From positions 2,476,501 through 2,540,500 of the forward strand of contig NZ_CP123872.1 of assembly GCF_031598375.1 (NCBI RefSeq): a stretch of 64,000 nt of DNA. The letters are read 5' to 3'. Below, piece by piece: positions 1 through 64,000 of the stretch. Under the pieces are notes generated by a model. It saw only the letters and a program-made list of their open reading frames with translations. It was not told where the DNA came from and searched no databases. This stretch comes from Temperatibacter marinus (GTDB lineage Bacteria; Pseudomonadota; Alphaproteobacteria; Sphingomonadales; Kordiimonadaceae). A program made the translations under genes and the position numbers. Position 1 is the first letter of the stretch. Every line of letters begins with the position of its first letter.

Positions 1-952
1 GCTAACTGCCACTGCTGCATATGAGTATGAGTTTTATCTCTTTGAGCCAAGTCTGAGTCCGCCCCAAGTGAAACATGCACCAAACGGCATGCCTGAGGCG
101 TTCGGAGACAACTATCTTAATGCAGATATCCAAATGGATTTTGATGCCGTACTACAAGATATAAAGAAAGCCTGTGTGGTTCAGGATATCCCAGTCGACG
201 GTATTATCACTGAATGCGCGAATGGACAATTTGAAGTGAATTTACACCATGTTTCAGATCCCATGAGTGCTGCCGATTATGCGTTGTTATTAAAACGTGT
301 AATTAGAAATGTGGCTCAGCAACACGACATGTTAGCATCTTTTATGGCAAAACCTCTTGCAGGCCACACCGGTAGTGGCATGCACCTACATCTGAGTCTG
401 TGTGATCAAGGCGGGCAGAATATTTTCGCGGATGATGAGGGGGATACGCTTCTAAGATATGGTATCGGCGGACTTTTAGATGTCATGGAAGATGGCCTGG
501 CACTTCTGGCTCCTAACGCGAATAGTTACAGACGTTTCGACCCTGATATGTATGTTCCAATGCATAAAAGTTGGGGCCTGAACAATCGTCGAGTGGCCAT
601 AAGGGTGCCACTCTCTGATACAAAGAATAAACGCTTTGAATATCGAATTGCTGGGGCTGATGCTAATCCATATCATCTGATGACGATCGTTCTTTCTGGT
701 GTAATGCATGGCTTTAATAATAAGATACAACCTATTGAAGCAATAAATGAATTTGACGATGTGATTGAGAGAATCCCTCTACCTGTCCGGTGGTTTACTG
801 CTCTTGAAATTTATCAGAGGAGTGAATTTATGAAAGAAATTTTGGGGGAGCGGTTTCACGAGTTATATCATCGTATAAGGAAACAAGAAGAGGCTGAAAC
901 ACATCAAGATTTTGCCTCACTAGAATATTCAAAATATTTAAGAATTTTATAA
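1..952 (+). CDS. PuuA-like gamma-glutamylpolyamine synthetase (glutamine synthetase family), 5' end outside window
   Basis: The frame is open from base 2, so the gene begins before the window; 316 C-terminal residues are visible of roughly 450-470 expected for the family. Glutamine synthetase landmarks are present: an EYEFYLFE-like metal-binding strand at the left edge, GHTGSGMHLHLSL (nt 362-400), NSYRRF followed by NNRRVAIRVP, and a RFEYRIAGADANPY segment. These enzymes ligate glutamate to an amine using ATP. The next gene, 18 nt downstream, encodes a PuuB-like oxidase, which favours gamma-glutamylputrescine (or another gamma-glutamylated polyamine) synthesis over ammonia assimilation. The exact amine is not decided by sequence. 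The GTG at 68 is internal, not the start. Confidence 0.85.
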   Translation, partial: LTATAAYEYEFYLFEPSLSPPQVKHAPNGMPEAFGDNYLNADIQMDFDAVLQDIKKACVVQDIPVDGIITECANGQFEVNLHHVSDPMSAADYALLLKRVIRNVAQQHDMLASFMAKPLAGHTGSGMHLHLSLCDQGGQNIFADDEGDTLLRYGIGGLLDVMEDGLALLAPNANSYRRFDPDMYVPMHKSWGLNNRRVAIRVPLSDTKNKRFEYRIAGADANPYHLMTIVLSGVMHGFNNKIQPIEAINEFDDVIERIPLPVRWFTALEIYQRSEFMKEILGERFHELYHRIRKQEEAETHQDFASLEYSKYLRIL

Positions 953-970
953 AGGCGTGGGGGCCTCAGT

Positions 971-2287
971 ATGCAATATAAAGATAGTATTCATTCTAAC
1001 GATTTATCAGATTCCTATTATTCAGCTTATCGGCGGGACATCGACATGTTTGACCGGCTTGAGGGGGCTGTAGATGTCGATGTTGCTATTGTCGGGGCTG
1101 GTTTTTCAGGTATCTCAGCGGCTCTACAATTGGCTGAAAAAGGGTTTAAAGTAGTCGTTCTTGAACAAAATCAAGTTGGATGGGGTGCGTCGGGGCGAAA
1201 CGGTGGCCAATTAATTGGCGGCTACGGTCAAGATTTAGCAAATTATGAGGACATTAAAAACACCTTTGGCTCTGATAATGCCAAAGCAGTTTTTGATATG
1301 GGGATTGAATGCGTCGATATCGTCTCTGACGTAATAGAAAAATATAACATCGATTGTGATCTGAAGTGGGGCTATTTAGATGCTGCAATGAAGAAATCAG
1401 AACTGAAAGAGCTACAGGAGACTGCCGAGACCATGGAACGTCTTGGGTATCCGCATAAAATGCAGTGTTACACAGATAAAAGCTCCTTGAAAGAGGTGAT
1501 AGATAGCAACCAGTATATGGGCGGCCTTGTTAATATGGGCTGGGGGCATCTTCAACCTTTAGATTTGGTGAGAGGCGAAGCGAGAGCCGCTCAACGTTTA
1601 GGGGTTAAAATCTATGAAGAAATTGAAGTAATCGAGATTGAGCGCGGTGATCGAGTCTCCTTGAAAACGAGAAAAGGGCAAGTTTCCGCAGCTCAAGTGA
1701 TTGTGGCGGGCAATGCTTATCTTGGTAAATTAGAACCCAAGTTGGCGGCCAGAGTTTTGCCCGCTGGCAGTTATATTATTGCCACTGAACGCCTTGAACC
1801 TGAGGTTATTAATCGCTTGATGCCTGCTGACTATGCGGTCTGTGATCAACGATGGGCTCTTGATTATTTTAGAATGTCCGCAGACGGCCGTTTGTTGTTT
1901 GGGGGGCTTGCAAATTATTCTGCAAGGCATCCAGCTTCTATCAAGAAAGCTCTTTTACCCAATATGCTTAAAGTCTTTCCACAGCTTGATGATGTTCGTA
2001 TCGATTATGAATGGGGTGGTTATATAGGTATCGGACTCAATCGCATTCCACAAGTTGGTCAACTTGATCATAATATTTATTATGCTCAAGCTTATAGTGG
2101 CCACGGCGTTGCTCCGACTCATATGTCAGCCCGCCTAATTACTGAAGCCATATCAGGTGATAAATCTCGCTTTGATATCATGGCAAAAGTCAGACACAAA
2201 GCTTTTCCCGGCGGACGTCTTTTCCGTCAACCTCTGCTCGCTGCAGGGATGTCCTTTTACAAATTTAGAGATATGATCGGGTTGTAA
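971..2287 (+). CDS. PuuB-like gamma-glutamylpolyamine oxidase (FAD-dependent DAO family)
   Basis: A 438-residue flavoprotein of the D-amino-acid-oxidase fold. The FAD dinucleotide-binding motif GAGFSG is at residues 42-47, followed by a GASGRNGGQL segment that is characteristic of the PuuB branch, and a C-terminal GHGVAPTHMSARL flavin-contact region. It should oxidatively deaminate a gamma-glutamyl polyamine with release of hydrogen peroxide and ammonia, acting on the product of the upstream synthetase. The downstream gene starts one base after its stop, so translation is probably coupled. Paralogues acting on glycine or other amines cannot be excluded, but the pairing with the synthetase supports polyamine catabolism. 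Confidence 0.82.
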   Translation: MQYKDSIHSNDLSDSYYSAYRRDIDMFDRLEGAVDVDVAIVGAGFSGISAALQLAEKGFKVVVLEQNQVGWGASGRNGGQLIGGYGQDLANYEDIKNTFGSDNAKAVFDMGIECVDIVSDVIEKYNIDCDLKWGYLDAAMKKSELKELQETAETMERLGYPHKMQCYTDKSSLKEVIDSNQYMGGLVNMGWGHLQPLDLVRGEARAAQRLGVKIYEEIEVIEIERGDRVSLKTRKGQVSAAQVIVAGNAYLGKLEPKLAARVLPAGSYIIATERLEPEVINRLMPADYAVCDQRWALDYFRMSADGRLLFGGLANYSARHPASIKKALLPNMLKVFPQLDDVRIDYEWGGYIGIGLNRIPQVGQLDHNIYYAQAYSGHGVAPTHMSARLITEAISGDKSRFDIMAKVRHKAFPGGRLFRQPLLAAGMSFYKFRDMIGL

Positions 2288-2288
2288 C

Positions 2289-3890
2289 ATGACGCAGGCC
2301 AAGTCCTCGCCAAAAATGGAAGATGTCGATGTCCGTAAATTTCTCAAACGGGGCTATGATGCTTTTAATTCTGGCTCCTTAGAGCAGGCTATTCAGTGTG
2401 CAAAACTTGTTCTGAAATACCGACCTGATGTTGCTGAAGCACATTTTCTCGTTGGTCTATTATCTCTTGAGCAGAAGAAATATAATATGGCTTCCAAGGC
2501 CTTTCAAACAGTGACGAATCTTAACCCTCAATCGTCTGCAGGATATGCGCAGTTGGCACGGGTTTTTGTTATCATGGGTCAGTATAATAACGCTCAGCTT
2601 GCGCTCGATACTTTTGAAAGCTTACCTGTATCTGAAGCCAATGTCATGGATATCGCTGGTACGGCTTATTCTTTGACAGGGCGCCAAGATAAAGCTGTTA
2701 CTTGGTATACAAAAGCAATTGACACTGAAGCCCGGCCCTTGTTTAAATTAAATAGAGCCAAAGCGCTCATGTTTACAGGGGATTTTGGTCAAGCAAGGCG
2801 CGATTTAGACGAAATAATTCAAACAAACCCCGAAGCCGGCATGCCGCATTGGATGCTCTCCCGCCTGTCAAAGGCCCAAGATAAAGGTCATATTGAACAG
2901 ATGCTGCCTCTCGCACAGAGTTTGGATAATTGCAGTGTTGACGCACCCTTTCTATGGTATGGGCTAGGCAAAGAATATGAAGATCTTGAGGAATGGGACT
3001 CTGCTATTCAGGCATATAAACGGGGTGCGATCGCACAACGGTCCCAAATTGCCTATGATGAAGAGGTCGAAAGAGAGCTTTTTAAAGCCTTGCATAAGAC
3101 CTTCACTGCGGAATGGTTCAGTAGCAAACGGGGAGAGGGGGTTACAACCAAAGCGCCGATATTCATTATCGGCCAACCTCGAACGGGAACAACCCTAGTT
3201 GAGCGCATTCTAAGTGCTCACAATGATGTTCATTCTGCGGGTGAATTACAACAGTTTAGATTGGCATTAAGACAAATTACAAATGTCAACAGCCCCCATG
3301 TTATGGATGCCACTGTAATAGACGCAGCTAAGGATATGGATGTTACAGAACTGGGGCAGCTATATTTAGACACCAGTCAGTCCATGCGAGGCGATAAACT
3401 GCATTTTGTTGATAAATTGCCAGTTAATTATATGTATGCACCTCTAATTGCTGCGGCTTTGCCAGGTGCAAAATTTATACATTTGGTTCGTGGTGCTGAG
3501 GACAGTTGCGTTTCTAGTTTTAAACAACTGTTTGCAGATGCATATGCGCATTCTTATGATCTTGAAGAAATGGCCCGACATCACCTTCGGTATCGTCGTT
3601 TGATGGACCAGTGGAGGCATGTTCTCGGAGGAAGGATGTTCGAGATCTCCTATGAATCTCTCGTTCAAGATGTGGAAAAGCATGCTCAAGATCTCATTAA
3701 ATTTGTTGGTTTAGAGTGGGAAGAGGCTTGTTTAGACTTTCATACTCAAAAAGCGGCAGTTACAACTGCAAGTGCGGCACAGGTAAGAGAAAAAGCTCAC
3801 ACCAATTCAGTCGAAAGGTGGCGGCGATTTGAGCAGCACCTTGAGCCGATGTTGACTATTTTGTCACAGTCTGATGTGCATAAAGGCTAA
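2289..3890 (+). CDS. TPR-repeat sulfotransferase family protein
   Basis: A 533-residue, apparently cytoplasmic two-part protein. Residues about 15-270 are helical tetratricopeptide repeats (for example AEAHFLVGLLSLEQKKY and SSAGYAQLARVF). The C-terminal half is a PAPS-dependent sulfotransferase domain: the 5'-phosphosulfate loop IIGQPRTGTTLVERIL lies near residue 295, and the 3'-phosphate motif FIHLVRGAEDSCVSSF near 396-411. The start codon lies one base after the oxidase stop, so it is in the same operon. Its acceptor is unknown. TPR-sulfotransferases of this type are annotated widely in proteobacteria, mostly without known substrates; a role with polyamine catabolism is only implied by position. 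Confidence 0.8.
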   Translation: MTQAKSSPKMEDVDVRKFLKRGYDAFNSGSLEQAIQCAKLVLKYRPDVAEAHFLVGLLSLEQKKYNMASKAFQTVTNLNPQSSAGYAQLARVFVIMGQYNNAQLALDTFESLPVSEANVMDIAGTAYSLTGRQDKAVTWYTKAIDTEARPLFKLNRAKALMFTGDFGQARRDLDEIIQTNPEAGMPHWMLSRLSKAQDKGHIEQMLPLAQSLDNCSVDAPFLWYGLGKEYEDLEEWDSAIQAYKRGAIAQRSQIAYDEEVERELFKALHKTFTAEWFSSKRGEGVTTKAPIFIIGQPRTGTTLVERILSAHNDVHSAGELQQFRLALRQITNVNSPHVMDATVIDAAKDMDVTELGQLYLDTSQSMRGDKLHFVDKLPVNYMYAPLIAAALPGAKFIHLVRGAEDSCVSSFKQLFADAYAHSYDLEEMARHHLRYRRLMDQWRHVLGGRMFEISYESLVQDVEKHAQDLIKFVGLEWEEACLDFHTQKAAVTTASAAQVREKAHTNSVERWRRFEQHLEPMLTILSQSDVHKG

Positions 3891-3979
3891 AAATAATAAT
3901 TCGTATAAAATATTATTGTAAGTTTCTTTCTACTTGATAATGTTTTCATTATAGGAAGTCTTATAATATTTAGGGGAAT

Positions 3980-6298
3980 ATGATGGCTCAACTCTCAATA
4001 AAGAAATTTGGTTTATACGCTGGTGTTTCAGTTTATGCACTGGCACAAACAAGCCCTGTATTAGCACAGGATTCAGATGAATTGATGCTAGAAGAGATAG
4101 TGGTGACAGCTCAGAAAAGAAGTGAAAATGTTTCTGATGTACCGCTTTCTATCTCGGCCTTTGATGGGAATTTTACAAAACGCACAAATCTTGATGATGT
4201 GAAGGATTTGATTAAATTTTCACCAGGTTTCGCTGGCAACACCAAAGATAGTTTTATTGATTATGTGAATGTACGAGGTATCTCGACCAATGATTTTGGT
4301 GTGGGGACAGATCCATCAGTGGCTTTCTTTAAAAATGGATTTTATCAAGGCCGCAACGGGGCTGTTGTTACATCAATGTATGATATGGAACGGGCAGAGA
4401 TTATGCGCGGACCTCAAGGTTTTCTCTTTGGACGGTCTGCTATTGCAGGGGCAATAAGTGTCCATACATCTAAGCCAAAAATTGGTGAATTTAGCGGGTA
4501 TATTGAAGGCGGTATCGGGGAGCGCGGAATCTTTGAGGGTGAAAGCTCTTTTAACATTCCTGTTTCCGATCAATTTGCTGTTCGCATTGCTGGATATGCA
4601 AGCAAAGAGAATGGCTATCTCGAAAATGTAAAGAAGCCAAACAATAAAGACCGTGGTCATCACGGAAAAGGCGCTCTTCGACTGTCTGCCCTTTATGAAG
4701 GGGAAGGTTGGGACGCAACGCTTGTCTTAGAAGGTGAAGAGCGGAAGCAGTCAGGCTCAGTTTATCATCCTATAGAAGGCGATGAAACCCTAGAGCTCTA
4801 TAAGGAGATCTTTCCAGGCGTAGATTTTACAACATTTAACGATGAACGTAAATTTAACGCCAGTGAAAGCCTCGGGAATGATGATAACAGCAGCATACTT
4901 TCTGCGACGGCGACCATCAACTATCAGTTAGATGGTGCGTTGCTCACATCAATGACAGGTTATAAGCGGCATGATTATCAATATGCAGAAGACTTTGGGG
5001 GTTTACCTGTTGCGACCAATAGCTACAAACAGACTCAATATGGAGATTACTTCGAACAAGAACTGCGCCTTGTAGGGGAGACAGATGGGGATCTTGATTG
5101 GTATGCAGGGGTCTCTTATTTTGATGAGAAGATTAGAACAAGATTCTCTCAGCAGGCGAACGAGAATGCAATCTGCGGCTATTACTATTATTACTATTAT
5201 GGAACGCGCACTTGTAAGCAACTTTTTGAGTATTGGGAATATCCAGAATTTTCTGCATCAGATAAACACTTGTTTGAAGTGAATCGCGTCGAAGGTGATT
5301 ACAGTGGATGGAGCGCTTACGCTGATCTAACTTACGCAGCCTCTGAGATGTTGGATTATAGTTTTGGCCTTCGCTATTCGAAAGAGACCAAAGACTTTGC
5401 GATGCGCGCTTATCCTGTCGCATCAGAACTTGGTCCTTGGTACTCAATTGGGTTTACAACAGATGGTTATATCTCTGACAGTCGCTCATGGGATGCTTTC
5501 ACGCCTCGGTTTACGGCGCGCTATCGCCCTAACGACGATGTGATGCTTTTTGCAAGCATTTCTCGTGGTTACAAAGCTGGGGGCTTCAATAGTTTTGGTG
5601 CAAACCTTATAGATGCAGACGAAGATCTAATCGCGGATGCTGGCTCGACACCACAGTCTTTTGATGCTGAAAAAGTCTGGTCTTATGAAGTGGGCTATAA
5701 AGCAACATTAATGAACAGTCGCTTGAAAGTGGATGGTTCTCTTTATCATTATAACTATAAAGACTTACAGACGGTTATTTATGACCCTACGGCTTTTGTG
5801 GTGAATGTAGGTAAGGTAAAAGCTACAGGTTTTGAGGGATCTGCTCAGATGATTGTGACAGAGAACTTTGATCTCTTTGCAACGATTTCTTATAACAAAA
5901 ATAAATTCTCAGGTGCTGAATCTATAGAGCCAGGCAGTACAGGCAATCGACTTCCTGGTATGCCTAAGTGGACAACGTCTGGCGTTGCAAGATATCACAC
6001 CGATATTGCTGATCAGGGTGAGTTATCTGTTTCTCTAGATTGGCGTGCACAAACACAGACATTTGGCGGATTGGCAAATGAAGGACTGGGAACTGTTTCT
6101 GGCTGGTCGGATTTTTCTTTCAGGGTTGGGTTTGAATCAGATGCTGGCTGGGAAGTAACAGCTTACGTAGAAAATCTCTTTGATAAGATATACTTTGACG
6201 GGGCGGAAGAGAATGATGATTTTATTCCAGGTCATTATTTTGGAATGAGCAGACCGAGAACTGTGGGCATTAGTTTTAGCATGCCATTCGGGGATTAG
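3980..6298 (+). CDS. TonB-dependent outer-membrane receptor
   Basis: A 772-residue receptor. It has a signal peptide (about residues 1-29, ending LAQ), a TonB box EEIVVTAQKR directly after it, a plug domain (DVPLSISAFDG, VNVRGIS, MRGPQGFLFGRSAIAGAI) and a long beta-barrel ending in GISFSMPFGD. The FGRSAIAGAISVHT stretch matches the group often called sphingomonad-type receptors. A shine-dalgarno AGGGGA precedes the start. Unusual: a surface loop has seven consecutive tyrosines (Y401-407) between C399 and C412. The ligand is not predictable; it follows a polyamine/sulfotransferase operon after 89 nt and ends at a strong terminator. Confidence 0.9.
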   Translation: MMAQLSIKKFGLYAGVSVYALAQTSPVLAQDSDELMLEEIVVTAQKRSENVSDVPLSISAFDGNFTKRTNLDDVKDLIKFSPGFAGNTKDSFIDYVNVRGISTNDFGVGTDPSVAFFKNGFYQGRNGAVVTSMYDMERAEIMRGPQGFLFGRSAIAGAISVHTSKPKIGEFSGYIEGGIGERGIFEGESSFNIPVSDQFAVRIAGYASKENGYLENVKKPNNKDRGHHGKGALRLSALYEGEGWDATLVLEGEERKQSGSVYHPIEGDETLELYKEIFPGVDFTTFNDERKFNASESLGNDDNSSILSATATINYQLDGALLTSMTGYKRHDYQYAEDFGGLPVATNSYKQTQYGDYFEQELRLVGETDGDLDWYAGVSYFDEKIRTRFSQQANENAICGYYYYYYYGTRTCKQLFEYWEYPEFSASDKHLFEVNRVEGDYSGWSAYADLTYAASEMLDYSFGLRYSKETKDFAMRAYPVASELGPWYSIGFTTDGYISDSRSWDAFTPRFTARYRPNDDVMLFASISRGYKAGGFNSFGANLIDADEDLIADAGSTPQSFDAEKVWSYEVGYKATLMNSRLKVDGSLYHYNYKDLQTVIYDPTAFVVNVGKVKATGFEGSAQMIVTENFDLFATISYNKNKFSGAESIEPGSTGNRLPGMPKWTTSGVARYHTDIADQGELSVSLDWRAQTQTFGGLANEGLGTVSGWSDFSFRVGFESDAGWEVTAYVENLFDKIYFDGAEENDDFIPGHYFGMSRPRTVGISFSMPFGD

Positions 6299-6341
6299 GT
6301 CAAGTTGATTAGAAGGATGCTTTTTCTTCAATAATTAAATT

Positions 6342-6368
6342 AAAGGCCAGCTTATCGCTGGCCTTTTT
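6342..6368. terminator. Bidirectional rho-independent terminator
   Basis: A perfect 10-bp stem AAAGGCCAGC / GCTGGCCTTT with the 5-nt loop TTATC is followed by T residues on the + strand and by an AT-rich run on the - strand. It lies between the converging TonB receptor gene and the AsnC-domain gene and should serve both. Confidence 0.88.
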
Positions 6369-6389
6369 GTTTTGGCATTGTTCCTTGGT

Positions 6390-6662
6390 TTAAATTTTGT
6401 CTGGACCTGGTGCAGCATCCTCAGTGAAGGCGTTAAGTCCGATGATCGTATACGTATCTTTTAGACCGGGGGCTGTCTGAACCTTGCTATTCACAAAGCG
6501 CCCAATTTCTTGATCGTCGCTTAATGTGAATTGGGCGAGCAAGTCGTACTGTCCGGATGTGGAATAAACACTTCTGACTTCTTCAACTTCGTCTGCAAGG
6601 TAAGCTGCAACATCATAGGTTCTACCAAGTTCACATTTTATTTGGACAAATACGGTTTTCAT
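6390..6662 (-). CDS. Stand-alone Lrp/AsnC ligand-binding (RAM) domain protein
   Basis: A 90-residue protein that is only the effector-binding domain of the Lrp/AsnC family, without a helix-turn-helix. It starts MKTVFVQIKCELG, has the VRSVYSTSGQYDLLAQF core strand-turn typical of RAM domains, and ends after a YTIIGLNAF strand. An upstream GTG (6674) would add four residues, but the GAGGT ribosome-binding site lies within that extension and is well spaced for the ATG at 6662. Such single-domain members oligomerise and bind amino acids; the partner here is unknown. Confidence 0.8.
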   Translation of the reverse strand: MKTVFVQIKCELGRTYDVAAYLADEVEEVRSVYSTSGQYDLLAQFTLSDDQEIGRFVNSKVQTAPGLKDTYTIIGLNAFTEDAAPGPDKI

Positions 6663-6994
6663 AACAGACCTCACATTTTTGCTTTGTTACTCAATTGGCA
6701 TGGTTAGTATCATAATAGCTGTCACTCTTAAAGAGTAGTTTATAAATCGAATCCATTTTAGGGTAATTTCAACCAGCGATCATCACAGAGTCATAGGAAC
6801 CTGCTCATTCCAAAAAACAACAAAAGCGGCGGACTTTCTCTTAACCAGCAGAAATTGTTTGCATTTTTAGAAATTAGGGACATTATAAACCATCTGTGAG
6901 AGGGAAACTGAATAGCGTTAAGATAATGGTAACGTTTTGTTAATCAATTTTAGCTTAATGTCTATTTAGATAATACAATAATTAGGGAATTACT
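6663..6994. promoter_or_regulatory. 332-nt divergent control region between the AsnC-domain gene and the chemotaxis array
   Basis: No gene is seen. Visible elements: a 13-bp palindrome ACTCTT-A-AAGAGT at 6724-6736 that could be an operator; a TAGGGACATT block at 6875-6884; and GTTAAGATAATGGTAAC at 6917-6933. The last two recur in the same order upstream of flgB (54181-54216). AGGGA precedes the GTG start at 6995. No convincing sigma-28 or sigma-54 promoter was recognised. Confidence 0.45.
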
Positions 6995-7279
6995 GTGTCT
7001 CAATCTGAATCTGTATATACACTGCCTGCAGTGTTGGACCTACTTTGTGTGGAAAGTCTACATGAGACGTGTTCACGATTGTTGGACAATGATTGTGATG
7101 TCACACTCGATACTTCAGATGTTGTTCGAATTACGACATCTGCAATTCAAGTGTTATATGCCCTCTCTCTTTCTTTGCAAAAGCGCGGAAACCAATTACA
7201 CATAATAAATCTTAACGATACAGTTAAAGAAGCATTCAAGATGATCGGTCTTGAAAATAATCTGAGTGAATGGAGTTAA
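6995..7279 (+). CDS. STAS-domain protein, non-canonical, first gene of the chemotaxis array
   Basis: A 94-residue single STAS (anti-sigma-antagonist) domain. It opens with a GTG codon preceded by AGGGA. The helix-capping loop that in SpoIIAA/RsbV reads D-S-x-G is here T47-T48-S49-A50, so the conserved aspartate is lost and the phosphorylatable serine position is a threonine. The remaining fold signature (VTLDTSDVVRI, then LHIINLNDTVKEAFKMIGL) is intact. It is four bases from a cheY gene. A second, canonical STAS protein is encoded at 17213, so the two may have distinct partners. Regulation by threonine phosphorylation is possible but not shown. Confidence 0.82.
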   Translation: MSQSESVYTLPAVLDLLCVESLHETCSRLLDNDCDVTLDTSDVVRITTSAIQVLYALSLSLQKRGNQLHIINLNDTVKEAFKMIGLENNLSEWS

Positions 7280-7282
7280 CTA

Positions 7283-7648
7283 ATGGCAAAAAAGGTACTA
7301 GCTGTTGATGATAGTAAGACAATGCGAGACATGGTGTCTTTTACTTTATCAGGCGCAGGATTTGAAGTCATTCTAGCAGAAGACGGGGCGCATGCCTTGT
7401 CTGTTCTAAATGGCCAGTCGGTTGATTTGGTTATTACGGACGTGAATATGCCGAATATGAATGGAATTGAGCTTGTTGGTAAGCTTCGAGAGAATCCACT
7501 CTATAAAACAGTGCCCATTCTGATTTTAACGACAGAATCTGATGACTCTATCAAAGGCCAAGGCCGTGCTGCTGGCGCTACTGGCTGGATTGTTAAGCCT
7601 TTTGTGCCCGATAAACTTCTTAAAGTTGTTGCGAAAGTATGCCCCTAG
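7283..7648 (+). CDS. cheY: CheY-like single-domain response regulator
   Basis: A 121-residue receiver domain. Acidic residues D9/D10, phosphoacceptor D53 (in VITDVNMPNMNG), T83 and K105 (in WIVKPF) are all present, so it should be phosphorylated by the CheA encoded 34 nt downstream. It has no output domain and would act by binding the flagellar switch or another target. The TTES segment after strand 4 is common in CheY proteins of this kind of cluster. Confidence 0.92.
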   Translation: MAKKVLAVDDSKTMRDMVSFTLSGAGFEVILAEDGAHALSVLNGQSVDLVITDVNMPNMNGIELVGKLRENPLYKTVPILILTTESDDSIKGQGRAAGATGWIVKPFVPDKLLKVVAKVCP

Positions 7649-7682
7649 TAGATAACCCCACCCAAGCTGAAAGATCAAATTA

Positions 7683-10076
7683 ATGCTGCCATCTATGCAA
7701 GATGATCCATTTTATCAGTTCAAAGTCACATTCTTTGAAGAGTGTGATGAATTACTGGGAAATATGGAATCCTATCTTACTGACCTTGAAGAAGGGGATC
7801 ATGACAGCGAGCTTTTAAATGCAATATTTCGGGTTGTGCATTCTATTAAAGCAGGGGCTGGTGCTTTTTCTTTCGAGCGTATGGTTAATTTTACGCATAG
7901 ATTTGAATTCCTCTTAGATAAATTGAGAGATGGATCAATGACTGTGGATGATACAATCGTCCGCGTTCTCTTTGATAGTAATGACGTGTTGGTCGATCTA
8001 GTAGATTTTGCGCGAAATGGTGCTGAAACACCCAGAGAATTTGGGGCGCATGAGCTGGCTAAGATTGAAGCGCTCATTAATGGTGAGTCTCTTCCTGAGG
8101 AGGGGGCGTTGCCAGCAGCCGCAGGATCAGCTGTACCAGAAGTCGAGGGGGAAAAGTCTAAGGCAGGCACTGATGCAGGATCCAAAGTTTTTGAAATTGA
8201 TTTTTCTCCTAAGCCTTCTCTCTTTCAACATGCGAATGAACCTTTGCTAATTATCCGTGAACTCTCAGGCCTTGGAGATCTTAAGGTTAGCTTGGATAGT
8301 TCTATGATTCCCGAACTCCATGTGATGGAACCGGAAAAAAGTTATTTCACATGGACGTTTGAACTGAATACAGAAGCCTCACGAGATGATATTGATGAAG
8401 TCTTTGAATTCGTTGTTGATGACTGTGACCTTACAATTGTTGAAAAGGATTGCACAGGAAAAATAACAGGCGTTGATGTGACGGCTGCAAGTGATTTAGG
8501 CGATGATGACTTTGGCTTCTTTGTGAATGAAGAGGATCTTCCAGGCAATCAGGCTTCCTCCAATCAGTCTGCAGAACCCACAGTGGATCAAGAGGACGAT
8601 GATGATTTTGGCTTCTTCGTTGATGTGGATGCAGGTGAAGTTGAGGCTGGTGTCCAGACAAATGATGAAAATTCTAAGTCTTATAAAGCAGATAGCTTGC
8701 CGGTGGAAGCGCCTGCTTCCTCTGAGGCGACTGCGTCAGTAAAGCAGTCCTCTATGCCACAGGCTCCAGTGCCTCAGACAGCAAATGCGCCCGTTGCCGA
8801 AAAACCTACTTCTGTGGCAAAAGTCAGCTCAATTCGAGTGGATATTGACCGAGTTGATAAGCTTGTCAATATGGTCGGCGAGATTGTAATCACGCACTCT
8901 ATGCTCGCTTCGGAACTGACAGTTTTACAAGAAGACCGTCAGACCTCCCTTGGCAGTGGTATCGAAGAAATGTCAATGCATATCCGTGAATTGCAAGATA
9001 ATGTGATGGCCATTCGCATGCAGCCCGTGAAATCTGTTTTCTCGCGGATGCCACGAATTGTACGGGATGTATCAAAAAAATTGGATAAAAAAGTTAAATT
9101 GGTCACTGAGGGCGAGAATACAGAAGTCGATAAAACTGTTGTTGAAGAACTTGCTGATCCATTGACGCATATGATTAGAAACTCTCTAGATCATGGCCTT
9201 GAAACCCCTGACGAGCGCATTGCAGCCGGAAAGCCTGCAGAGGGGAAAATTCTTCTGTCTGCTGAACATAGAGGGGGGCGTATTGTCATCACTATTGCTG
9301 ATGATGGGCGCGGTATAAACAGACCGAAGGTTCTTGAATTGGCAAAAGAGAAGGGTGTTGTTGAAGAGTCTCAAGTGCTTTCTGATGAGGAAATTGACAA
9401 CCTAATCTTTGCACCCGGCTTCTCGACTGCAGACGAAGTGACGGACCTATCTGGCCGTGGAGTAGGAATGGACGTTGTGCGCCGGAATATACAGTCTTTA
9501 GGCGGGCGCGTATCGGTCGTGAGTGAACCTGGTGTAGGATCGCGATTCCAGTTAACTTTGCCTCTCACTTTGGCAGTGCTCGATGGTATGGTTGTTGGTG
9601 TTGGAGAGCAAAAATTTGTTATTCCAATCAATAATATCATTGAAACATTACGCCCAGAGAAAGAAGCAATAAAAACGCTTGTTGACGGCACGCATGTGAT
9701 TAAAGTTCGAGGTGAATATATTCGTCTTGTGGAGACAAGAAAGACTTTTTCTGTGCTGAATGCTGAGACAGATTTAAGTAAAAATCTTGTTGTTCTTGTG
9801 GAGGCTGATGGCGATAGAACCATCGGTATCGTCGTCGACAAATTATCAGGACAACAGCAAGTTGTGATTAAGTCTTTAGAGGCTAATTTTGGACGTGTTG
9901 AAGGCATAGCCTCCGCTACAATTCTAGGGAACGGTAGTGTATGCCTCATTCTTGATATTGATGGGCTAGCGGATATGGATAGTTCAAATCAATCCGACAC
10001 AGCTCACTATTTAAAATCAAATATGCTATCGAGCGGAATTTCATCTGACGTTTCAGAGAATGAAGCAGCGCAGTGA
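7683..10076 (+). CDS. cheA: Chemotaxis histidine kinase CheA
   Basis: A 797-residue kinase. In order: N-terminal Hpt domain with phosphorylation site H53 (VVHSIKAGAGA); an acidic, low-complexity linker (about 150-380); dimerisation helices (IRVDIDRVDKLVNMVGEIV, about 385-440); HATPase domain with N box (HMIRNSLDHGLE, about 495), DDGRGI near 541 and GRGVGMDVV; and a C-terminal CheW-like regulatory domain. The linker carries the same octapeptide DDDFGFFV twice, at residues 274-281 and 306-313. It phosphorylates CheY, CheB and perhaps the receiver proteins of this array. Start is uncertain: ATG at 7683 or 7695; neither has a strong ribosome-binding site. Confidence 0.95.
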   Translation: MLPSMQDDPFYQFKVTFFEECDELLGNMESYLTDLEEGDHDSELLNAIFRVVHSIKAGAGAFSFERMVNFTHRFEFLLDKLRDGSMTVDDTIVRVLFDSNDVLVDLVDFARNGAETPREFGAHELAKIEALINGESLPEEGALPAAAGSAVPEVEGEKSKAGTDAGSKVFEIDFSPKPSLFQHANEPLLIIRELSGLGDLKVSLDSSMIPELHVMEPEKSYFTWTFELNTEASRDDIDEVFEFVVDDCDLTIVEKDCTGKITGVDVTAASDLGDDDFGFFVNEEDLPGNQASSNQSAEPTVDQEDDDDFGFFVDVDAGEVEAGVQTNDENSKSYKADSLPVEAPASSEATASVKQSSMPQAPVPQTANAPVAEKPTSVAKVSSIRVDIDRVDKLVNMVGEIVITHSMLASELTVLQEDRQTSLGSGIEEMSMHIRELQDNVMAIRMQPVKSVFSRMPRIVRDVSKKLDKKVKLVTEGENTEVDKTVVEELADPLTHMIRNSLDHGLETPDERIAAGKPAEGKILLSAEHRGGRIVITIADDGRGINRPKVLELAKEKGVVEESQVLSDEEIDNLIFAPGFSTADEVTDLSGRGVGMDVVRRNIQSLGGRVSVVSEPGVGSRFQLTLPLTLAVLDGMVVGVGEQKFVIPINNIIETLRPEKEAIKTLVDGTHVIKVRGEYIRLVETRKTFSVLNAETDLSKNLVVLVEADGDRTIGIVVDKLSGQQQVVIKSLEANFGRVEGIASATILGNGSVCLILDIDGLADMDSSNQSDTAHYLKSNMLSSGISSDVSENEAAQ

Positions 10077-10107
10077 GTGTATTGAAAGGGAATTGGGAAG
10101 AAAGCTT

Positions 10108-10650
10108 ATGGTAGAAACATCATCCATCTCTTCAGACTTTGATCCTAGAAAAATAGGGGTCATTCAAGACGATAATTCCTCCGTTGATGCAGATGGGGGA
10201 GATATTGTCCAGTTTGTATCATTCAAAGTCGGAGATTCTGAATACTGTGTAGATATTATGGCAGTCAGAGAAATCAAAGGGTGGGCAGAAGTAACAGATT
10301 TGCCTAATACGCCTGAATTTGTCAGGGGTGTCTTAAATCTTAGGGGTATCATTGTTCCTATCTTTGATCTTCGCTGTCGTTTTGGACAAGGCTTAACAGA
10401 ATGTACTGCCTTGCATGTAATGATCATCTTACAAGTGGAAGATAGGATCATGGGCATCCTTGTTGATGCCGTCTCGGATATTATCACGGTCAACACAAAT
10501 GAAATATTGCCCGCACCGACGCTTGATAAAAAGTCTGAACAGAAATTTATATCAGGACTAATGACGGTCCAAGAGCGAATGGTGGCGCTTTTGGAAATCG
10601 AAAAATTATTCGACCTTGAGACAATCGTCGAAGCAGCCATAGAAGAATAA
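10108..10650 (+). CDS. cheW: Chemotaxis adaptor CheW
   Basis: A 180-residue CheW domain protein linking receptor and CheA. Core strands are visible: [20 protein letters not shown], then [20 protein letters not shown] and [12 protein letters not shown]. The open frame extends upstream to an ATG at 10060 inside cheA, but a GGGAAG ribosome-binding site seven bases before the ATG at 10108, and the lack of homology-like sequence before it, favour the shorter form. It is slightly longer than a minimal CheW because of a roughly 30-residue N-terminal extension. Confidence 0.93.
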
Positions 10651-10711
10651 AAGTCCACATCAGGCTTTAAGAAAGAAAAAAGGGAAAAGACGTAAGTCTT
10701 GGAGAAAAAAA

Positions 10712-13423
10712 ATGAACTTTTTGAAAAACTTGAAAATATCTGCAAAATTAGCATCTGCCTTTGGGGTCTTGATTATAATTCTGCTTGTTGTCAGTGGACT
10801 AACGTTAAACAGGCTTTCTTATATTGAAGACAGGACTAATTGGACTGAACATACCTATAATGTTCTTGGCGAATTAAACGGATTGACCAAAGCGATGATC
10901 AATATGGAAACAGGGGTGCGTGGCTATCTTGTTTCAGATAATGATACTAACTTCCTTGAGCCCTACAATGCAGGTCTTGTTGCGTTCGACAAGCATTTTA
11001 AAACAGTAAAGCGACTTACCTCTGATAACCCTGGTCAACAAAAACGCCTGGATGATATCAACAAGCTTGCAAAAACCTGGATAAATGAGATTGCAAAACG
11101 TGAAATTAGTTTGATGAGCAATCCTGCAACATGGGCACAGGCGCGTGCACTTGAAGCCAGCGGGGCAGGGAAGACCAGCATGGATGCCACGCGCGCTAAG
11201 ATTGATGAAGCAGCGCGTATTGAGCGGGAGTTACTTGTTGCCCGGTCTACTGAAATGCATCAAGCCTTCACAGATACCAGTAACAATACAATTATTGGGT
11301 CCGTCATTTCAGTTCTAATTGCAATGTTTATGGTGTTTACACTTTATAGAGCTATTGCACGACCTGTTAAAGAGGTTACGGATTCAATGCTTGTGCTTGC
11401 AAAGGGCGAAACCAGTGTGGAAATCCCTGAAGTTCAGAGTGCTGATGAAATCGGTGATATGATTGAAACCGTTCATGTCTTTCGTGAAAATGCCATTCAA
11501 AGTAAAAATTTGGAAGACAAAATAAAAGAAGATTCTGCTTTGTCAGAAAGCATTTTAACTGCCATCAGTCGTGCACAGGCCGTAATTGAGTTTAACTTAG
11601 ACGGTTCCATCATAACGGCTAATGAAAACTTTTGTGGTGCTATGGGATATACTCTGGAAGAAATTCAAGGAAAACATCACAGTATGTTTGCGGATCCTGA
11701 ATATGCTGCCGGCCATGAATATAAAGAATTCTGGGCTAAATTGAACCGCGGCGAGTTTTTTGCTGGCCAGTATCGCCGTTTAGGTAAAGGCGGTAAGGAA
11801 GTATGGATTGAGGCTTCCTATAACCCTATTTTTGATGCCTCAGGCAATGCTCTTAAAGTTGTTAAATTTGCGACTGATATTACAAAATCTCGTCAAGAAG
11901 CGGACTTTAACTTCAGAATTATGCAAGCAACGAAGGGTGCTAAAGCGAATATTATGCTTGCTGACCTGAATTATGATATCGTTTATATGAATGAAACTAT
12001 GATTTCGATGATGAAAAATGCTGAAGCTGATTTAAAAACAGAGTTAAAGGATTTTGATACAGATAATCTCATGGGCGCGAATATTGATGTCTTCCATAAA
12101 AATCCTGATCACCAGCGCAAACTATTAGCAAAACTGACAGATACATTTGATACAACCATTGTTGTTGGAGGGCGGACCTTTAATCTGATTGCTATTCCAA
12201 TCTTTGATTATCAAGGAGACCGTATCGGTACCTCCGTAGAATGGTCTGATATGACGGATGAGTTTGCTATTGAAGAAGAAATCAAGACTGTTGTGAATGC
12301 TTCTGTCTCTGGGGACTTCTCAAAGAGACTTGAAACAGACGGTTTGGATGGATTCTTCCTCAATGTTGCAAATGGTATAAACATGTTTGCTGAAACAACC
12401 TCGAACGGCTTGAACGATTTCTCAGTGATGATGAATGCGATGTCGAGTGGGGATCTTAATTATAGGATTACCAATGAATATCTTGGTCTGTTTGATGAAT
12501 TAAAACAGGCTGCAAATGCCTCTTCAGAGAAATTAGCGGAAACCCTCTCTAGAGTAATTCTAACAGCCAATGAAGTCAGCAATGCTTCTACAGAAATTGC
12601 TTCTGGCAGTGCTGACCTTTCTCAGCGTACAGAGGAACAGGCCTCTAGCCTAGAGGAAACGGCAGCCGCAATGGAAGAAATGGCGACAGCGGTTAAGACA
12701 AATGCTGAAAATGCTCAAGAAGCCAACAACCTTGGTAAAAGCGCACGGACTGTTGCTGAAAAAGGTGGTGAAGTTGTCAATTCAGCTGTTGATGCAATGG
12801 ATCGTATTGAAGATAGTTCGCAGAAGATTTCTGATATTATCGTTGTCATTGATGAGATTGCTTTCCAGACAAACCTTCTTGCCTTGAATGCGGCGGTTGA
12901 AGCTGCCAGAGCAGGGGATGCAGGAAAAGGCTTTGCAGTGGTGGCCTCTGAGGTAAGAGCTCTTGCACAGCGTTCCGCAGAAGCTGCGAAAGATATTAAG
13001 GCACTTATCGCGGATAGTACGTCTCAAGTTAAAGACGGTGTGAGCCTAGTGAATGAAGCTGGAGGACAATTGAACGAAATTGTTACTTCTATTGGACAAG
13101 TTACAGGACTTCTTGCAGATATCGCGAATGCAAATGCTGAACAGTCCTCTGGTATTGAAGAAATTAATAAAGCAGTTTCTGAGATGGATGAAGCAACACA
13201 ACAAAATTCTGCTCTTGTTGAAGAAACTGCCGCGTCTGCTCAAGCAATGACGGACCAGTCTGAAGAAATGCGCGATATGGTCTCCTTCTTTAAAGTTGGA
13301 GAAGGGCAGCAGTCAGGCAGTAGGACTAAATCTCGGTCTTCAGCTTCCTCTAATGCCCAGAGTAGTGCAGCGTCTTCCATGGCTGATGTAGACAGTTCTG
13401 AAGATGACTGGGCTGAGTTTTAA
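10712..13423 (+). CDS. Methyl-accepting chemotaxis protein with CHASE3, HAMP and two PAS domains
   Basis: A 903-residue receptor. TM1 is about residues 14-32; a periplasmic CHASE3 domain ([12 protein letters not shown]) follows; TM2 is about 196-214; HAMP about 213-265; PAS1 about 285-395 (IIEFNL-type core, [20 protein letters not shown]); PAS2 about 400-520; the MCP signalling domain about 630-870, with the hairpin tip [21 protein letters not shown] near 715-735. The C-terminus is DDWAEF, which fits the xWxxF tether that binds CheR/CheB in other receptors. It may sense both periplasmic and internal (redox or small-ligand) cues. It is the only transmembrane receptor of the array. Confidence 0.95.
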
Positions 13424-13444
13424 GATTAATTTCGAGCTAAGCAT

Positions 13445-13469
13445 TGATCAGTCCTTTGGGGGCTGATCA
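13445..13469 (+). repeat. Intercistronic hairpin before cheR
   Basis: Ten base pairs, TGATCAGTCC against GGGCTGATCA (one U-G pair), with the loop TTTGG. No T-tract follows, so a classical terminator is unlikely. It could be an mRNA processing or stabilising structure that lowers expression downstream of the abundant receptor gene. Confidence 0.55.
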
Positions 13470-13489
13470 CTGTATTGAAAGCTATTTAT

Positions 13490-14398
13490 ATGAGTAAATC
13501 TGCTAACTTTTGGCAATCTATAGAGTTTTCTGAGAAGGAATTTAATGAACTACGGGATGTGGTTTATGACCTTACAGGTATTGCTCTTAAAGATAACAAA
13601 AGAGAAATGCTATATTCCAGACTTTCAAAAAGATTAAGGCAGTTAAATTTAAAGTCGTTTTCGGCCTATATCACACTTCTTAAAGGTCCGAAGCAACAAG
13701 ATGAACTTGGCCACTTAGTCAATGCTGTTACAACCAATTTGACTCGGTTTTTTAGGGAAAGTCATCATTATGATCATTTACAAAAAGTGGTCATTCCTCA
13801 GATTATAGCACGCGCGGATAAAGGAAATATTAGTCCCTTTCTGATTTGGTCAGCGGGGTGCTCTTCTGGCATGGAGGCATATTCTGCTGCGATGGTCATA
13901 TACCGTCACTTACCAAAGAAATATCATAAACTTGTAAAAATATTAGCGACGGATATTGATACGAATATGATTAACACTGGGAAGGAAGCTTGTTATCAGA
14001 CCAAACATAAAGAAACGCTGCCTTTAGAATATCAAAAGTATTTTGCACAAGATAGTAAAGACGATAAATATTCTCACATTGTTGAAGAAGTTAAAAAGTT
14101 TGTTCATTTTAAGTATTTGAATTTATTGCATAAATGGCCAATGACAAAGAATTTTGATGTTATATTTTGCAGGAATGTCATGATTTATTTTGATAAACCG
14201 ACACGAAACACGCTCGTGAATAGATATAAGGATCAGCTGCTTGAAGATGGGTATATTTATCTGGGTCACGCAGAATCTTTAGTTGGGCAAGAAGTTGATG
14301 TGAAGGCTATTGGAAAATCAATTTTTCAAAAATTTAAGACGGGGGAAGAAGTCAATCGTACCTCCCAACTTGCTGCTTTTAGAAGACAATTATCATGA
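13490..14398 (+). CDS. cheR: Chemoreceptor methyltransferase CheR
   Basis: A 302-residue SAM-dependent glutamate methyltransferase. The N-terminal helical domain includes the VTTNLTRFFRE segment; the SAM-binding motif is WSAGCSSGMEAYS, followed by ILATDIDTNMI, FDVIFCRNVMIYF and YLGHAESL. It methylates receptor glutamates against CheB. I chose the ATG at 13490; the frame also contains an upstream TTG at 13475. The 3' end overlaps cheD by four bases (ATGA), implying coupled translation. Confidence 0.93.
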   Translation: MSKSANFWQSIEFSEKEFNELRDVVYDLTGIALKDNKREMLYSRLSKRLRQLNLKSFSAYITLLKGPKQQDELGHLVNAVTTNLTRFFRESHHYDHLQKVVIPQIIARADKGNISPFLIWSAGCSSGMEAYSAAMVIYRHLPKKYHKLVKILATDIDTNMINTGKEACYQTKHKETLPLEYQKYFAQDSKDDKYSHIVEEVKKFVHFKYLNLLHKWPMTKNFDVIFCRNVMIYFDKPTRNTLVNRYKDQLLEDGYIYLGHAESLVGQEVDVKAIGKSIFQKFKTGEEVNRTSQLAAFRRQLS

Positions 14399-15012
14399 GT
14401 AGTCAACGTAAAGGGAATGCTGCTTTACTCCCAGAAAAGAAGCGGTATTTTGACCCTAGAACTGGCTTTATGATGGTCAAAGTCCTTCCTGGAGAGCATT
14501 ATGTGACGGCTGATCCCGTTGAAGCTATCGTAACAGTTTTGGGGTCGTGCGTCGCAGCTTGTATCAGGGACCCCGAAACAGGCATTGGTGGTATGAACCA
14601 TTTCATGTTGCCGGGCGATATCAATACATCCTCTGCAGGATCAGCCATGCGATACGGACATTTTGCAATGGAAGTGCTGATCAATGAGATTTTAAAAACC
14701 GGCTGCCCTAGAAACCGTCTTGAGATTAAGGTCTTTGGCGGAGCCAGCGTAATGGGTGCAGCCAATCAAGTTGGGCATAAAAATGCTGAATTCGTTTTGG
14801 ATTACCTTAAAAACGAGGGCTTATCTATTGCGGCACAGGATTTAGTGGGAACTCATGCTCGGCGTATTCAATATTCGCCCATTTCTGGTAAGGTTGAAAG
14901 ATTGATTTTACGTAGAAAACAAGATGATGTCGTCTTTAAAGATGAAACGAAATTTGCAGGAAAAATTAAAGATACAGCAAGTAAAGCTGGTACAGTTGAA
15001 CTGTTTGATTAA
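14395..15012 (+). CDS. cheD: Chemoreceptor glutamine deamidase CheD
   Basis: A 205-residue CheD. Catalytic C52 lies in GSCVAACIRD and catalytic H69 in GGMNHFMLPGD; the LEIKVFGGASVM strand follows. It deamidates receptor glutamines to create methylation sites. It has a short N-terminal extension and a C-terminal tail of about 35 residues ending in VELFD, which resembles the acidic-aromatic tails of other proteins in this array. It starts within the cheR stop and is nine bases before cheB. Confidence 0.93.
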   Translation: MSSQRKGNAALLPEKKRYFDPRTGFMMVKVLPGEHYVTADPVEAIVTVLGSCVAACIRDPETGIGGMNHFMLPGDINTSSAGSAMRYGHFAMEVLINEILKTGCPRNRLEIKVFGGASVMGAANQVGHKNAEFVLDYLKNEGLSIAAQDLVGTHARRIQYSPISGKVERLILRRKQDDVVFKDETKFAGKIKDTASKAGTVELFD

Positions 15013-15020
15013 GGCATAGA

Positions 15021-16070
15021 ATGACAGAGACAATAAAAATATTGATTTGCGACGATAGCGCCCTAATCAGGTCGATCTTAACAGCCATACTATCTGCTGA
15101 AGCGGATATGGAGGTTGTAGGGACAGCCATTCATGCAAAAGATGCGCGGGAAAAAATTAAAAAATTCAACCCTGATGTGCTCACTCTCGATATTGAGATG
15201 CCGGGGATGGACGGATTGTCATTTCTAGAGAAGATAATGACTTTACGCCCAATGCCTGTGGTTATGATTTCATCCCTAACTCAAAAGGGTACAGCGTCTA
15301 CGATGAAGGCCATGGAACTTGGTGTGTTTGAGGTTGTTGGAAAACCCACCCATGGTTTGAAGGAAAAGTTCGATATTATTTCGGATGATATAGTTTCCAA
15401 AGTCCGCGCTGCGGCGACAGGTAAAGTCAGCCCAATCAATAGGGATGCTTTCCTAGACAAGCCAGAAGATGGCATTAAGCAAACCTCCACTGAGTTTGAT
15501 CTTATTGCCATAGGCTCGTCCACTGGCGGCGTCGTAGCAATTAAAGAGATTATTCCATATCTTTCAAAATATTCTCCGCCTGTGGTCATTACACAACATA
15601 TGCCTCCAGGTTATATAGAGAGTTTGGCTAAAAGATTGAATGAGCATTCAAAAGTAACGGTAAAAGAAGCAGAGGATAACGAAACGCTTCAAACTGGCTA
15701 TGTCTACATTGCGCCGGGTGATCAACATTTAGAAGTCATCCGCTCAGGGGCCATAATGAAAACCAAGCTCTCTGATGGGGAAACTGTCTCAGGTCACAAA
15801 CCTTCAGTGGATGTGCTCTTTAACTCCATCGCTAATCTAAGCTTATGCAAGGCAATAGGCATTATTTTAACGGGTATGGGGAAGGACGGTGCGCAAGGCT
15901 TGCTCTCCATGCGTGAAAGAGGGTCTAAGACAATTGGTCAAGATGAAGCAACAAGTGTTGTTTACGGCATGCCAAAAGCTGCTTCTGAGATTGGTGCTGT
16001 TGAAGACGTATTGCCTTTACAGAAAATCCACACAGAGCTTAAAGCTTTGTGCTGGCCAGAACAAAGGTAG
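15021..16070 (+). CDS. cheB: Protein-glutamate methylesterase CheB
   Basis: A 349-residue two-domain enzyme. The receiver domain has phosphoacceptor D57 ([12 protein letters not shown]). The C-terminal methylesterase domain has the catalytic triad S167 (GSSTGG), H193 (TQHMPPG) and D289 (GMGKDGA), and ends with [15 protein letters not shown]. It removes methyl groups from receptors and is activated by CheA phosphorylation. All catalytic residues are present. The next gene starts six bases after its stop. Confidence 0.95.
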
Positions 16071-16075
16071 GCTTT

Positions 16076-17191
16076 ATGTCTGAGACTGATAAAATAAGCA
16101 TGCCAGAGGCCATCGCATCAGCAGATATGGAAAGGTTACTTTCACTGTGGACTGGCTTGTCGAAAGCTGAACAAAATACTTTCCGTTTTCTTATAGATGA
16201 ATCTGAAAATATTAATTCACTCCTCGAAAAAGAGACCAGTGGTTTGCAGGCACATTTTTATTCGCTGATCAATATGACCAACGAGCAGAGTACGATCATT
16301 AAAAAATTGCGCGATGAACTGGCAATCATTCAATTGTCTGATCGGAAAATATCCTTATCTGAGATGGTAGATTTTTTTAATACTGTCTTCACGGAAAGTG
16401 TCTCAGCGACACTGGAAATATCCCAGACAGCCGTTGAATTAGCATTCTCTTTGGATGATACTGTGGGCAATATGGAAAATGTTGTAACACAGATCACCAG
16501 TATTGAAGCGATCAACAAGCAAACGAATCTTTTGGCTTTGAATGCAAAAATTGAATCAGCTCGAGCAGGAGAAGCAGGGAAGGGCTTTGGTGTCGTTGCT
16601 GACGAGGTTAGAGAGCTTTCAAAGAATATTAATCATGTGGCAGAAGATCTTCGGTCTAAGGTGAATACTGTTTCCGACGGGATTTCTAATAGCCATCATA
16701 AACTTCAAACCCTCGCAAACCTAGATATGTCTGATACCTTGAAGGCTAAAGATAGTATCGAAGAAATGATGCAAGGCTTAACCGATAAAAACCAAATGCT
16801 AGAGAATACTTTGGATCAATCCAGGTCTGTATCAGAGAAAATTTCAGGCGATATTTCTGTGATGGTTCAAAAATTCCAATTCCAAGACAGAGTTAGTCAA
16901 CTTCTTGCGGAATTTGATTCGAGTTTGAAAGTTATTCATGAGTATCAGGAGATGATTGAGCAGGCTATTCAAAGTCGAACAGTCTCTGATTCTCAGATTA
17001 TAAGTGACATTAATGAAGATTTTTACGAACTCTTGTACGAGAAAACGACTTTAGGGGAAGTGAAAAGCCGACTTTCAGAAAAGTTTGCTATAGATTCCGG
17101 TGAGGCGATAGGTCATAGTGGTCAAAATGCTAATCGCAGTGATTTATCTAGTTTAGATCTTGATGATGAAGACGATATTGAATTATTTTAA
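16076..17191 (+). CDS. Soluble receptor-like protein with MCP signalling tip and CheZ-like DxxxQ motif
   Basis: A 371-residue protein without signal peptide or membrane segment. Residues about 147-185 form a chemoreceptor hairpin tip ([18 protein letters not shown], then [14 protein letters not shown]), the part that contacts CheA and CheW. Further on, helix [11 protein letters not shown] places D271 and Q275 in the D-x-x-x-Q spacing of the CheZ phosphatase active site (FQDLTGQ in CheZ). The extreme C-terminus is DDEDDIELF, acidic and ending in an aromatic residue like the CheY-binding tail of CheZ. It may therefore be an array-linked CheY phosphatase; plain cytoplasmic receptor is the alternative. 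The frame opens at 16049 within cheB, but AGGTAGG precedes the ATG at 16076. Confidence 0.8.
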
Positions 17192-17212
17192 TTTGATGGA
17201 AGGGGTATAACC

Positions 17213-17509
17213 ATGGAATATTCAATTAACGATAACGGTGGCAACGCAACGGTTGCAATTAAAGGAAATATTACATTTTCTCAAAATGTAAGGTTTCGGC
17301 AAATGCTTAAAGATATCTCTGACGCGTCTGTAAAAAGCTGCCTCTTAGATATAAGTAATGTGGAAATGGTTGATTCTGCAGGCCTTGGTATGTTTCTGAT
17401 TGCAAAAGAGCAATCTGATACAGAAAACTGGAAACTTTCTGTTACTGGCGCATCTGGCCATGTAGAAACTATGTTAAAATTAACGAAACTTTCAGATCTC
17501 TTAGCTTAA
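17213..17509 (+). CDS. Canonical STAS anti-sigma-factor-antagonist-like protein
   Basis: A 98-residue STAS domain with the classical loop VDSAGLG, S55 being the residue phosphorylated by RsbW/SpoIIAB-type kinases in this family. It is followed within ten bases by a receiver-PP2C phosphatase and then an HATPase protein: the three components of a partner switch. The expected cycle is that the HATPase phosphorylates S55 and the PP2C enzyme removes the phosphate. Its final target is not visible in the window. Confidence 0.9.
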   Translation: MEYSINDNGGNATVAIKGNITFSQNVRFRQMLKDISDASVKSCLLDISNVEMVDSAGLGMFLIAKEQSDTENWKLSVTGASGHVETMLKLTKLSDLLA

Positions 17510-17518
17510 AAGGTATCT

Positions 17519-18712
17519 ATGTCTGTTTCTAGTGATCATACGCTCTCAGAGCTTTTAGGCGACGTTTATTCTGCATCAATATTAATTGTTGATGATATGT
17601 TATTGATGCAGAAGATGATTGGCCAATCTTTAACCAATGCCGGATATAATAATTTATCTTATGCAAGTGATGGACTAGAGGCTGTTGAAGCTATTGAGAA
17701 AAAATGTCCTGATTTGGTTATCCTTGATTTGAACATGCCTAAAATGTCTGGCTATGATGTCTGTCGCCATGTTAGAGCGAATCCTGACTATTCAGGATTA
17801 CCTATTTTAGTGCAATCCGCAGCAGAGAGTCCCAAAGAACGCACTGAAGTGTTCAATGTTGGGGGAACAGACTTTGTTTCAAAGCCAATTAATCAGCCTG
17901 AGCTTTTAGCTCGGGTGCGCATGCATCTTGAGAATAAATTTCTTATTTCTAACCTTACATCATTCCATGATCGGGTTAGAATGGAACTAGAGATTGCGCG
18001 TGAGATGCAGCAAGACATACTCCCATCGAGAGCCTATTTAGATACGCTATCAGAAAGCTGTCATGTAGACATTGAAGCTGTCTATCAGTCTTCGTCAGAA
18101 TTAGGGGGTGATTTGTGGGGGATATGGCCTCTTGAAAAAGGCAAGTTCGGCTTTTTTGTGCTTGATGTATCTGGTCACGGTGTCGGTTCTGCCTTGAATA
18201 CATTTAGGGCCCATTCTGCCATGGCTATCATGGAAGATCTGAAAGAGGATCCTGCTGCATTCTTAACAGAGTTAAACTCTAAAATGGTTAGCGATTTTCC
18301 CACAGGGAGCTTCGCCACGATGTTTTATGCTGTCGTAGACCCTAAAGAAGGGCAAGTCACCTTTGCCGGTGCGGGTGCTCCTAATCCTTTCATTATTTCT
18401 CAGGATGGAGCCTCACAACGTCTTGATAGTTCAGGGTATCCGATTGGTATTATTTCATCCGCTAGTTATGAAAATTTAACGGCATCTCTTAAGCCAGGCG
18501 ATTTAATCTTCGCCTATTCGGATGTCTTTATCGAAGCGCCTGATGATAATGGAGAATTTCTTGGTGACGCGGGTCTGGAGCGCGTAATTCTTGACTGTCA
18601 CAGTCAGGCTAATGATAAAAATGTAATTGATATCTTTATCGCGGATTTCCAGAAACGGGTGCCAGGAAATTTGCCAGATGATTTAACTGCCGTCGGCATT
18701 TATACGGGGTAA
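17519..18712 (+). CDS. Response regulator with PP2C (RsbU/SpoIIE-type) serine phosphatase output
   Basis: A 397-residue protein. The N-terminal receiver has D25/D26 and phosphoacceptor D70 (VILDLNMPKMSG). A short coiled helix (MELEIAREMQQDILPS) connects to a PP2C-type phosphatase domain with metal-binding aspartates in LGGDLWG, DVSGHGVGSAL and PDDLTAVGI. It should dephosphorylate a STAS protein, most likely the one encoded just upstream, under control of receiver phosphorylation, possibly by the CheA of this array. It is four bases from the next gene. Confidence 0.92.
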   Translation: MSVSSDHTLSELLGDVYSASILIVDDMLLMQKMIGQSLTNAGYNNLSYASDGLEAVEAIEKKCPDLVILDLNMPKMSGYDVCRHVRANPDYSGLPILVQSAAESPKERTEVFNVGGTDFVSKPINQPELLARVRMHLENKFLISNLTSFHDRVRMELEIAREMQQDILPSRAYLDTLSESCHVDIEAVYQSSSELGGDLWGIWPLEKGKFGFFVLDVSGHGVGSALNTFRAHSAMAIMEDLKEDPAAFLTELNSKMVSDFPTGSFATMFYAVVDPKEGQVTFAGAGAPNPFIISQDGASQRLDSSGYPIGIISSASYENLTASLKPGDLIFAYSDVFIEAPDDNGEFLGDAGLERVILDCHSQANDKNVIDIFIADFQKRVPGNLPDDLTAVGIYTG

Positions 18713-18716
18713 GGGT

Positions 18717-19640
18717 ATGGCAGAAAGATCAATACATCTCAATAAAATCCTAGCCGTTCACGATGGCAGTGAGCTGTCAAAAAGGATCTGCACGCAACTG
18801 GAACAATCAATCGTAACCTCCGTATCTACGCTTGAGGCCTTTTGGCAAGAACTTAGTCACTCAGATGGTTATCAATCAGTTCTGGTCTTTGATCCGATAG
18901 CTAAAGAAAAAATATATGATTTGTTGTCGGCTTTACCTAGTTTGCCTGTATATATTAACATTCCGATCATTCTTGTTCTAAATGAAACAAATCTTCGATT
19001 TGAGCAGGACTTTGTTAAGATGGGCGCAAATTCAGTGTTAATTTCTCCTAATGAGTATCAAGATGAGAAATTTTACACACTTCTTCGTCAAGAAATTGAT
19101 CTACAGACGTCTCGCTATCAAAGCCTGACACAACTGCAGCCTAATCTGCAGTCAAGAATTACAGCTATACAAAATTTAGAGGAAGGAAACTTCCGCATAC
19201 GAACCCATGAGGAAGCACAGCAGCTTGCGTCTCTCCTCTCTATTTCCTCCAAAGAGCCCACTTTACTTGCTATTGGGATAACAGAATTAGCGATCAACGG
19301 CGTAGAACATGGCATGCTTGGAATTACACATAATGAGAAGAATGATCTCATTGAGAGCGGAACGCTCGCTACTGAAATTGAGCGGCTCTCGAAGTTAGAT
19401 AATAATCGCCAAAAATTTGTTGAAATACATTATTTAAAGTCTCGCGAATATATTAAGTTACGGTTCATTGATCCCGGTAATGGCTTTGATTATTCTACAT
19501 ATCTTGATGAGAAAATATTGGAACAACAAAACCAAAAAATGGCCAAGCATGGCCGGGGCATAAGCATGGCAAAAGCGTGCTTTAACTCATTGAATTACCT
19601 TGGAAAAGGTAACGAAGTTGAGGCCACTTTTCTCTATTGA
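18717..19640 (+). CDS. Degenerate receiver fused to RsbW-like HATPase (putative STAS kinase)
   Basis: A 307-residue protein. The N-terminal 125 residues look like a receiver fold in which the signature is eroded: the first acidic pair is HD, the strand-4 Thr/Ser is N (LVLNET) and the strand-5 Lys is S (LISPNE); a D remains in LVFDP. The C-terminal half is a Bergerat-fold ATPase of the anti-sigma kinase type: N box ELAINGVEHG near 190, DPGNGFD, and HGRGISMA. It is the likely kinase of the adjacent STAS proteins. Its stop codon directly abuts the stop of the converging gene (TGA-TCA). Confidence 0.85.
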   Translation: MAERSIHLNKILAVHDGSELSKRICTQLEQSIVTSVSTLEAFWQELSHSDGYQSVLVFDPIAKEKIYDLLSALPSLPVYINIPIILVLNETNLRFEQDFVKMGANSVLISPNEYQDEKFYTLLRQEIDLQTSRYQSLTQLQPNLQSRITAIQNLEEGNFRIRTHEEAQQLASLLSISSKEPTLLAIGITELAINGVEHGMLGITHNEKNDLIESGTLATEIERLSKLDNNRQKFVEIHYLKSREYIKLRFIDPGNGFDYSTYLDEKILEQQNQKMAKHGRGISMAKACFNSLNYLGKGNEVEATFLY

Positions 19641-20051
19641 TCACAGGTGCCTTTTTAATTTCCTGCCTGCAATTAAGCCAATAGCCATCGGTAGTAAAAA
19701 GTACAGTGCTTCTTCGGGTGCTGTATAAACTAGGGTGAAGGCTGGACCGGGACAAAGTCCGACCAAAGCCCATCCTATACCAAAGAGACAAGCACCGATA
19801 ATCAAACTTTTGTTAATGGGGAGCTGTGCTGGCGAGAGATGCATTTTTTCAATCATGTGGAATTTTTTTAGAAGAAAATAGCCTGGAACAGTCGTAAGGA
19901 TTGCGCCGATCATTACAAAAGCAAGAGATGGATCCCATTGACCTGTAATATCAAGAAAATTAATTACTTTCTGTGGGTTTGCCATTCCTGACAGTAACAG
20001 TCCAAAGCCAAAGATAAGACCACTCAGTATCGCTGTACCTAATTTACTCAT
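19641..20051 (-). CDS. YeeE/YedE-type sulfur transport half (DUF6691-like)
   Basis: A 136-residue membrane protein with about four hydrophobic segments and the motifs FGLLLSGMANP and LCPGPAF, characteristic of one half of split YeeE/YedE (PmpB-like) transporters. The open frame continues to 20153, but an AAGGA site before the ATG at 20051 (MSKLGTAIL) fixes the start. It is the last gene of a sulfide/persulfide operon; YeeE/YedE proteins move thiosulfate or other reduced sulfur species. Confidence 0.85.
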   Translation of the reverse strand: MSKLGTAILSGLIFGFGLLLSGMANPQKVINFLDITGQWDPSLAFVMIGAILTTVPGYFLLKKFHMIEKMHLSPAQLPINKSLIIGACLFGIGWALVGLCPGPAFTLVYTAPEEALYFLLPMAIGLIAGRKLKRHL

Positions 20052-20062
20052 GATACCATCCT

Positions 20063-20479
20063 TTATTTTAGAAGGTAAGTTGTCAGCATTGCTGTAGCCA
20101 TGAAGAGACAGACAGCAACAAAGGAACGCTTTGAAAAACGCGAGAGACCACAAACGCCGTGTCCACTTGTGCAGCCATTTCCAAGGGAGGTGCCTAGGCC
20201 AACGAGTAGCCCAGCTGTCAGTAAATATCCTTTGTGAGTTGTGACTTCAACGAGAGGCGGAGTCGTCATCAGGTTGGAGGCGAGTGCAGCCGCACTTACG
20301 ATGCCAGTAAGAAAACATAACCGCCATTTTTTATCCCCATCTAATAGCGCCGATCGAGCTATACCACTAACTCCCATAATAGCTTTATTCCCAGCCATTA
20401 ATAAGATGGCAGCACATCCGATCAATATTCCACCTCCAATAGCAGTAATGGGCGTGAAATTCACTAAATCTATTGTCAT
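20063..20479 (-). CDS. YeeE/YedE-type sulfur transport half (PmpA-like)
   Basis: A 138-residue membrane protein carrying the hallmark [17 protein letters not shown], whose cysteines line the transport path in YeeE/YedE proteins. It complements the following gene to make a complete split transporter. Its start overlaps the stop of the upstream MBL gene by four bases (ATGA), so translation is coupled. Confidence 0.88.
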
Positions 20480-21348
20480 TTGTCTATTTCCTTTACGATC
20501 AGTGGTATTTTCAGATAGCGAGTTTCATTCTCTTCAGGAGTAGGCAACTGGCCTGCTTTGATATTGACTTGAAGGGATGGAAGCAACAGTCGCGGCGGGC
20601 TCAATTCAGAGTCTCTTTCTGTGCGCATCTTTATGAATTTTTCCCTACTAATACACTGATTAATATGAATATTATTTTCTAAATGGTCTGCTATAGAAGC
20701 AACAAATTCATACTCTCGACCGTTGGGAGCATAGTCATGTCCGACATAGATATTGACTTTATTACCAAGGGTGAGAATTTTCTGAATAGATTCATATAAC
20801 GTTTCCGCACAGCCACCTGGGAAATCACAACGTGCAGACCCAAAATCAGGCATGAAGAGAGTATCCCCTACAAATGCATTTCCTTGGATAACATAAGTCA
20901 TACAAGCTGGTGTATGTCCTGGCGTCGCAAGGCATCGGATATCCATACTCCCAGCCTTTAGACAGTCGTTATCCTTAAGCAATACATCAAAGTCTGAACC
21001 ATCACCCTTTATGTCTTTGATATTATATAGCTTTCCAAATATTGATTGAACATCAACTATAGCAGCGCCAATGCCTGTTTTGGCATGATAATGGTGCTTT
21101 AGATAGGCAGCGGCTGATAAATGATCAGCATGAACATGTGTTTCCAAGATATAATGTATTTTAAGTTTATTCTTATGCACATAGCTTCTTAGCTCATCGG
21201 CAGAATCTGTCGTAATAGATCCAGAGGTTAAATCTAAATTCAAAACACTGTCTATGATCACTGCATCTCTTGTCTTGTTATCGTAGACAATATAGGATGC
21301 TGTATAGGTCATTGGATCAAAAAATATCTCGATTTTTATATCTTGCAT
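20476..21348 (-). CDS. MBL-fold persulfide dioxygenase-like hydrolase (Blh/ETHE1-type)
   Basis: A 290-residue metallo-beta-lactamase-fold enzyme. Metal ligands are visible: H71, H73, D75 and H76 (THVHADHL), H145 (PGHTPA), D162 (GDTLF) and H204 (GHDY). This pattern fits persulfide dioxygenases and the MBL half of Blh from BigR operons. Blh in Xylella and Agrobacterium carries an additional N-terminal DUF442 domain, which is absent here. It should oxidise glutathione persulfide during sulfide detoxification and is first in an operon divergent from a BigR-like repressor. Confidence 0.86.
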   Translation of the reverse strand: MQDIKIEIFFDPMTYTASYIVYDNKTRDAVIIDSVLNLDLTSGSITTDSADELRSYVHKNKLKIHYILETHVHADHLSAAAYLKHHYHAKTGIGAAIVDVQSIFGKLYNIKDIKGDGSDFDVLLKDNDCLKAGSMDIRCLATPGHTPACMTYVIQGNAFVGDTLFMPDFGSARCDFPGGCAETLYESIQKILTLGNKVNIYVGHDYAPNGREYEFVASIADHLENNIHINQCISREKFIKMRTERDSELSPPRLLLPSLQVNIKAGQLPTPEENETRYLKIPLIVKEIDK

Positions 21349-21373
21349 GACTAATAATTTCCATAAGGGATTG

Positions 21374-21395
21374 TATATTCACTTTTTTGAATATA
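21374..21395. promoter_or_regulatory. BigR/SqrR-type operator
   Basis: A perfect inverted repeat TATATTCA-N6-TGAATATA containing the ATTC-N8-GAAT core known for SqrR/BigR-family repressors. It sits between the two divergent starts (21348 on - and 21407 on +), so repressor bound here could silence both the sulfide operon and its own gene. Confidence 0.8.
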
Positions 21396-21406
21396 TAAAA
21401 GAAACT

Positions 21407-21712
21407 ATGAAAATGTCAAGATCAGATCAAATGAAACATGCGGCAGGTAAGGCAGCAGCAATCATAAAATTGCTCTCTCATCCTGATCGTCTTGTTCTTG
21501 TTTGTTCGATCGTTGAAGAGGAAAAATCTGTGTCGCATCTCGTGGAAGATCTTCAGCTGAGACAAGCCACAGTCTCGCAACACCTTTCTAAGCTTAGAGA
21601 AGCAGATATCGTAAAAACACGGAAAGTAGGGCAGGCCGTCTTTTATGCATTGAAGGATGAGAAGGTGGCAGCCCTCGTACAAACTCTCTATGAGGCTTAT
21701 TGCCCTGAATAG
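21407..21712 (+). CDS. bigR: BigR/SqrR-like ArsR-family persulfide-sensing repressor
   Basis: A 101-residue winged-helix ArsR protein (LLSHPDRLVLVC, then LQLRQATVSQHLSKLREADIV). Two cysteines, C33 and C99, are 66 residues apart, the same spacing as the C41-C107 pair that forms a tetrasulfide bridge in SqrR. The open frame reaches back to 21347, but this would place the operator inside the coding region; the ATG at 21407 (or 21413) is more credible. Reactive sulfur should release it from DNA and induce the divergent MBL-YeeE operon. Confidence 0.85.
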   Translation: MKMSRSDQMKHAAGKAAAIIKLLSHPDRLVLVCSIVEEEKSVSHLVEDLQLRQATVSQHLSKLREADIVKTRKVGQAVFYALKDEKVAALVQTLYEAYCPE

Positions 21713-21811
21713 CCTTTTTCAATTTAATTATATTTTTTTGTAAGGTTTTTAGTTTTTGGCCTACTGAAGAGATGTAACGCTAATAAAAAGACATATCTAA
21801 AGAGGACACCA

Positions 21812-23287
21812 ATGACCCGAGTTACGACATATTTAAAAACCATAGGGGCTTCTATCTTAGCCTCGACGTCGATTTTTGCTCAGCAAATGCCTGATCAATC
21901 ATCTGAACTGGCAAAGAAGGCTGAAGATTGTTATATCTCTGGCATCAAGAAAAAGGCTACCTGTTATACTTTTCAGGTGCCCCTAGATTATCAAGAACCA
22001 TCTGGGGTTCAGATTGATTTGCATGTCACTATTCTAAAGCCAACAGGGTCTTTAACCAAACAAGATCCCTTCTTCATTTATGCTGGAGGTCCAGGACAAG
22101 CAGCAGGCGAGTATGGTAATCTTGTAAAACTCGCGTTTCATAAAATTAATGAAGAACGCCCCATCATTCTCATGGATCAACGGGGGACGGGGAAGTCTTC
22201 TCCAATGCGATGTCGTATGGAAGGCTATTTACCTGAAGAAGGTGCCACCGAAGAATTTATAAAGAAATGCTTTGAAGAACAGCCAAATGATGTTCGTCAT
22301 TTTGACAGTCTTTCAGTGGTTCATGATACTGAATTTGTCAGAAAAGAGTTTGGATTTGAGGCGTTGAATTTCTGGGGTGGCTCCTTTGGGACACGACTGA
22401 GCGCTTATTATGCTTTAACCTACCCAGACAAAGTAAGAAGTATGATTTTAGATGGGGTACTGCCGCCAGACCAAAGCTTGTTTTATACAGCTCCTTTCAG
22501 TGCAGAACGTGCCATTAATAAGTTGATTGAAAAATGTCAGGCTGAGAAAGAGTGTAATATGAGCTTTCCGAGCCTTAGAGAGGATATTCAAATACTTCTC
22601 GATCGTGCAAAAAAAGGAGAGGTACTATTTAAAGGTCCAGACCCTGTAACGGCGGAACCAATTGAATTTAGCCTGTCACGAGATATGATGGTAGAAGCTA
22701 TTCGTTCAAATTTATATGCGGCTGAAACAACTCAATATTTGCCTGTGATGATTAAAAATGCTGTTGACGGGGATTTTAATGGTTTGCTAGCGGCCTTATT
22801 AAACGGAACGGGTGTCTCTGACTCTATGTATTTGGGCAGCACTCTCTCGATCCTTTGTTCTGAGGAGGTGCCCACTGTAACGGCTGAAAGTGTCAAACAG
22901 CATAGTGCCGGAACATTCGCTGAAGATAGTTATTATACCTATTGGTCGACAGCCTGTAAGAATTGGCAAGCAAAGCCATTCCATCAGCCCTTCAAAAACC
23001 CGCTGAAAACTGACATACCAACGTTGGTATTGTCAGGCGATTTAGACCCAGTCACCCCGCCCACACTAGGTGATATTCTCATGAAAGGGTTATCAAACGC
23101 ACGCCATATTATTGTTAAGGGAACAGGGCATAATACAAGTCATATAGGGTGTATGCCTTCATTAATGGCTGAATTTGTGAATGACTTAAAACCTCGAGAA
23201 TTGGATAGTGGATGTTTGCGCGACTATAAAGCTGCGCCAGCCTTTACTGCCTTTTCTGGTACAACAAAAAAACAAACAAAAGAATAA
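21812..23287 (+). CDS. Exported alpha/beta hydrolase, TAP-like (prolyl/tripeptidyl aminopeptidase type)
   Basis: A 491-residue protein with a signal peptide (about residues 1-24, cleaved near FAQ). The catalytic triad is visible: S191 in GGSFGTRL, D412 in SGDLDPVTP and H440 in GTGHNTSH. The oxyanion region is YAGGPGQA. The C-terminal part matches the TAP-like domain of bacterial tripeptidyl and prolyl aminopeptidases. An AGAGGA site precedes the start. It is 12 bases before an ABC exporter pair and may share its transcript; whether the exporter relates to its substrate is unknown. Confidence 0.85.
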   Translation: MTRVTTYLKTIGASILASTSIFAQQMPDQSSELAKKAEDCYISGIKKKATCYTFQVPLDYQEPSGVQIDLHVTILKPTGSLTKQDPFFIYAGGPGQAAGEYGNLVKLAFHKINEERPIILMDQRGTGKSSPMRCRMEGYLPEEGATEEFIKKCFEEQPNDVRHFDSLSVVHDTEFVRKEFGFEALNFWGGSFGTRLSAYYALTYPDKVRSMILDGVLPPDQSLFYTAPFSAERAINKLIEKCQAEKECNMSFPSLREDIQILLDRAKKGEVLFKGPDPVTAEPIEFSLSRDMMVEAIRSNLYAAETTQYLPVMIKNAVDGDFNGLLAALLNGTGVSDSMYLGSTLSILCSEEVPTVTAESVKQHSAGTFAEDSYYTYWSTACKNWQAKPFHQPFKNPLKTDIPTLVLSGDLDPVTPPTLGDILMKGLSNARHIIVKGTGHNTSHIGCMPSLMAEFVNDLKPRELDSGCLRDYKAAPAFTAFSGTTKKQTKE

Positions 23288-23299
23288 GCGAGGCCAATC

Positions 23300-24028
23300 A
23301 TGATAGAAGTTAAAAATTTGGCAAAATCCTTTGGGGATGTACAAGCCATAAAAGATGTTTCTTTTAAAGCCGAAGATGGTGCCATTACAACATTGCTTGG
23401 CGCAAATGGATCAGGAAAGACAACTACACTTCGTGCCATCTCAGGCTTGTTAAAACTTGATCAAGGTCGTGCTTTTGTTGACCGGCTTGACTGCAATTTA
23501 GAAAGCCAAAAAGCACAACAAGTCATGGGGATATTCCCTGATAGTTTTGGACTTTATGTACGGCTCACGACACGCGAGCATCTAGAATATTTTGCAAAAC
23601 TACATGGCATGAGCGGGACGAAAATGCACACAGCCATTGATCATGTTACAGAACTTTTACAAATGCAGGATATTCTAGACAGGAAAGCCGAGGGGTTTTC
23701 TCAGGGTCAAAGAATGAAAGTAGCGCTAGCACGAGCACTTGTTCATCAACCGAAGAATTTAATCTTGGATGAACCAACGCGTGGCTTAGATGTTATGAGT
23801 ATTCGTCTTCTCAGAGGGCTTATGCATCAATTAAAAGAGGCTGGTTGTTGTATTCTCTTTTCATCACATGTGATGGCCGAAGTTTCTGCTCTTTCCGATC
23901 ATATTGTGATGATCGCAGATGGGATTGTTTGTGCTGAAGGTGCAGAAACAGAACTTGTCGCCAACAGTGGATGTTCAAACCTTGAAGATGCTTTTGTGAA
24001 AGTCACAGGCATGGACAAAGCGGCGTAA
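23300..24028 (+). CDS. ABC transporter ATP-binding protein (NatA/ABC-2 type)
   Basis: A 242-residue ATPase: Walker A GANGSGKTT (residues 34-42), signature motif FSQGQRMKVALARAL, Walker B LILDEPTRGLD and the switch histidine in FSSHVM. Together with the next gene it forms an ABC-2 exporter resembling NatAB. Its substrate (ion, drug or peptide) cannot be read from the sequence. Confidence 0.92.
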   Translation: MIEVKNLAKSFGDVQAIKDVSFKAEDGAITTLLGANGSGKTTTLRAISGLLKLDQGRAFVDRLDCNLESQKAQQVMGIFPDSFGLYVRLTTREHLEYFAKLHGMSGTKMHTAIDHVTELLQMQDILDRKAEGFSQGQRMKVALARALVHQPKNLILDEPTRGLDVMSIRLLRGLMHQLKEAGCCILFSSHVMAEVSALSDHIVMIADGIVCAEGAETELVANSGCSNLEDAFVKVTGMDKAA

Positions 24029-24039
24029 GGAGAAGAACT

Positions 24040-25233
24040 ATGTGGTATCAATTTACAGCCGTTTTCCAAAAAGAATGGAAAGATATGATCCGGGATAGAC
24101 GTACAGTTATGGCAGGTCTTGCCTATGCTGTATTTGGCCCTCTCTTTTTAGGGTTCTTCATCCATTTTATGGCTGATATTCAGGACGAACAAAAGGATAT
24201 AACTCTGTTTGTGGCCGGAGCAGAGAATGCACCAGGGCTTGTTCAATATTTAAAAAATAGAGGCCCTAATATTCAAGCAATTGCCTATACAAAAGACATG
24301 GAGAAAACGCCAGCCTCCATTATGGATGACTTGAATGTGAAAAATAGCATTTTACTTGTTATTAAGCCTACATATCAAAAGTCCCTGGCAGAATTTAAAC
24401 CTGCCAAGCTTCATATTTTCACTCATATGGGTAATAAAGAAAATATGATTGGCTTGAGAAATGTTCAAGCCGTTGTTGGTGCATATTCTAGTCAAATCGC
24501 TTCCGTCCGAGTTATGTCTCGCGGTGTAGCTCCCTCTATCCTTGCGCCAATTCGTATGGAAGTAGGGGATTTATCCTCTAGTGGTGTACAGGGTAAAATG
24601 ATCATCGAGCTCATGTTGCTTTACTTTATTCTTGCCCCTTTCTTTGCTTCTATGGCTATTGCTATTGATGTAACGGCAGGGGAAAGAGAACGACAAAGTT
24701 TACAAGTGCTCTTAGCTCAGCCGGTTGATTCTCAAACGTTGATGGCTGGAAAATGGGCAGTGGCAACGGCCTTTGGACTTATTGGCACAATCATCACTGT
24801 AGTTTTAGGAGCCATTATCCTTACAAATTCTCCTCTCGGTGCGCTCGGGGTTAGCCTTGATTTATCAGTATATAATGTTATGCGAATTATTACTGCGATG
24901 ATCCCACTGGTGGCATTTGTGTCGATCACACAGATGTTGGTTTCTTTCTTTGCAAAAAGCTTTAAGGAAGCGCAAACATATATAACGATGCTGTCATTCT
25001 TTCCTGCTTTGCTCGGAATGATGCGCTCTCTGACGGGGAATGAAGCTGAAGGGATGCTAGCACATTTACCGATATTCATGGATTTAGAAGTTCTTTTTCA
25101 TCTTCTTCAAGACGGTGAATGGCTTCTCTCATTCTGGAGTATCGGAGCTCTGATAACTTTTGTTCTTTCTCTTATTCTTTTTGTCTTTGCTTCGAGAAGG
25201 CTTGAAAATGAGAGATTGCTTGCGGGCGAGTAA
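24040..25233 (+). CDS. ABC-2 type permease (NatB-like)
   Basis: A 397-residue membrane protein: a TM helix near the N-terminus, a large extracytoplasmic domain of about 150 residues, then about five to six TM helices from residue 180 on, including the TAGERERQSLQVLLAQPV segment typical of ABC-2 permeases. It begins FQKEWKDMIRDRRT, the usual cytoplasmic lead-in. It pairs with the ATPase 11 bases upstream. Confidence 0.9.
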   Translation: MWYQFTAVFQKEWKDMIRDRRTVMAGLAYAVFGPLFLGFFIHFMADIQDEQKDITLFVAGAENAPGLVQYLKNRGPNIQAIAYTKDMEKTPASIMDDLNVKNSILLVIKPTYQKSLAEFKPAKLHIFTHMGNKENMIGLRNVQAVVGAYSSQIASVRVMSRGVAPSILAPIRMEVGDLSSSGVQGKMIIELMLLYFILAPFFASMAIAIDVTAGERERQSLQVLLAQPVDSQTLMAGKWAVATAFGLIGTIITVVLGAIILTNSPLGALGVSLDLSVYNVMRIITAMIPLVAFVSITQMLVSFFAKSFKEAQTYITMLSFFPALLGMMRSLTGNEAEGMLAHLPIFMDLEVLFHLLQDGEWLLSFWSIGALITFVLSLILFVFASRRLENERLLAGE

Positions 25234-25241
25234 AATAATAG

Positions 25242-25724
25242 ATGAGTGTTGAAGCCGAAATTGAATCACATTCTAAGATGATTGGTAGAATTGCCAGCTC
25301 ATATGAAAGAGACGATAGTCTTCGACAAGATCTTCTACAAGAGATTGTTATCGCGCTCCTCATCTCCCTGCCAAAATATCGCGGTGAAGGCACTAAAAAA
25401 GCCTTCATCGCCAGAGTAGCACAAAATACCTGTCTCACTCATGTAAGAAAACAGGTAAGCCAAAAAATGCAAACATATGACACCGTAGAAGTCGAAGATG
25501 ATCGAATCCGTGCAGATGATAGGATCGAGCAACAACAAAAGAGTGACGCTTTGCAAGCTGCTGTAAGAGGCCTTCCTATAAAGCTGCGCCAAGTGATCAT
25601 TCTTGCCTTAGAAGGTCTCAGTTATAGGGAGATCGGGGAAAGTATTGGCATTAGCGAAAATAATGTTGGGGTGCGCTTTACACGCGCAAAAGGCCAACTA
25701 ATCCAGTTGATGGGTAAGGAATAA
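25242..25724 (+). CDS. Small sigma-70 family (ECF-type) RNA polymerase sigma factor
   Basis: A 160-residue sigma factor. Region 2 is recognisable as RQDLLQEIVIALLISLPKYRGE followed by FIARVAQNTCLTHVRKQ; region 4 as LRQVIILALEGLSYREIGESIGIS with a helix-turn-helix. It is immediately upstream of a membrane protein gene (two bases), the usual position of an anti-sigma factor. It probably controls part of this operon or an unlinked regulon in response to an envelope signal. Confidence 0.86.
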   Translation: MSVEAEIESHSKMIGRIASSYERDDSLRQDLLQEIVIALLISLPKYRGEGTKKAFIARVAQNTCLTHVRKQVSQKMQTYDTVEVEDDRIRADDRIEQQQKSDALQAAVRGLPIKLRQVIILALEGLSYREIGESIGISENNVGVRFTRAKGQLIQLMGKE

Positions 25725-25726
25725 CT

Positions 25727-26341
25727 ATGAACAGTGAAAATATGCCCGACTTAAATGGCTTGAAAGATCTATGGCAGGCAGATACAGGACAGAAGGGTGT
25801 CGAACAAGATGTTGCAGAGTTCGTATCAAGAGCCCGTAAAACAGTCTTTAGGCTGAGACTTCTTTTTATGTTTGATATCATTTCTTCCCTGATAGCTATG
25901 GGGGTCCTCGGATTCGTATTAACGATTTCTACGACCGTGCCCTTCCTCTTGTTATTTGCTGTTGGTCAGATTTTTTGTCTCGTCTATCTCTGGTATGCCA
26001 TCAGCACGCGGCGTGGGTTACTCTCTTTTTCTGATGTATCATCTGTTGATTTGATCGCCTTGGAAATGAAACGTGCTCAGCGCCTCATTCACTATATAAA
26101 TTTCAATTTCTGGATGGTTATTCCTATGACTTTGATTACTTTTCTTGCTTTATGGGGGCTTGCTGACATGAAACAATCGTGGTCTCATGAGGATGTACTC
26201 TTTGCTATTTATGTTTATGGAGGCCTATATCTTAGCCTTTTACCCTTAGCTGTATGGGCCGAACGAGTGAAGCGAAAGCAATATATAAAAATTAATGAAT
26301 ACAGTATGTTAATTAAAGCAATTGAAGATAATACTTACTGA
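25727..26341 (+). CDS. Membrane protein, possible anti-sigma factor
   Basis: A 204-residue protein with a soluble N-terminal region of about 45 residues and four predicted TM helices (around 46-70, 71-90, 125-145 and 158-178). No zinc-finger (ZAS) motif is seen. No family is recognised. Its position two bases after a sigma factor gene suggests it sequesters that factor at the membrane, but this is inference. Its 3' end overlaps the convergent mnmC by seven bases. Confidence 0.7.
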   Translation: MNSENMPDLNGLKDLWQADTGQKGVEQDVAEFVSRARKTVFRLRLLFMFDIISSLIAMGVLGFVLTISTTVPFLLLFAVGQIFCLVYLWYAISTRRGLLSFSDVSSVDLIALEMKRAQRLIHYINFNFWMVIPMTLITFLALWGLADMKQSWSHEDVLFAIYVYGGLYLSLLPLAVWAERVKRKQYIKINEYSMLIKAIEDNTY

Positions 26342-28263
26342 CTATCACGTCGAATAATGTCTCGTTTCAGAAAACGGCCGGGGCAAAGTAAGCTCGTAAT
26401 TTCTTTTGGAACTGGGCAAGGTTCACTCGTAATCAGGGCAGCAAGATAAGCAGCACAAAGCGGTGCATACTGTAGCCCCTTTGACCCTAATCCTGACAAG
26501 ATATATAGACCTTTTTGATATTCTAGTGTTTCACTAGGGGGGAAGGTTTTATCTTGACTTAAGGGACGTAAAGCCTGTTCCCACTGTTTGAAATTTGGCA
26601 CTTTCCCCACGCTGGGTAACTGATCAATTGTTGTGCACCGCATACCAACAAATGTGTCTGTGATTAGGCTTTCTCCAATGTTGATATCAAGGGCTTGATT
26701 AAGCTTTTGGATGATACCTAACGAATCCTCTGTATTGACGGCTTGCCAAGTATCAAGATTAGGCGCCCGGTTAAAGGAGGAGCCAGCAATTCTTTTATTT
26801 GGAAACTCTGGATCTCTGTCACTTAAATAGCCACCAAAACTATGTGTTCCTTTAGGGATGATTTTATCTGTGTCTTCAAGGGTAACGAGTTGGCCGCGGT
26901 TCGGCCTAAGTCTCATCGGAGATAGCTTATGAAACCGACTTGTTTCATAGCCGGTTGCAAGGAGGAGGTCGGAAAAGTCGTTAGGAACGTCCCCGGATGA
27001 AGACTGTAAGGACCATCTATTAGTGTCTTCCTTAAATTTATAGTCTGTAATAGTGGCAGGAATAACGTCTATATCATCCAAAAGGAAATTCAGGAGTTTT
27101 TGAGTGTTATAGCAACTGCTTGATGGCAATAGAAGTTTGCCTCCTTTGATTTGAATAAGAGTGGGCGGTAAATCCAAATGTGCAACTAGTCTTTTAAAGC
27201 GCTCTAATTCATTCTCCTTAATGGGGTATTGTTGGATACTTGAATTCCCAATACGTGCCATTCTTAGAGCAGGGTGCTGACTGCTTGTAAGATAACTTGA
27301 TAATAAGAAGTCTGAGAGAGCTGTTTCTTCTAACATGAACCGGGGTGCAAGAATAGCAGCGGGCACTTGAGAGGCTGTATGGGTTGTCTCCCCTTGAAAG
27401 ACTGTTACGGCAATACCCCTTTGTCTGAGTGCATAGGCGGTAAAGGCACCTGCAAAGCCAGCCCCTATAATAGCGACAGATCGTTCTTGAGCTTTCATGG
27501 GCGTCGGCCATGAATGATGGGCGGCAGTTGCGTCGCCCCTTTCAGGTGAAAAAGTTCCAAGCAACCTTTCTCGCTTGCGTCCATATCCTGGTGCTTTTCT
27601 CATATCAAATCCAACGGACTGAAGACCGCGCCGAACAAAACCTGCTGCTGTAAAAGTAGCTAACTTTGCCCCCACCTTTGATAGTCGCCCTAACTGGGCG
27701 AAGACCTCATCAGACCACATGTCAGGATTTTTAGCTGGAGCAAAGCCGTCTAAATACCATGCATCCACTTTTGCTTGAACAGTTGGAAGCATTAGAGTGA
27801 TATCGCCGTAGATTAACAGCAAAGTTACTTTACCGTCATCAAAGCTGCAGACATGATATCCGCTTTTAGCAACTGGATATTGATCTCGCAGTTGATTTGA
27901 ATAAGAAGCTAAGTCTGGAAGGTGGGAATGTGCTTCTTCTAAGGCCTCTTTGTCTAGAGGGTATTTCTCAAAAGATATGAACATGAGTCGGCCTTTTGGA
28001 TCGAGCTCACGATATGTTTTCCAAGTTTGAAGGAAATTTAACCCTGTTCCGAAACCAGTTTCGCCAATGACATAACATGCCGAACGGCTCGATTGAGCTG
28101 CAAGAGCTTCAGGGAGATCAATGCCGTTAATAAAAACATGATTGGTTTCTGCGATACCAGATCCTTTAGAAAAGTAGACATCATCAAAGACAGGCGATAC
28201 AGGGGTCCCATCTTTCCATTCTAGGTCACTAATCGTAATCTTATTTGTCTTCTTTGAGGTCAT
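26335..28263 (-). CDS. mnmC: Bifunctional tRNA 5-(methylaminomethyl)-2-thiouridine synthesis protein MnmC
   Basis: A 642-residue fusion. The N-terminal domain (about 1-240) is the methyltransferase DUF752 part (FGTGLNFLQTW, YLDGFAPAKNPDMWSDEVF); the C-terminal FAD oxidoreductase begins with IIGAGFAGAFTAYAL near 265 and ends with the GLGSKGLQYAPL region. It finishes the wobble-uridine modification in Lys, Glu and Gln tRNAs. Both domains look intact and the length is usual. The gene converges on and overlaps the previous one by seven bases. Confidence 0.93.
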   Translation of the reverse strand: MTSKKTNKITISDLEWKDGTPVSPVFDDVYFSKGSGIAETNHVFINGIDLPEALAAQSSRSACYVIGETGFGTGLNFLQTWKTYRELDPKGRLMFISFEKYPLDKEALEEAHSHLPDLASYSNQLRDQYPVAKSGYHVCSFDDGKVTLLLIYGDITLMLPTVQAKVDAWYLDGFAPAKNPDMWSDEVFAQLGRLSKVGAKLATFTAAGFVRRGLQSVGFDMRKAPGYGRKRERLLGTFSPERGDATAAHHSWPTPMKAQERSVAIIGAGFAGAFTAYALRQRGIAVTVFQGETTHTASQVPAAILAPRFMLEETALSDFLLSSYLTSSQHPALRMARIGNSSIQQYPIKENELERFKRLVAHLDLPPTLIQIKGGKLLLPSSSCYNTQKLLNFLLDDIDVIPATITDYKFKEDTNRWSLQSSSGDVPNDFSDLLLATGYETSRFHKLSPMRLRPNRGQLVTLEDTDKIIPKGTHSFGGYLSDRDPEFPNKRIAGSSFNRAPNLDTWQAVNTEDSLGIIQKLNQALDINIGESLITDTFVGMRCTTIDQLPSVGKVPNFKQWEQALRPLSQDKTFPPSETLEYQKGLYILSGLGSKGLQYAPLCAAYLAALITSEPCPVPKEITSLLCPGRFLKRDIIRRDSQ

Positions 28264-28351
28264 GCATCAGTCATACAAATTTAGCCGACTTTTGTCTTTA
28301 TTAAATGTGCATGAATAGTTAGATTAGGGTAATTAATTTGTGGAGTGAACA

Positions 28352-28873
28352 ATGATATTTGAATTGGATGGTATTCAACCAGTCTTAAAGGATGAAACCG
28401 TATGGATAGCAGAGACTGCTTCTGTCATAGGAAACGTGCATTTAGAGAAAAACTCTAGCATCTGGTTTAACGCTGTAATACGCGGTGATAATGATCCAAT
28501 TACGATTGGCGAAAACAGCAATATTCAAGATGGATCTATTCTACATACAGACCCAGGAAAGCCGATTACCATTGGTAAAAATGTTACGGTAGGTCATATG
28601 GTTATGCTTCATGGCTGCGAAATTGGAGATAATAGTTTGATTGGGATGGGGGCCACCATTCTTAATGGAGCAAAAATCGGAAATAATTGTATTGTTGGGG
28701 CCAATGCTCTCATAACAGAGGGTAAAGAATTTCCTGATGGTACCCTGATTCTTGGATCTCCTGCAAAAGCTGCAAGAGAGGTCTCAGAACACGATAGATT
28801 ATTGCTTGAAATGTCATCAAAAGTTTACGTTGCTAATGCAGATCGCTTTAAAAAGGGTTTAAAGAAAGTTTGA
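28352..28873 (+). CDS. Gamma carbonic anhydrase family protein (left-handed beta-helix)
   Basis: A 173-residue hexapeptide-repeat protein: [37 protein letters not shown] with zinc-ligand histidines spaced as in gamma carbonic anhydrases/YrdA, then [15 protein letters not shown] and a C-terminal helix. A GGAG site precedes the ATG. The physiological activity of many YrdA/PaaY-like members is uncertain. Confidence 0.88.
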
Positions 28874-28927
28874 GTTTGATTTTCATTGAAACCTCTATAT
28901 CAATACACTAATTATTAGTTCTTATTA

Positions 28928-29929
28928 ATGAACCTCCTAACCTCAATGATTATGGTAAACAGTTTGATACAAGTTGATGAGTTAAAACACGTTGATCGCA
29001 TCGCGCGCATTGAGATTGCCCGCAAGGTTGGTCGTATTATTCAACGTGAACAGAGTAAACACGATAGTGTTGACACCGATGAGAAAGAAGCAGCTGTTGA
29101 GATGGCAAGACTTCTCATTGAAGATGCTTCTATTGCTGTCAGAGAGGCGCTTTCCCTTGAACTGCGTCAGTGTCAGTACCTTCCAAAGGATTTAATTGAC
29201 AGCATAGTCTCTGATATCGACCAAATTGCAATGCCTTTTCTTGTTGCCTCTGATGCAATTGATGACGGTTTTTTAGAACAGATGGTTCATGATTTCGGGG
29301 AAGCTGTTCAAGAGGCCATTGCCAAAAGAGATGGTTTGTCAGAACAAGTCAGTTTTGCAATCTGTGATGTTGCTGGTCGGGATGCCGTTGAGAATTTAAT
29401 GGATAACGAGACAGCCGATGTCTCTAAGCGATCTGCAAAACGTGTTATTGATCGATTTACTGAAGATATTCCTCTTTTAGATAGGTTAGCCCAGCGGGCC
29501 GATTTATCAATCGATGTGGTCGAAAATTTAATTTTCAAATTGTCTCGTCAATATTCAGAATATTTGATGCAAAGGTTTAATCTATCAGAAGATTATTCAT
29601 CTTATTTGACGACAATGGCCAATCGTACTGTCTTTATTTCTACCTTAAACATATCTCCGGTGAGAGAAATTCATAATTATATGGAGCAATTACATTCCGT
29701 AGGGCAGCTTTCTGCAGACCGACTTCTTGGCTATCTCCAGAGTAGTCATATCCGACTGTTTACTTCTGCTTTAGCTGTCATGGCTGATAGAAAATATGAA
29801 GTTGTGGATCAAGCCCTGAATGTTGGTGGAAAACAAGCCTTGAATCGTCTTATGAATGAAGCTAAAATTCCCGCAAACATTAGCGGCGTATTAAGTGTTG
29901 CTTTTGAACGTCAAGTGAATGTTCGATAA
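28928..29929 (+). CDS. DUF2336 family protein
   Basis: A 333-residue, mostly helical, soluble protein with no signal peptide. HEAT-like helical pairs such as LIEDASIAVREALSLEL and the overall composition match the alphaproteobacterial DUF2336 family, of unknown function. The start is unsure: no clear ribosome-binding site precedes 28928, and in-frame ATGs follow at residues 7 and 9. The following acyltransferase gene starts 17 bases after the stop. Confidence 0.7.
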   Translation: MNLLTSMIMVNSLIQVDELKHVDRIARIEIARKVGRIIQREQSKHDSVDTDEKEAAVEMARLLIEDASIAVREALSLELRQCQYLPKDLIDSIVSDIDQIAMPFLVASDAIDDGFLEQMVHDFGEAVQEAIAKRDGLSEQVSFAICDVAGRDAVENLMDNETADVSKRSAKRVIDRFTEDIPLLDRLAQRADLSIDVVENLIFKLSRQYSEYLMQRFNLSEDYSSYLTTMANRTVFISTLNISPVREIHNYMEQLHSVGQLSADRLLGYLQSSHIRLFTSALAVMADRKYEVVDQALNVGGKQALNRLMNEAKIPANISGVLSVAFERQVNVR

Positions 29930-29946
29930 GGATTTTTACGCTTTTT

Positions 29947-30540
29947 ATGTCTCAGCGTACGCTCATATTTGATAACCGATTTTGGTCTGCAGTCATGAAA
30001 ATGATTGGTCAGACGTATATTAAAATGTCTGGTTGGAAAATAGACTTTAATGGAGTCCCAGCGAAAAAGATCGTTATCATCGCTGCACCTCATACAAGCA
30101 ATTGGGATTTTCCTATTTTTATGGCTTTTGTTTTTACCCTTGGCTTGCGCATTAGATATTTAGGTAAGGATAGTCTTTTTAACATCCCTCTGATAGGCAG
30201 ATTATTTTATTATCTTGGTGGATTCCCCGTTGAAAGACAATCCATCAAGGCCAATGCAATTATTGATACTGCTGTTGATCTTTTTGATCAACATGATGAA
30301 TTAATCTTAGGAATTGCTCCTGAGGGGACGCGGTCAAAGGTTAAGAGATTTAAAACTGGATTTTACCGTATTGCATTACAAGCGAATGTACCTATTGGTT
30401 TTGCCTACTTAGATTCCAAGACAAAAATGGTCGGCATGAGTCAGAAAACATTCATCCCTACTGGGGATTTGGACAAGGATCTGGCCGAAATACAAGCCTT
30501 CTACGCTGATAAAACAGGTGTTAAGCCAACAAATCAATAG
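29947..30540 (+). CDS. 1-acylglycerol-3-phosphate acyltransferase-like (PlsC domain) protein
   Basis: A 197-residue PlsC-domain acyltransferase. The HX4D catalytic motif is H49-TSNW-D54 and the acceptor-binding EGTRS motif lies near residue 126, followed by FKTGFYRIAL. It should transfer acyl groups to a lysophospholipid or similar acceptor at the inner membrane. It is shorter than house-keeping PlsC and may be an accessory paralogue. Confidence 0.88.
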   Translation: MSQRTLIFDNRFWSAVMKMIGQTYIKMSGWKIDFNGVPAKKIVIIAAPHTSNWDFPIFMAFVFTLGLRIRYLGKDSLFNIPLIGRLFYYLGGFPVERQSIKANAIIDTAVDLFDQHDELILGIAPEGTRSKVKRFKTGFYRIALQANVPIGFAYLDSKTKMVGMSQKTFIPTGDLDKDLAEIQAFYADKTGVKPTNQ

Positions 30541-30562
30541 GTTAGACGTTTGGTGCCTATTG
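30535..30562. terminator. Possible bidirectional terminator with both stop codons in its arms
   Basis: CAATAGG at 30535-30541 pairs with CCTATTG at 30556-30562, a 7-bp stem with a 14-nt loop. TTT follows on the + strand. The left arm holds the TAG of the acyltransferase and the right arm the stop of the converging methyltransferase-like gene. Confidence 0.4.
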
Positions 30563-31261
30563 TTTCTTCCGCCATACAAGATACCGGATTGTAACACCAT
30601 CACGTATACTTCGCCTTAATTTATGACTTTGCTCAACAATGTCTAAGGTCTTTTTTGCAAGGCTAATCGCATCATCGGCGGGCTGCCATTCATTCAAATT
30701 AAAATAAGCTTTTCTTATCTGTTCCGATGTTTGTTTGGTGACATTTACATTTTCAATCAAATCGAAATGATCAGGCAAATTATTCTTCTGTTTAGGAAGC
30801 TTATTAGAAACTTGAGAATAGAGAAAATAGCCTTTAGATTTCACCATCATCTGGATGCGGCTTGTCCATTCTTGTTGTTCTCTAAAAGATCGAAGATCAT
30901 CTAAACAGATGAGTGCATCAAAACTTAGCCTCTCAATACGTATGGGGTCTGTTAAATGTTTGTCAGAATCAAGCTTTAGTCGAGGGTGAGTGCCCAGAGT
31001 ATTGTACATATGGTCGAAACATTCAGCACGGCCTTCGAATGCTTCTACTTCATAACCGCGCTCAAGTAGACCTTTAACAAGGCGTCCACCACCGGGTCCA
31101 ATAACTCCAATCTTGGCATTTTCAGGAAGCTGCATGCCCGTGGTAATAGTATCAATCTGGTCCAAGACAATGGGACGCTCACAGTAGTCTAAATCTTGAC
31201 CATTAAACATTAAGTCTAGCGAGAGCGAAAATGCGAGTGATTCATCCATAGCGTGTTCCAT
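30557..31261 (-). CDS. Class I SAM-dependent methyltransferase-like protein
   Basis: A 234-residue protein whose central part looks like a Rossmann methyltransferase: KIGVIGPGGGRLVKGLLERG as motif I, VEAFEGR as the acidic strand-2 end, and FDALICLDDL as motif II. The substrate is not recognised; the N- and C-terminal regions show no familiar domain. Start may be at 31261 or the ATG four codons later (31249). It converges on the acyltransferase gene. Confidence 0.65.
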   Translation of the reverse strand: MEHAMDESLAFSLSLDLMFNGQDLDYCERPIVLDQIDTITTGMQLPENAKIGVIGPGGGRLVKGLLERGYEVEAFEGRAECFDHMYNTLGTHPRLKLDSDKHLTDPIRIERLSFDALICLDDLRSFREQQEWTSRIQMMVKSKGYFLYSQVSNKLPKQKNNLPDHFDLIENVNVTKQTSEQIRKAYFNLNEWQPADDAISLAKKTLDIVEQSHKLRRSIRDGVTIRYLVWRKKQ

Positions 31262-31462
31262 ATTTATACAGGCCGTTCATCTATTAAATCCATAGAAAAG
31301 CTCTATAGACAGTTTTTCAATATCCTAAATCAAAGTATTTCCATAGTTTTATCTAAAATTTTAAATAAACTTATCGCAATCTAGAGACAAATTGGATTTC
31401 CATTCAACTTTCGTTCAGCTTTATAGTCTTAGTCTATACTTATATTTGTAGGGGAGTATGGA

Positions 31463-33889
31463 ATGAAGCATCATAAATTTCATTTATTATTCAGCGTAGC
31501 GGCTTTAACTTTATTATCGGCTTGCGGTGGAAGTGGCGGCGGAGGCAGTACGACCACTCCATTGCCGCAACCTGTTATCCCGACGCTCCCCACAGTCTCT
31601 GCGGACGATTACCGGACTGCTGAATATAATACTAATTGGGCCTTAGACGCTGTTAATGCAGCAGAAGCATACGCAAGCGGATACACGGGTAAAGGCGTAA
31701 AAATTGGAGTTGTGGACTTTAACTTTCTTTTAGAGAGTGATGATATTAACTATGCAAACTCAAGTGTGGGGCGCCAACAACAATGGGTTGATATTTACGA
31801 AGCTCAAATTGGGGATGAAGCTTCAACAACACCCCACGGTCATTCTGTTGCCATGGTTGCAGCGGGAGTGAAGGATGATCAAGGTGTGCACGGTTTGGCT
31901 TTTGATGCAGAAGTCATAGCTGTGGACTTTTTCTCTGGTGTAAATTTGGAAACTTCAACAGCAAATGGGGTTACCACATATACAGCCAACCCTTATCGTT
32001 ATGCTGTCGAGCAAGGTGCTAAGGTCGTAAACAAGTCGCTTGGCTACGATGAAGACGACTTTATAACGAATCCCCCAGTCGTTTCAGAACGATTTCGGAA
32101 TGAAGTTGATGCTTTTGTGGTCCTAGATGGCGGCCTATTGGTAACATCAGCTGGCAATAACAGCGACCCTGAGCCTTCCTTGTCTAATTTAGATACATTG
32201 AATACCCTAAGGGAAAATGATTTGCTGGATGGTCCTGGTGCTTTCATCATGGTCGGGGCCGTTGACGAGAATAACATTATCACCGACTTTTCAGATCGAG
32301 CAGGTACGGGTGACAGTCAAAACCATTTTATGGTAGCACCTGGCGTGCGCATTGTATCATACTGGGATACAGAGACTGAGGGTCCCGGTTTATACGAATT
32401 AAGGGGAACCTCATTCTCTGCACCGCTTGTCTCTGGTGCCGCTGCTTTACTTTGGCAGAGATGGCCAACACTGACAGCTGCTGAAATTCGTCAGATCTTA
32501 TTCGATACAGCAACAGACCTCGGTGAAGCAGGTGTGGACTCGATTTACGGTCATGGTTTACTTAATGTGCAAAATGCTGTGTCTGCTCAAGGGACTGCAA
32601 AAATTGCTTCTATATCGTCGCCGTCTGGTTTTTCAGCACGAAATAGTGTCATTCAACTTCCAGGATCATTTGGAGACGGCCTTGCACTTGCGTCAGCGCT
32701 TTCAAGTGTCACTGTTTTTGATAAGTATAATCGTGATTTTCAAATGGATTTAGCAGGAGGTATTTATAGAAGCCTCTCTACGCCTCATTTAATGTCTTAT
32801 CTTACACAAGGAGAAGGTTGGCATACAGACAATCTTAAAACACCGCTTGGTTATCTGAATTTTAGCTATAATTTTGATCAATCTCTTGATGCCTATATGG
32901 ACCGAAGCGGCTATTTCGGAGAGCAACAAAAGAATAGGGTTCAAGAAGTATCCACTGTTTTTGAATTCAGTGCAGACTCATTGCCAATTTTAGGACCTGG
33001 TGTTTCTTACCGAATGGGCTTCGGGAGCAGTCTATCGACAGTTCTGGATCGGGAAGGGGATGTTTCCAATTCGGAAAGCTATATAGGACGTGAATTAATT
33101 CGAAAAGATAATGGTGCATTTAACTTTAGCAAAGATGTCTATGCTCTTGTTAAAAAACAGATATCTGATCATTCATTTATTCAGGTTGGCATAGCAGCAG
33201 GCTCAATACGAGAGACAAATTCTGTCTCTCAGTCTGGGCATGCCCTGAGCCCCCTTTCAGGGCTATCAGCAATCAATTCAGCCATTCATTCAGCAGTCTT
33301 TTCCTATGGATATCGCCGTAAAAAGTTTAGATATGCAGTTGATATTGGCGTTGTAAATGAACTAGGCAGTGTTCTCGGTGGCCAATCTGTTGGTGCCTTT
33401 GCTTTCGGAGAAGGGTCAGAAACTGTCTACGGTAGATTAAGATATCATCAGGCTTTAGGACAGACCTTGGCCTTTCAGGGGGCTCTTACTTTGGGCCTAA
33501 GTCAGATCAAGGGACTTAATCAATCTCTCTTTAGTGATTTTAAAGATGTAACCCTATCAAGCTGGAAAATGTCATTGGCGAAAAGTGATTTTATTCATTC
33601 CAAAGACACGTTAAAACTCTCACTTTATCAACCGCTCAGGGTTGAAAAGGCCATGGTTGATGTAACCTACGGACAGGGAGTGGACTGGGCTGTGAGTGAC
33701 TCTGTGCTCTATAGCCGGGTGAATTTAGATTTAAGTCCTACAGGAAGGGAAGTATCCTCAGAAATTACTTACCAGCTCTCCCTGCTTGATTTTCAGTTTG
33801 GTTTAGCTATGGCTTATCGTGTAGATGCAGGACATCGAGAAGGCCTCAAGGATCTCTTGAGCGCTGTAACGATAAAATATAGGTTTTAA
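31463..33889 (+). CDS. Lipoprotein S8 (subtilisin) serine protease with autotransporter barrel, NalP-like layout
   Basis: An 808-residue protein. A type II signal with lipobox LSAC places the acylated cysteine at C21, followed by a Gly/Ser linker. The subtilase domain (about 45-385) has the triad D85 (VVDFN), H125 (PHGHSVA) and S317 (GTSFSAPLV). After about residue 520 come alternating hydrophobic strands ending in IKYRF, as in autotransporter beta-barrels. This combination is known from NalP-type proteases, which process surface proteins. It has its own upstream region with a GGGGAG site; AT-rich sequence upstream may hold the promoter. Confidence 0.88.
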   Translation: MKHHKFHLLFSVAALTLLSACGGSGGGGSTTTPLPQPVIPTLPTVSADDYRTAEYNTNWALDAVNAAEAYASGYTGKGVKIGVVDFNFLLESDDINYANSSVGRQQQWVDIYEAQIGDEASTTPHGHSVAMVAAGVKDDQGVHGLAFDAEVIAVDFFSGVNLETSTANGVTTYTANPYRYAVEQGAKVVNKSLGYDEDDFITNPPVVSERFRNEVDAFVVLDGGLLVTSAGNNSDPEPSLSNLDTLNTLRENDLLDGPGAFIMVGAVDENNIITDFSDRAGTGDSQNHFMVAPGVRIVSYWDTETEGPGLYELRGTSFSAPLVSGAAALLWQRWPTLTAAEIRQILFDTATDLGEAGVDSIYGHGLLNVQNAVSAQGTAKIASISSPSGFSARNSVIQLPGSFGDGLALASALSSVTVFDKYNRDFQMDLAGGIYRSLSTPHLMSYLTQGEGWHTDNLKTPLGYLNFSYNFDQSLDAYMDRSGYFGEQQKNRVQEVSTVFEFSADSLPILGPGVSYRMGFGSSLSTVLDREGDVSNSESYIGRELIRKDNGAFNFSKDVYALVKKQISDHSFIQVGIAAGSIRETNSVSQSGHALSPLSGLSAINSAIHSAVFSYGYRRKKFRYAVDIGVVNELGSVLGGQSVGAFAFGEGSETVYGRLRYHQALGQTLAFQGALTLGLSQIKGLNQSLFSDFKDVTLSSWKMSLAKSDFIHSKDTLKLSLYQPLRVEKAMVDVTYGQGVDWAVSDSVLYSRVNLDLSPTGREVSSEITYQLSLLDFQFGLAMAYRVDAGHREGLKDLLSAVTIKYRF

Positions 33890-33924
33890 GAGCTAAATTA
33901 TTAAGCATTTTAGTGCTTTTATAG

Positions 33925-33952
33925 TTGACAGGCGCAGGGTTTTCCTTATAAC
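33925..33952 (+). promoter_or_regulatory. Probable sigma-70 promoter of rpsD
   Basis: TTGACA (33925-33930), a 16-nt spacer and TATAAC (33947-33952) lie 137 bases before the rpsD start. No other strand or gene competes for it. Confidence 0.6.
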
Positions 33953-33991
33953 CGCGCTATCTGTTATGAGACAGTGTAAAAATTAATGAAT

Positions 33992-34018
33992 GGTCAGGAC
34001 AGTTTATGATCCTGTACC
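33992..34018 (+). promoter_or_regulatory. Hairpin in the rpsD leader
   Basis: GGTCAGGA pairs with TCCTGTACC (one bulged T) around a 10-nt loop, within the long 5' leader. S4 controls its own operon translationally in several bacteria, but no known S4-binding pseudoknot was recognised, so a regulatory role is only possible. Confidence 0.3.
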
Positions 34019-34088
34019 GCACAGACACTATAGTGCAGCGATTTAATGTCAGCACCCGTCTGTGGCGCAAGTTTTAAGGAGCGATTCA

Positions 34089-34700
34089 ATGACAAAGCGT
34101 ATTCAAGCGAAATATAAAATTGACCGCCGTATGGGCGAAAATATCTGGGGCCGTTCTAAGTCTCCTGTGAACACACGCGACTATGGCCCAGGCCAACACG
34201 GTCAGCGTCGTAAAGGGAAACTTTCTGACTTCGGTATTCAGCTTCGTGCAAAACAGAAGCTTAAAGGCTACTATGGTAACATTTTGGAAAAACAATTCCT
34301 TCGTTATTATAAGGAAGCTGTTCGTCGTAAAGGCGATACAGGTGAAAACTTAATTGGTATTCTTGAGTGTCGTCTCGATGCAATTGTTTATCGTTCTAAG
34401 TTTGTCCCAACAGTTTTTGCTGCGCGTCAATTTGTAAACCACGGCCATGTTTTGGTAAACGGTAAGAAATGTAACATTCCTTCTCGTCAAATCCAAGCTG
34501 GTGATGTTGTAGAAATTCGTGAGAAGTCTACTGGCATTCCAATGGTAATTGCAGCACGTGATACAGCTGAGCGTGACATTCCAGAGTATATTGCTCTGAG
34601 TGGTAACAAAGCGACATTTGTCCGTGTCCCAACACTTGACGAAGTACCTTACCCAGTTGTAATGGAACCAAATCTAGTGGTGGAATTCTACTCTCGTTAA
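34089..34700 (+). CDS. rpsD: 30S ribosomal protein S4
   Basis: A 203-residue S4: [20 protein letters not shown] at the start, [22 protein letters not shown], and the S4 RNA-binding domain ([28 protein letters not shown]). It binds 16S rRNA early in small-subunit assembly. The frame extends to 34062, but AAGGAG nine bases before the ATG at 34089 fixes the start. It stands alone, not in the alpha operon, as is usual for alphaproteobacteria. Confidence 0.97.
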
Positions 34701-34728
34701 TCACGAGTTTAGACGCTATACATTTTGG

Positions 34729-34757
34729 AAAGGCTGTTCCTTTGGGACAGCCTTTTT
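34729..34757 (+). terminator. Rho-independent terminator of rpsD
   Basis: AAAGGCTGTTCC pairs with GGGACAGCCTTT (one T-G pair) around a TTT loop and is followed by further Ts, 28 bases after the rpsD stop. Confidence 0.88.
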
Positions 34758-34840
34758 CATTGTGATCTACCCTTTAAGAGATTGACTTTATCAGTGGTTA
34801 TCGCCTTTATTAAAGCAATAAGACAATGTGAGAGGCGCCT

Positions 34841-35647
34841 GTGATACCTGAAATAGATTTAATTTTGATGCTAGCTGGTGCTGGTGTTGTTTCGGGATTT
34901 TTGGCAGGGCTCCTAGGCATTGGGGGCGGCATCGTAACAATTCCTGTTCAATTTATTATCTATAATCAGCTGGGTTTTCCTCAAGAATGGGTGATGCATA
35001 TCGCCATTGCAACGTCTCTCGGCATTATCGTGGCCACGAATATCTCAAGTGTCATAGCACATCATAAGAAAGAGAGTGTTGATTGGAAAGTGATCAAAGA
35101 TTGGTGGTGGATGCTCGCCATCGGTGCAATTTTGGGAGCACATTTTGCTACGACCTTAAAGACAGCAATGCTTGTCTATATTTTTGCAGGCCTTGGTTTT
35201 AGCCTTGCTCTTAAGATGTTGCTCCCACTTGATCATATTAAACTGGGCGACGCCCTCCCTACAAGGCGACCGCGATTACTGCCCCCCTTTATGATTGGTT
35301 TTCTCTCTGCTGTCATGGGTATTGGAGGAGGGAGTTTCTCTGTGCCCTATATGACCCTATATTCTGTCCCCATTCAAAAAGCTGTAGGGACGGCTGCTCT
35401 CGCCGGGCTAGTGATCTCTGTTGGTGGTGGGCTAGGCTATGTGGTGAGTGGTTTCTCTGTGCCGGGATTACCACAAGGCACTCTTGGATTTCTTCATATG
35501 CCCAGTCTTATTATAATTGCTTCAGCCGCCGTTATTCTAGCCCCACTTGGTGCTAAAGTAGCACACAAATTATCAAAAAGGGCCCTGAGTATAGTCTTTG
35601 GTTTATTCATAATCGTGGCTGTCACTCGGTTGATTTTAGCCGTATAA
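34841..35647 (+). CDS. TauE/SafE family permease
   Basis: A 268-residue membrane protein with about eight TM helices and two inverted-repeat glycine-rich motifs: GFLAGLLGIGGGIVTIP at the N-terminus and GFLSAVMGIGGGSFSVP in the middle, diagnostic for the TauE/SafE family. These export sulfite or other sulfonate-related anions. It begins with GTG, preceded by AGAGG. It is not adjacent to recognisable sulfonate genes, so its substrate is open. Confidence 0.9.
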   Translation: MIPEIDLILMLAGAGVVSGFLAGLLGIGGGIVTIPVQFIIYNQLGFPQEWVMHIAIATSLGIIVATNISSVIAHHKKESVDWKVIKDWWWMLAIGAILGAHFATTLKTAMLVYIFAGLGFSLALKMLLPLDHIKLGDALPTRRPRLLPPFMIGFLSAVMGIGGGSFSVPYMTLYSVPIQKAVGTAALAGLVISVGGGLGYVVSGFSVPGLPQGTLGFLHMPSLIIIASAAVILAPLGAKVAHKLSKRALSIVFGLFIIVAVTRLILAV

Positions 35648-35752
35648 ACAGGACTCTGATTATAATAAAATTGGCCCTACGGCTAAGGATATTCATCCAT
35701 AATACCCTTGCATCTTAATGAACCCTCTACTAATGTGCTCCCCTAGTTGAGT

Positions 35753-37666
35753 ATGATGAAAGATGGTCCCAATATGTCTTCGAAACCCCACGATTTTTTG
35801 ACGGAATTCCCAAAGAGCTCAGAAGCTGAATGGAAAGATTTAGTAGAGAAAGCCCTTAAAGGGCGTGATTTTGACCGCGTAATGCAAAAAAAATCCTACA
35901 ATGATTTTTTTATCCAAGGACTTTATAGCAGTAAACAAGAAGCTATTCATCATGGCGGCGAGAATAAGAGGGAAGTGCATCAGCCAGTATCATCTTCCCA
36001 AAATTGGTCAATTTGTGCACCTCATTGGAATGAGGATGCAAAAGCATCCAGTAAGGCGATCATAGATGACTTAGTGGGGGGAGCTTCTGCGATAGGTCTT
36101 CGATTTAAATCGGGCTATTTTCCCGGCATTGACCCTAAAGACCTGAAACAACTGCTTAAAGATGTATATCTAGATTATATCCATGTGAATTTGTTGCCCG
36201 GGGAGGATTTTATTCAAACCTCAACACAATATCTATCCTATGTGACGGCACACTATGACTTATCAAAACTCAAAGGGAATTTAGGATGCGATCCTATTGG
36301 AACCCTAGCGCAGACAGGACGTTTATCTCAAACTGTTGAGGCCGCTTTAGAGGGTGCAGCTAACCTTTCGAAAGTATGCATAGATAAGACACCAGGGATC
36401 AGTTGTTTCTCTGTTTCAACAACCGCTTATCATACAGCGGGAGCTAGTGAGAAGCAGGAACTGGCTCTCATGCTGTCCACAGGTCTTGAATATTTGAAAG
36501 CGATGGAAGAGGCTGGTGTTGATATAGAGAAGGCTGCAGGACAGATCCAATTCATGATTGTTGCAGACGCTGATATTTATATGACCATCGCGAAAATGAG
36601 GGCTGCTCGCCGATTATGGGGAGAAGTTCTCGCTTATTGCGGCCTTCCTAACGCGCCAATGAGATTATCCGCTATGAGTGCGGTTCGAATGGTTTCTGTT
36701 AGGGATCCCTGGGTCAATATCCTAAGATCAACAGCGGCTTGTTTCGCTGCGTCTTTAGGTGGGGCTGATGAAATAACTATTCTCCCTCACGATACAATGA
36801 TTGGCATGCCAAGCGATTTTGCGCGGCGTATAGCGCGCAATGTTCAGGTTATTTTACAAGAAGAAAGTGGTCTAGGCCAAGTTGTTGATCCTGCTGCGGG
36901 GAGTTTTGCTTTCGAAACCCTTACGAGTGACCTTGTTAAGGCTGCCTGGTCTGAATTTCAACACATGCAATCCACTGGCGGGATCATGCACGGCCTTCAA
37001 ATAGGGTCTATTCAAGCCAGTCTTGAAGATAATTGGTTAGAGATGCGTAAAGATATTTCAAAGCGTAAACTCCCCATTACTGGGGTCTCTGAGTTTCCAA
37101 ATTTATTTGAAGACCCAATTGACACAGCTGGTCCCCAGCCGTCTTTTGTTCCTGATGCGGTTGAAGCGGCTGTTGAAATCAATCCCGTTGTTTTCCATCG
37201 CTTAGCGGAAGATTTTGAGACACTGCGCGATCAATCCGATCGGTATACAGCCGAGGAGGGGAAAAGGCCTTCTATTTTTCTTGCGAATATTGGTCCCGTT
37301 GCAGACCATACAGCGCGTGCAACATACGCAAAGAATTATTTTGAGGCAGGAGGGATCAAAGCTCTTGGAAATGATGGGTATACGGATATAGAGAAAATGG
37401 TCGCGGCCTATAAAAAAACAGGCTCTCGGGCTGTGGTACTCTGCGGTTCAGATAAAGCTTATGACCTTGGGGCTATGGACATGGTGAAGGCCTTTTATCA
37501 AGCCGGAGCAGACCTAATCTATATCGCTGGAAAAAGAAAAGAAGAGGCCGTTTTAAAAGAAGCAGGTCTCACAGATTGTATCTATATGGGGTCTGATGTT
37601 CTAACTATTTTATCTTTAGCACTTAATGAGTTAATGCAGAATGTTCAGGGAGAAGGTCATGAGTAA
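35753..37666 (+). CDS. mutA: Methylmalonyl-CoA mutase small (beta) subunit
   Basis: About 637 residues. It has the TIM-barrel mutase domain (for example [38 protein letters not shown]) and a C-terminal flavodoxin-like domain where the cobalamin ligand motif DxHxxG is not conserved (it reads DHTARA), as expected of the non-catalytic subunit. The frame opens at TTG 35747; ATG at 35753 or 35774 is more likely, none with a strong ribosome-binding site. It overlaps mutB by eight bases. Confidence 0.92.
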
Positions 37667-39800
37667 CATTCCCAATTTTTCTACGCTGATGTTTAAGGGA
37701 CAGGCAGAAGCTGCGCCTACAAAAGGGTCTCTTTGGGATACTCCTGAAGGCATTAACATTAAAGCATCCTATAATCAGAAAGACATTGAAGATATTGATG
37801 TTGAAGGGCAATACCCTGGGGCGCCCCCCTTTATACGCGGGCCTTATCCTACCATGTATGTTCAACGCCCATGGACAATTCGTCAGTATGCTGGTTTTTC
37901 TACAGCAGAAGAGTCGAACGCATTTTACCGTCGAAACTTAGCGGCAGGACAGAAAGGCCTTTCTGTCGCTTTCGATTTAGCTACTCATAGAGGCTATGAT
38001 AGTGATCACCCCCGTGTCGTAGGAGATGTGGGTATGGCAGGTGTCGCCATAGATAGCATACTTGATATGAAGACCCTTTTTGATGGTATACCACTTGACC
38101 AAATGTCTGTATCTATGACTATGAATGGGGCTGTGTTACCTATTCTTGCTAACTATATAGTTGCGGCAGAAGAGCAGGGCGTTAGTCCAGACAAATTATC
38201 GGGCACAATTCAAAATGATATTTTAAAAGAATTTATGGTGCGCAATACCTATATCTACCCGCCAGCCCCTTCAATGCGAATAATTTCAGACATTTTTGCT
38301 TTTACGAGTGAGAATATGCCAAAATTTAACAGCATATCTATTTCCGGGTATCATATGCAAGAAGCAGGGGCGACCGCAGATTTGGAGCTGGCCTATACAC
38401 TTGCGGACGGGGTTGATTATATCCGTGCAGGGGTTGAAGCAGGGTTAGATGTTGATAAATTTGCTCCCCGTCTTAGCTTCTTCTGGGCTATCGGTATGAA
38501 TTATTTCATGGAAGTCGCAAAAATGCGTGCCGGGCGTTTATTATGGGCGAAACTTGTTAATCAGTTTGAACCAAAAAGTTCGAAGTCATTGAGTTTAAGA
38601 ACTCACTGTCAAACATCAGGTTGGTCACTAACAGCACAAGATGTCTATAATAATGTAACACGTACCTGCATTGAAGCACTCGCGGCAACAGGAGGCCAAA
38701 CACAATCACTGCATACCAATGCTCTGGATGAAGCCTTAGCGCTGCCGACGGACTTCTCTGCGCGCATCGCAAGAAATACACAGCTTTTCATTCAACAAGA
38801 AACAGGTGCTTGTGATGTCATTGACCCATGGGGCGGTTCTTATTACGTAGAGAAGCTCACTCATGAATTAGCCGAAAAGGCTTGGAAACATATTCAAGAG
38901 GTTGAAGAAATGGGCGGCATGGCTAAGGCTATTGAAGCAGGGATCCCTAAGTTAAGAATTGAAGAAGCTGCCGCACGAACACAAGCCCGTATTGACAGTG
39001 GCACACAGACTGTTGTGGGAGTAAACAAATATCAGCTTGAAAATGAATCTGATGTGGATGTTTTGAAAATTGATAATTCTGTGGTTAGGCAACAACAGAT
39101 TGAAAAATTAGCAAAATTAAGAAGTGAACGCTGTTTGACTACTGTTGAGGGTGCTTTGACTGCGCTTACAAAATCTGCAGAAACCGGTGTAGGGAACCTT
39201 CTTGCTCTTGCTGTGGATGCTGCCAGGGCGAGAGCTACAGTTGGAGAGATCTCTGATGCATTAGAGAAAGTCTTTGGCAGGCATACAGCAGAGATTAAGG
39301 CTGTTAAAGGTGTCTATAAGCCAGCCTTGAAAGACAAGCAAGAAACACTCATTACGATTGAGGAGATGATCGCAAGCTTTACAGAAAAATTTGGCCGGGC
39401 CCCAAAAATAATGATCGCTAAGATGGGTCAAGATGGTCATGATCGTGGTCAGAAGGTTGTCTCAACTGCTTTTGCCGATCTAGGCTTTGATGTTGTTATT
39501 GGCCCCTTATTCCAAACCCCAGAAGAAGCCGCCAAAGACGCCATACAACATGATGTGCATATCATTGGGGCATCCTCTCTTGCCGCTGGCCACTTGACCC
39601 TTGTACCAGCCTTAAAAGAGCAGCTTTCTGAAGCAGGACGAGACGATATTATGATTATTACAGGAGGTGTCATTCCGCCTCAGGATTTTGCTTCATTGCA
39701 TCAAATGGGCGCAGATGCAATCTTCCCTCCTGGGACAGTCATTACTGATGCTGCAATAGAGTTGCTGAGTAAGATTATGGATCGGCCAGTTTTATCGTAA
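37659..39800 (+). CDS. mutB: Methylmalonyl-CoA mutase large (alpha) subunit, B12-binding
   Basis: A 713-residue catalytic subunit. The N-terminal barrel has the substrate tunnel sequences [21 protein letters not shown] and [18 protein letters not shown]. The C-terminal cobalamin domain has D592-G-H594-D-R-G597, the histidine coordinating cobalt, then [16 protein letters not shown] and GGVIPPQDF. With MutA it interconverts methylmalonyl-CoA and succinyl-CoA, linking propionate and branched-chain amino acid breakdown to the TCA cycle. AGAAGG precedes the ATG at 37659, which lies inside the mutA end, so the subunits are translationally coupled. Confidence 0.96.
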
Positions 39801-39824
39801 GCAGTCTCTGTAGACGTTTGCTTT

Positions 39825-40218
39825 CTAGTTGCTGATAAGCCCTAAGGTATTGATCGCCTTGTTTAGGGCTTTCATTGTACGATCTGACACACGTTTGGCA
39901 CAGGCCGCATAGTAAGGTGTGTTGGTCACAATATCTGAAAAGTGATTATGAATTCTAAGTGTCTTTTCTTGTCTCAATTCAGTATAGAGTAGCGAGCCCC
40001 TAATTGTCTCATAACCATATAATCTAAATGGCCAGATGTGATTGATCGCAGCAGGCGAAAGGTAGAAAGTTTACTTCTTTCGATGCCATTTCTATCAACA
40101 TGATGATCTATGATTTCACCATATGATGTTTTAAATTGAGCAATTCCATTGAGGGGTTTTGCCGCGAAAAGAGCAGGCAAGCACTGAGGAGCATTAATAT
40201 ATATTTATAAATATTCAT
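39825..40218 (-). pseudogene. Frame-shifted remnant of an exported solute-binding-like protein
   Basis: Three frames join into one protein-like reading. From ATG 40218, MNIYKYILMLLSACLLFS looks like a signal peptide. The sequence then continues sensibly only after a -1 shift near 40165 (AAKPLNGIAQF ... RLLRSITSGHLDYMVM). A second -1 shift near 40015 leads to GYETIRGS, then TNTPYYAACAKRVSD and MKALNKAINTLG before TAG at 39825. The last parts resemble the family 3 periplasmic solute-binding fold. The total of about 130 codons is about half of a normal protein, so a deletion is also likely. Family assignment is tentative; sequencing error could explain shifts but not the shortness. Confidence 0.6.
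39837..39871 (+). terminator. Possible terminator after mutB
   Basis: AAGCCCTAA and TTAGGGCTT form a perfect 9-bp stem with a 17-nt loop, followed only by TC. It lies 36 bases past the mutB stop and overlaps the 3' end of the pseudogene on the other strand. Confidence 0.4.
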
Positions 40219-40276
40219 ACCCTAAATTCTAGTCTAACAGTGTTAAAATTTCGGTATAAAAGGTTGGAATAAGTAT

Positions 40277-41014
40277 TTATCGCTGAATATTAGCCCACTC
40301 ATAATATTTAATCAATTCCCCCGTTTTCTCAAGGGTATCTGAAGCGAGTTCCAAAAATAAAGGAGCAATTTCAGCCGTTGTTGGGAGCGAGGAAGGATCC
40401 TCACCTGGAACGGCTTTTGCCCTCATCATTGTTCTGATGGGACCAGGATCAATCAGGTTTGCCTTAATTTTTGAGGCTTTCGTTTCTGCCGCATACGTTA
40501 ATACTAATTCTTCTAATGCAGCTTTAGATACAGCGTAGCCACCCCAATATGGTTTGTGTTTATGAGCTGCTCCAGAACTTACAAAAATTGCTCTACCAGC
40601 ATCAGATTGCTTCAAAAGTGGATCCATTGATCGAAGAAGACGCCAATTAGCTGTGAGATTGATGTTAAGAATATCCCCCCATTCTTTTACATCCATATGT
40701 GTGATAGGCGTGATAGCGCCCAAAATGCCTGCATTACCAACGAGAATATCTAATTTTCCCCATCGTTCATAAATCAGGGCACCTAAGCGATCTAAAGCAT
40801 CCCCATCTTGAAGATCAAGAGGGGCGATCGTACAAGAGCCCCCTATCGCTTGAATTGTATCATCTAATTCTTCAAGGGCTCCTTGAGAGCGTGCTCTTGC
40901 AACAGCGATTACATGCGCCCCTTCTTTCGCATAAAGCTCTGCTACTGCACGGCCGATACCTCTGGAGGCCCCTGTAATAAGGGCGAGTTTACCTTTTAGA
41001 GAGTGTTCTGACAT
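40277..41014 (-). CDS. SDR family NAD(P)-dependent oxidoreductase
   Basis: A 245-residue short-chain dehydrogenase. Cofactor motif TGASRGIG (residues 14-21), NNAG-equivalent VGNAGILG, catalytic serine in IFVSSGAAH and YxxxK as YAVSK. A GGAG site precedes the ATG. It resembles YciK-type uncharacterised SDRs; the substrate is not known. It follows purF after 32 bases and is probably the last gene of that transcript. Confidence 0.88.
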   Translation of the reverse strand: MSEHSLKGKLALITGASRGIGRAVAELYAKEGAHVIAVARARSQGALEELDDTIQAIGGSCTIAPLDLQDGDALDRLGALIYERWGKLDILVGNAGILGAITPITHMDVKEWGDILNINLTANWRLLRSMDPLLKQSDAGRAIFVSSGAAHKHKPYWGGYAVSKAALEELVLTYAAETKASKIKANLIDPGPIRTMMRAKAVPGEDPSSLPTTAEIAPLFLELASDTLEKTGELIKYYEWANIQR

Positions 41015-41046
41015 CTCGTCACTCCGATCTTATGCTTGGGAAAGGA

Positions 41047-42522
41047 TTACTTTTTAGAAGCAATTAACTCTAATTGTTGTTTGCCTTCTTCAACTTCTGT
41101 TTGGTCAGTGAGGAAAGTAGGATAGTCACCGGTAAAACAGGCATCACAAAAAGCAGGGCATTTATTATTGCGACCCTCTTTTTGATCAACGGCTCTATAG
41201 AGGCCATCAATTGTTAAGAAAGTAAGACTATCAGCTTTGATATATTCGCGCATCGCTTCCACATCGCTCATACGGGCCGCTAATAGTTTATCACGGTCCG
41301 GTGTATCAACGCCGTAGAAACAACTGTGGGCAGTAGGAGGAGAAGCAATACACATATGGACTTCTTTAGCACCAGCCTCACGCATTAAATTCACAATTTT
41401 CAAAGAGGTTGTGCCTCGAACGATACTATCGTCTACCATGACAACCTTCTTACCTTTGATCATATTTTTATTTGGGTTAAGCTTTAATTTCACCCCAAGG
41501 TGTCTAATTTGATCGCTCGGTTCAATGAATGTTCGCCCAACATAGTGATTTCGAATGATTCCAAGTTCAAAGGGAACGTTAGCCTCTTGAGCATAGCCAA
41601 TAGCCGCAGGGGTCCCACTGTCTGGTACTGGAATGACGACATCACATTCTATCCCAGATTCGCGCGCCAGTTCAGCACCAATCCTTTTTCTAACTTCATA
41701 CACATTCATGCCGTCAACATTACTATCAGGACGGGCAAAATAGACATGTTCAAAGATACAAGGGCGAGAGCTTGCTTCGGGGAAAGGTTTATCGCTTCTC
41801 AAGCCCTCTTTGGTAATAGTTACGACTTCACCTGGCTCGATATCGCGGATATACTCTGCTCCGATAATATCCAAAGCACAGGTCTCTGAACAAAGTATAT
41901 AGGCATCGTCTAATCGTCCTAGGACCAACGGCCTTACTCCCAGTGGATCTCTTACACCAATCATACCGTCTTTTGTCAGTGATACAAAAGAGTAGGCGCC
42001 TTCAATTTGACGAAGAGCATCAACAAAGCGATCCATAAGCGTTCTATAATGACTTGTGGCGATTAAATGAATAATGACTTCAGTGTCAGAGGTTGACTGA
42101 AAGATTGATCCGCGCCTGATGAGAGCACGTTTAAGGTGAGCCGCATTGGTAAGGTTTCCATTATGAGCAACAGCAAAGCCCCCTGATGCAAATTCTGCAA
42201 AGAGAGGTTGGCAGTTTCTGAGGACAGTGTCACCCGTTGTAGAATAGCGGACATGGCCGATGGCACAATCCCCAGGGAGGCTACCAATGGTTTCTTGATC
42301 AGTAAAATTATCAGAGACCAAGCCTAAGATGCGGCGTGTATGGAATTCAACATTATCGTAGGTGGTGATTCCTGCGGCTTCTTGTCCTCTATGCTGTAAA
42401 GCGTGTAATCCAAGGGCTGTGTGAGCTGAGGCGTCTGACGACCCAAAAATTCCAAAAACACCACATTCTTCACGAAGTTTATCATCGTCAAAGGGGTTAG
42501 TAGACAGCATCTCTAGCGACAT
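41047..42522 (-). CDS. purF: Amidophosphoribosyltransferase
   Basis: A 491-residue enzyme catalysing the first committed step of purine synthesis. A 19-residue propeptide precedes C20 (EECGVFGIFG), the expected N-terminal nucleophile of the glutaminase domain. HALQHRGQEAAGI, VGHVRYST-like GHVRYSTTGD, and the PRPP-binding loop VVMVDDSIVRGTTS follow. C-terminal cysteines (NKCPAFCDACFTGDYP) could hold an Fe-S cluster as in Bacillus-type PurF. AGGG precedes the start. Confidence 0.96.
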   Translation of the reverse strand: MSLEMLSTNPFDDDKLREECGVFGIFGSSDASAHTALGLHALQHRGQEAAGITTYDNVEFHTRRILGLVSDNFTDQETIGSLPGDCAIGHVRYSTTGDTVLRNCQPLFAEFASGGFAVAHNGNLTNAAHLKRALIRRGSIFQSTSDTEVIIHLIATSHYRTLMDRFVDALRQIEGAYSFVSLTKDGMIGVRDPLGVRPLVLGRLDDAYILCSETCALDIIGAEYIRDIEPGEVVTITKEGLRSDKPFPEASSRPCIFEHVYFARPDSNVDGMNVYEVRKRIGAELARESGIECDVVIPVPDSGTPAAIGYAQEANVPFELGIIRNHYVGRTFIEPSDQIRHLGVKLKLNPNKNMIKGKKVVMVDDSIVRGTTSLKIVNLMREAGAKEVHMCIASPPTAHSCFYGVDTPDRDKLLAARMSDVEAMREYIKADSLTFLTIDGLYRAVDQKEGRNNKCPAFCDACFTGDYPTFLTDQTEVEEGKQQLELIASKK

Positions 42523-42543
42523 ATTTTTCTACCCTATATATCA

Positions 42544-42565
42544 ATCTGATGTCTGTGCATCAGAT
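42544..42565 (-). promoter_or_regulatory. Hairpin/palindrome in the purF leader
   Basis: ATCTGATG and CATCAGAT form a perfect 8-bp inverted repeat with a 6-nt loop, 22 bases upstream of purF. It could be a repressor site or a leader hairpin. It lacks a T-tract, and it is not an obvious PurR box. Confidence 0.4.
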
Positions 42566-42660
42566 AACTGGAACCATGGGGGCACGTATAGCCATTATTT
42601 GATTTTTTGACTAGCGTAAAATGATACAAAACCGTCAAAAATTACTTCAAAACAAGTATC

Positions 42661-43335
42661 CTATTGATCTTTCTTCTTTTTCTCAGCTTCTTTTGTTGCT
42701 TCTTCTACAAGCTCTTCCATCGATTTTCTGGCCTGTTCTTTATATTTTGCCGCCTCTTTCTCTAATTTTTCATTCAAATAGCTGGAAGGGACACTATCTT
42801 TGACTTTTTGCAGATACTCGCTGCCAGTCTGTTTAGTATCTTTACCAAGAATATCATCTACAAAACCCTCAACCATATTAGCGCTCCATGCAATGAGTGG
42901 TTTAGTTTGAGAGTTGCTCATCCAAGCTGGTTGATCTGTACCTGGATAGAATTTTGAGAAGGCAAGATACATAATTGAAACAACAACAATCCCTCTTAGA
43001 AGGCCAAATAAAGCACCAAGGGATCGATCCAGAAATCCGAGTGGGCCTGACTTAATCATATTTCCAATGAATTCAGCAAGTTGCTTCAAAATAAATAGAG
43101 AAAGGAAGAAAAGGACTACCAAAGTTATTAGATCGGCTAATTCATCTGGTTGAATATATTGTTTAGCGAAATCACTCGTGAGAGCAAAGCCGAAAACAGT
43201 CACAAAAAGTGCCCCGGCCCAAGCAGCAAAACTTAAGGCAACTGTTGTGAAGCCACGGCTAAAAGCCATAACGAGTGATAAGCCGATGATGACTAAAACA
43301 CCAATATCGAATGCAGTTAATGCTTGAATGTCCAT
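42661..43335 (-). CDS. cvpA: CvpA family membrane protein
   Basis: A 224-residue protein with four TM helices in the first 125 residues (FDIGVLVIIGLSLVMAFSRG start, typical of CvpA) and a charged, helical C-terminal tail ending in KEAEKKKKDQ. CvpA genes commonly precede purF, as here. The exact role is unknown; it affects colicin V production and envelope integrity in enterobacteria. I prefer ATG 43335, with AGGGGA upstream, to the in-frame TTG at 43341. Confidence 0.88.
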   Translation of the reverse strand: MDIQALTAFDIGVLVIIGLSLVMAFSRGFTTVALSFAAWAGALFVTVFGFALTSDFAKQYIQPDELADLITLVVLFFLSLFILKQLAEFIGNMIKSGPLGFLDRSLGALFGLLRGIVVVSIMYLAFSKFYPGTDQPAWMSNSQTKPLIAWSANMVEGFVDDILGKDTKQTGSEYLQKVKDSVPSSYLNEKLEKEAAKYKEQARKSMEELVEEATKEAEKKKKDQ

Positions 43336-43374
43336 GCCCAAATTTCCCCTGTTAGGTTGCCCAGTCTTAGTCTA

Positions 43375-44736
43375 TCAGCTTGGCATAAATCGGTCTACAA
43401 TTTCTGCAAGGCGACTAACAATGTCTTGTGTTATATTTTGTTTTCCCGTTTTTCTTGCTTTAGGCATCAATGCTCTTACAAAACCCAATTTTTCAGCTTC
43501 CTTCAGTCTCGCGTCTGCTTGGGACACGGCTCTGACGTCCCCAGAAAGGCTTACTTCTCCGAAAACGACGGTTTCTGGGGGAAGGGGCACTTCTGCCAGT
43601 GAACTGATCAGGGCAGTAGCAACCGCTAGATCTGCAGCAGGTTCTGTCACCCGCAAGCCACCGGCAACATTCAAATAAACATCACAATTGGAGAGACCGA
43701 GACCAGCGCGTGCATCAAGGACAGCAAGAATCATTGAAAGCCGACTGCTGTCCCATCCAACGACAGCACGCCGAGGGTTTGCAGCAGAAGATTGGCTGAC
43801 GAGAGCTTGGATTTCAACCAAGACAGGACGGCTACCTTCAATCCCTGCGAAAACACAGCTCCCTGGTTCGCGTTCATTTCGATCCGCTAAGAAAAGGGCA
43901 GAAGGATTTTTCACTTCTGATAACCCCAGACCAGTCATTTCAAAAACGCCGATTTCATCAGTGCCACCGAAACGATTTTTCACGGCACGCAATATTCTGA
44001 ACTGATGTCCTCGGTCCCCCTCAAAATATAGCACTGTATCAACCATATGTTCTAGAACTCGAGGCCCTGCGATTTGGCCATCTTTCGTAACATGACCTAC
44101 AATGAAGACTGCACTGCCAGAACGTTTTGCAAAAGAAATGAGTTCATGGGAACATAAACGAACTTGCGTCACTGTGCCTGGTGCACTTTCGACGCTATCG
44201 CCAAAAATTGTCTGAATAGAATCGATCACCACAGCAGCAGGTGCAGGCCCTTCATTTAGTGTGGTGAGAATATCTCGAAGATTTGTTTCGGCCCCTAATT
44301 TCATAGGGCTATCGGCTAGACCTAATCTTTGTGCTCGCATTTGAATTTGCGCGGTTGCTTCCTCTCCAGAAATATAAATAACATCTTCACCGCGAGAGGC
44401 CAAAGAGGCCATGGCTTGTAGGAGAAGAGTTGACTTTCCGATGCCGGGATCACCACCAATTAAGGTTGCGCTGCCCTTTACTATACCCCCACCCAGTGCA
44501 CGATCAAACTCGCCAATTCCAGTGGACAATCGAGCCTGTTCCTCGTGAGGACTGTTCAAAGAAACAAGTTCTACCTTACGACCTTTTTTCCCACTCAGGC
44601 CTTTGGGCGTACCCGAGACAACGCCTGCTGTTTCTTCGATGGTATTCCACTCATTGCAACTGTCGCATTTTCCTTGCCATTTTCGATAAACGGCACCGCA
44701 ACTTTGACAGGCAAATTCTTTTTGAGTTTTAGCCAT
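43375..44736 (-). CDS. radA: DNA repair protein RadA (Sms)
   Basis: A 453-residue RecA-like helicase for branch migration in recombination. N-terminal zinc finger C10/C13/C24/C27 (CQSCGAVY, KCDSC); Walker A GGDPGIGKS near 94-102; the RadA-specific KNRFG motif (VKNRFGGTDEIGVFEM); and a C-terminal Lon-like domain (DVYLNVAGGLRVTEPAADLA, VVFGEVSLSGDVR). It starts one base after the mlaF stop. Confidence 0.96.
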   Translation of the reverse strand: MAKTQKEFACQSCGAVYRKWQGKCDSCNEWNTIEETAGVVSGTPKGLSGKKGRKVELVSLNSPHEEQARLSTGIGEFDRALGGGIVKGSATLIGGDPGIGKSTLLLQAMASLASRGEDVIYISGEEATAQIQMRAQRLGLADSPMKLGAETNLRDILTTLNEGPAPAAVVIDSIQTIFGDSVESAPGTVTQVRLCSHELISFAKRSGSAVFIVGHVTKDGQIAGPRVLEHMVDTVLYFEGDRGHQFRILRAVKNRFGGTDEIGVFEMTGLGLSEVKNPSALFLADRNEREPGSCVFAGIEGSRPVLVEIQALVSQSSAANPRRAVVGWDSSRLSMILAVLDARAGLGLSNCDVYLNVAGGLRVTEPAADLAVATALISSLAEVPLPPETVVFGEVSLSGDVRAVSQADARLKEAEKLGFVRALMPKARKTGKQNITQDIVSRLAEIVDRFMPS

Positions 44737-44737
44737 C

Positions 44738-45514
44738 TTACGCCTTTAGGATTTGCATTTGAATAGGGCCGTCAGCTCGGCCATGGATAAACTGTTCAAC
44801 ATGGGCATTCTCACTTTTATCAATGTGATCTACGGGACCCTTCCAAATAATTTTTCCTTCATACAGCATGGCAATATGATCAGCTATTTTTCGAGCACTG
44901 GCCATATCATGAGTAATAGTAAGCGTTGTAGCCCCTAAGTCTTTCACGCATTCTACAATTAATTCATTAATGACATCAGCCATAATGGGATCGAGGCCAG
45001 TCGTCGGTTCATCAAAAAAGATAATTTCAGGGTCCGTTGCTATTGCCCGTGCCAGCCCAACTCGTTTTTGCATGCCCCCTGATAATTCATCAGGACGAAG
45101 GAAGGCGACATCCGGTTTTAAACCGACGCGTCTTAGCTTCTCAATGGCGATTTCCTGTGCGACATGCTTAGCCATTCCTTTGGCTTCAATAAGGGCAAAA
45201 GCCACATTTTCCCAGACGGTTAAACTATCAAAGAGCGCAGCCCCTTGAAAGAGCATGCCAAATTTAGAAAGTAGGGTTTGTCGATTTGAAGGTTTTAAAT
45301 GTGTAACATTCTCTCCGCCCACAAAAATCTGCCCTTTATCTGGCGTAATAAGACCCATAATAGATTTTAACGTGACTGATTTCCCCGTTCCTGAGCCACC
45401 AATAATGACTAAGGATTCGCCTTTGTTTACCGATAAATTTACACCGTCTAATACCACTTTGGGGCCAAATGATTTATGAACATTTTTGAGTTCTATCATC
45501 GTAGTATTGCTCAT
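44738..45514 (-). CDS. mlaF: ABC transporter ATPase MlaF (phospholipid/retrograde lipid transport)
   Basis: A 258-residue ATPase: Walker A IGGSGTGKSVTLK, signature LSGGMQKRVGLARA, Walker B IIFFDEPTTGLDPIM, which together are typical of the MlaF/Ttg2A family. With MlaE it forms the inner-membrane part of the Mla lipid transport system. Its start overlaps the mlaE stop by one base (TAATG). The usual partners MlaD, MlaC and MlaB are not adjacent; radA follows instead. Confidence 0.93.
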   Translation of the reverse strand: MSNTTMIELKNVHKSFGPKVVLDGVNLSVNKGESLVIIGGSGTGKSVTLKSIMGLITPDKGQIFVGGENVTHLKPSNRQTLLSKFGMLFQGAALFDSLTVWENVAFALIEAKGMAKHVAQEIAIEKLRRVGLKPDVAFLRPDELSGGMQKRVGLARAIATDPEIIFFDEPTTGLDPIMADVINELIVECVKDLGATTLTITHDMASARKIADHIAMLYEGKIIWKGPVDHIDKSENAHVEQFIHGRADGPIQMQILKA

Positions 45515-46314
45515 TAGCTCGCCCCCCCGAATACAATCACTGTTATGATCAAATTCGCTAATAGAATTGCAATGAAGGCAGAGACTACTGCATTTGTTGT
45601 TGCTTTACCGACCCCCGCTGCGCCGCCAGAGGAATTATACCCATGATAAGATCCCATAAGGGCGATAATAAACCCAAAGACTGCCGCTTTGACCATCGAG
45701 CTAATCACATCCGCTTGTTGAAGAAAGTCAGCTGTTACAGATAGATAAGTCCCACTTGCCAGGCCCAATCGCTCTGTGCCAATGATAAAGCCACCCAGCA
45801 CACCAATGATATTTGCGACGAGGACAAGAATTGGTAAAGTTATAATGCTGGCAATTAGTCTTGGCACTATTAAATATTTAAAAGGATCTGTCGATAGTGT
45901 GACCAGCGCATCGATTTGTTCCGTCACACGCATGGTACCAAGTTCTGCTGCCATCGCTGATGAAACTCGACCGGCAACCATTAATCCCCCTAGCACGGGC
46001 CCTAGCTCTCGAACAATTGCGATCACAACAACCCCGGGCACCACGCTTTCAGCATTAAATCGACTGCCCCCAACAAAAATTTGCTGAGCAAGAGCGGCGC
46101 CAGTAAAAAGAGCAGTCAGGCCTACAACGGGTAAGCTATTATAGCCTATTAACCACATTTGCTTCGCTATGAGGCGGCCATAAATTGGGGGGCGGATCAT
46201 ATGTGTGATGGCGGTCCATGTAAAAAGAGAAAGACGGCCTATTTCAGCAACAGCAGCCACAATGATGTGCCCAATTGCTTGCAAAAAGTTTGGTTTTTTA
46301 AGGAAGTTTAACAC
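45514..46314 (-). CDS. mlaE: ABC transporter permease MlaE
   Basis: A 266-residue MlaE/YrbE permease with about five to six TM helices and the conserved LGPVLGGLMVAGRVSSAMAAELGTMRVTEQIDAL region (positions about 105-140), ending in AVVSAFIAILLANLIIT. It moves glycerophospholipid across the inner membrane together with MlaF. First gene of the mlaE-mlaF-radA-cvpA-purF-SDR run on this strand. Confidence 0.93.
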   Translation of the reverse strand: MLNFLKKPNFLQAIGHIIVAAVAEIGRLSLFTWTAITHMIRPPIYGRLIAKQMWLIGYNSLPVVGLTALFTGAALAQQIFVGGSRFNAESVVPGVVVIAIVRELGPVLGGLMVAGRVSSAMAAELGTMRVTEQIDALVTLSTDPFKYLIVPRLIASIITLPILVLVANIIGVLGGFIIGTERLGLASGTYLSVTADFLQQADVISSMVKAAVFGFIIALMGSYHGYNSSGGAAGVGKATTNAVVSAFIAILLANLIITVIVFGGAS

Positions 46315-46395
46315 GTAAATGTTTCCTATATGTTCTATTTAGAGACTCAACTTAATCTGTCGTGTGAAAAAAATAAAGTGAAATCTTTTCAGGGC

Positions 46396-46420
46396 AAAAA
46401 TAAGGCCCGCGAAGCAGGCC
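46396..46420 (-). terminator. Rho-independent terminator of the DEAD-box helicase gene
   Basis: Read on the - strand, GGCCTGC and GCGGGCC pair (one T-G) around a TTC loop and are followed by TTATTTTTG. It lies 27 bases after the helicase stop, separating it from mlaE. Confidence 0.8.
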
Positions 46421-46446
46421 AAATCGTTTTTTATAATGTACCGCAT

Positions 46447-47949
46447 CTATTCGTGAATAGGGGCTGCTTCTGCCATAAAGGTTGGCAATTCTTTCCCCAT
46501 GCCCACGAAAGGTTCTTTTGGCATATCATCTGGAGCCGTCCTCACCTTCCGATTTGGGTTATCAAAATGGGCACTGTTCGGCATCGTTTCACGGCGTTGA
46601 TTACGTCCATAGCGACCACGGCCATAGCGGCCTCGACCTCTGTTATCACTGCGTGTGTTCTCGTTACGATTATTCTCAGAGCGAGAAGACTCGTTTCTTG
46701 AGTGTCGATCACTGCGACCCCGTCGTTGGTGACGTGAGGAGCCAGTGTCTTCCTCAGAGCTATTTTGCTCTGTTTGTTCTGACTTAGAGTGAGAGCGTTT
46801 CTTTGAACTGTCTCCAGCAAGAGCATTCAGATCTTCATTTTGATCAAACTTTTTATTGATCAACTTTTCAATGGCATCAACAAGCTTTGCATCGGTTTTA
46901 TTGGTTGCGGCAAGCGTATAAGCTGTGCCTTCACGCCCAGCCCGTCCTGTACGGCCAATTCTATGAACATAATCTTCAGCATTGATTGGAACATCAAAGT
47001 TAAAGACATGACTGACGGCCGCAACATCAAGACCTCGAGCTGCAACATCACTCGCAACAAGAATTTGAATTTCATTCGCCTTAAAACTTTCTAGAACCTT
47101 CGTTCGCTCAGATTGTTGCATGTCTCCGTGCAAAGCTTCTGCACTATAGCCATGACGTTTCAAACTATCGGCAACAATTTGAACATCTTTTTTGCGATTA
47201 CAGAAAATAATGCCATTCTGAAGGTCTTTAGAATATTCAAGTAAGTTTCTAAGTGCAGCTCTCTTTTTACGGCCATCAACTTTCACGAGATGCTGAGTAA
47301 TAGTCTCGGCTGTAGTATTTTGACGGGCAACCTCAATCTTTTTTGGATCCGAAAGAAATTGTTCTGTCAGTCGTGCTATGGGCGGAGCCATAGTGGCAGA
47401 AAAGAAAAGTGTCTGATGATTTTTTGTTATTAATTTGAAGATTTTCTCAATATCAGGAATGAAACCCATGTCCAGCATTCTGTCTGCTTCGTCAATCACG
47501 AGGATCTCAATGCCTGTCATCAGAAATTTGCCACGTTCAAAAAGATCAAGCAATCTTCCTGGTGTTGCGATAATCACATCAACGCCTTTATCTAAAAGCT
47601 TTTCTTGATCACCAAAATTTACACCGCCCATGATTAAGGCATGATTTAACTTGTGGTTTTTTCCGTAATTATCAAAATTCTCTGCGACTTGAACAGCTAA
47701 CTCGCGTGTAGGCTCTAGAATTAGGGAGCGCGGCATTCTTGCGCGACTTCTTCCATTTGCTAGGATATCAATCATAGGCAATGTAAAACTTGCCGTCTTT
47801 CCTGTGCCTGTTTGTGCGATACCAAGAACATCTCTACCCATAAGAGCGCTTGGAATTGTTTTTGCCTGGATTTCGGTCGGTTTTGTGTAGCCTGCATCTG
47901 ATACAGCGCTCAGGAGCTCTTCACTTAATCCCAGTACCTCAAAACTCAT
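46447..47949 (-). CDS. DEAD-box ATP-dependent RNA helicase (RhlE-like)
   Basis: A 500-residue helicase: Q motif (FEVLGLSEELLSAVSDAGYTKPTEIQ-type N-terminus), AQTGTGKT, PTRELA, DEAD in VIDEADRMLD, SAT, and HRIGRTGR. After residue 380 a basic, low-complexity tail rich in R, N, S and G contains RGRGRYGRGRYGRNQRR, an RG/RGY-type RNA-binding region. It probably unwinds structured RNA in ribosome assembly or cold adaptation. It is monocistronic with its own terminator. Confidence 0.93.
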   Translation of the reverse strand: MSFEVLGLSEELLSAVSDAGYTKPTEIQAKTIPSALMGRDVLGIAQTGTGKTASFTLPMIDILANGRSRARMPRSLILEPTRELAVQVAENFDNYGKNHKLNHALIMGGVNFGDQEKLLDKGVDVIIATPGRLLDLFERGKFLMTGIEILVIDEADRMLDMGFIPDIEKIFKLITKNHQTLFFSATMAPPIARLTEQFLSDPKKIEVARQNTTAETITQHLVKVDGRKKRAALRNLLEYSKDLQNGIIFCNRKKDVQIVADSLKRHGYSAEALHGDMQQSERTKVLESFKANEIQILVASDVAARGLDVAAVSHVFNFDVPINAEDYVHRIGRTGRAGREGTAYTLAATNKTDAKLVDAIEKLINKKFDQNEDLNALAGDSSKKRSHSKSEQTEQNSSEEDTGSSRHQRRGRSDRHSRNESSRSENNRNENTRSDNRGRGRYGRGRYGRNQRRETMPNSAHFDNPNRKVRTAPDDMPKEPFVGMGKELPTFMAEAAPIHE

Positions 47950-48087
47950 ATTGTTTTGGCCTTTTTATTATTTTGCAAAAATAGTTTCAATTTCGCCGCA
48001 GAATAGGCTTAACTAGCGTAAAGTCAATCTTGGAATCATCTAATCGGATGAAAATGAAGAATTATAGAGAAATAAAGGGGTGAACTG

Positions 48088-48792
48088 ATGCTTAAGTGTG
48101 ACACTTTAGTTTTCGTACCAGGCCTTATGGGCACGCATCTTATGTGGGAAATTCAAGAAGAGGCCCTTAAAGATCATATGAATGTAATTGTCGCCAATAC
48201 GCGAAAGGATACTTCCATCGCAGATATGGCCACACGCCTTCTGGATACAGTTCAGGGTAATTTCGCTATTTGCGGCTTATCCATGGGGGGGTATGTAGCC
48301 CTAGAGGTTCTCGCTCAGGCTTCAGAACGCGTATCACATTATGCTCTTTTAGACACAAATGCTCATGCCGATAGTGAAGAGGCTAAAAGCAAAAGAGAGC
48401 AGGGTATTAAACTGTCTGAAGAAGGGAAGTTCGAGGATGTTGTCAATGCGTTCTTACCGACAATCCTTGGCGAGCGTGCCCGTACTGACGATACAATCCT
48501 AAAAATGCTTAGAAAACAATGTGATGATACTGGAATGCAAGGCTTTATTAGGCAACAAAAGGCGATTATGGGCAGAAAAAACCATCTTGATTTGCTTGCT
48601 GAACATTCACAACCTTCGTTAATTTTATGTGGAAAAGAAGACATGCTTACACCGCCTCACCTTCATTATGAGATGGTTGAAAGATTACCTAATTCAGACT
48701 TTCAACTGCTTGGGGACTGCGGTCATATCTCAAGTATGGAGCGCCCGAATGCTGTTTTGAGTGCTTTGATTAATTTAATGCACCGTACATAA
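48088..48792 (+). CDS. Alpha/beta hydrolase
   Basis: A 234-residue cytoplasmic hydrolase with nucleophile S65 in CGLSMGGY, an acid in CGKEDMLTPP and the catalytic histidine in GDCGHISSMERP. The fold matches the large AB-hydrolase_6 group, so the substrate cannot be told. AAGGGG precedes the ATG. It lies 92 bases before prfC with no terminator between. Confidence 0.86.
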   Translation: MLKCDTLVFVPGLMGTHLMWEIQEEALKDHMNVIVANTRKDTSIADMATRLLDTVQGNFAICGLSMGGYVALEVLAQASERVSHYALLDTNAHADSEEAKSKREQGIKLSEEGKFEDVVNAFLPTILGERARTDDTILKMLRKQCDDTGMQGFIRQQKAIMGRKNHLDLLAEHSQPSLILCGKEDMLTPPHLHYEMVERLPNSDFQLLGDCGHISSMERPNAVLSALINLMHRT

Positions 48793-48884
48793 GAGGTTTA
48801 CAGCTCTTGTAACAGGCCTTGCAAAGCGGTCTATTCTCCTCTATTACCGCTGAATTATATTGACTTCTATAGGACTTTCTTCCC

Positions 48885-50468
48885 ATGGCGCATGAAGAGA
48901 TTATTCAAAATCGACGGACTTTTGCAATTATTGCTCACCCAGATGCAGGTAAGACGACGCTCACAGAAAAGCTCTTACTTTTTGGCGGTGCTATCCAGCA
49001 AGCCGGAGAAGTTAAAGCAAAAGGCGAACGCCGTCGGGCACGTTCTGACTGGATGAAAGTTGAACAGGAACGCGGCATTTCTGTTGCCAGTTCTGTCATG
49101 ACCTTCAACTATGATCAGAAGACTTTTAATCTGCTTGATACACCTGGCCACGAAGATTTCTCTGAAGATACTTATAGAACACTATCTGCTGTTGATAGTT
49201 CTGTTATGGTCTTAGACGCCGCAAAGGGGATTGAGACACAAACTCGCAAACTATTTGAAGTTTGTCGAATGCGCGATATGCCAATCATGACATTTGTGAA
49301 TAAAATGGACCGAGAGGCTCTTGATCCTTTCCATTTAATTGATGAAGTCGAACAAACTCTTGCAATTGACGTTACCCCGGCATCATGGCCGATTGGAATG
49401 GGCCGCGACTTTAAAGGGTGTTATGATTTAGTGAATGATCAGTTGGTTTTGTTTGATCGCGGAAAGGGCGATGTGATTCAAGATAGCATAAAGGTCGAAG
49501 GCTTAGAGGACCCAAAGCTGGATGAACTCCTGCCTGAACATCTTGTGGAAAAACTTAGAGAAGATGTTGAAATGGTTAGGGAATTATGCCCTCAATTTGA
49601 TCGACAAGCCTATCTTGAGGGAACAATGACTCCGGTATATTTTGGCTCTGCGGTCAATACTTTTGGAGTTCAAGAACTTCTTGATGGCCTTTCAAAAAGT
49701 GCCCCATCCCCTTTACCGGGAAAAGCTGTGGAAAGAAAAGTTGACCCGAATGAGAAAAAAGTAACAGGCTTTGTTTTTAAAATTCAAGCCAATATGGACC
49801 CGAAACATCGAGACCGTATGGCCTTCCTCAGAGTGGTTTCTGGCAAGTTTAAAAAAGGTATGAAACTCAAGCATGTCCGCAGTGGGAAGACCATGGCTAT
49901 TCACAACGCTACTCTTTTCTTGGCTCAAGACCGTGAGATCGCCGAGGAAGCTTTTGCTGGAGATATCATGGGGATACCGAATCATGGTAATTTAAGAATT
50001 GGTGATACATTGTCTGAGAGCGAAATCCTGCGCTATACAGGCATCCCTTCTTTTGCCCCAGAAATTCTACAAAAAGTACGCGCTGAAGATCCAATGAAAG
50101 CCAAACATTTGGGGCGTGCTCTTGGTCAGTTAGCCGAAGAAGGGGCTGCAAGTGTATTCAAACCCTACCTTGGTTCAGACTGGGTTGTGGGTGTTGTCGG
50201 TGCTTTGCAATTTGACGTTTTAGCTGACCGTATTCGCACAGAATATGAAGTGCCTTGTAAATTTGAGGCGACCACACTGATGACGGCTGAATGGATAGAA
50301 GGAGAAGCGAGGGAAGTGAAAAAATTCTGTGACCTCAATCGTGCTTCCATTGCAGAAGATCACTCAGGAGCCCCTGTGTACCTTGCAAGAAATAGTTGGC
50401 ATTTGGATAAAGCTAAAGAAGATTTTCCAAGTCTTAAGTTTTTGAAAACAAAAGAAGAAATATCTTGA
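48885..50468 (+). CDS. prfC: Peptide chain release factor 3
   Basis: A 527-residue translational GTPase. G1 is AHPDAGKTTLTEK, G3 DTPGHEDFSED, G4 FVNKMDRE; the RF3-specific ERGISVASSVM and AASVFKPYLGSDW segments are present. It recycles RF1/RF2 from ribosomes after termination. Length and domain order are normal. It converges with the LysE-family gene, whose stop is two bases away. Confidence 0.96.
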   Translation: MAHEEIIQNRRTFAIIAHPDAGKTTLTEKLLLFGGAIQQAGEVKAKGERRRARSDWMKVEQERGISVASSVMTFNYDQKTFNLLDTPGHEDFSEDTYRTLSAVDSSVMVLDAAKGIETQTRKLFEVCRMRDMPIMTFVNKMDREALDPFHLIDEVEQTLAIDVTPASWPIGMGRDFKGCYDLVNDQLVLFDRGKGDVIQDSIKVEGLEDPKLDELLPEHLVEKLREDVEMVRELCPQFDRQAYLEGTMTPVYFGSAVNTFGVQELLDGLSKSAPSPLPGKAVERKVDPNEKKVTGFVFKIQANMDPKHRDRMAFLRVVSGKFKKGMKLKHVRSGKTMAIHNATLFLAQDREIAEEAFAGDIMGIPNHGNLRIGDTLSESEILRYTGIPSFAPEILQKVRAEDPMKAKHLGRALGQLAEEGAASVFKPYLGSDWVVGVVGALQFDVLADRIRTEYEVPCKFEATTLMTAEWIEGEAREVKKFCDLNRASIAEDHSGAPVYLARNSWHLDKAKEDFPSLKFLKTKEEIS

Positions 50469-50470
50469 TG

Positions 50471-51085
50471 TTAGTTTTGTAGAGCGACTGCAAGGCCTGC
50501 GAGCATTAGCAAACTGCCCGTAATTTTATTGGGTAAAGTCGAGGTACTTTCCCGGCTGAATTTTTCTTGTATCTTTCTGGCTGTCACGATGTAGAACCCT
50601 TCAACAATAAAGGTAACAAGGACAACGATTGAAATGATGATGGTAATGTCGGTATTGCTCAGGTCTTCCAAATTTACAAAAGTTGGCAGCAAAGCTAAAT
50701 AAAAGAACATTACTTTTGGGTTTCCAATCGTTACAGCTAAACCTACAAAAAAGCTTTTTAGGAGTTGTCTAGAACCTTCTCTGCTAATTGTCGTATCCTG
50801 AGCGTGAGCTTTCCAAGCTTTATATCCTAAGAAAAATAAATAAGCGCCAGCTGCATATTTAGCTAAATAAAAAGAAGATCCTAACGTCTGAGCCAGAAAT
50901 TCTAAGCCGATCAAAGCAATAGTTAAATAGACCAGATCACCTAGTGTAATACCCACGAGAACGGCAAAAGCTGCGGGCATACCCTTGTTTAGGGATGTTG
51001 CAATGATCGTGAAAAATCCAGGGCCAGGTGTTGCACATAGGATTGTCATTGCAATTGTGAAAGCAATTAACGCTTCTATACTCAT
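50471..51085 (-). CDS. LysE/RhtB family amino-acid exporter
   Basis: A 204-residue membrane protein with six predicted TM helices and the family signature CATPGPGFFTIIATSLNKGMPAAF near the N-terminus, plus GNPKVMFFYLALLPTFV in the middle. Members export amino acids such as homoserine, threonine or lysine; specificity is not readable from sequence. Confidence 0.92.
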   Translation of the reverse strand: MSIEALIAFTIAMTILCATPGPGFFTIIATSLNKGMPAAFAVLVGITLGDLVYLTIALIGLEFLAQTLGSSFYLAKYAAGAYLFFLGYKAWKAHAQDTTISREGSRQLLKSFFVGLAVTIGNPKVMFFYLALLPTFVNLEDLSNTDITIIISIVVLVTFIVEGFYIVTARKIQEKFSRESTSTLPNKITGSLLMLAGLAVALQN

Positions 51086-51174
51086 AATTTTACTCGTTAT
51101 CTTAAATACGATAGGTTATTCATTCTTGGGTTCGGGTGATACCGGAAATTATAGCGCTAAGCAAGGAGGGAAGC

Positions 51175-51558
51175 ATGACTGAGACAGGTAAAGTAACTGG
51201 AATTGGTGGGTTATTCTTTAAAACGGATGATGTTGACGGCACAAAAGAATGGTATCGTCGTGTACTTGGTATTCAGGAAGACCAGCCGGGATATGGTATC
51301 TTATTCCCGTATGATCAAGATAAAGATGGCCTAAAAGCCTATAGCGTCTTCAGTTTGTTTAAATCAGACACTGACTATCTGAAACCTGGTACACAAGAGT
51401 TTATGTTAAATTTCCGCGTTAGCAATCTTGAAAATCTCATAGAAAAAATTAAAGCCCAGAATGTAGATGTAGAAGGTCCCGTGGCTGAAGAAGGCTGCGG
51501 AAAATTTGCCTGGATCGTAGATCCGAATGGCATAAAACTTGAACTCTGGGAACAATAA
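51175..51558 (+). CDS. VOC superfamily (glyoxalase/bleomycin-resistance-like) protein
   Basis: A 127-residue vicinal-oxygen-chelate protein: FFKTDDVDGTKEWYRRVLGI, then NLENLIEKIKAQNVDVEGPV and a C-terminal WIVDPNGIKLELWEQ strand that supplies the last metal ligand (E). The frame opens at 51136, but GGAGGG just before the ATG at 51175 decides the start. The substrate is unknown. It lies 15 bases before the next gene and probably shares its transcript. Confidence 0.86.
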   Translation: MTETGKVTGIGGLFFKTDDVDGTKEWYRRVLGIQEDQPGYGILFPYDQDKDGLKAYSVFSLFKSDTDYLKPGTQEFMLNFRVSNLENLIEKIKAQNVDVEGPVAEEGCGKFAWIVDPNGIKLELWEQ

Positions 51559-51573
51559 ATCTGGGACCTTGAA

Positions 51574-52644
51574 ATGATTAAGAAGAGTTTGTTTGCTTGT
51601 ATTGTCCTCATCGTTATATTCATTTTTTATCCGTCTCCTATTGAGCCAGCTTCGTGGAAAGCACCTGTGGATCAAGGTCTTACGGGTGAGTTTAGCCCGA
51701 ATAATAAATTGCAGTCTAGTATAGTCATTCCCTTGCCTTTCGGCGAAGGCCCGGAAGACTTAGCATTGGATCGGGAAGGAAGGATCTACGGGGGACTACA
51801 AGACGGGCGTATAGTCAGAACGACATCTTCAGACGATTATACGATTGAAGAATTTGTCATACTGGAAGGCGGGCGCCCACTGGGCCTTCATTTTGATTCT
51901 AAGGGCCATTTAATTGTCGCAGATGCCTTTCTAGGTTTGTTAAGTATATCTCCTACAAAAGAAATCACGGTTCTCAGCACTTCTGCCGGCGGCCTTCCTT
52001 ATAAATTTGTTGATGATCTAGACATAGATTCAAAGGGGATGATCTATTTTTCGGATGCCAGTTATAAATATGATCAACATGAATATAAACTGGATTTGCT
52101 GGAAATGAAGCCAAATGGTCGATTAATTGCGTATAATCCAAAAACATCAACGGCTCATGTTTTAAAGGATAATCTATATTTTGCTAATGGTATTGCCTTG
52201 AGCCAAAATGAAGATTTTGTTTTGGTGAATGAAACTTGGCAATATAGAATTACACGGGTATGGCTAAAAGGTGAGAAGGCTGGGCAAAGTGATGTTTTCA
52301 TCGATAATTTACCAGGCTTTAATGACGGAATTAGCAGCAATCGGCAGGGAACATTTTGGCTTGCTCTAGCATCGGCTAGAAAAGAAAATGTAGATGCCAT
52401 GCAGGAAAATATCTTTTTGAAAAAGATTATTTCCAAATTACCGAATTTCATGCAACCGAAACCAATTTATCAGGGGATCGTCATTGGATTGAATGAAGAA
52501 GGCCAAGTAACCCATAACTATCAAGATTATGACGGAGCAAAGGTTTATATGGTTACTTCCGTTCAACAAGAAGGAAATAAATTACTGTTAGGCAGTCTCG
52601 AAGCACCTCAAATGGTCATCTATGAGTTAAACGAGACGAAATAA
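51574..52644 (+). CDS. Strictosidine-synthase/SMP-30-like beta-propeller protein, membrane-anchored
   Basis: A 356-residue protein. An N-terminal hydrophobic segment (about residues 5-20) is an anchor or uncleaved signal, followed by a six-bladed propeller with EGPEDLALDREGRIYGG, YFSDASYKYD, FANGIALSQNEDFVLV and GFNDGISSNRQG. This matches the strictosidine-synthase-like (APMAP) group of lactonases/arylesterases. Bacterial members are mostly uncharacterised. Confidence 0.83.
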   Translation: MIKKSLFACIVLIVIFIFYPSPIEPASWKAPVDQGLTGEFSPNNKLQSSIVIPLPFGEGPEDLALDREGRIYGGLQDGRIVRTTSSDDYTIEEFVILEGGRPLGLHFDSKGHLIVADAFLGLLSISPTKEITVLSTSAGGLPYKFVDDLDIDSKGMIYFSDASYKYDQHEYKLDLLEMKPNGRLIAYNPKTSTAHVLKDNLYFANGIALSQNEDFVLVNETWQYRITRVWLKGEKAGQSDVFIDNLPGFNDGISSNRQGTFWLALASARKENVDAMQENIFLKKIISKLPNFMQPKPIYQGIVIGLNEEGQVTHNYQDYDGAKVYMVTSVQQEGNKLLLGSLEAPQMVIYELNETK

Positions 52645-52659
52645 TAGAAATGTTGGGAA

Positions 52660-52679
52660 GGCGAGCATTTGGGCTCGTC
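52660..52679. repeat. Hairpin at the 3' end of fliP
   Basis: GGCGAGC and GCTCGTC pair (one G-T) around the loop ATTTGG, between the converging propeller and fliP genes and reaching into the fliP stop. There is no clear T-tract, so termination is uncertain. Confidence 0.35.
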
Positions 52680-53469
52680 AACCACTCCCAGGTATGATGG
52701 GGGCACCGAAAGACCGAACAAGTGTGCCGACCAGCATGTTCCACCCATCCACTAATACAAAAAAGATAATTTTAAAGGGCAGGGCGATCATGATGGGGGG
52801 GAGCATCATCATACCCATAGACATAAGTATGGATGCCACGACCATATCAATCACAATGAAGGGGATGTAGAGCAAAAAGCCAATCTCAAATGCACGCCTA
52901 ACTTCACTAATCATAAAGGCGGGGACTAAGGTTGTAATGTCAATATCCATCGCATTTTCAGGCGATTCTTGTCCGCGTAGATCTAAAAATAGAATAATGT
53001 CTTTATCTCTGACTTGTGCCAGCATGAACTTCTTAAAGGGCACTTGAATGCGATTATAGGCTTCGTCTTCTTCAATTTGTTCATTAATCATGGGATTGAT
53101 TGCTGTTTCCCATGCTTCATCAAAAGTTGGCTGCATCACGAAGAATGTTAAAAATAAAGCGAGAGAGACCATAACCATGTTTGGCGGTGTTTGCTGCACC
53201 CCCATCGCACTTCTTAACAAGGAAAAGACGATTACAAACCGCGTAAAACTGGTCATCATGATAAGGATAGATGGCGCGAGTGAAAGAACAGTCATCAACA
53301 TAAGAAGCTGGACAACTCTACCGCTAACAGTTTCCCCGTCCCCCATACTCAAAGTCAATTCCTGCGCGGCTACAGGTGCCGCCATAAGCATGACAATTGG
53401 AAAAGCAAGAGCACTCACGATGATGAGCGATTTCTTGAAATATTTATGGGCGAAAAGAGTTCGTATCAT
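52678..53469 (-). CDS. fliP: Flagellar biosynthesis protein FliP
   Basis: A 263-residue export-gate protein with a signal sequence (about residues 1-35, ending VAAQ) and four TM helices. The FliP hallmarks RFVIVFSLLRSAMGVQQTPPN and FLLYIPFIVIDMVVASILMSMGMMMLPP are present. It forms the FliPQR core of the flagellar type III export apparatus; fliQ and fliR are in the divergent operon at 55643-56691. The start lies 6 bases after fliO, without an obvious ribosome-binding site, suggesting coupling. Confidence 0.96.
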   Translation of the reverse strand: MIRTLFAHKYFKKSLIIVSALAFPIVMLMAAPVAAQELTLSMGDGETVSGRVVQLLMLMTVLSLAPSILIMMTSFTRFVIVFSLLRSAMGVQQTPPNMVMVSLALFLTFFVMQPTFDEAWETAINPMINEQIEEDEAYNRIQVPFKKFMLAQVRDKDIILFLDLRGQESPENAMDIDITTLVPAFMISEVRRAFEIGFLLYIPFIVIDMVVASILMSMGMMMLPPIMIALPFKIIFFVLVDGWNMLVGTLVRSFGAPIIPGSG

Positions 53470-53475
53470 AAGGAG

Positions 53476-53811
53476 CTAATTCTTTTGATCAGATTTATAG
53501 TCAAGGCCACTATCTGTTAGTTCTTGCTGAAAATCAAGTGAGGACTTCTCTGGAGTGACGTCACAATCCACGCCGATTAACGAACATCCGTTAGCGCCAG
53601 AACTTATGAGATATCGCTTATTATACCACTCCACCACATGCAGCCGATTACGGCCATCAATAAATTTTGTCTCTTTGATGACAATAGTGGCTTCCTTACT
53701 CCCTAATTGGCCAGTCATTAAACCAGACCTCTTGAGGAGCCAAGCAAGAAGATACATGACTATCAGAATGACTATAAGGCCTGTTAGGGCAAATAAAATA
53801 TCAGTTTCCAT
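53476..53811 (-). CDS. fliO: FliO-like flagellar assembly protein
   Basis: A 111-residue protein with one N-terminal TM helix (ILFALTGLIVILIVMYLLAWLL) and a small soluble domain (FIDGRNRLHVVEWYNKRYLI, CSLIGV) that matches the FliO family in length and layout. Position directly before fliP supports it. FliO acts as scaffold for FliP ring assembly. Confidence 0.85.
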   Translation of the reverse strand: METDILFALTGLIVILIVMYLLAWLLKRSGLMTGQLGSKEATIVIKETKFIDGRNRLHVVEWYNKRYLISSGANGCSLIGVDCDVTPEKSSLDFQQELTDSGLDYKSDQKN

Positions 53812-53814
53812 TTC

Positions 53815-54138
53815 TTATATATCTCTATTTTTCTTTTCTGCTTCTTTGCGCTTAAGTGCATTTGCTTGATAGACATATTCCAAAATTCTTGAAACAGGAA
53901 TTAATGCCTCAAGTGGGATTGGACTATTCACATCATAGACATCAAGGATATCCGTTAAAGCTTTGTCTTGTCTTACTTTTACATCTTTATCAAAAGCAAT
54001 ATCGAGAATACGCTCCGCCAAAAATCCACGGCCTTTGGCTACAATATCAGGCCGCATAGTGTCACGGTCACTGTCTTTTAATGCAACGGCTTTGCGCTTT
54101 AAAATATCTTCTTTTGTATGATAATTTTTTTCTGTCAT
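53815..54138 (-). CDS. Small FlhB C-domain-like protein (FlhX/YlqH type)
   Basis: A 107-residue soluble protein. Its core (AKGRGFLAERILDIAFD, VKVRQDKALTDIL, SPIPLEALIPVSRILEYVY) follows the pattern of the cytoplasmic FlhB C-domain after its cleavage site: KG-x-G, D/P-x-L, IP, and a final helix with YVY. The NPTH cleavage motif is absent. A full FlhB is encoded at 56694, so this could be a spare C-terminal piece or competitor. The frame extends to 54189, but the ATG at 54138 (MTEKNY) is more likely. Confidence 0.72.
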   Translation of the reverse strand: MTEKNYHTKEDILKRKAVALKDSDRDTMRPDIVAKGRGFLAERILDIAFDKDVKVRQDKALTDILDVYDVNSPIPLEALIPVSRILEYVYQANALKRKEAEKKNRDI

Positions 54139-54180
54139 GAATAAATAATGACGAGATTTGGGCATCAATGCAAGGGAAAC

Positions 54181-54216
54181 TAGGGACATTTTTAAGAACT
54201 GTTAAATTATGGTAAC
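54181..54216. promoter_or_regulatory. Two-block motif upstream of the flagellar operons, shared with the chemotaxis array
   Basis: TAGGGACATT at 54181-54190 and GTTAAATTATGGTAAC at 54201-54216 repeat, in the same order, blocks at 6875-6884 and 6917-6933. They lie in the divergent region between the FlhB-like gene and flgB. The second block has GTTA/TAAC ends in inverted orientation. A CtrA site (TTAA-N7-TTAA) is considered but the match is imperfect. Confidence 0.45.
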
Positions 54217-54411
54217 ACTTTATAAAGATTATTGAATTATAGTCACCATAAGAAAATCTACCTTGTTTTATAGAGGCTGTAAGTGTAGTGTTTCTCTAAG
54301 GCACAAGTGATTGTGTTTGTTTTTCGCTTAGAATTTGCGTATGACTGTTCGACAAAATGTTGACCAATTCTGTAATTTTTGGCTGTATTCTGCCAATGGA
54401 GATGATGGTTC

Positions 54412-54843
54412 ATGGTTGATTATTCTACCTTGCCTATGCTGACAGCATTAAAAGATAAAATGCGGTGGTTAAACGCCAATCAGAGAGTGATATCTGAAAA
54501 TATTGCTCACGCAGATACACCAGGTTATAGAGCGAAAGAAATAGCAGAGCAGGACTTTTCTGGATTGGTAGACAGTTTGTCTGGCAATAAAACGGCTTCA
54601 GCCTCTAGTTTTAAGCTTGCAGGGTCAGACCCCGGTCATATTGGACAAAGAGCCCAATCGAATGGTTCTTATGTTGTGAATGAGCAAAAGGGTAACGAAG
54701 AAAGTCCAACGGGTAATAGCGTTGTTCTTGAGGAAGAAATGATTAAGTTGGCAGACAATCAAATGCAATATGGTATGGCATCTCGATTATACAAGAAAAA
54801 TGTTGCGCTGATTAAGGCTGCTTTAGGTAAATCTGGAAGATAG
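54412..54843 (+). CDS. flgB: Flagellar basal-body rod protein FlgB
   Basis: A 143-residue proximal rod protein with the rod-family N-terminal signature (LNANQRVISENIAHADTPGYRAKE) and a C-terminal helix (IKLADNQMQYGMASRLYKKN). Both helices form the coiled part of the rod. GGAG precedes the ATG. First gene of the flgB-flgC-fliE-fliQ-fliR-flhB-cckA run. Confidence 0.94.
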   Translation: MVDYSTLPMLTALKDKMRWLNANQRVISENIAHADTPGYRAKEIAEQDFSGLVDSLSGNKTASASSFKLAGSDPGHIGQRAQSNGSYVVNEQKGNEESPTGNSVVLEEEMIKLADNQMQYGMASRLYKKNVALIKAALGKSGR

Positions 54844-54855
54844 AGGAATAGTCAG

Positions 54856-55263
54856 ATGGATTTAATGAAATCAATGTTAATTTCAGCTGCTGGCATGAGA
54901 GCCCAGTCTTCTCGTATGCGGGTTATTTCTGAAAATATAGCCAACCAAAATTCTACCGCAACAACACCAGGCGGTGAACCCTATCGTCGTAAAATCATTA
55001 ATTTCTCTAACGAACTAAATCGTGAACTTGGTGTTAATCAAGTGATGGCGAATAAGATTTCCTTTGATGATAAAGCTTTTGGTAAAAATTACGATCCGGG
55101 CAATCCAGCAGCGGATGCAGAAGGCTATGTCTTAAAATCAAATGTGAATGGGTTGATTGAAATGATGGATATGCGCCAAGCACAGCGCACCTATCAATCT
55201 AATTTGAATGCTATTGAAGCCAGTCGCAGGATGGCCTCAATGACTCTTGAACTCTTAAGATAA
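54856..55263 (+). CDS. flgC: Flagellar basal-body rod protein FlgC
   Basis: A 135-residue rod protein: AAGMRAQSSRMRVISENIANQNSTATTPGGEPYRRK-type N-terminus, then the C-terminal MMDMRQAQRTYQSNLNAIEASRRM helix. Normal length for the family. Twelve bases after flgB. Confidence 0.95.
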   Translation: MDLMKSMLISAAGMRAQSSRMRVISENIANQNSTATTPGGEPYRRKIINFSNELNRELGVNQVMANKISFDDKAFGKNYDPGNPAADAEGYVLKSNVNGLIEMMDMRQAQRTYQSNLNAIEASRRMASMTLELLR

Positions 55264-55280
55264 CCTGGGGGTTACTGAAT

Positions 55281-55619
55281 ATGTCTATAAAATCTTTAGA
55301 TGCTGCTACTGCTTATGCACAGGCCCTAAAATCAAATGATAAAATTGGTGGTATCTCAGGCGTGAAAGGGGCGGATCCTTTTGCCACTTCCCAGTCCGAC
55401 AGTTCTGCTTTTTCTAACCTGATTGAAGATGCCATTGGCGACGTTTCTGATGCAACGAAAGCATCAGAGTTAACAGGGGCTAAAGCCATTGCTAATCAGG
55501 CAGATATGGTCGATGTTGTCACCGCAGCGTCGAATGCTGAACTTGTGGTATCCACCATGACGGCTGTTCGAGATAAAGTGATTTCTTCCTATAATGAAAT
55601 TATTAAAATGCCGATCTAA
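55281..55619 (+). CDS. fliE: Flagellar hook-basal body complex protein FliE
   Basis: A 112-residue protein with the FliE C-terminal region (QADMVDVVTAASNAELVVSTMTAVRDKVISSYNEIIKMPI), which ends in the conserved Y-x-E-I-x-x-M-x-I. It links the MS ring and export gate to the rod. It lies 17 bases after flgC. Confidence 0.93.
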   Translation: MSIKSLDAATAYAQALKSNDKIGGISGVKGADPFATSQSDSSAFSNLIEDAIGDVSDATKASELTGAKAIANQADMVDVVTAASNAELVVSTMTAVRDKVISSYNEIIKMPI

Positions 55620-55642
55620 GGCAGAAGAGGAATTTTAGGATT

Positions 55643-55906
55643 ATGACAGGGGCAGAGGTGATCGAAGTCGGGAGAGACGCCATTCTAACGTTGTTAGCTG
55701 TAGCGACGCCCATTGTTGGTGCTGGCCTTGGCATTGGTCTAACGATTGCGCTTTTTCAGTCCGTCACTCAGATCCAAGAGATGACTTTAACATTTGTACC
55801 TAAAATTGTTACCATCTTCCTCGTTTTGCTGTTTAGCTTACCTTACATTGGTCGCCAAATGGCCGACCTCTTTCAACGAATAATGGATCGCATTGTTTTA
55901 GGCTGA
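55643..55906 (+). CDS. fliQ: Flagellar biosynthesis protein FliQ
   Basis: An 87-residue two-TM protein of normal length. Family landmarks are IVGAGLGIGLTIALFQSVTQIQEMTLTFVPK and the second helix IVTIFLVLLFSLPYIG. It forms part of the FliPQR export gate. Confidence 0.95.
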   Translation: MTGAEVIEVGRDAILTLLAVATPIVGAGLGIGLTIALFQSVTQIQEMTLTFVPKIVTIFLVLLFSLPYIGRQMADLFQRIMDRIVLG

Positions 55907-55932
55907 GTGTAAACTCTAGAAATCAATTCACT

Positions 55933-56691
55933 ATGCTTGATGAAAAACTCATACCTGAGATATTCGACTATCTATTAGTTCTCGTAAGAATTTCAGCGCT
56001 TGTGATTTTATTTCCAGCCCTTGGGGATCGATCAATTCCTGGGAGAATCCGAGCTTCTCTTGGGGCTGTCATTGCTTTAATCGCCTACTTTCCCCTGAGA
56101 GACGTATTGCCTGAGATGCCAACCACCACATGGGGAATTTTTTGGCTTATCCTCAGAGAGTTTCTCATTGGTGCAATGTTAGGAACAATTGTCAGGATCA
56201 TCTTATCTGCTTCGCATGTGGCCGGAACCATTACATCTTTTATGTCAGGCCTGGGGGCAGCCCAAAGCTTTGATCCAAACCAAGGGGGGCAAAGCGCTAT
56301 TGTCTCGGCTTTTTTGTCTGTTTCTACCGTCGTCATGATCTTTGTGACTGATGTGCATCATTTGATGATTTTGGGACTGGTCCATAGCTATACTAAACTA
56401 CCTGTGGGTGTTGAAATTGTAGCGGCTGACTTTGCGTATATGGCGACCAAATATGTTGCTTCAGCATTTAACCTTGGTGTTCAGTTAGCTTCTCCCTTCA
56501 TACTCTACAGTCTTATTTTTAATACGAGCTTAGGCCTTATTTCAAGACTGATTCCGTCTTTTCAGGTCTTCTTTATTGCAATGCCATTTAACATCTTTAT
56601 GGGCTGGTTGTTGTACTCAATTTTGTTTGGGAGTATGTTAACAATCTTAATCAAACATATTTCTGATTATTTAGGTGAGATTTTAGGGTAA
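55933..56691 (+). CDS. fliR: Flagellar biosynthesis protein FliR
   Basis: A 252-residue membrane protein with about six TM helices: LVLVRISALVILFPALGDRSIPGRIRASLG at the start, LREFLIGAMLGTIVRI, and LGLISRLIPSFQVFFIAMPFNIFMG near the C-terminus. It completes the export gate. Two bases separate its stop from the flhB start. Confidence 0.95.
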   Translation: MLDEKLIPEIFDYLLVLVRISALVILFPALGDRSIPGRIRASLGAVIALIAYFPLRDVLPEMPTTTWGIFWLILREFLIGAMLGTIVRIILSASHVAGTITSFMSGLGAAQSFDPNQGGQSAIVSAFLSVSTVVMIFVTDVHHLMILGLVHSYTKLPVGVEIVAADFAYMATKYVASAFNLGVQLASPFILYSLIFNTSLGLISRLIPSFQVFFIAMPFNIFMGWLLYSILFGSMLTILIKHISDYLGEILG

Positions 56692-56693
56692 GC

Positions 56694-57779
56694 ATGGCAG
56701 ACGAAGATCAGGACTCCAAAACCGAAGAAGCCACGCCCAAAAAGCTTGAGGACGCTAAGAAAAAAGGTCAGGTTCTTCAGTCTCAGGAAATCAAAAATTG
56801 GTTTGCCTTTTTAGGCATGGTGGTCATCTTTGTAGGCTGGATTCCTATTTTGGCCTCTGCAGTATTCACAGAGCTAAAATTTCATCTCTCTAATATTGAT
56901 CTCATTCCCTTTGGAGGGCAAGCCATAACAAATTGGATGATTGATCTCATTCTAGTTCTGGCCTTATATCTTTCTGTGCCCGCAGGCGTTATTATTCTGA
57001 TGACTTTAATTGCGACAAGAGCACAACATGAATTTATCTTTACTCTAGAGAAGTTAAAGCCCAACTTCAAAAAACTTGATCCAATTCAGGGATCTAAGAA
57101 GTTTTTTAGTGCTCAAATTCTAATTGAACTGGTGAAAACAATACTGAAACTGATCTTTGTAAGCACTGTAACTTTTTTGCTCATTTTTCCTCAACGAGAC
57201 AAATTAGATGAGATGCTTACCACGCCCACAGCCTCGATGATTGAAACAGTCTATTACTTTGTTCTTCAGCTACTTATAGCTATGTTGTTGCTTGTAACCA
57301 TCATTGCCTTCATCGATTATACCTATCAACGGTATAAGTTTTACAAGGGGTTAATGATGACCAAACAAGAGGTGAAGGATGAGCACAAGCAATCCGACGG
57401 AGATCCTCAAGTAAAAGGCCGATTAAGAAAAATTCGTATGGAGCGGGCAATGCAACGTATGATGTCTAGTGTACCAAATGCTGATGTTGTGGTGACAAAT
57501 CCAACTCATTTTGCTGTGGCCTTAGAATATAAGCATGGACAGATGGATGTCCCAGTTTTGCTTGCAAAAGGTGTTGATAATATTGCGTTTAAAATTAGAG
57601 AGGTCGCCGAAGAACACGGGGTTCCAATTATGGAAGATCCGCCGTTAGCTCGATTGCTTTACGCGACAGTCGAAATTGATCAAGAGATACCACCAGAACA
57701 TTACAAAGCTGTAGCCGGTATTATAAGTCGCATTATTAAACTAGGTAAAACTAGAGTGAATATGGGTCGTACTCCTTAA
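56694..57779 (+). CDS. flhB: Flagellar export switch protein FlhB
   Basis: A 361-residue protein: N-terminal SKTEEATPKKLEDAKKKGQV-type stretch, four TM helices, and a cytoplasmic C-domain with the self-cleavage site N269-P270-T271-H272 (VVTNPTHFAVAL), at the same position as in enterobacteria. It switches export specificity from rod/hook to filament proteins. MEDPPLARLLY and IPPEHYKAVA complete the C-domain. Confidence 0.96.
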   Translation: MADEDQDSKTEEATPKKLEDAKKKGQVLQSQEIKNWFAFLGMVVIFVGWIPILASAVFTELKFHLSNIDLIPFGGQAITNWMIDLILVLALYLSVPAGVIILMTLIATRAQHEFIFTLEKLKPNFKKLDPIQGSKKFFSAQILIELVKTILKLIFVSTVTFLLIFPQRDKLDEMLTTPTASMIETVYYFVLQLLIAMLLLVTIIAFIDYTYQRYKFYKGLMMTKQEVKDEHKQSDGDPQVKGRLRKIRMERAMQRMMSSVPNADVVVTNPTHFAVALEYKHGQMDVPVLLAKGVDNIAFKIREVAEEHGVPIMEDPPLARLLYATVEIDQEIPPEHYKAVAGIISRIIKLGKTRVNMGRTP

Positions 57780-57793
57780 GGAATTGAATATTT

Positions 57794-60178
57794 ATGTCAG
57801 ATCTCATGCCAAAAATGAAACTAGCACTGAAGAATGTACATTCCACTCAGGAGCGTGAAGCTGCATCGTATATTTTGAAACCAGCAATTGGGTTGCTTTT
57901 AACGGCAGCATTTACGATGATACATTACGGGATATTTAGGGACAGTGCGCAAAGCCTCTTTTTTGTTTTGGTTATGTTTTCCATTGGCACAATTTGGCTT
58001 ATATTTTCGCTCTTTTTTAAAGGGTATTCAAGACCGCGCCAAACAGCAGAACACTCCTACAGAACTTTATATAACCTAATTGAACCATGCTCAGATCCAA
58101 TCGTCATTACCGATCTAGATATGACAATTATCGAAAGTAATGACTCGTTTGAGCAAGGCGAATGGTTACAGAATTCAGAATTGCAGACCCTTCCTTTTTT
58201 TGAGAAAATGGCTGCTGAGCTTGATCAACTAAAAGAGTCTCACTTTACCAAATTTCACACTAGGGGCACTGAGGTCTTTCTTGTGGGAATGAAGACCTAC
58301 CAAGATATTAAGATTTGGACGTGGCAACCAGTCACTCAAGCAGGATCCACACTCAGCTCTTATTCAGAAGATGAATTTTTTATGATGAATGCCGTGCACT
58401 TTATCGAAGACCAAGGGAGAGTCTTGTACTTAGATAAAGAAGGGCTTGCTGTTTTGGGTTTCAATCTTACAGCGGACGTCTTTGACAAGTCAGTGACTTT
58501 TAATAAGGAAAAGTCGGAACTTTCTTCCTCTAGTGGGGAGAGAATTCAGGGTGACTATCGTCATTTCACAGTAAAAAATGGATTTTTGAACATCCTCACT
58601 TTTGAAGGATTTTCTTTCGTAAAAATTGAACCGCCCGAAAATACAATATTTCATGATGATAATCTAGCCCTGCTCTTTGACACTTCTCCGACTGCCATTG
58701 CCTTTTTGAATAGTGATTTAGAAGTCACGGTATTGAATCAAAAATTTAAAGAAGTCTTTCATCGTTTCTGTAAAGAAGATGAGACAACGCCCATACATAT
58801 TAAACAGTTGATTACTGATGAGACATATCCAAAACTTTATAAATTGATGCAATCTGCTTTCCGCGGTGAAAACCAAAAGAAAAGGCGATATGCAGATGTC
58901 GTTTTCAATGGCGGAGATCAATTGCAGGGCCAAGTCCATATCATCCCCTTACTCACAAAGCATAATACAATAAATCTCGTTTTGTATTTTTATGATAAAT
59001 CACAAGAGAGAAATCTTGAAATTCAATTTGTTCAAGCACAAAAAATGCAGGCAGTCGGTCAGTTGGCAGGGGGTGTGGCTCATGATTTTAACAACCTGCT
59101 AACAGCAATTATTGGCTTTTGTGATCTCTTGTTGACGCGCCACGTCCCGGGAGACCAATCATTTGCAGACATTAATCAAATTAAACAAAATGCCAATAGA
59201 GCCGCAAATTTAGTACGACAATTGCTCGCGTTTTCCCGCCAGCAAACCTTAAGACCAAAGGTTCTCAATATTGCAGATGTTCTTACCGAGGTATCACATT
59301 TGATCCGCCGCCTAATCGGGGAGACTATTGATTTTCAGTTAAATCTTTCTCGAGATTTACCTGAGGTGAGAGCCGATCAAGGGCAATTAGAGCAAGTGAT
59401 GATTAATCTAGCTGTTAATGCCCGTGACGCAATGAATAATAATGGTACATTGATTTTATCGACACGAATGGCCTCAGAGAAAGATAAATCCATTGACCGG
59501 TTATTAAGGGACGATTCACGGGATTTTATTGTCATTGAAGTCGAGGATACAGGATCAGGTATTTCTGAAGAGGTTCAAGAAAAAATGTTTGATCCTTTCT
59601 TTACAACTAAAGGAGTTGGAGAAGGGACTGGGCTTGGATTATCAACAGTGTACGGCATTGTAAAACAAACAGATGGCTATATCTTTGTAGATAGTAAGCT
59701 GGGGTCTGGGACGACGTTTAAAATCTACCTTCCACTTTACGAGCCATCACTTTCAAAAACAGACCTTAATGAAAATACCGTGGTGGCTCAAGTTTCCAAA
59801 GCAAAGGACTTAACCGGGCAGGGGACCATCCTTCTTGTTGAAGATGAAGTACCAGTGCGCATGTTTGCAACACGGGCCTTATCCAATAAGGGCTATGTCG
59901 TGCTTGAGGCCGGTACAGGGGAGGAAGCTTTAGAAATCTTAAAGACGTCAGACAAGGATATTGATCTTCTTGTGACGGATGTCATCATGCCAAATATGGA
60001 CGGCCCCACACTGTATAAAGAATCGAGGAAGCTCTTTCCAAAACTTCCAGTCATCTTTATTTCGGGTTATGCAGAGGATGTCTTTAGAGGAGATCTTGAA
60101 GGGGATGATTTTGAGTTCCTCGCCAAGCCATTTTCGCTTGTAGAGCTTGCTGAGAAAGTTAAAAATACTATAAAGTAA
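57794..60178 (+). CDS. cckA: CckA-type hybrid sensor histidine kinase
   Basis: A 794-residue kinase. Two TM helices (about 32-50 and 54-75) are followed by two PAS-like sensor regions (about 90-180 and 290-410). The dimerisation domain has H430 in GGVAHDFNNLL, then the HATPase domain (NLAVNARDAMNNNG, GTGLGLSTVYGIV) and a C-terminal receiver with D729 (LLVTDVIMPNMDG) and K in FLAKPF. This layout and the VAHDFNNLLTAI motif fit CckA, which drives the ChpT-CtrA phosphorelay controlling motility and cell cycle in alphaproteobacteria. Co-location with flhB fits this. Confidence 0.9.
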   Translation: MSDLMPKMKLALKNVHSTQEREAASYILKPAIGLLLTAAFTMIHYGIFRDSAQSLFFVLVMFSIGTIWLIFSLFFKGYSRPRQTAEHSYRTLYNLIEPCSDPIVITDLDMTIIESNDSFEQGEWLQNSELQTLPFFEKMAAELDQLKESHFTKFHTRGTEVFLVGMKTYQDIKIWTWQPVTQAGSTLSSYSEDEFFMMNAVHFIEDQGRVLYLDKEGLAVLGFNLTADVFDKSVTFNKEKSELSSSSGERIQGDYRHFTVKNGFLNILTFEGFSFVKIEPPENTIFHDDNLALLFDTSPTAIAFLNSDLEVTVLNQKFKEVFHRFCKEDETTPIHIKQLITDETYPKLYKLMQSAFRGENQKKRRYADVVFNGGDQLQGQVHIIPLLTKHNTINLVLYFYDKSQERNLEIQFVQAQKMQAVGQLAGGVAHDFNNLLTAIIGFCDLLLTRHVPGDQSFADINQIKQNANRAANLVRQLLAFSRQQTLRPKVLNIADVLTEVSHLIRRLIGETIDFQLNLSRDLPEVRADQGQLEQVMINLAVNARDAMNNNGTLILSTRMASEKDKSIDRLLRDDSRDFIVIEVEDTGSGISEEVQEKMFDPFFTTKGVGEGTGLGLSTVYGIVKQTDGYIFVDSKLGSGTTFKIYLPLYEPSLSKTDLNENTVVAQVSKAKDLTGQGTILLVEDEVPVRMFATRALSNKGYVVLEAGTGEEALEILKTSDKDIDLLVTDVIMPNMDGPTLYKESRKLFPKLPVIFISGYAEDVFRGDLEGDDFEFLAKPFSLVELAEKVKNTIK

Positions 60179-60207
60179 TATATATTTCAATTAGTTACAC
60201 ATGAATT

Positions 60208-60253
60208 AGAACAAAATGAGAATTCTCTCTTGCAATGAGAACAAATATAGTAC
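60208..60253 (+). promoter_or_regulatory. Pair of LexA-like boxes upstream of recA
   Basis: GAAC-N7-GAAT (60209-60223) and GAAC-N7-GTAC (60239-60253), each one base off the alphaproteobacterial consensus GAAC-N7-GAAC. The direct repeat AGAACAAA occurs at 60208 and 60238, exactly 30 bp apart. A GAGAATTCTC palindrome lies at 60218-60227. Confidence 0.55.
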
Positions 60254-60304
60254 ATAAACTAAGCATTGATTGATTGTATAGCCTATGGAATAAGGGGACG
60301 AACA

Positions 60305-61372
60305 ATGGCAATGCCAGAATTACAACTCGTTAAGGGGACATCCGTGGATAAGTCTAAAGCACTTGATGCAGCGCTCGGTCAGATTGATCGTGCCTTTGGT
60401 AAAGGCTCAGTAATGAAACTGGGCCAAAAGAGCGCGAATGTTGAAATTGAATCTATTTCAACAGGCTCTCTCAATCTAGATATTGCAATGGGTATTGGGG
60501 GTTTTCCCAAAGGCCGTATTATAGAAGTTTATGGACCGGAAAGTTCTGGTAAAACGACTTTAGCTCTTCATGCAGTTGCTGAATGTCAAAAGGCAGGGGG
60601 TGTTGCGGCTTTTGTTGATGCTGAACATGCACTTGATCCAGTTTATGCGAGGAAGCTTGGTGTTGATATTAATGAGCTTTTAGTCTCTCAACCGGATACG
60701 GGAGAGCAGGCTCTTGAGATTACAGATACATTGGTTCGGTCCGGTGCTATTGATATTTTGGTTGTGGATAGTGTTGCAGCGCTCACACCGCGGGCAGAAT
60801 TGGAAGGAGAAATGGGAGACACCCATGTGGGACTGCAAGCGCGTCTTATGTCTCAGGCTCTTAGAAAGTTAACGGGCTCCATATCAAAATCGAACTGTAT
60901 TGTGATTTTCATCAACCAAATTCGCATGAAAATTGGGGTCATGTATGGATCGCCAGAAACCACTACAGGCGGTAATGCTCTTAAATTTTATGCTTCTGTT
61001 CGCTTGGATATTCGCCGTACAGGTCAGTTGAAAGATAAAGACGATATTGTTGGGAATGCAACACGAGTAAAGGTGGTCAAAAATAAAGTGGCGCCTCCGT
61101 TCAAACAAGTTGAATTTGATATAATGTACGGGGAAGGTATTTCCAAGACAGGTGAAATTCTGGACCTGGGCGTGAAAGCTGGTGTGGTCGAAAAGTCTGG
61201 GAGTTGGTACAGCTATGATAGTCAACGAATTGGACAGGGCCGCGAGAATGCTAAAAGATTTCTTAAGGAAAACAGTGAAATCTCAGCGACCATTGAAGGT
61301 GAAATCCGTAAAAATGCGGGGTTGGTAAATGAAGCCATGTTAATGGATCCTTCTACGGCTAAAGAAGATTAG
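60305..61372 (+). CDS. recA: Recombinase RecA
   Basis: A 355-residue RecA: Walker [10 protein letters not shown] near 77-85, DNA-binding loops and the conserved [30 protein letters not shown] stretch (positions about 200-230). It performs strand exchange and triggers LexA cleavage. The frame opens at 60266 (a TTG region), but GGGGAC eight bases before the ATG at 60305 (MAMPELQ) decides the start. LexA-like boxes precede it and a terminator follows. Confidence 0.98.
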
Positions 61373-61402
61373 TTGCTTTCTTTTTGTATAATATTTCTTT
61401 TG

Positions 61403-61435
61403 AAAACGCCCTGTCCTTGGATTGGGCGTTTTTTT
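61403..61435 (+). terminator. Rho-independent terminator of recA
   Basis: AAAACGCCC (61403-61411) pairs with GGGCGTTTT (61424-61432), loop of 12 nt, followed by a T run, 31 bases after the recA stop. Confidence 0.9.
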
Positions 61436-61550
61436 ATAGGAAATAAAGTTAATCTGTTACAATAATCTATTGTTTTTCTAGCGTTTGTGGTGTTAAAAGA
61501 CGCTTTAAATACTATATATTTCTTTAGATTTTGAGTAGTGAAAGGCCTTG

Positions 61551-64000
61551 ATGATGAATGGCACAAACGATATTAGGAAAACATTCTTAGACTATTTCGG
61601 TGATAATGGTCACGAAATTGTTGCTTCTGCCCCCTTAGTGCCGATGAATGATCCAACCTTGTTGTTTACCAATGCGGGAATGGTGCCCTTTAAAAACCTT
61701 TTCACTGGTGCAGAAACACGAGATTATGTGAGAGCCACGAGCAGTCAGAAATGTGTGAGAGCTGGCGGTAAACATAATGATTTGGATAATGTAGGCTATA
61801 CTGCACGCCATCATACCTTTTTCGAAATGTTAGGTAATTTTTCTTTTGGCGATTATTTCAAAGAAGAAGCCATTTATCATGCATGGAATCTGATCACCAA
61901 GGAATATGGCATAGACCCAAAACGTCTTTGTGTGACTGTCTATCATGAAGACGATCAAGCCTTTGACCTTTGGAAGAAGATTGGGGGCTTTTCAGATAGC
62001 GATATTATCCGTATTGCGACCAATGATAACTTTTGGTCTATGGGCGATACAGGTCCATGTGGTCCTTGTTCCGAGATTTTCTATGATCACGGCGATCATA
62101 TCTGGGGAGACCGTCCTGGCACACCTGATGAAGACGGCGATCGTTTTGTAGAGATTTGGAATTTGGTTTTCATGCAATTCGAACAAATGGCTGATGGTAC
62201 AAGAATAGACCTTCCAAAGCCGTCTATCGATACAGGCATGGGACTCGAGCGGATCTCAGCTTTGATGCAAGGGACGCATAATAATTATGAAACAGATCAG
62301 TTTAAGCGTCTCATCGATTCAGCGGAAACAGCAATTGGCAAGAGAGCCAATGAAGAAACGATCGCTTCGTACCGTGTAATCGCTGACCATCTTAGATCTT
62401 GCAGCTTCTTAATTACTGATGGTGTTTTACCTGCGAATGAAGGCCGAGGCTATGTTCTCAGAAGAATTATGCGCCGGGCTATGCGTCATGCGCATATGCT
62501 AGGGGCAAATGACCTTGTCATGCATCAAGTTGTCCCTGCACTCGTATCAGAGATGGGAGCTGCATATCCAGACCTTAATCGTGCTGAGGCGTTGATTACC
62601 GAAACATTAAAGCTGGAAGAGACACGCTTTAAATCTATGCTGGGTAAAGGGCTTAAACTTCTCGATGAAGAGATGAGTAAAATATCTACAGAGTCTGCCT
62701 TACCTGGGGATGTTGCATTTAAGCTTTATGATACATATGGTTTCCCGCTTGATCTTACCCAGGATGCATTACGGTCTCAGAACAGAGTCGTCGATGTTGA
62801 CGGCTTTAATAAATCTATGGATGAGCAAAGAGCAAAAGCCCGCGCTGCTTGGTCAGGTTCTGGGGACGCAGGGACTGATAAATTATGGTTTGATCTAAAA
62901 GATGAGTTAGGGGCAACTGAATTCTTGGGCTATTCCGCTACTGAGGCTGAAGGTTTTGTACAGGCTCTTGTAGTAGACGGGGAACGCGTGCAAAAAGCAG
63001 CAGCTAACAATGAGGTTCTTGTGTTGGTGAATCAAACACCATTTTATGCAGAATCTGGCGGTCAAATGGGCGATGTTGGTACGCTTATCGGCGATGGAGT
63101 AGAAATTACTGTTACAGACACCAGAAAACTTGTTGGAGATCTTCATGTTCATGTAGGGACCGTAGAGAAGGGGACCCTGTGTGAAGGGACGACACTTGAG
63201 CTGAAGGTGAATGAAGACAGACGTAATAAATTGCGCGCCAATCACTCGGCCACTCACATACTGCATGAGGTGCTTAGGCGTCATTTAGGGGATCATGTCA
63301 CACAAAAGGGCTCCCTAGTGGCTGAAGACCGTCTCAGGTTTGATATTGCACACCCTAAAGCGATTGAATCAGAGGAATTGAATGCAGTTGAGCGTGATGT
63401 TAATGAAATTATTCGTGGAAATAGCCCAGTAGGTACAAGTTTGATGACTTATGATGAGGCTGTAGACGCCGGAGCTATGGCCTTATTTGGTGAAAAATAC
63501 GGCGACGAAGTTCGTGTTGTTTCTATGGGCGCGGTTGAATTAAATGGTCAATCCTTTTCTGTGGAACTGTGTGGGGGCACCCATGTAAAGCGTCTTGGAG
63601 ATATCGGGCTATTTGTTATTGTCTCAGAAAGCGCCGTTTCTTCTGGTGTACGTCGGATTGAGGCCTTAACGGGTGAAGCTGCACGTCAATATTACGATGA
63701 CTATCTTCAGACTGTTCGTGCAACTTCAGCTTTACTCAAAACGTCACCGGCAGAGCTGAAGGATCGTGTTGCTGCGCTTCAAACGGAAAGAAAAAACCTT
63801 GAGCGGGAATTAGCTGAAGCCAAAAAACAACTGGCATTAGGCGGAGGCGGCGCAAAGGGACCAGATATTAAAGAAATTAATGGCACAAAATTCCTTGGTC
63901 AAATATTAGAGGGTGTGAATCCTAAAGATCTTCGTGGCCTTGTTGATGAAGCGAAAGCTACCGTTGGATCTGGTATTATTGCTTATGTCGCTACAAACGA
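61551..64000 (+). CDS. alaS: Alanyl-tRNA synthetase, 3' end outside window
   Basis: Open to the window end: 816 codons of about 880. It starts [16 protein letters not shown] (ATG 61551 or 61554, AAAGG upstream). The aminoacylation core has [43 protein letters not shown] and [13 protein letters not shown]. The editing domain carries [15 protein letters not shown] with zinc ligands and [13 protein letters not shown]. Only the end of the C-terminal (C-Ala) region is missing. The recA-alaS order is common in alphaproteobacteria. Confidence 0.97.

Follow-up and report, generated by a model that had tools for sequence, protein, structure and literature searches.

Stage 1 F7 chemosensory clusters have been published for gammaproteobacteria (Ortega et al. 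2020, PMC7184735), and the available parts of that paper name Vibrio cholerae cluster III and Methylomicrobium as examples. According to the same parts, when F7 took over the motor the McpA-like gene shared its relocation and its loss with the genes for STAS and phosphatase. The role of the ancestral F7 systems is called unknown in the accessible text of two papers from 2020 (PMC7184735, PMC7534058). In Shewanella oneidensis, the che1 operon combines che genes, McpA, Aer2, a STAS antagonist and a receiver-PP2C-kinase switch in a single operon; in the portions of the source at hand, an input of Che1 to CrsR/CrsA is only proposed (PMC9855816). The idea that sensory input reaches a partner switch is already known in kind from this che1 system, where CrsR/CrsA acts on RpoS.

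A related operon is found in the window, i.e. the whole stretch of 64,000 nucleotides that was analysed. Positions 6995-19640 form one same-strand run of 12 genes, as deduced from open reading frames (ORFs) and domain calls:

6995..7279, plus strand: STAS1, atypical STAS protein (Pfam STAS_2, E = 6.6e-11)
7283..7648, plus strand: CheY (Pfam Response_reg, 1.9e-27)
7683..10076, plus strand: CheA (Pfam Hpt, H-kinase_dim, HATPase_c, CheW)
10060..10650, plus strand: CheW (Pfam CheW, 1.5e-36)
10712..13423, plus strand: receptor (Pfam CHASE3-HAMP-PAS-HAMP-MCP)
13475..14398, plus strand: CheR (Pfam CheR, 4.8e-61)
14395..15012, plus strand: CheD (Pfam CheD, 8.6e-27)
15021..16070, plus strand: CheB (Pfam CheB_methylest, 5.4e-62)
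16049..17191, plus strand, likely start ATG 16076: McpA-like small soluble MCP, sMCP (Pfam MCPsignal, 1e-21)
17213..17509, plus strand: STAS2, predicted phosphorylatable antagonist (Pfam STAS, 1.1e-11)
17519..18712, plus strand: receiver-PP2C (SpoIIE-type) phosphatase (Pfam SpoIIE, 4.7e-41; Response_reg, 1.4e-26)
18717..19640, plus strand: HATPase (GHKL) kinase, anti-sigma-like (Pfam HATPase_c_2, 9.8e-5, below its cut-off)

A sequence-only reading of this DNA had described a same-strand run with small gaps and these domains, which is borne out by the ORFs, the Pfam matches and an intergenic spacing of -22 to +61 bp. Its count of 13 genes has to be lowered to 12, and instead of a single receptor there are two proteins with an MCP tip (10712-13423 and 16049-17191). 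Terminator-like sites do not exceed chance on both strands of positions 6250-20200 (9 found, 9.0 expected).

From the first STAS gene through cheY, cheA, cheW, receptor, cheR, cheD, cheB and the McpA-like gene to the second STAS gene and the phosphatase, the order is identical to that of stage 1 F7. The gene order is therefore not new: it matches the order given in the available parts of PMC7184735, and those of PMC9855816 contain the same idea for che1. The likeness extends to the receptor tail, WAEF, which agrees with the CheR tether pattern taken from the former source. Over residues 233-903 the receptor is Aer2-like (NCBIfam Aer2, 508 bits, under the cut-off of 1200). By eye, the receptor has two hydrophobic segments. 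Compared to stage 1 F7, the window is probably alphaproteobacterial, its receptor has an extra CHASE3 domain, the kinase is encoded by a separate gene and has a receiver-like N-terminus, and there is one cheW versus two cheW-like genes. Two cheW-like genes also occur in L206, L207 and L209. The linker of CheA contains two DDDFGFF repeats, at residues 274 and 306, and its score against NCBIfam PRK10547 CheA is 564 bits, under the cut-off of 793. In a quick tree of 48 CheA proteins the basal fork stays open and long branches meet; E. coli CheA is placed with L192, L200, L186, L191 and L193. The operon probably represents the ancestral F7-type chemosensory operon in a form that is itself probably alphaproteobacterial. 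The same genome contains a second CheA/W/Y/B/R cluster at 2.26 Mb, two places matching Pfam CheZ and five flagellin-type matches. The output of the window operon is probably gene control rather than swimming.

Judged by their residues, the last three proteins combine the features of an Rsb-type switch, namely a Ser-bearing STAS antagonist, a PP2C domain with its set of Asp residues, and a GHKL kinase. STAS2 contains Ser55 within a D-S-A-G site, and D-S-[AS] is found in 54 of 56 aligned sequences, the two exceptions being STAS1-like. In the site alignment of 21 STAS1 proteins, the D-S-A-G of STAS2 corresponds to T-T-S-A in STAS1, beginning at residue 47. The receiver residues D25, D26, D70, T117 and K122 of receiver-PP2C are invariant in 16 of 16 aligned relatives, Asp70 being the predicted phospho-acceptor. 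Equally conserved (16/16) are D198, D216, D335, D387 and D388 of the PP2C domain, which we take to be metal-binding. The N, G1 and G2 box residues of the HATPase protein are kept in 17 of 17 relatives, and the parts of the switch look catalytically complete. The earlier description of this protein as a receiver-like kinase holds for the GHKL boxes, but its N-terminal receiver looks degenerate: the Asp59 column contains Asp in only 9 of the 17 relatives, and by eye the beta-5 Lys is absent from the window protein.

We regard it as fairly likely that this F7-type operon has a non-motor output, with signals passing from the array via CheA and receiver-PP2C to the STAS2/HATPase switch and on to a client. 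The CHASE3/PAS receptor array would control CheA, which would act on CheY, on CheB and most likely on Asp70 of receiver-PP2C. The PP2C domain would dephosphorylate Ser55 of STAS2, and the HATPase protein would phosphorylate it. By analogy with RsbV/RsbW and CrsA/CrsR, unphosphorylated STAS2 would capture the HATPase protein and thereby free its client. An output in addition to that through CheY is plausible.

With regard to the client, it had been stated that no sigma factor is encoded nearby. In fact, an ECF sigma gene is located at 25242-25724, 5.6 kb downstream; as a client it is unsupported, for it lies behind an ABC-transporter pair and no link to the operon was found. Eight places in the genome contain sigma-70 region 2, corresponding to RpoD, two RpoH-type and five ECF-type factors, and none of these eight genes scores above an RpoS cut-off. 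The target must therefore differ from that of Shewanella, and the client of the HATPase protein would be other than RpoS. Recurring beside the che-less form of the switch are genes for a LysR regulator, TPR proteins, an MFS transporter and an FAD-oxidase-type protein; among those recurring families that were scanned with Pfam, there was no sigma factor or known client. This result is in line with a different view, namely that the switch acts back on the array, with STAS2, STAS1 or the HATPase protein binding CheA, the McpA-like protein or CheY and thus tuning the array instead of gene expression. The two STAS proteins flanking the che genes would fit this view, as would the proximity of a STAS2-type or PP2C gene to the McpA-like gene in 28 of 37 loci. 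However, the module is also found where array and McpA-like gene are lacking, and the fold of the HATPase protein is that of sigma-binding kinases. We consider such feedback quite improbable.

The relation between array and switch was followed in the 29 genomes of the window's family. F7-like CheA and CheD are found together in eight genomes, all of which also possess the HATPase protein; a further 19 have the HATPase protein without F7-like CheA and CheD, and the 10 of these that were read all keep STAS-PP2C-HATPase. The switch lies beside F7-like CheA in seven of the eight genomes, five of which were read, while G087 and G104 were judged from a cheD-HATPase distance of about 5 kb on one contig; G079 is the only one of the eight with the halves apart. 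In G079 and in G054 the halves are non-adjacent and located on separate contigs. Of the che-less switch loci in the family, 11 were read; all have the three-gene module intact, and 10 belong to genomes with neither F7-like CheA nor a CheD match. In 5 of the 11, receiver-PP2C and HATPase form a single protein of 703-723 residues, and the two activities therefore work as one unit. Eighteen F7-like clusters of the order can be read past cheB; 12 of them have STAS2 and receiver-PP2C, and 4 lack both, with STAS2 alone in 2 more. (The count of F7-like genomes is 23, with G021 left out, in which an sMCP-like end is joined to the CheA frame. A contig scan with A1 gave at least 80 loci, of which 16 were examined and L100-L105 were useful; the matches listed were mostly unrelated receivers.)

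The sequence-only reading had considered that halves regularly lying far apart in related genomes would speak against it. This is seen in part: the halves lie apart in G079 and G054, and 10 of the genomes read are switch-only. Due to the separated halves and the module gaps among the 18 readable clusters, the tie between array and switch is not obligatory. The switch forms a separable cassette and is kept also in the absence of the array. CheA is therefore not its sole input, and at least one further input must exist or be acquired.

These findings also bear on the alternative that array and switch are neighbours without direct signalling. The PP2C receiver would then be phosphorylated by a different kinase or phosphotransfer protein, much as HptB passes phosphate to HsbR in Pseudomonas, and co-location would reflect shared regulation only. 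The module retains intact receiver residues in the genomes lacking F7-like CheA and a CheD match, its che-less form is flanked by the same LysR and TPR genes as where the che block is present, and on the best receiver-PP2C tree the linked and unlinked states need four changes (bootstrap 4-5; well-supported branches force two). Against this stand the 12 of 18 readable clusters of the order that combine both parts, the position of G079 as sole exception among the eight family genomes with F7-like CheA, and a second, different type of che cluster that is likewise accompanied by STAS and receiver-PP2C-HATPase. We consider the absence of direct signalling unlikely, and the route via CheA remains our preferred reading.

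In the McpA-like protein, a helical core encloses an MCP tip hairpin. The protein resembles CheZ in the motif Q277-F278-x-D280-x3-Q284, which includes the D-x3-Q of CheZ (D143 and Q147 in E. coli CheZ), and in an acidic tail, DDIELF, that ends in Phe. It differs in having no Pfam match to CheZ over the cut-off, in carrying the MCP tip, and in the sequence of the tail. D-x3-Q is present in 38 of 38 sMCP homologues (L039, near-identical to L038, was left out) and in 11 of 11 tip-less relatives (ZL). The tip-less form shares core and tail with sMCP and takes the corresponding place in the operon in a sister family.

On this basis we tentatively propose, at somewhat below an even chance, that the F7 McpA-like "receptor" is a CheZ-like phosphatase with a chemoreceptor tip, and the missing F7 phosphatase. 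It would dock on an array by its MCP tip, and the D-x3-Q helix and acidic tail may dephosphorylate CheY or the PP2C receiver, thus setting the lifetime of the phosphorylated form of either protein. If true, the flagellar array, the site of McpA in Shewanella, would be linked to the stress switch encoded next door. Close to an even chance is given to the alternative that the protein is an ordinary soluble chemoreceptor whose D-x3-Q helix and tail serve some other binding task. The standard MCP tip agrees with the latter, as does the clustering of Shewanella McpA with CheA3, receptor-like, in the accessible text of PMC9855816. On the other hand, Q277, D280, Q284 and F380 are kept in all 38 sMCPs despite a median identity of 24% in the C-terminal half, the tip-less form occupies the same slot, and [FY][QE]D...Q occurs in none of 63 ordinary MCPs.

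Several of the searches favour an ordinary chemoreceptor. Pfam CheZ does not match the window sMCP and matches 3 of 25 C-terminal halves (set A6, 25 of the 38), the best E value of 7.5e-4 being under gathering. In a PDB profile search with sMCP, CheZ was absent up to E 5, and the top two rows belong to a designed repeat protein that aligns through the 12-residue motif stretch alone. Foldseek returned chemoreceptors and no CheZ among the best 50 rows, for a model of weak support (pLDDT 64, three-row alignment, MCP turn not formed). With hhalign, C-terminal halves of sMCP matched CheZ sets in register on the motif with E values of 0.003 and 0.0012-0.013 (in the latter run, 11 of 30 CheZ loci had passed the ORF filter), compared to 0.14-0.29 for ordinary MCP halves, or 0.012 where the control was one sequence, and to 0.27 and 0.013-0.021 for ZL. 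However, sMCP halves versus ordinary MCP halves reached 0.0012, and ordinary MCP halves versus the N-terminal part of sMCP 0.0015, so that an E value of about 0.001 is roughly background for such helices. A ranking among 5,529 ORFs favours CheZ; its unmasked figures are partly circular, as the CheZ class was chosen by its own motif, and its p-values are not honest probabilities, as the sequences are related. Masking the motif left only a modest separation of CheZ from MCPs by the sMCP profile (AUC 0.67); for sMCP versus MCPs, the CheZ profile reached 0.83. Filing sMCP as CheZ was therefore rejected, given the unmet Pfam cut-off, the PDB search and the near-background hhalign values, and with similarity this weak a phosphatase role is put forward as a hypothesis. 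Ten ZL proteins gave one match, in an sMCP, in 299 Pseudomonadota genomes; this search is too insensitive to show absence, because it missed another sMCP found in such a sample.

The ancestral F7 pathway would become testable protein by protein if the switch is an output and the McpA-like protein acts as a phosphatase of the CheZ type. Three features make the version in the window informative: the search revealed no RpoS, kinase and phosphatase are separate proteins, and close relatives are switch-only or have the halves apart. Added here to the known systems are the separability of the switch, the lack of a detectable RpoS and the CheZ-type motif of the McpA-like protein. The gene for HsbR of Pseudomonas is not known to lie in a che operon of the window's type. 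The HsbR/HsbA system of P. aeruginosa resembles the window switch in its receiver, PP2C domain, GHKL kinase and STAS partner; in contrast, HsbR is one polypeptide, and the available parts of the source report FlgM, HsbD and RpoS as partners (PMC6482189). CrsR of Shewanella is likewise one protein, which sequesters RpoS according to the accessible text (PMC9855816), whereas in the window phosphatase and kinase are split and no RpoS equivalog was found; a CrsR/CrsA-type RpoS switch was thus rejected for this genome. LvrC of Leptospira, a receiver joined to an RsbW-like GHKL domain (9qih; PMC13269768, as far as available), is the best structural and profile match of the window HATPase protein. 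The profile search gave 1.2e-21, and Foldseek returned LvrC followed by RssB, RsbW and SpoIIAB, again for a model of weak support (pLDDT 60, three-row alignment). In the same source the LvrC receiver is canonical and phosphorylated at D53. A phosphorylatable receiver-GHKL regulator of this type was rejected for the window protein: the fold matches, but the acceptor position is Asp in 9 of 17 and, by eye, the beta-5 Lys is absent. Furthermore, the window gene, unlike that of LvrC, adjoins PP2C and STAS genes.

Twelve genes are encoded on the forward strand between positions 6995 and 19640, and not thirteen as the sequence-only reading had counted. Their order is STAS1, cheY, cheA, cheW, a receptor gene, cheR, cheD, cheB, the gene of an McpA-like soluble MCP-tip protein (sMCP), STAS2, receiver-PP2C and HATPase, with an intergenic spacing of -22 to +61 bp. 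The window corresponds to bases 2476501-2540500 of a single-contig genome of 3.18 Mb, and the surroundings of the operon are as follows.

6390-6674, strand opposite to the operon: AsnC-type gene, precedes the operon
19641-20153, strand opposite to the operon: gene directly after the operon
25242-25724, + strand: ECF sigma factor gene, behind ABC-transporter ATPase and permease genes (23300-25233)

The ECF sigma gene had been overlooked when it was stated that no sigma factor is encoded nearby; no evidence tying it to the operon was found. The 204-aa protein encoded next to it (25727-26341) gave no match in Pfam (E 0.001) or NCBIfam (E 1e-10). The receptor has a CHASE3-HAMP-PAS-HAMP-MCP architecture, is Aer2-like in residues 233-903 and terminates in WAEF, which resembles a CheR tether. 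The corresponding cluster of another locus encodes a receptor of about 2,031 aa (L042:9756-15851), six stretches of which match that of the window.

Judged by their conserved motifs, the parts of the partner switch look complete. Ser55 of STAS2 is part of a D-S-A-G motif, and of 56 sequences aligned, 54 have D-S-[AS] and the remaining two are STAS1-like. At the usual phosphorylation site, 18 of 21 STAS1 relatives have T-P-C or T-P-A; STAS1 of the window (6995-7279) has T-T-S-A. The 16 receiver-PP2C proteins compared do not vary at D25, D26, D70, T117 and K122 of the receiver, nor at the aspartates of the PP2C domain; the nearest named relatives among the matches listed are alphaproteobacterial (Sneathiella, Sphingomonadales, Thalassospira, Rhodopseudomonas). 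The N, G1 and G2 box residues of the HATPase are invariant in 17 proteins. Its N-terminus matches receivers in a profile search and is receiver-like but degenerate, with an Asp in the acceptor column of 9 of the 17 proteins. The best match of the whole protein was 9qih, LvrC from Leptospira (profile E 1.2e-21; Foldseek E 6.7e-12 with a low-confidence model), which is described as a receiver-GHKL anti-sigma-like regulator (PMC13269768). Receiver-PP2C and HATPase are fused in 5 of the 11 family loci read without adjoining che genes (703-723 aa), as well as at numerous sMCP loci elsewhere in the Pseudomonadota (mostly 562-580 aa). Because kinase and phosphatase form a single protein in so many loci, they look like a single functional unit.

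The distribution of the module indicates that it is separable from the array. A relative of the HATPase was found in 39 of 147 genomes of the order. A CheA was termed F7-like if it was at least 55% identical to that of the window; at most six candidates were scored per genome, and the outcome was cross-checked by a CheD search. Among the 29 genomes of the family, eight possess both an F7-like CheA and the HATPase (these are all genomes with an F7-like CheA), 19 possess the HATPase without an F7-like CheA, and two possess neither. CheD matched in the same eight genomes and in no others. Che-less loci were read from 10 of the 19 genomes and from G079, whose che block lies on a different contig from the module. 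STAS2, receiver-PP2C and HATPase were present in all 11; the other ten genomes are 96-100% complete and contain neither F7-like CheA nor CheD. The two halves are linked in seven of the eight family genomes with an F7-like CheA, five by reading and two (G087 and G104) by a distance of about 5 kb between cheD and the HATPase gene on a single contig. The receiver-PP2C tree implies four changes between the linked and the unlinked state (4-5 in the bootstrap), two of which are forced by well-supported branches. Order-wide, 23 genomes contain an F7-like CheA, and 18 of the clusters could be read past cheB: STAS2 and receiver-PP2C lie inside 12 (the PP2C frame is shortened in two of them, and one is truncated by a contig end), STAS2 alone inside two, and neither inside four. 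In genome G021, the CheA frame continues into an sMCP-like C-terminus (L087:10993-13290, 765 aa), as would result from a deletion that joined two genes lying far apart in the che block.

The neighbouring genes point to a shared site. A TPR gene of a single family lies on the HATPase side of all 11 che-less loci, and a LysR gene adjoins the HATPase gene or is one gene off in ten. On the STAS2 side, an MFS gene (four loci), an FAD-oxidase-type gene (three), a TPR gene (two) or others (two) were found. Corresponding LysR and TPR genes flank the HATPase side of all four related loci that contain the che block (L037, L038, L039, L042), and in three an MFS gene follows beyond this block; L042 ends inside cheY. 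The che block is therefore present or absent at a common site, and its loss would be the simpler reading, since the clusters of the sister family and of gammaproteobacteria are linked. The window's own locus has neighbours different from those of these relatives. As the module is kept in genomes without F7-like CheA, the switch has, or can gain, an input besides the window-type CheA.

The sMCP is a soluble protein of 380 aa with an MCP tip; homologues occur in 31 of 299 Pseudomonadota genomes (E <= 1e-25, own genome counted). Of 37 sMCP loci, 28 have a STAS2-type gene at a distance of up to 1.5 kb or a PP2C gene at up to 2.5 kb. The C-terminal halves of 38 homologues have a median pairwise identity of 24%. 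Outside the tip, D226, Q277, D280, Q284 and the terminal F380 are fully invariant, F278, F70, Q80 and A223 are each conserved in 37 homologues, and 37 terminate in [IV][ED][LM]F. The catalytic pattern of CheZ is F-x-D-x3-Q; in E. coli CheZ it reads FQDLTGQ, with D143 and Q147 being catalytic. The C-termini are LLDSLGF in E. coli CheZ and IDALLASFD in the window genome's own CheZ. When the sMCP C-terminal profile was run over 5,529 ORFs taken from the loci and the window, CheZ ranked directly behind sMCP, its tip-less relative ZL and three proteins of 582-589 aa encoded in che clusters. The profile separated CheZ from 63 ordinary MCPs with an AUC of 0.94, a partly circular figure as the CheZ set was picked by motif, and of 0.67 with the motif masked. 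Of 25 C-terminal halves compared singly with Pfam, three matched CheZ (best E 7.5e-4), the family matched by most members. The similarity of sMCP to CheZ itself is weak.

ZL (151-228 aa, n=11) occupies the slot after cheB in the sister family, as sMCP does, and carries the sMCP-type motif; in most cases it also has a tail of the DIEFF kind. In profile comparisons its N-terminal and C-terminal parts align with those of sMCP (96.6%, E 5e-10, and 97.8%, E 9e-13); no alignment with the MCP middle part was obtained (1.2%). The conserved core hence occurs both in proteins that carry the receptor tip and in proteins that lack it. As the tip-less form was seen solely in the sister family and the search elsewhere was too insensitive to count, the tip may equally well have been lost or inserted. 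Beside cheB of a different che cluster type, proteins of 576-589 aa (L097:1932-3680, L098:4121-5851, L099:10944-12713) combine the motif Q-I/V-x-D-x3-Q-R with an acidic tail whose last residues are LF, and may represent a further CheZ-like family. A protein of 588 aa resembling them (L188:2645-4411) contains QYDDITAQ and the tail DIELF. The linker of the window CheA (7683-10076) contains DDDFGFF twice, at residues 274 and 306; these repeats recall the acidic, Phe-containing tails of sMCP and CheZ and are possible CheY-docking short motifs. The genome has two separate Pfam CheZ places (L069, L070), five flagellin-type matches and a second CheA/W/Y/B/R cluster (L036, 2252001-2272000). In the open-access literature searched, no publication linking McpA-like receptors with CheZ function was found. 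For stage 1 and 2 organisms, Ortega et al. (PMC7184735) report cheZ only with F6 systems and call the role of the McpA-like receptor unclear. Two outcomes are the most interesting: the possible CheZ-like nature of the McpA-like protein, and the fact that switch and array occur separately in nature.

The sequence-only reading had proposed that the array could signal to the switch via CheA, which would phosphorylate the PP2C receiver. It had thereby arrived independently at a proposal already in print, as both the stage 1 F7 gene order and the che1-CrsR/CrsA system are published. The che1 operon of Shewanella contains CrsR and CrsA, a partner switch acting on RpoS; the part of Che1 therein is termed probable, without demonstration (Fortier et al. 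2022, PMC9855816). Sigma-70 region 2 occurs at eight places of the window genome (one RpoD, two RpoH-type, five ECF-type; the search is blind to sigma-54). No RpoS equivalog is among them, and the target of CrsR was thus not found in this genome. Elsewhere in the Pseudomonadota, numerous sMCP loci (among them L184, L185, L189, L190, L195, L197-L199, L201-L205) share a second che-switch order: CheA (about 1,100 aa, with receiver), CheW, sMCP, STAS, receiver-PP2C-HATPase, CheB, CheR, CheY, an unknown protein and CheY. The window CheA groups with che-STAS clusters of its own order and class (quick-method tree, 48 rows), but the deeper fork is open; the tree does not establish class F7, and F7-like is an identity label. 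The stage 1 F7 cluster of gammaproteobacteria comprises STAS, cheY, cheA, two cheW, aer2-like, cheR, cheD, cheB, mcpA-like, STAS and a serine phosphatase gene (Ortega et al. 2020, PMC7184735). The window has the gene order described there, with one cheW instead of two and an additional HATPase gene. It is a real, well-formed operon, a variant of a kind already known.
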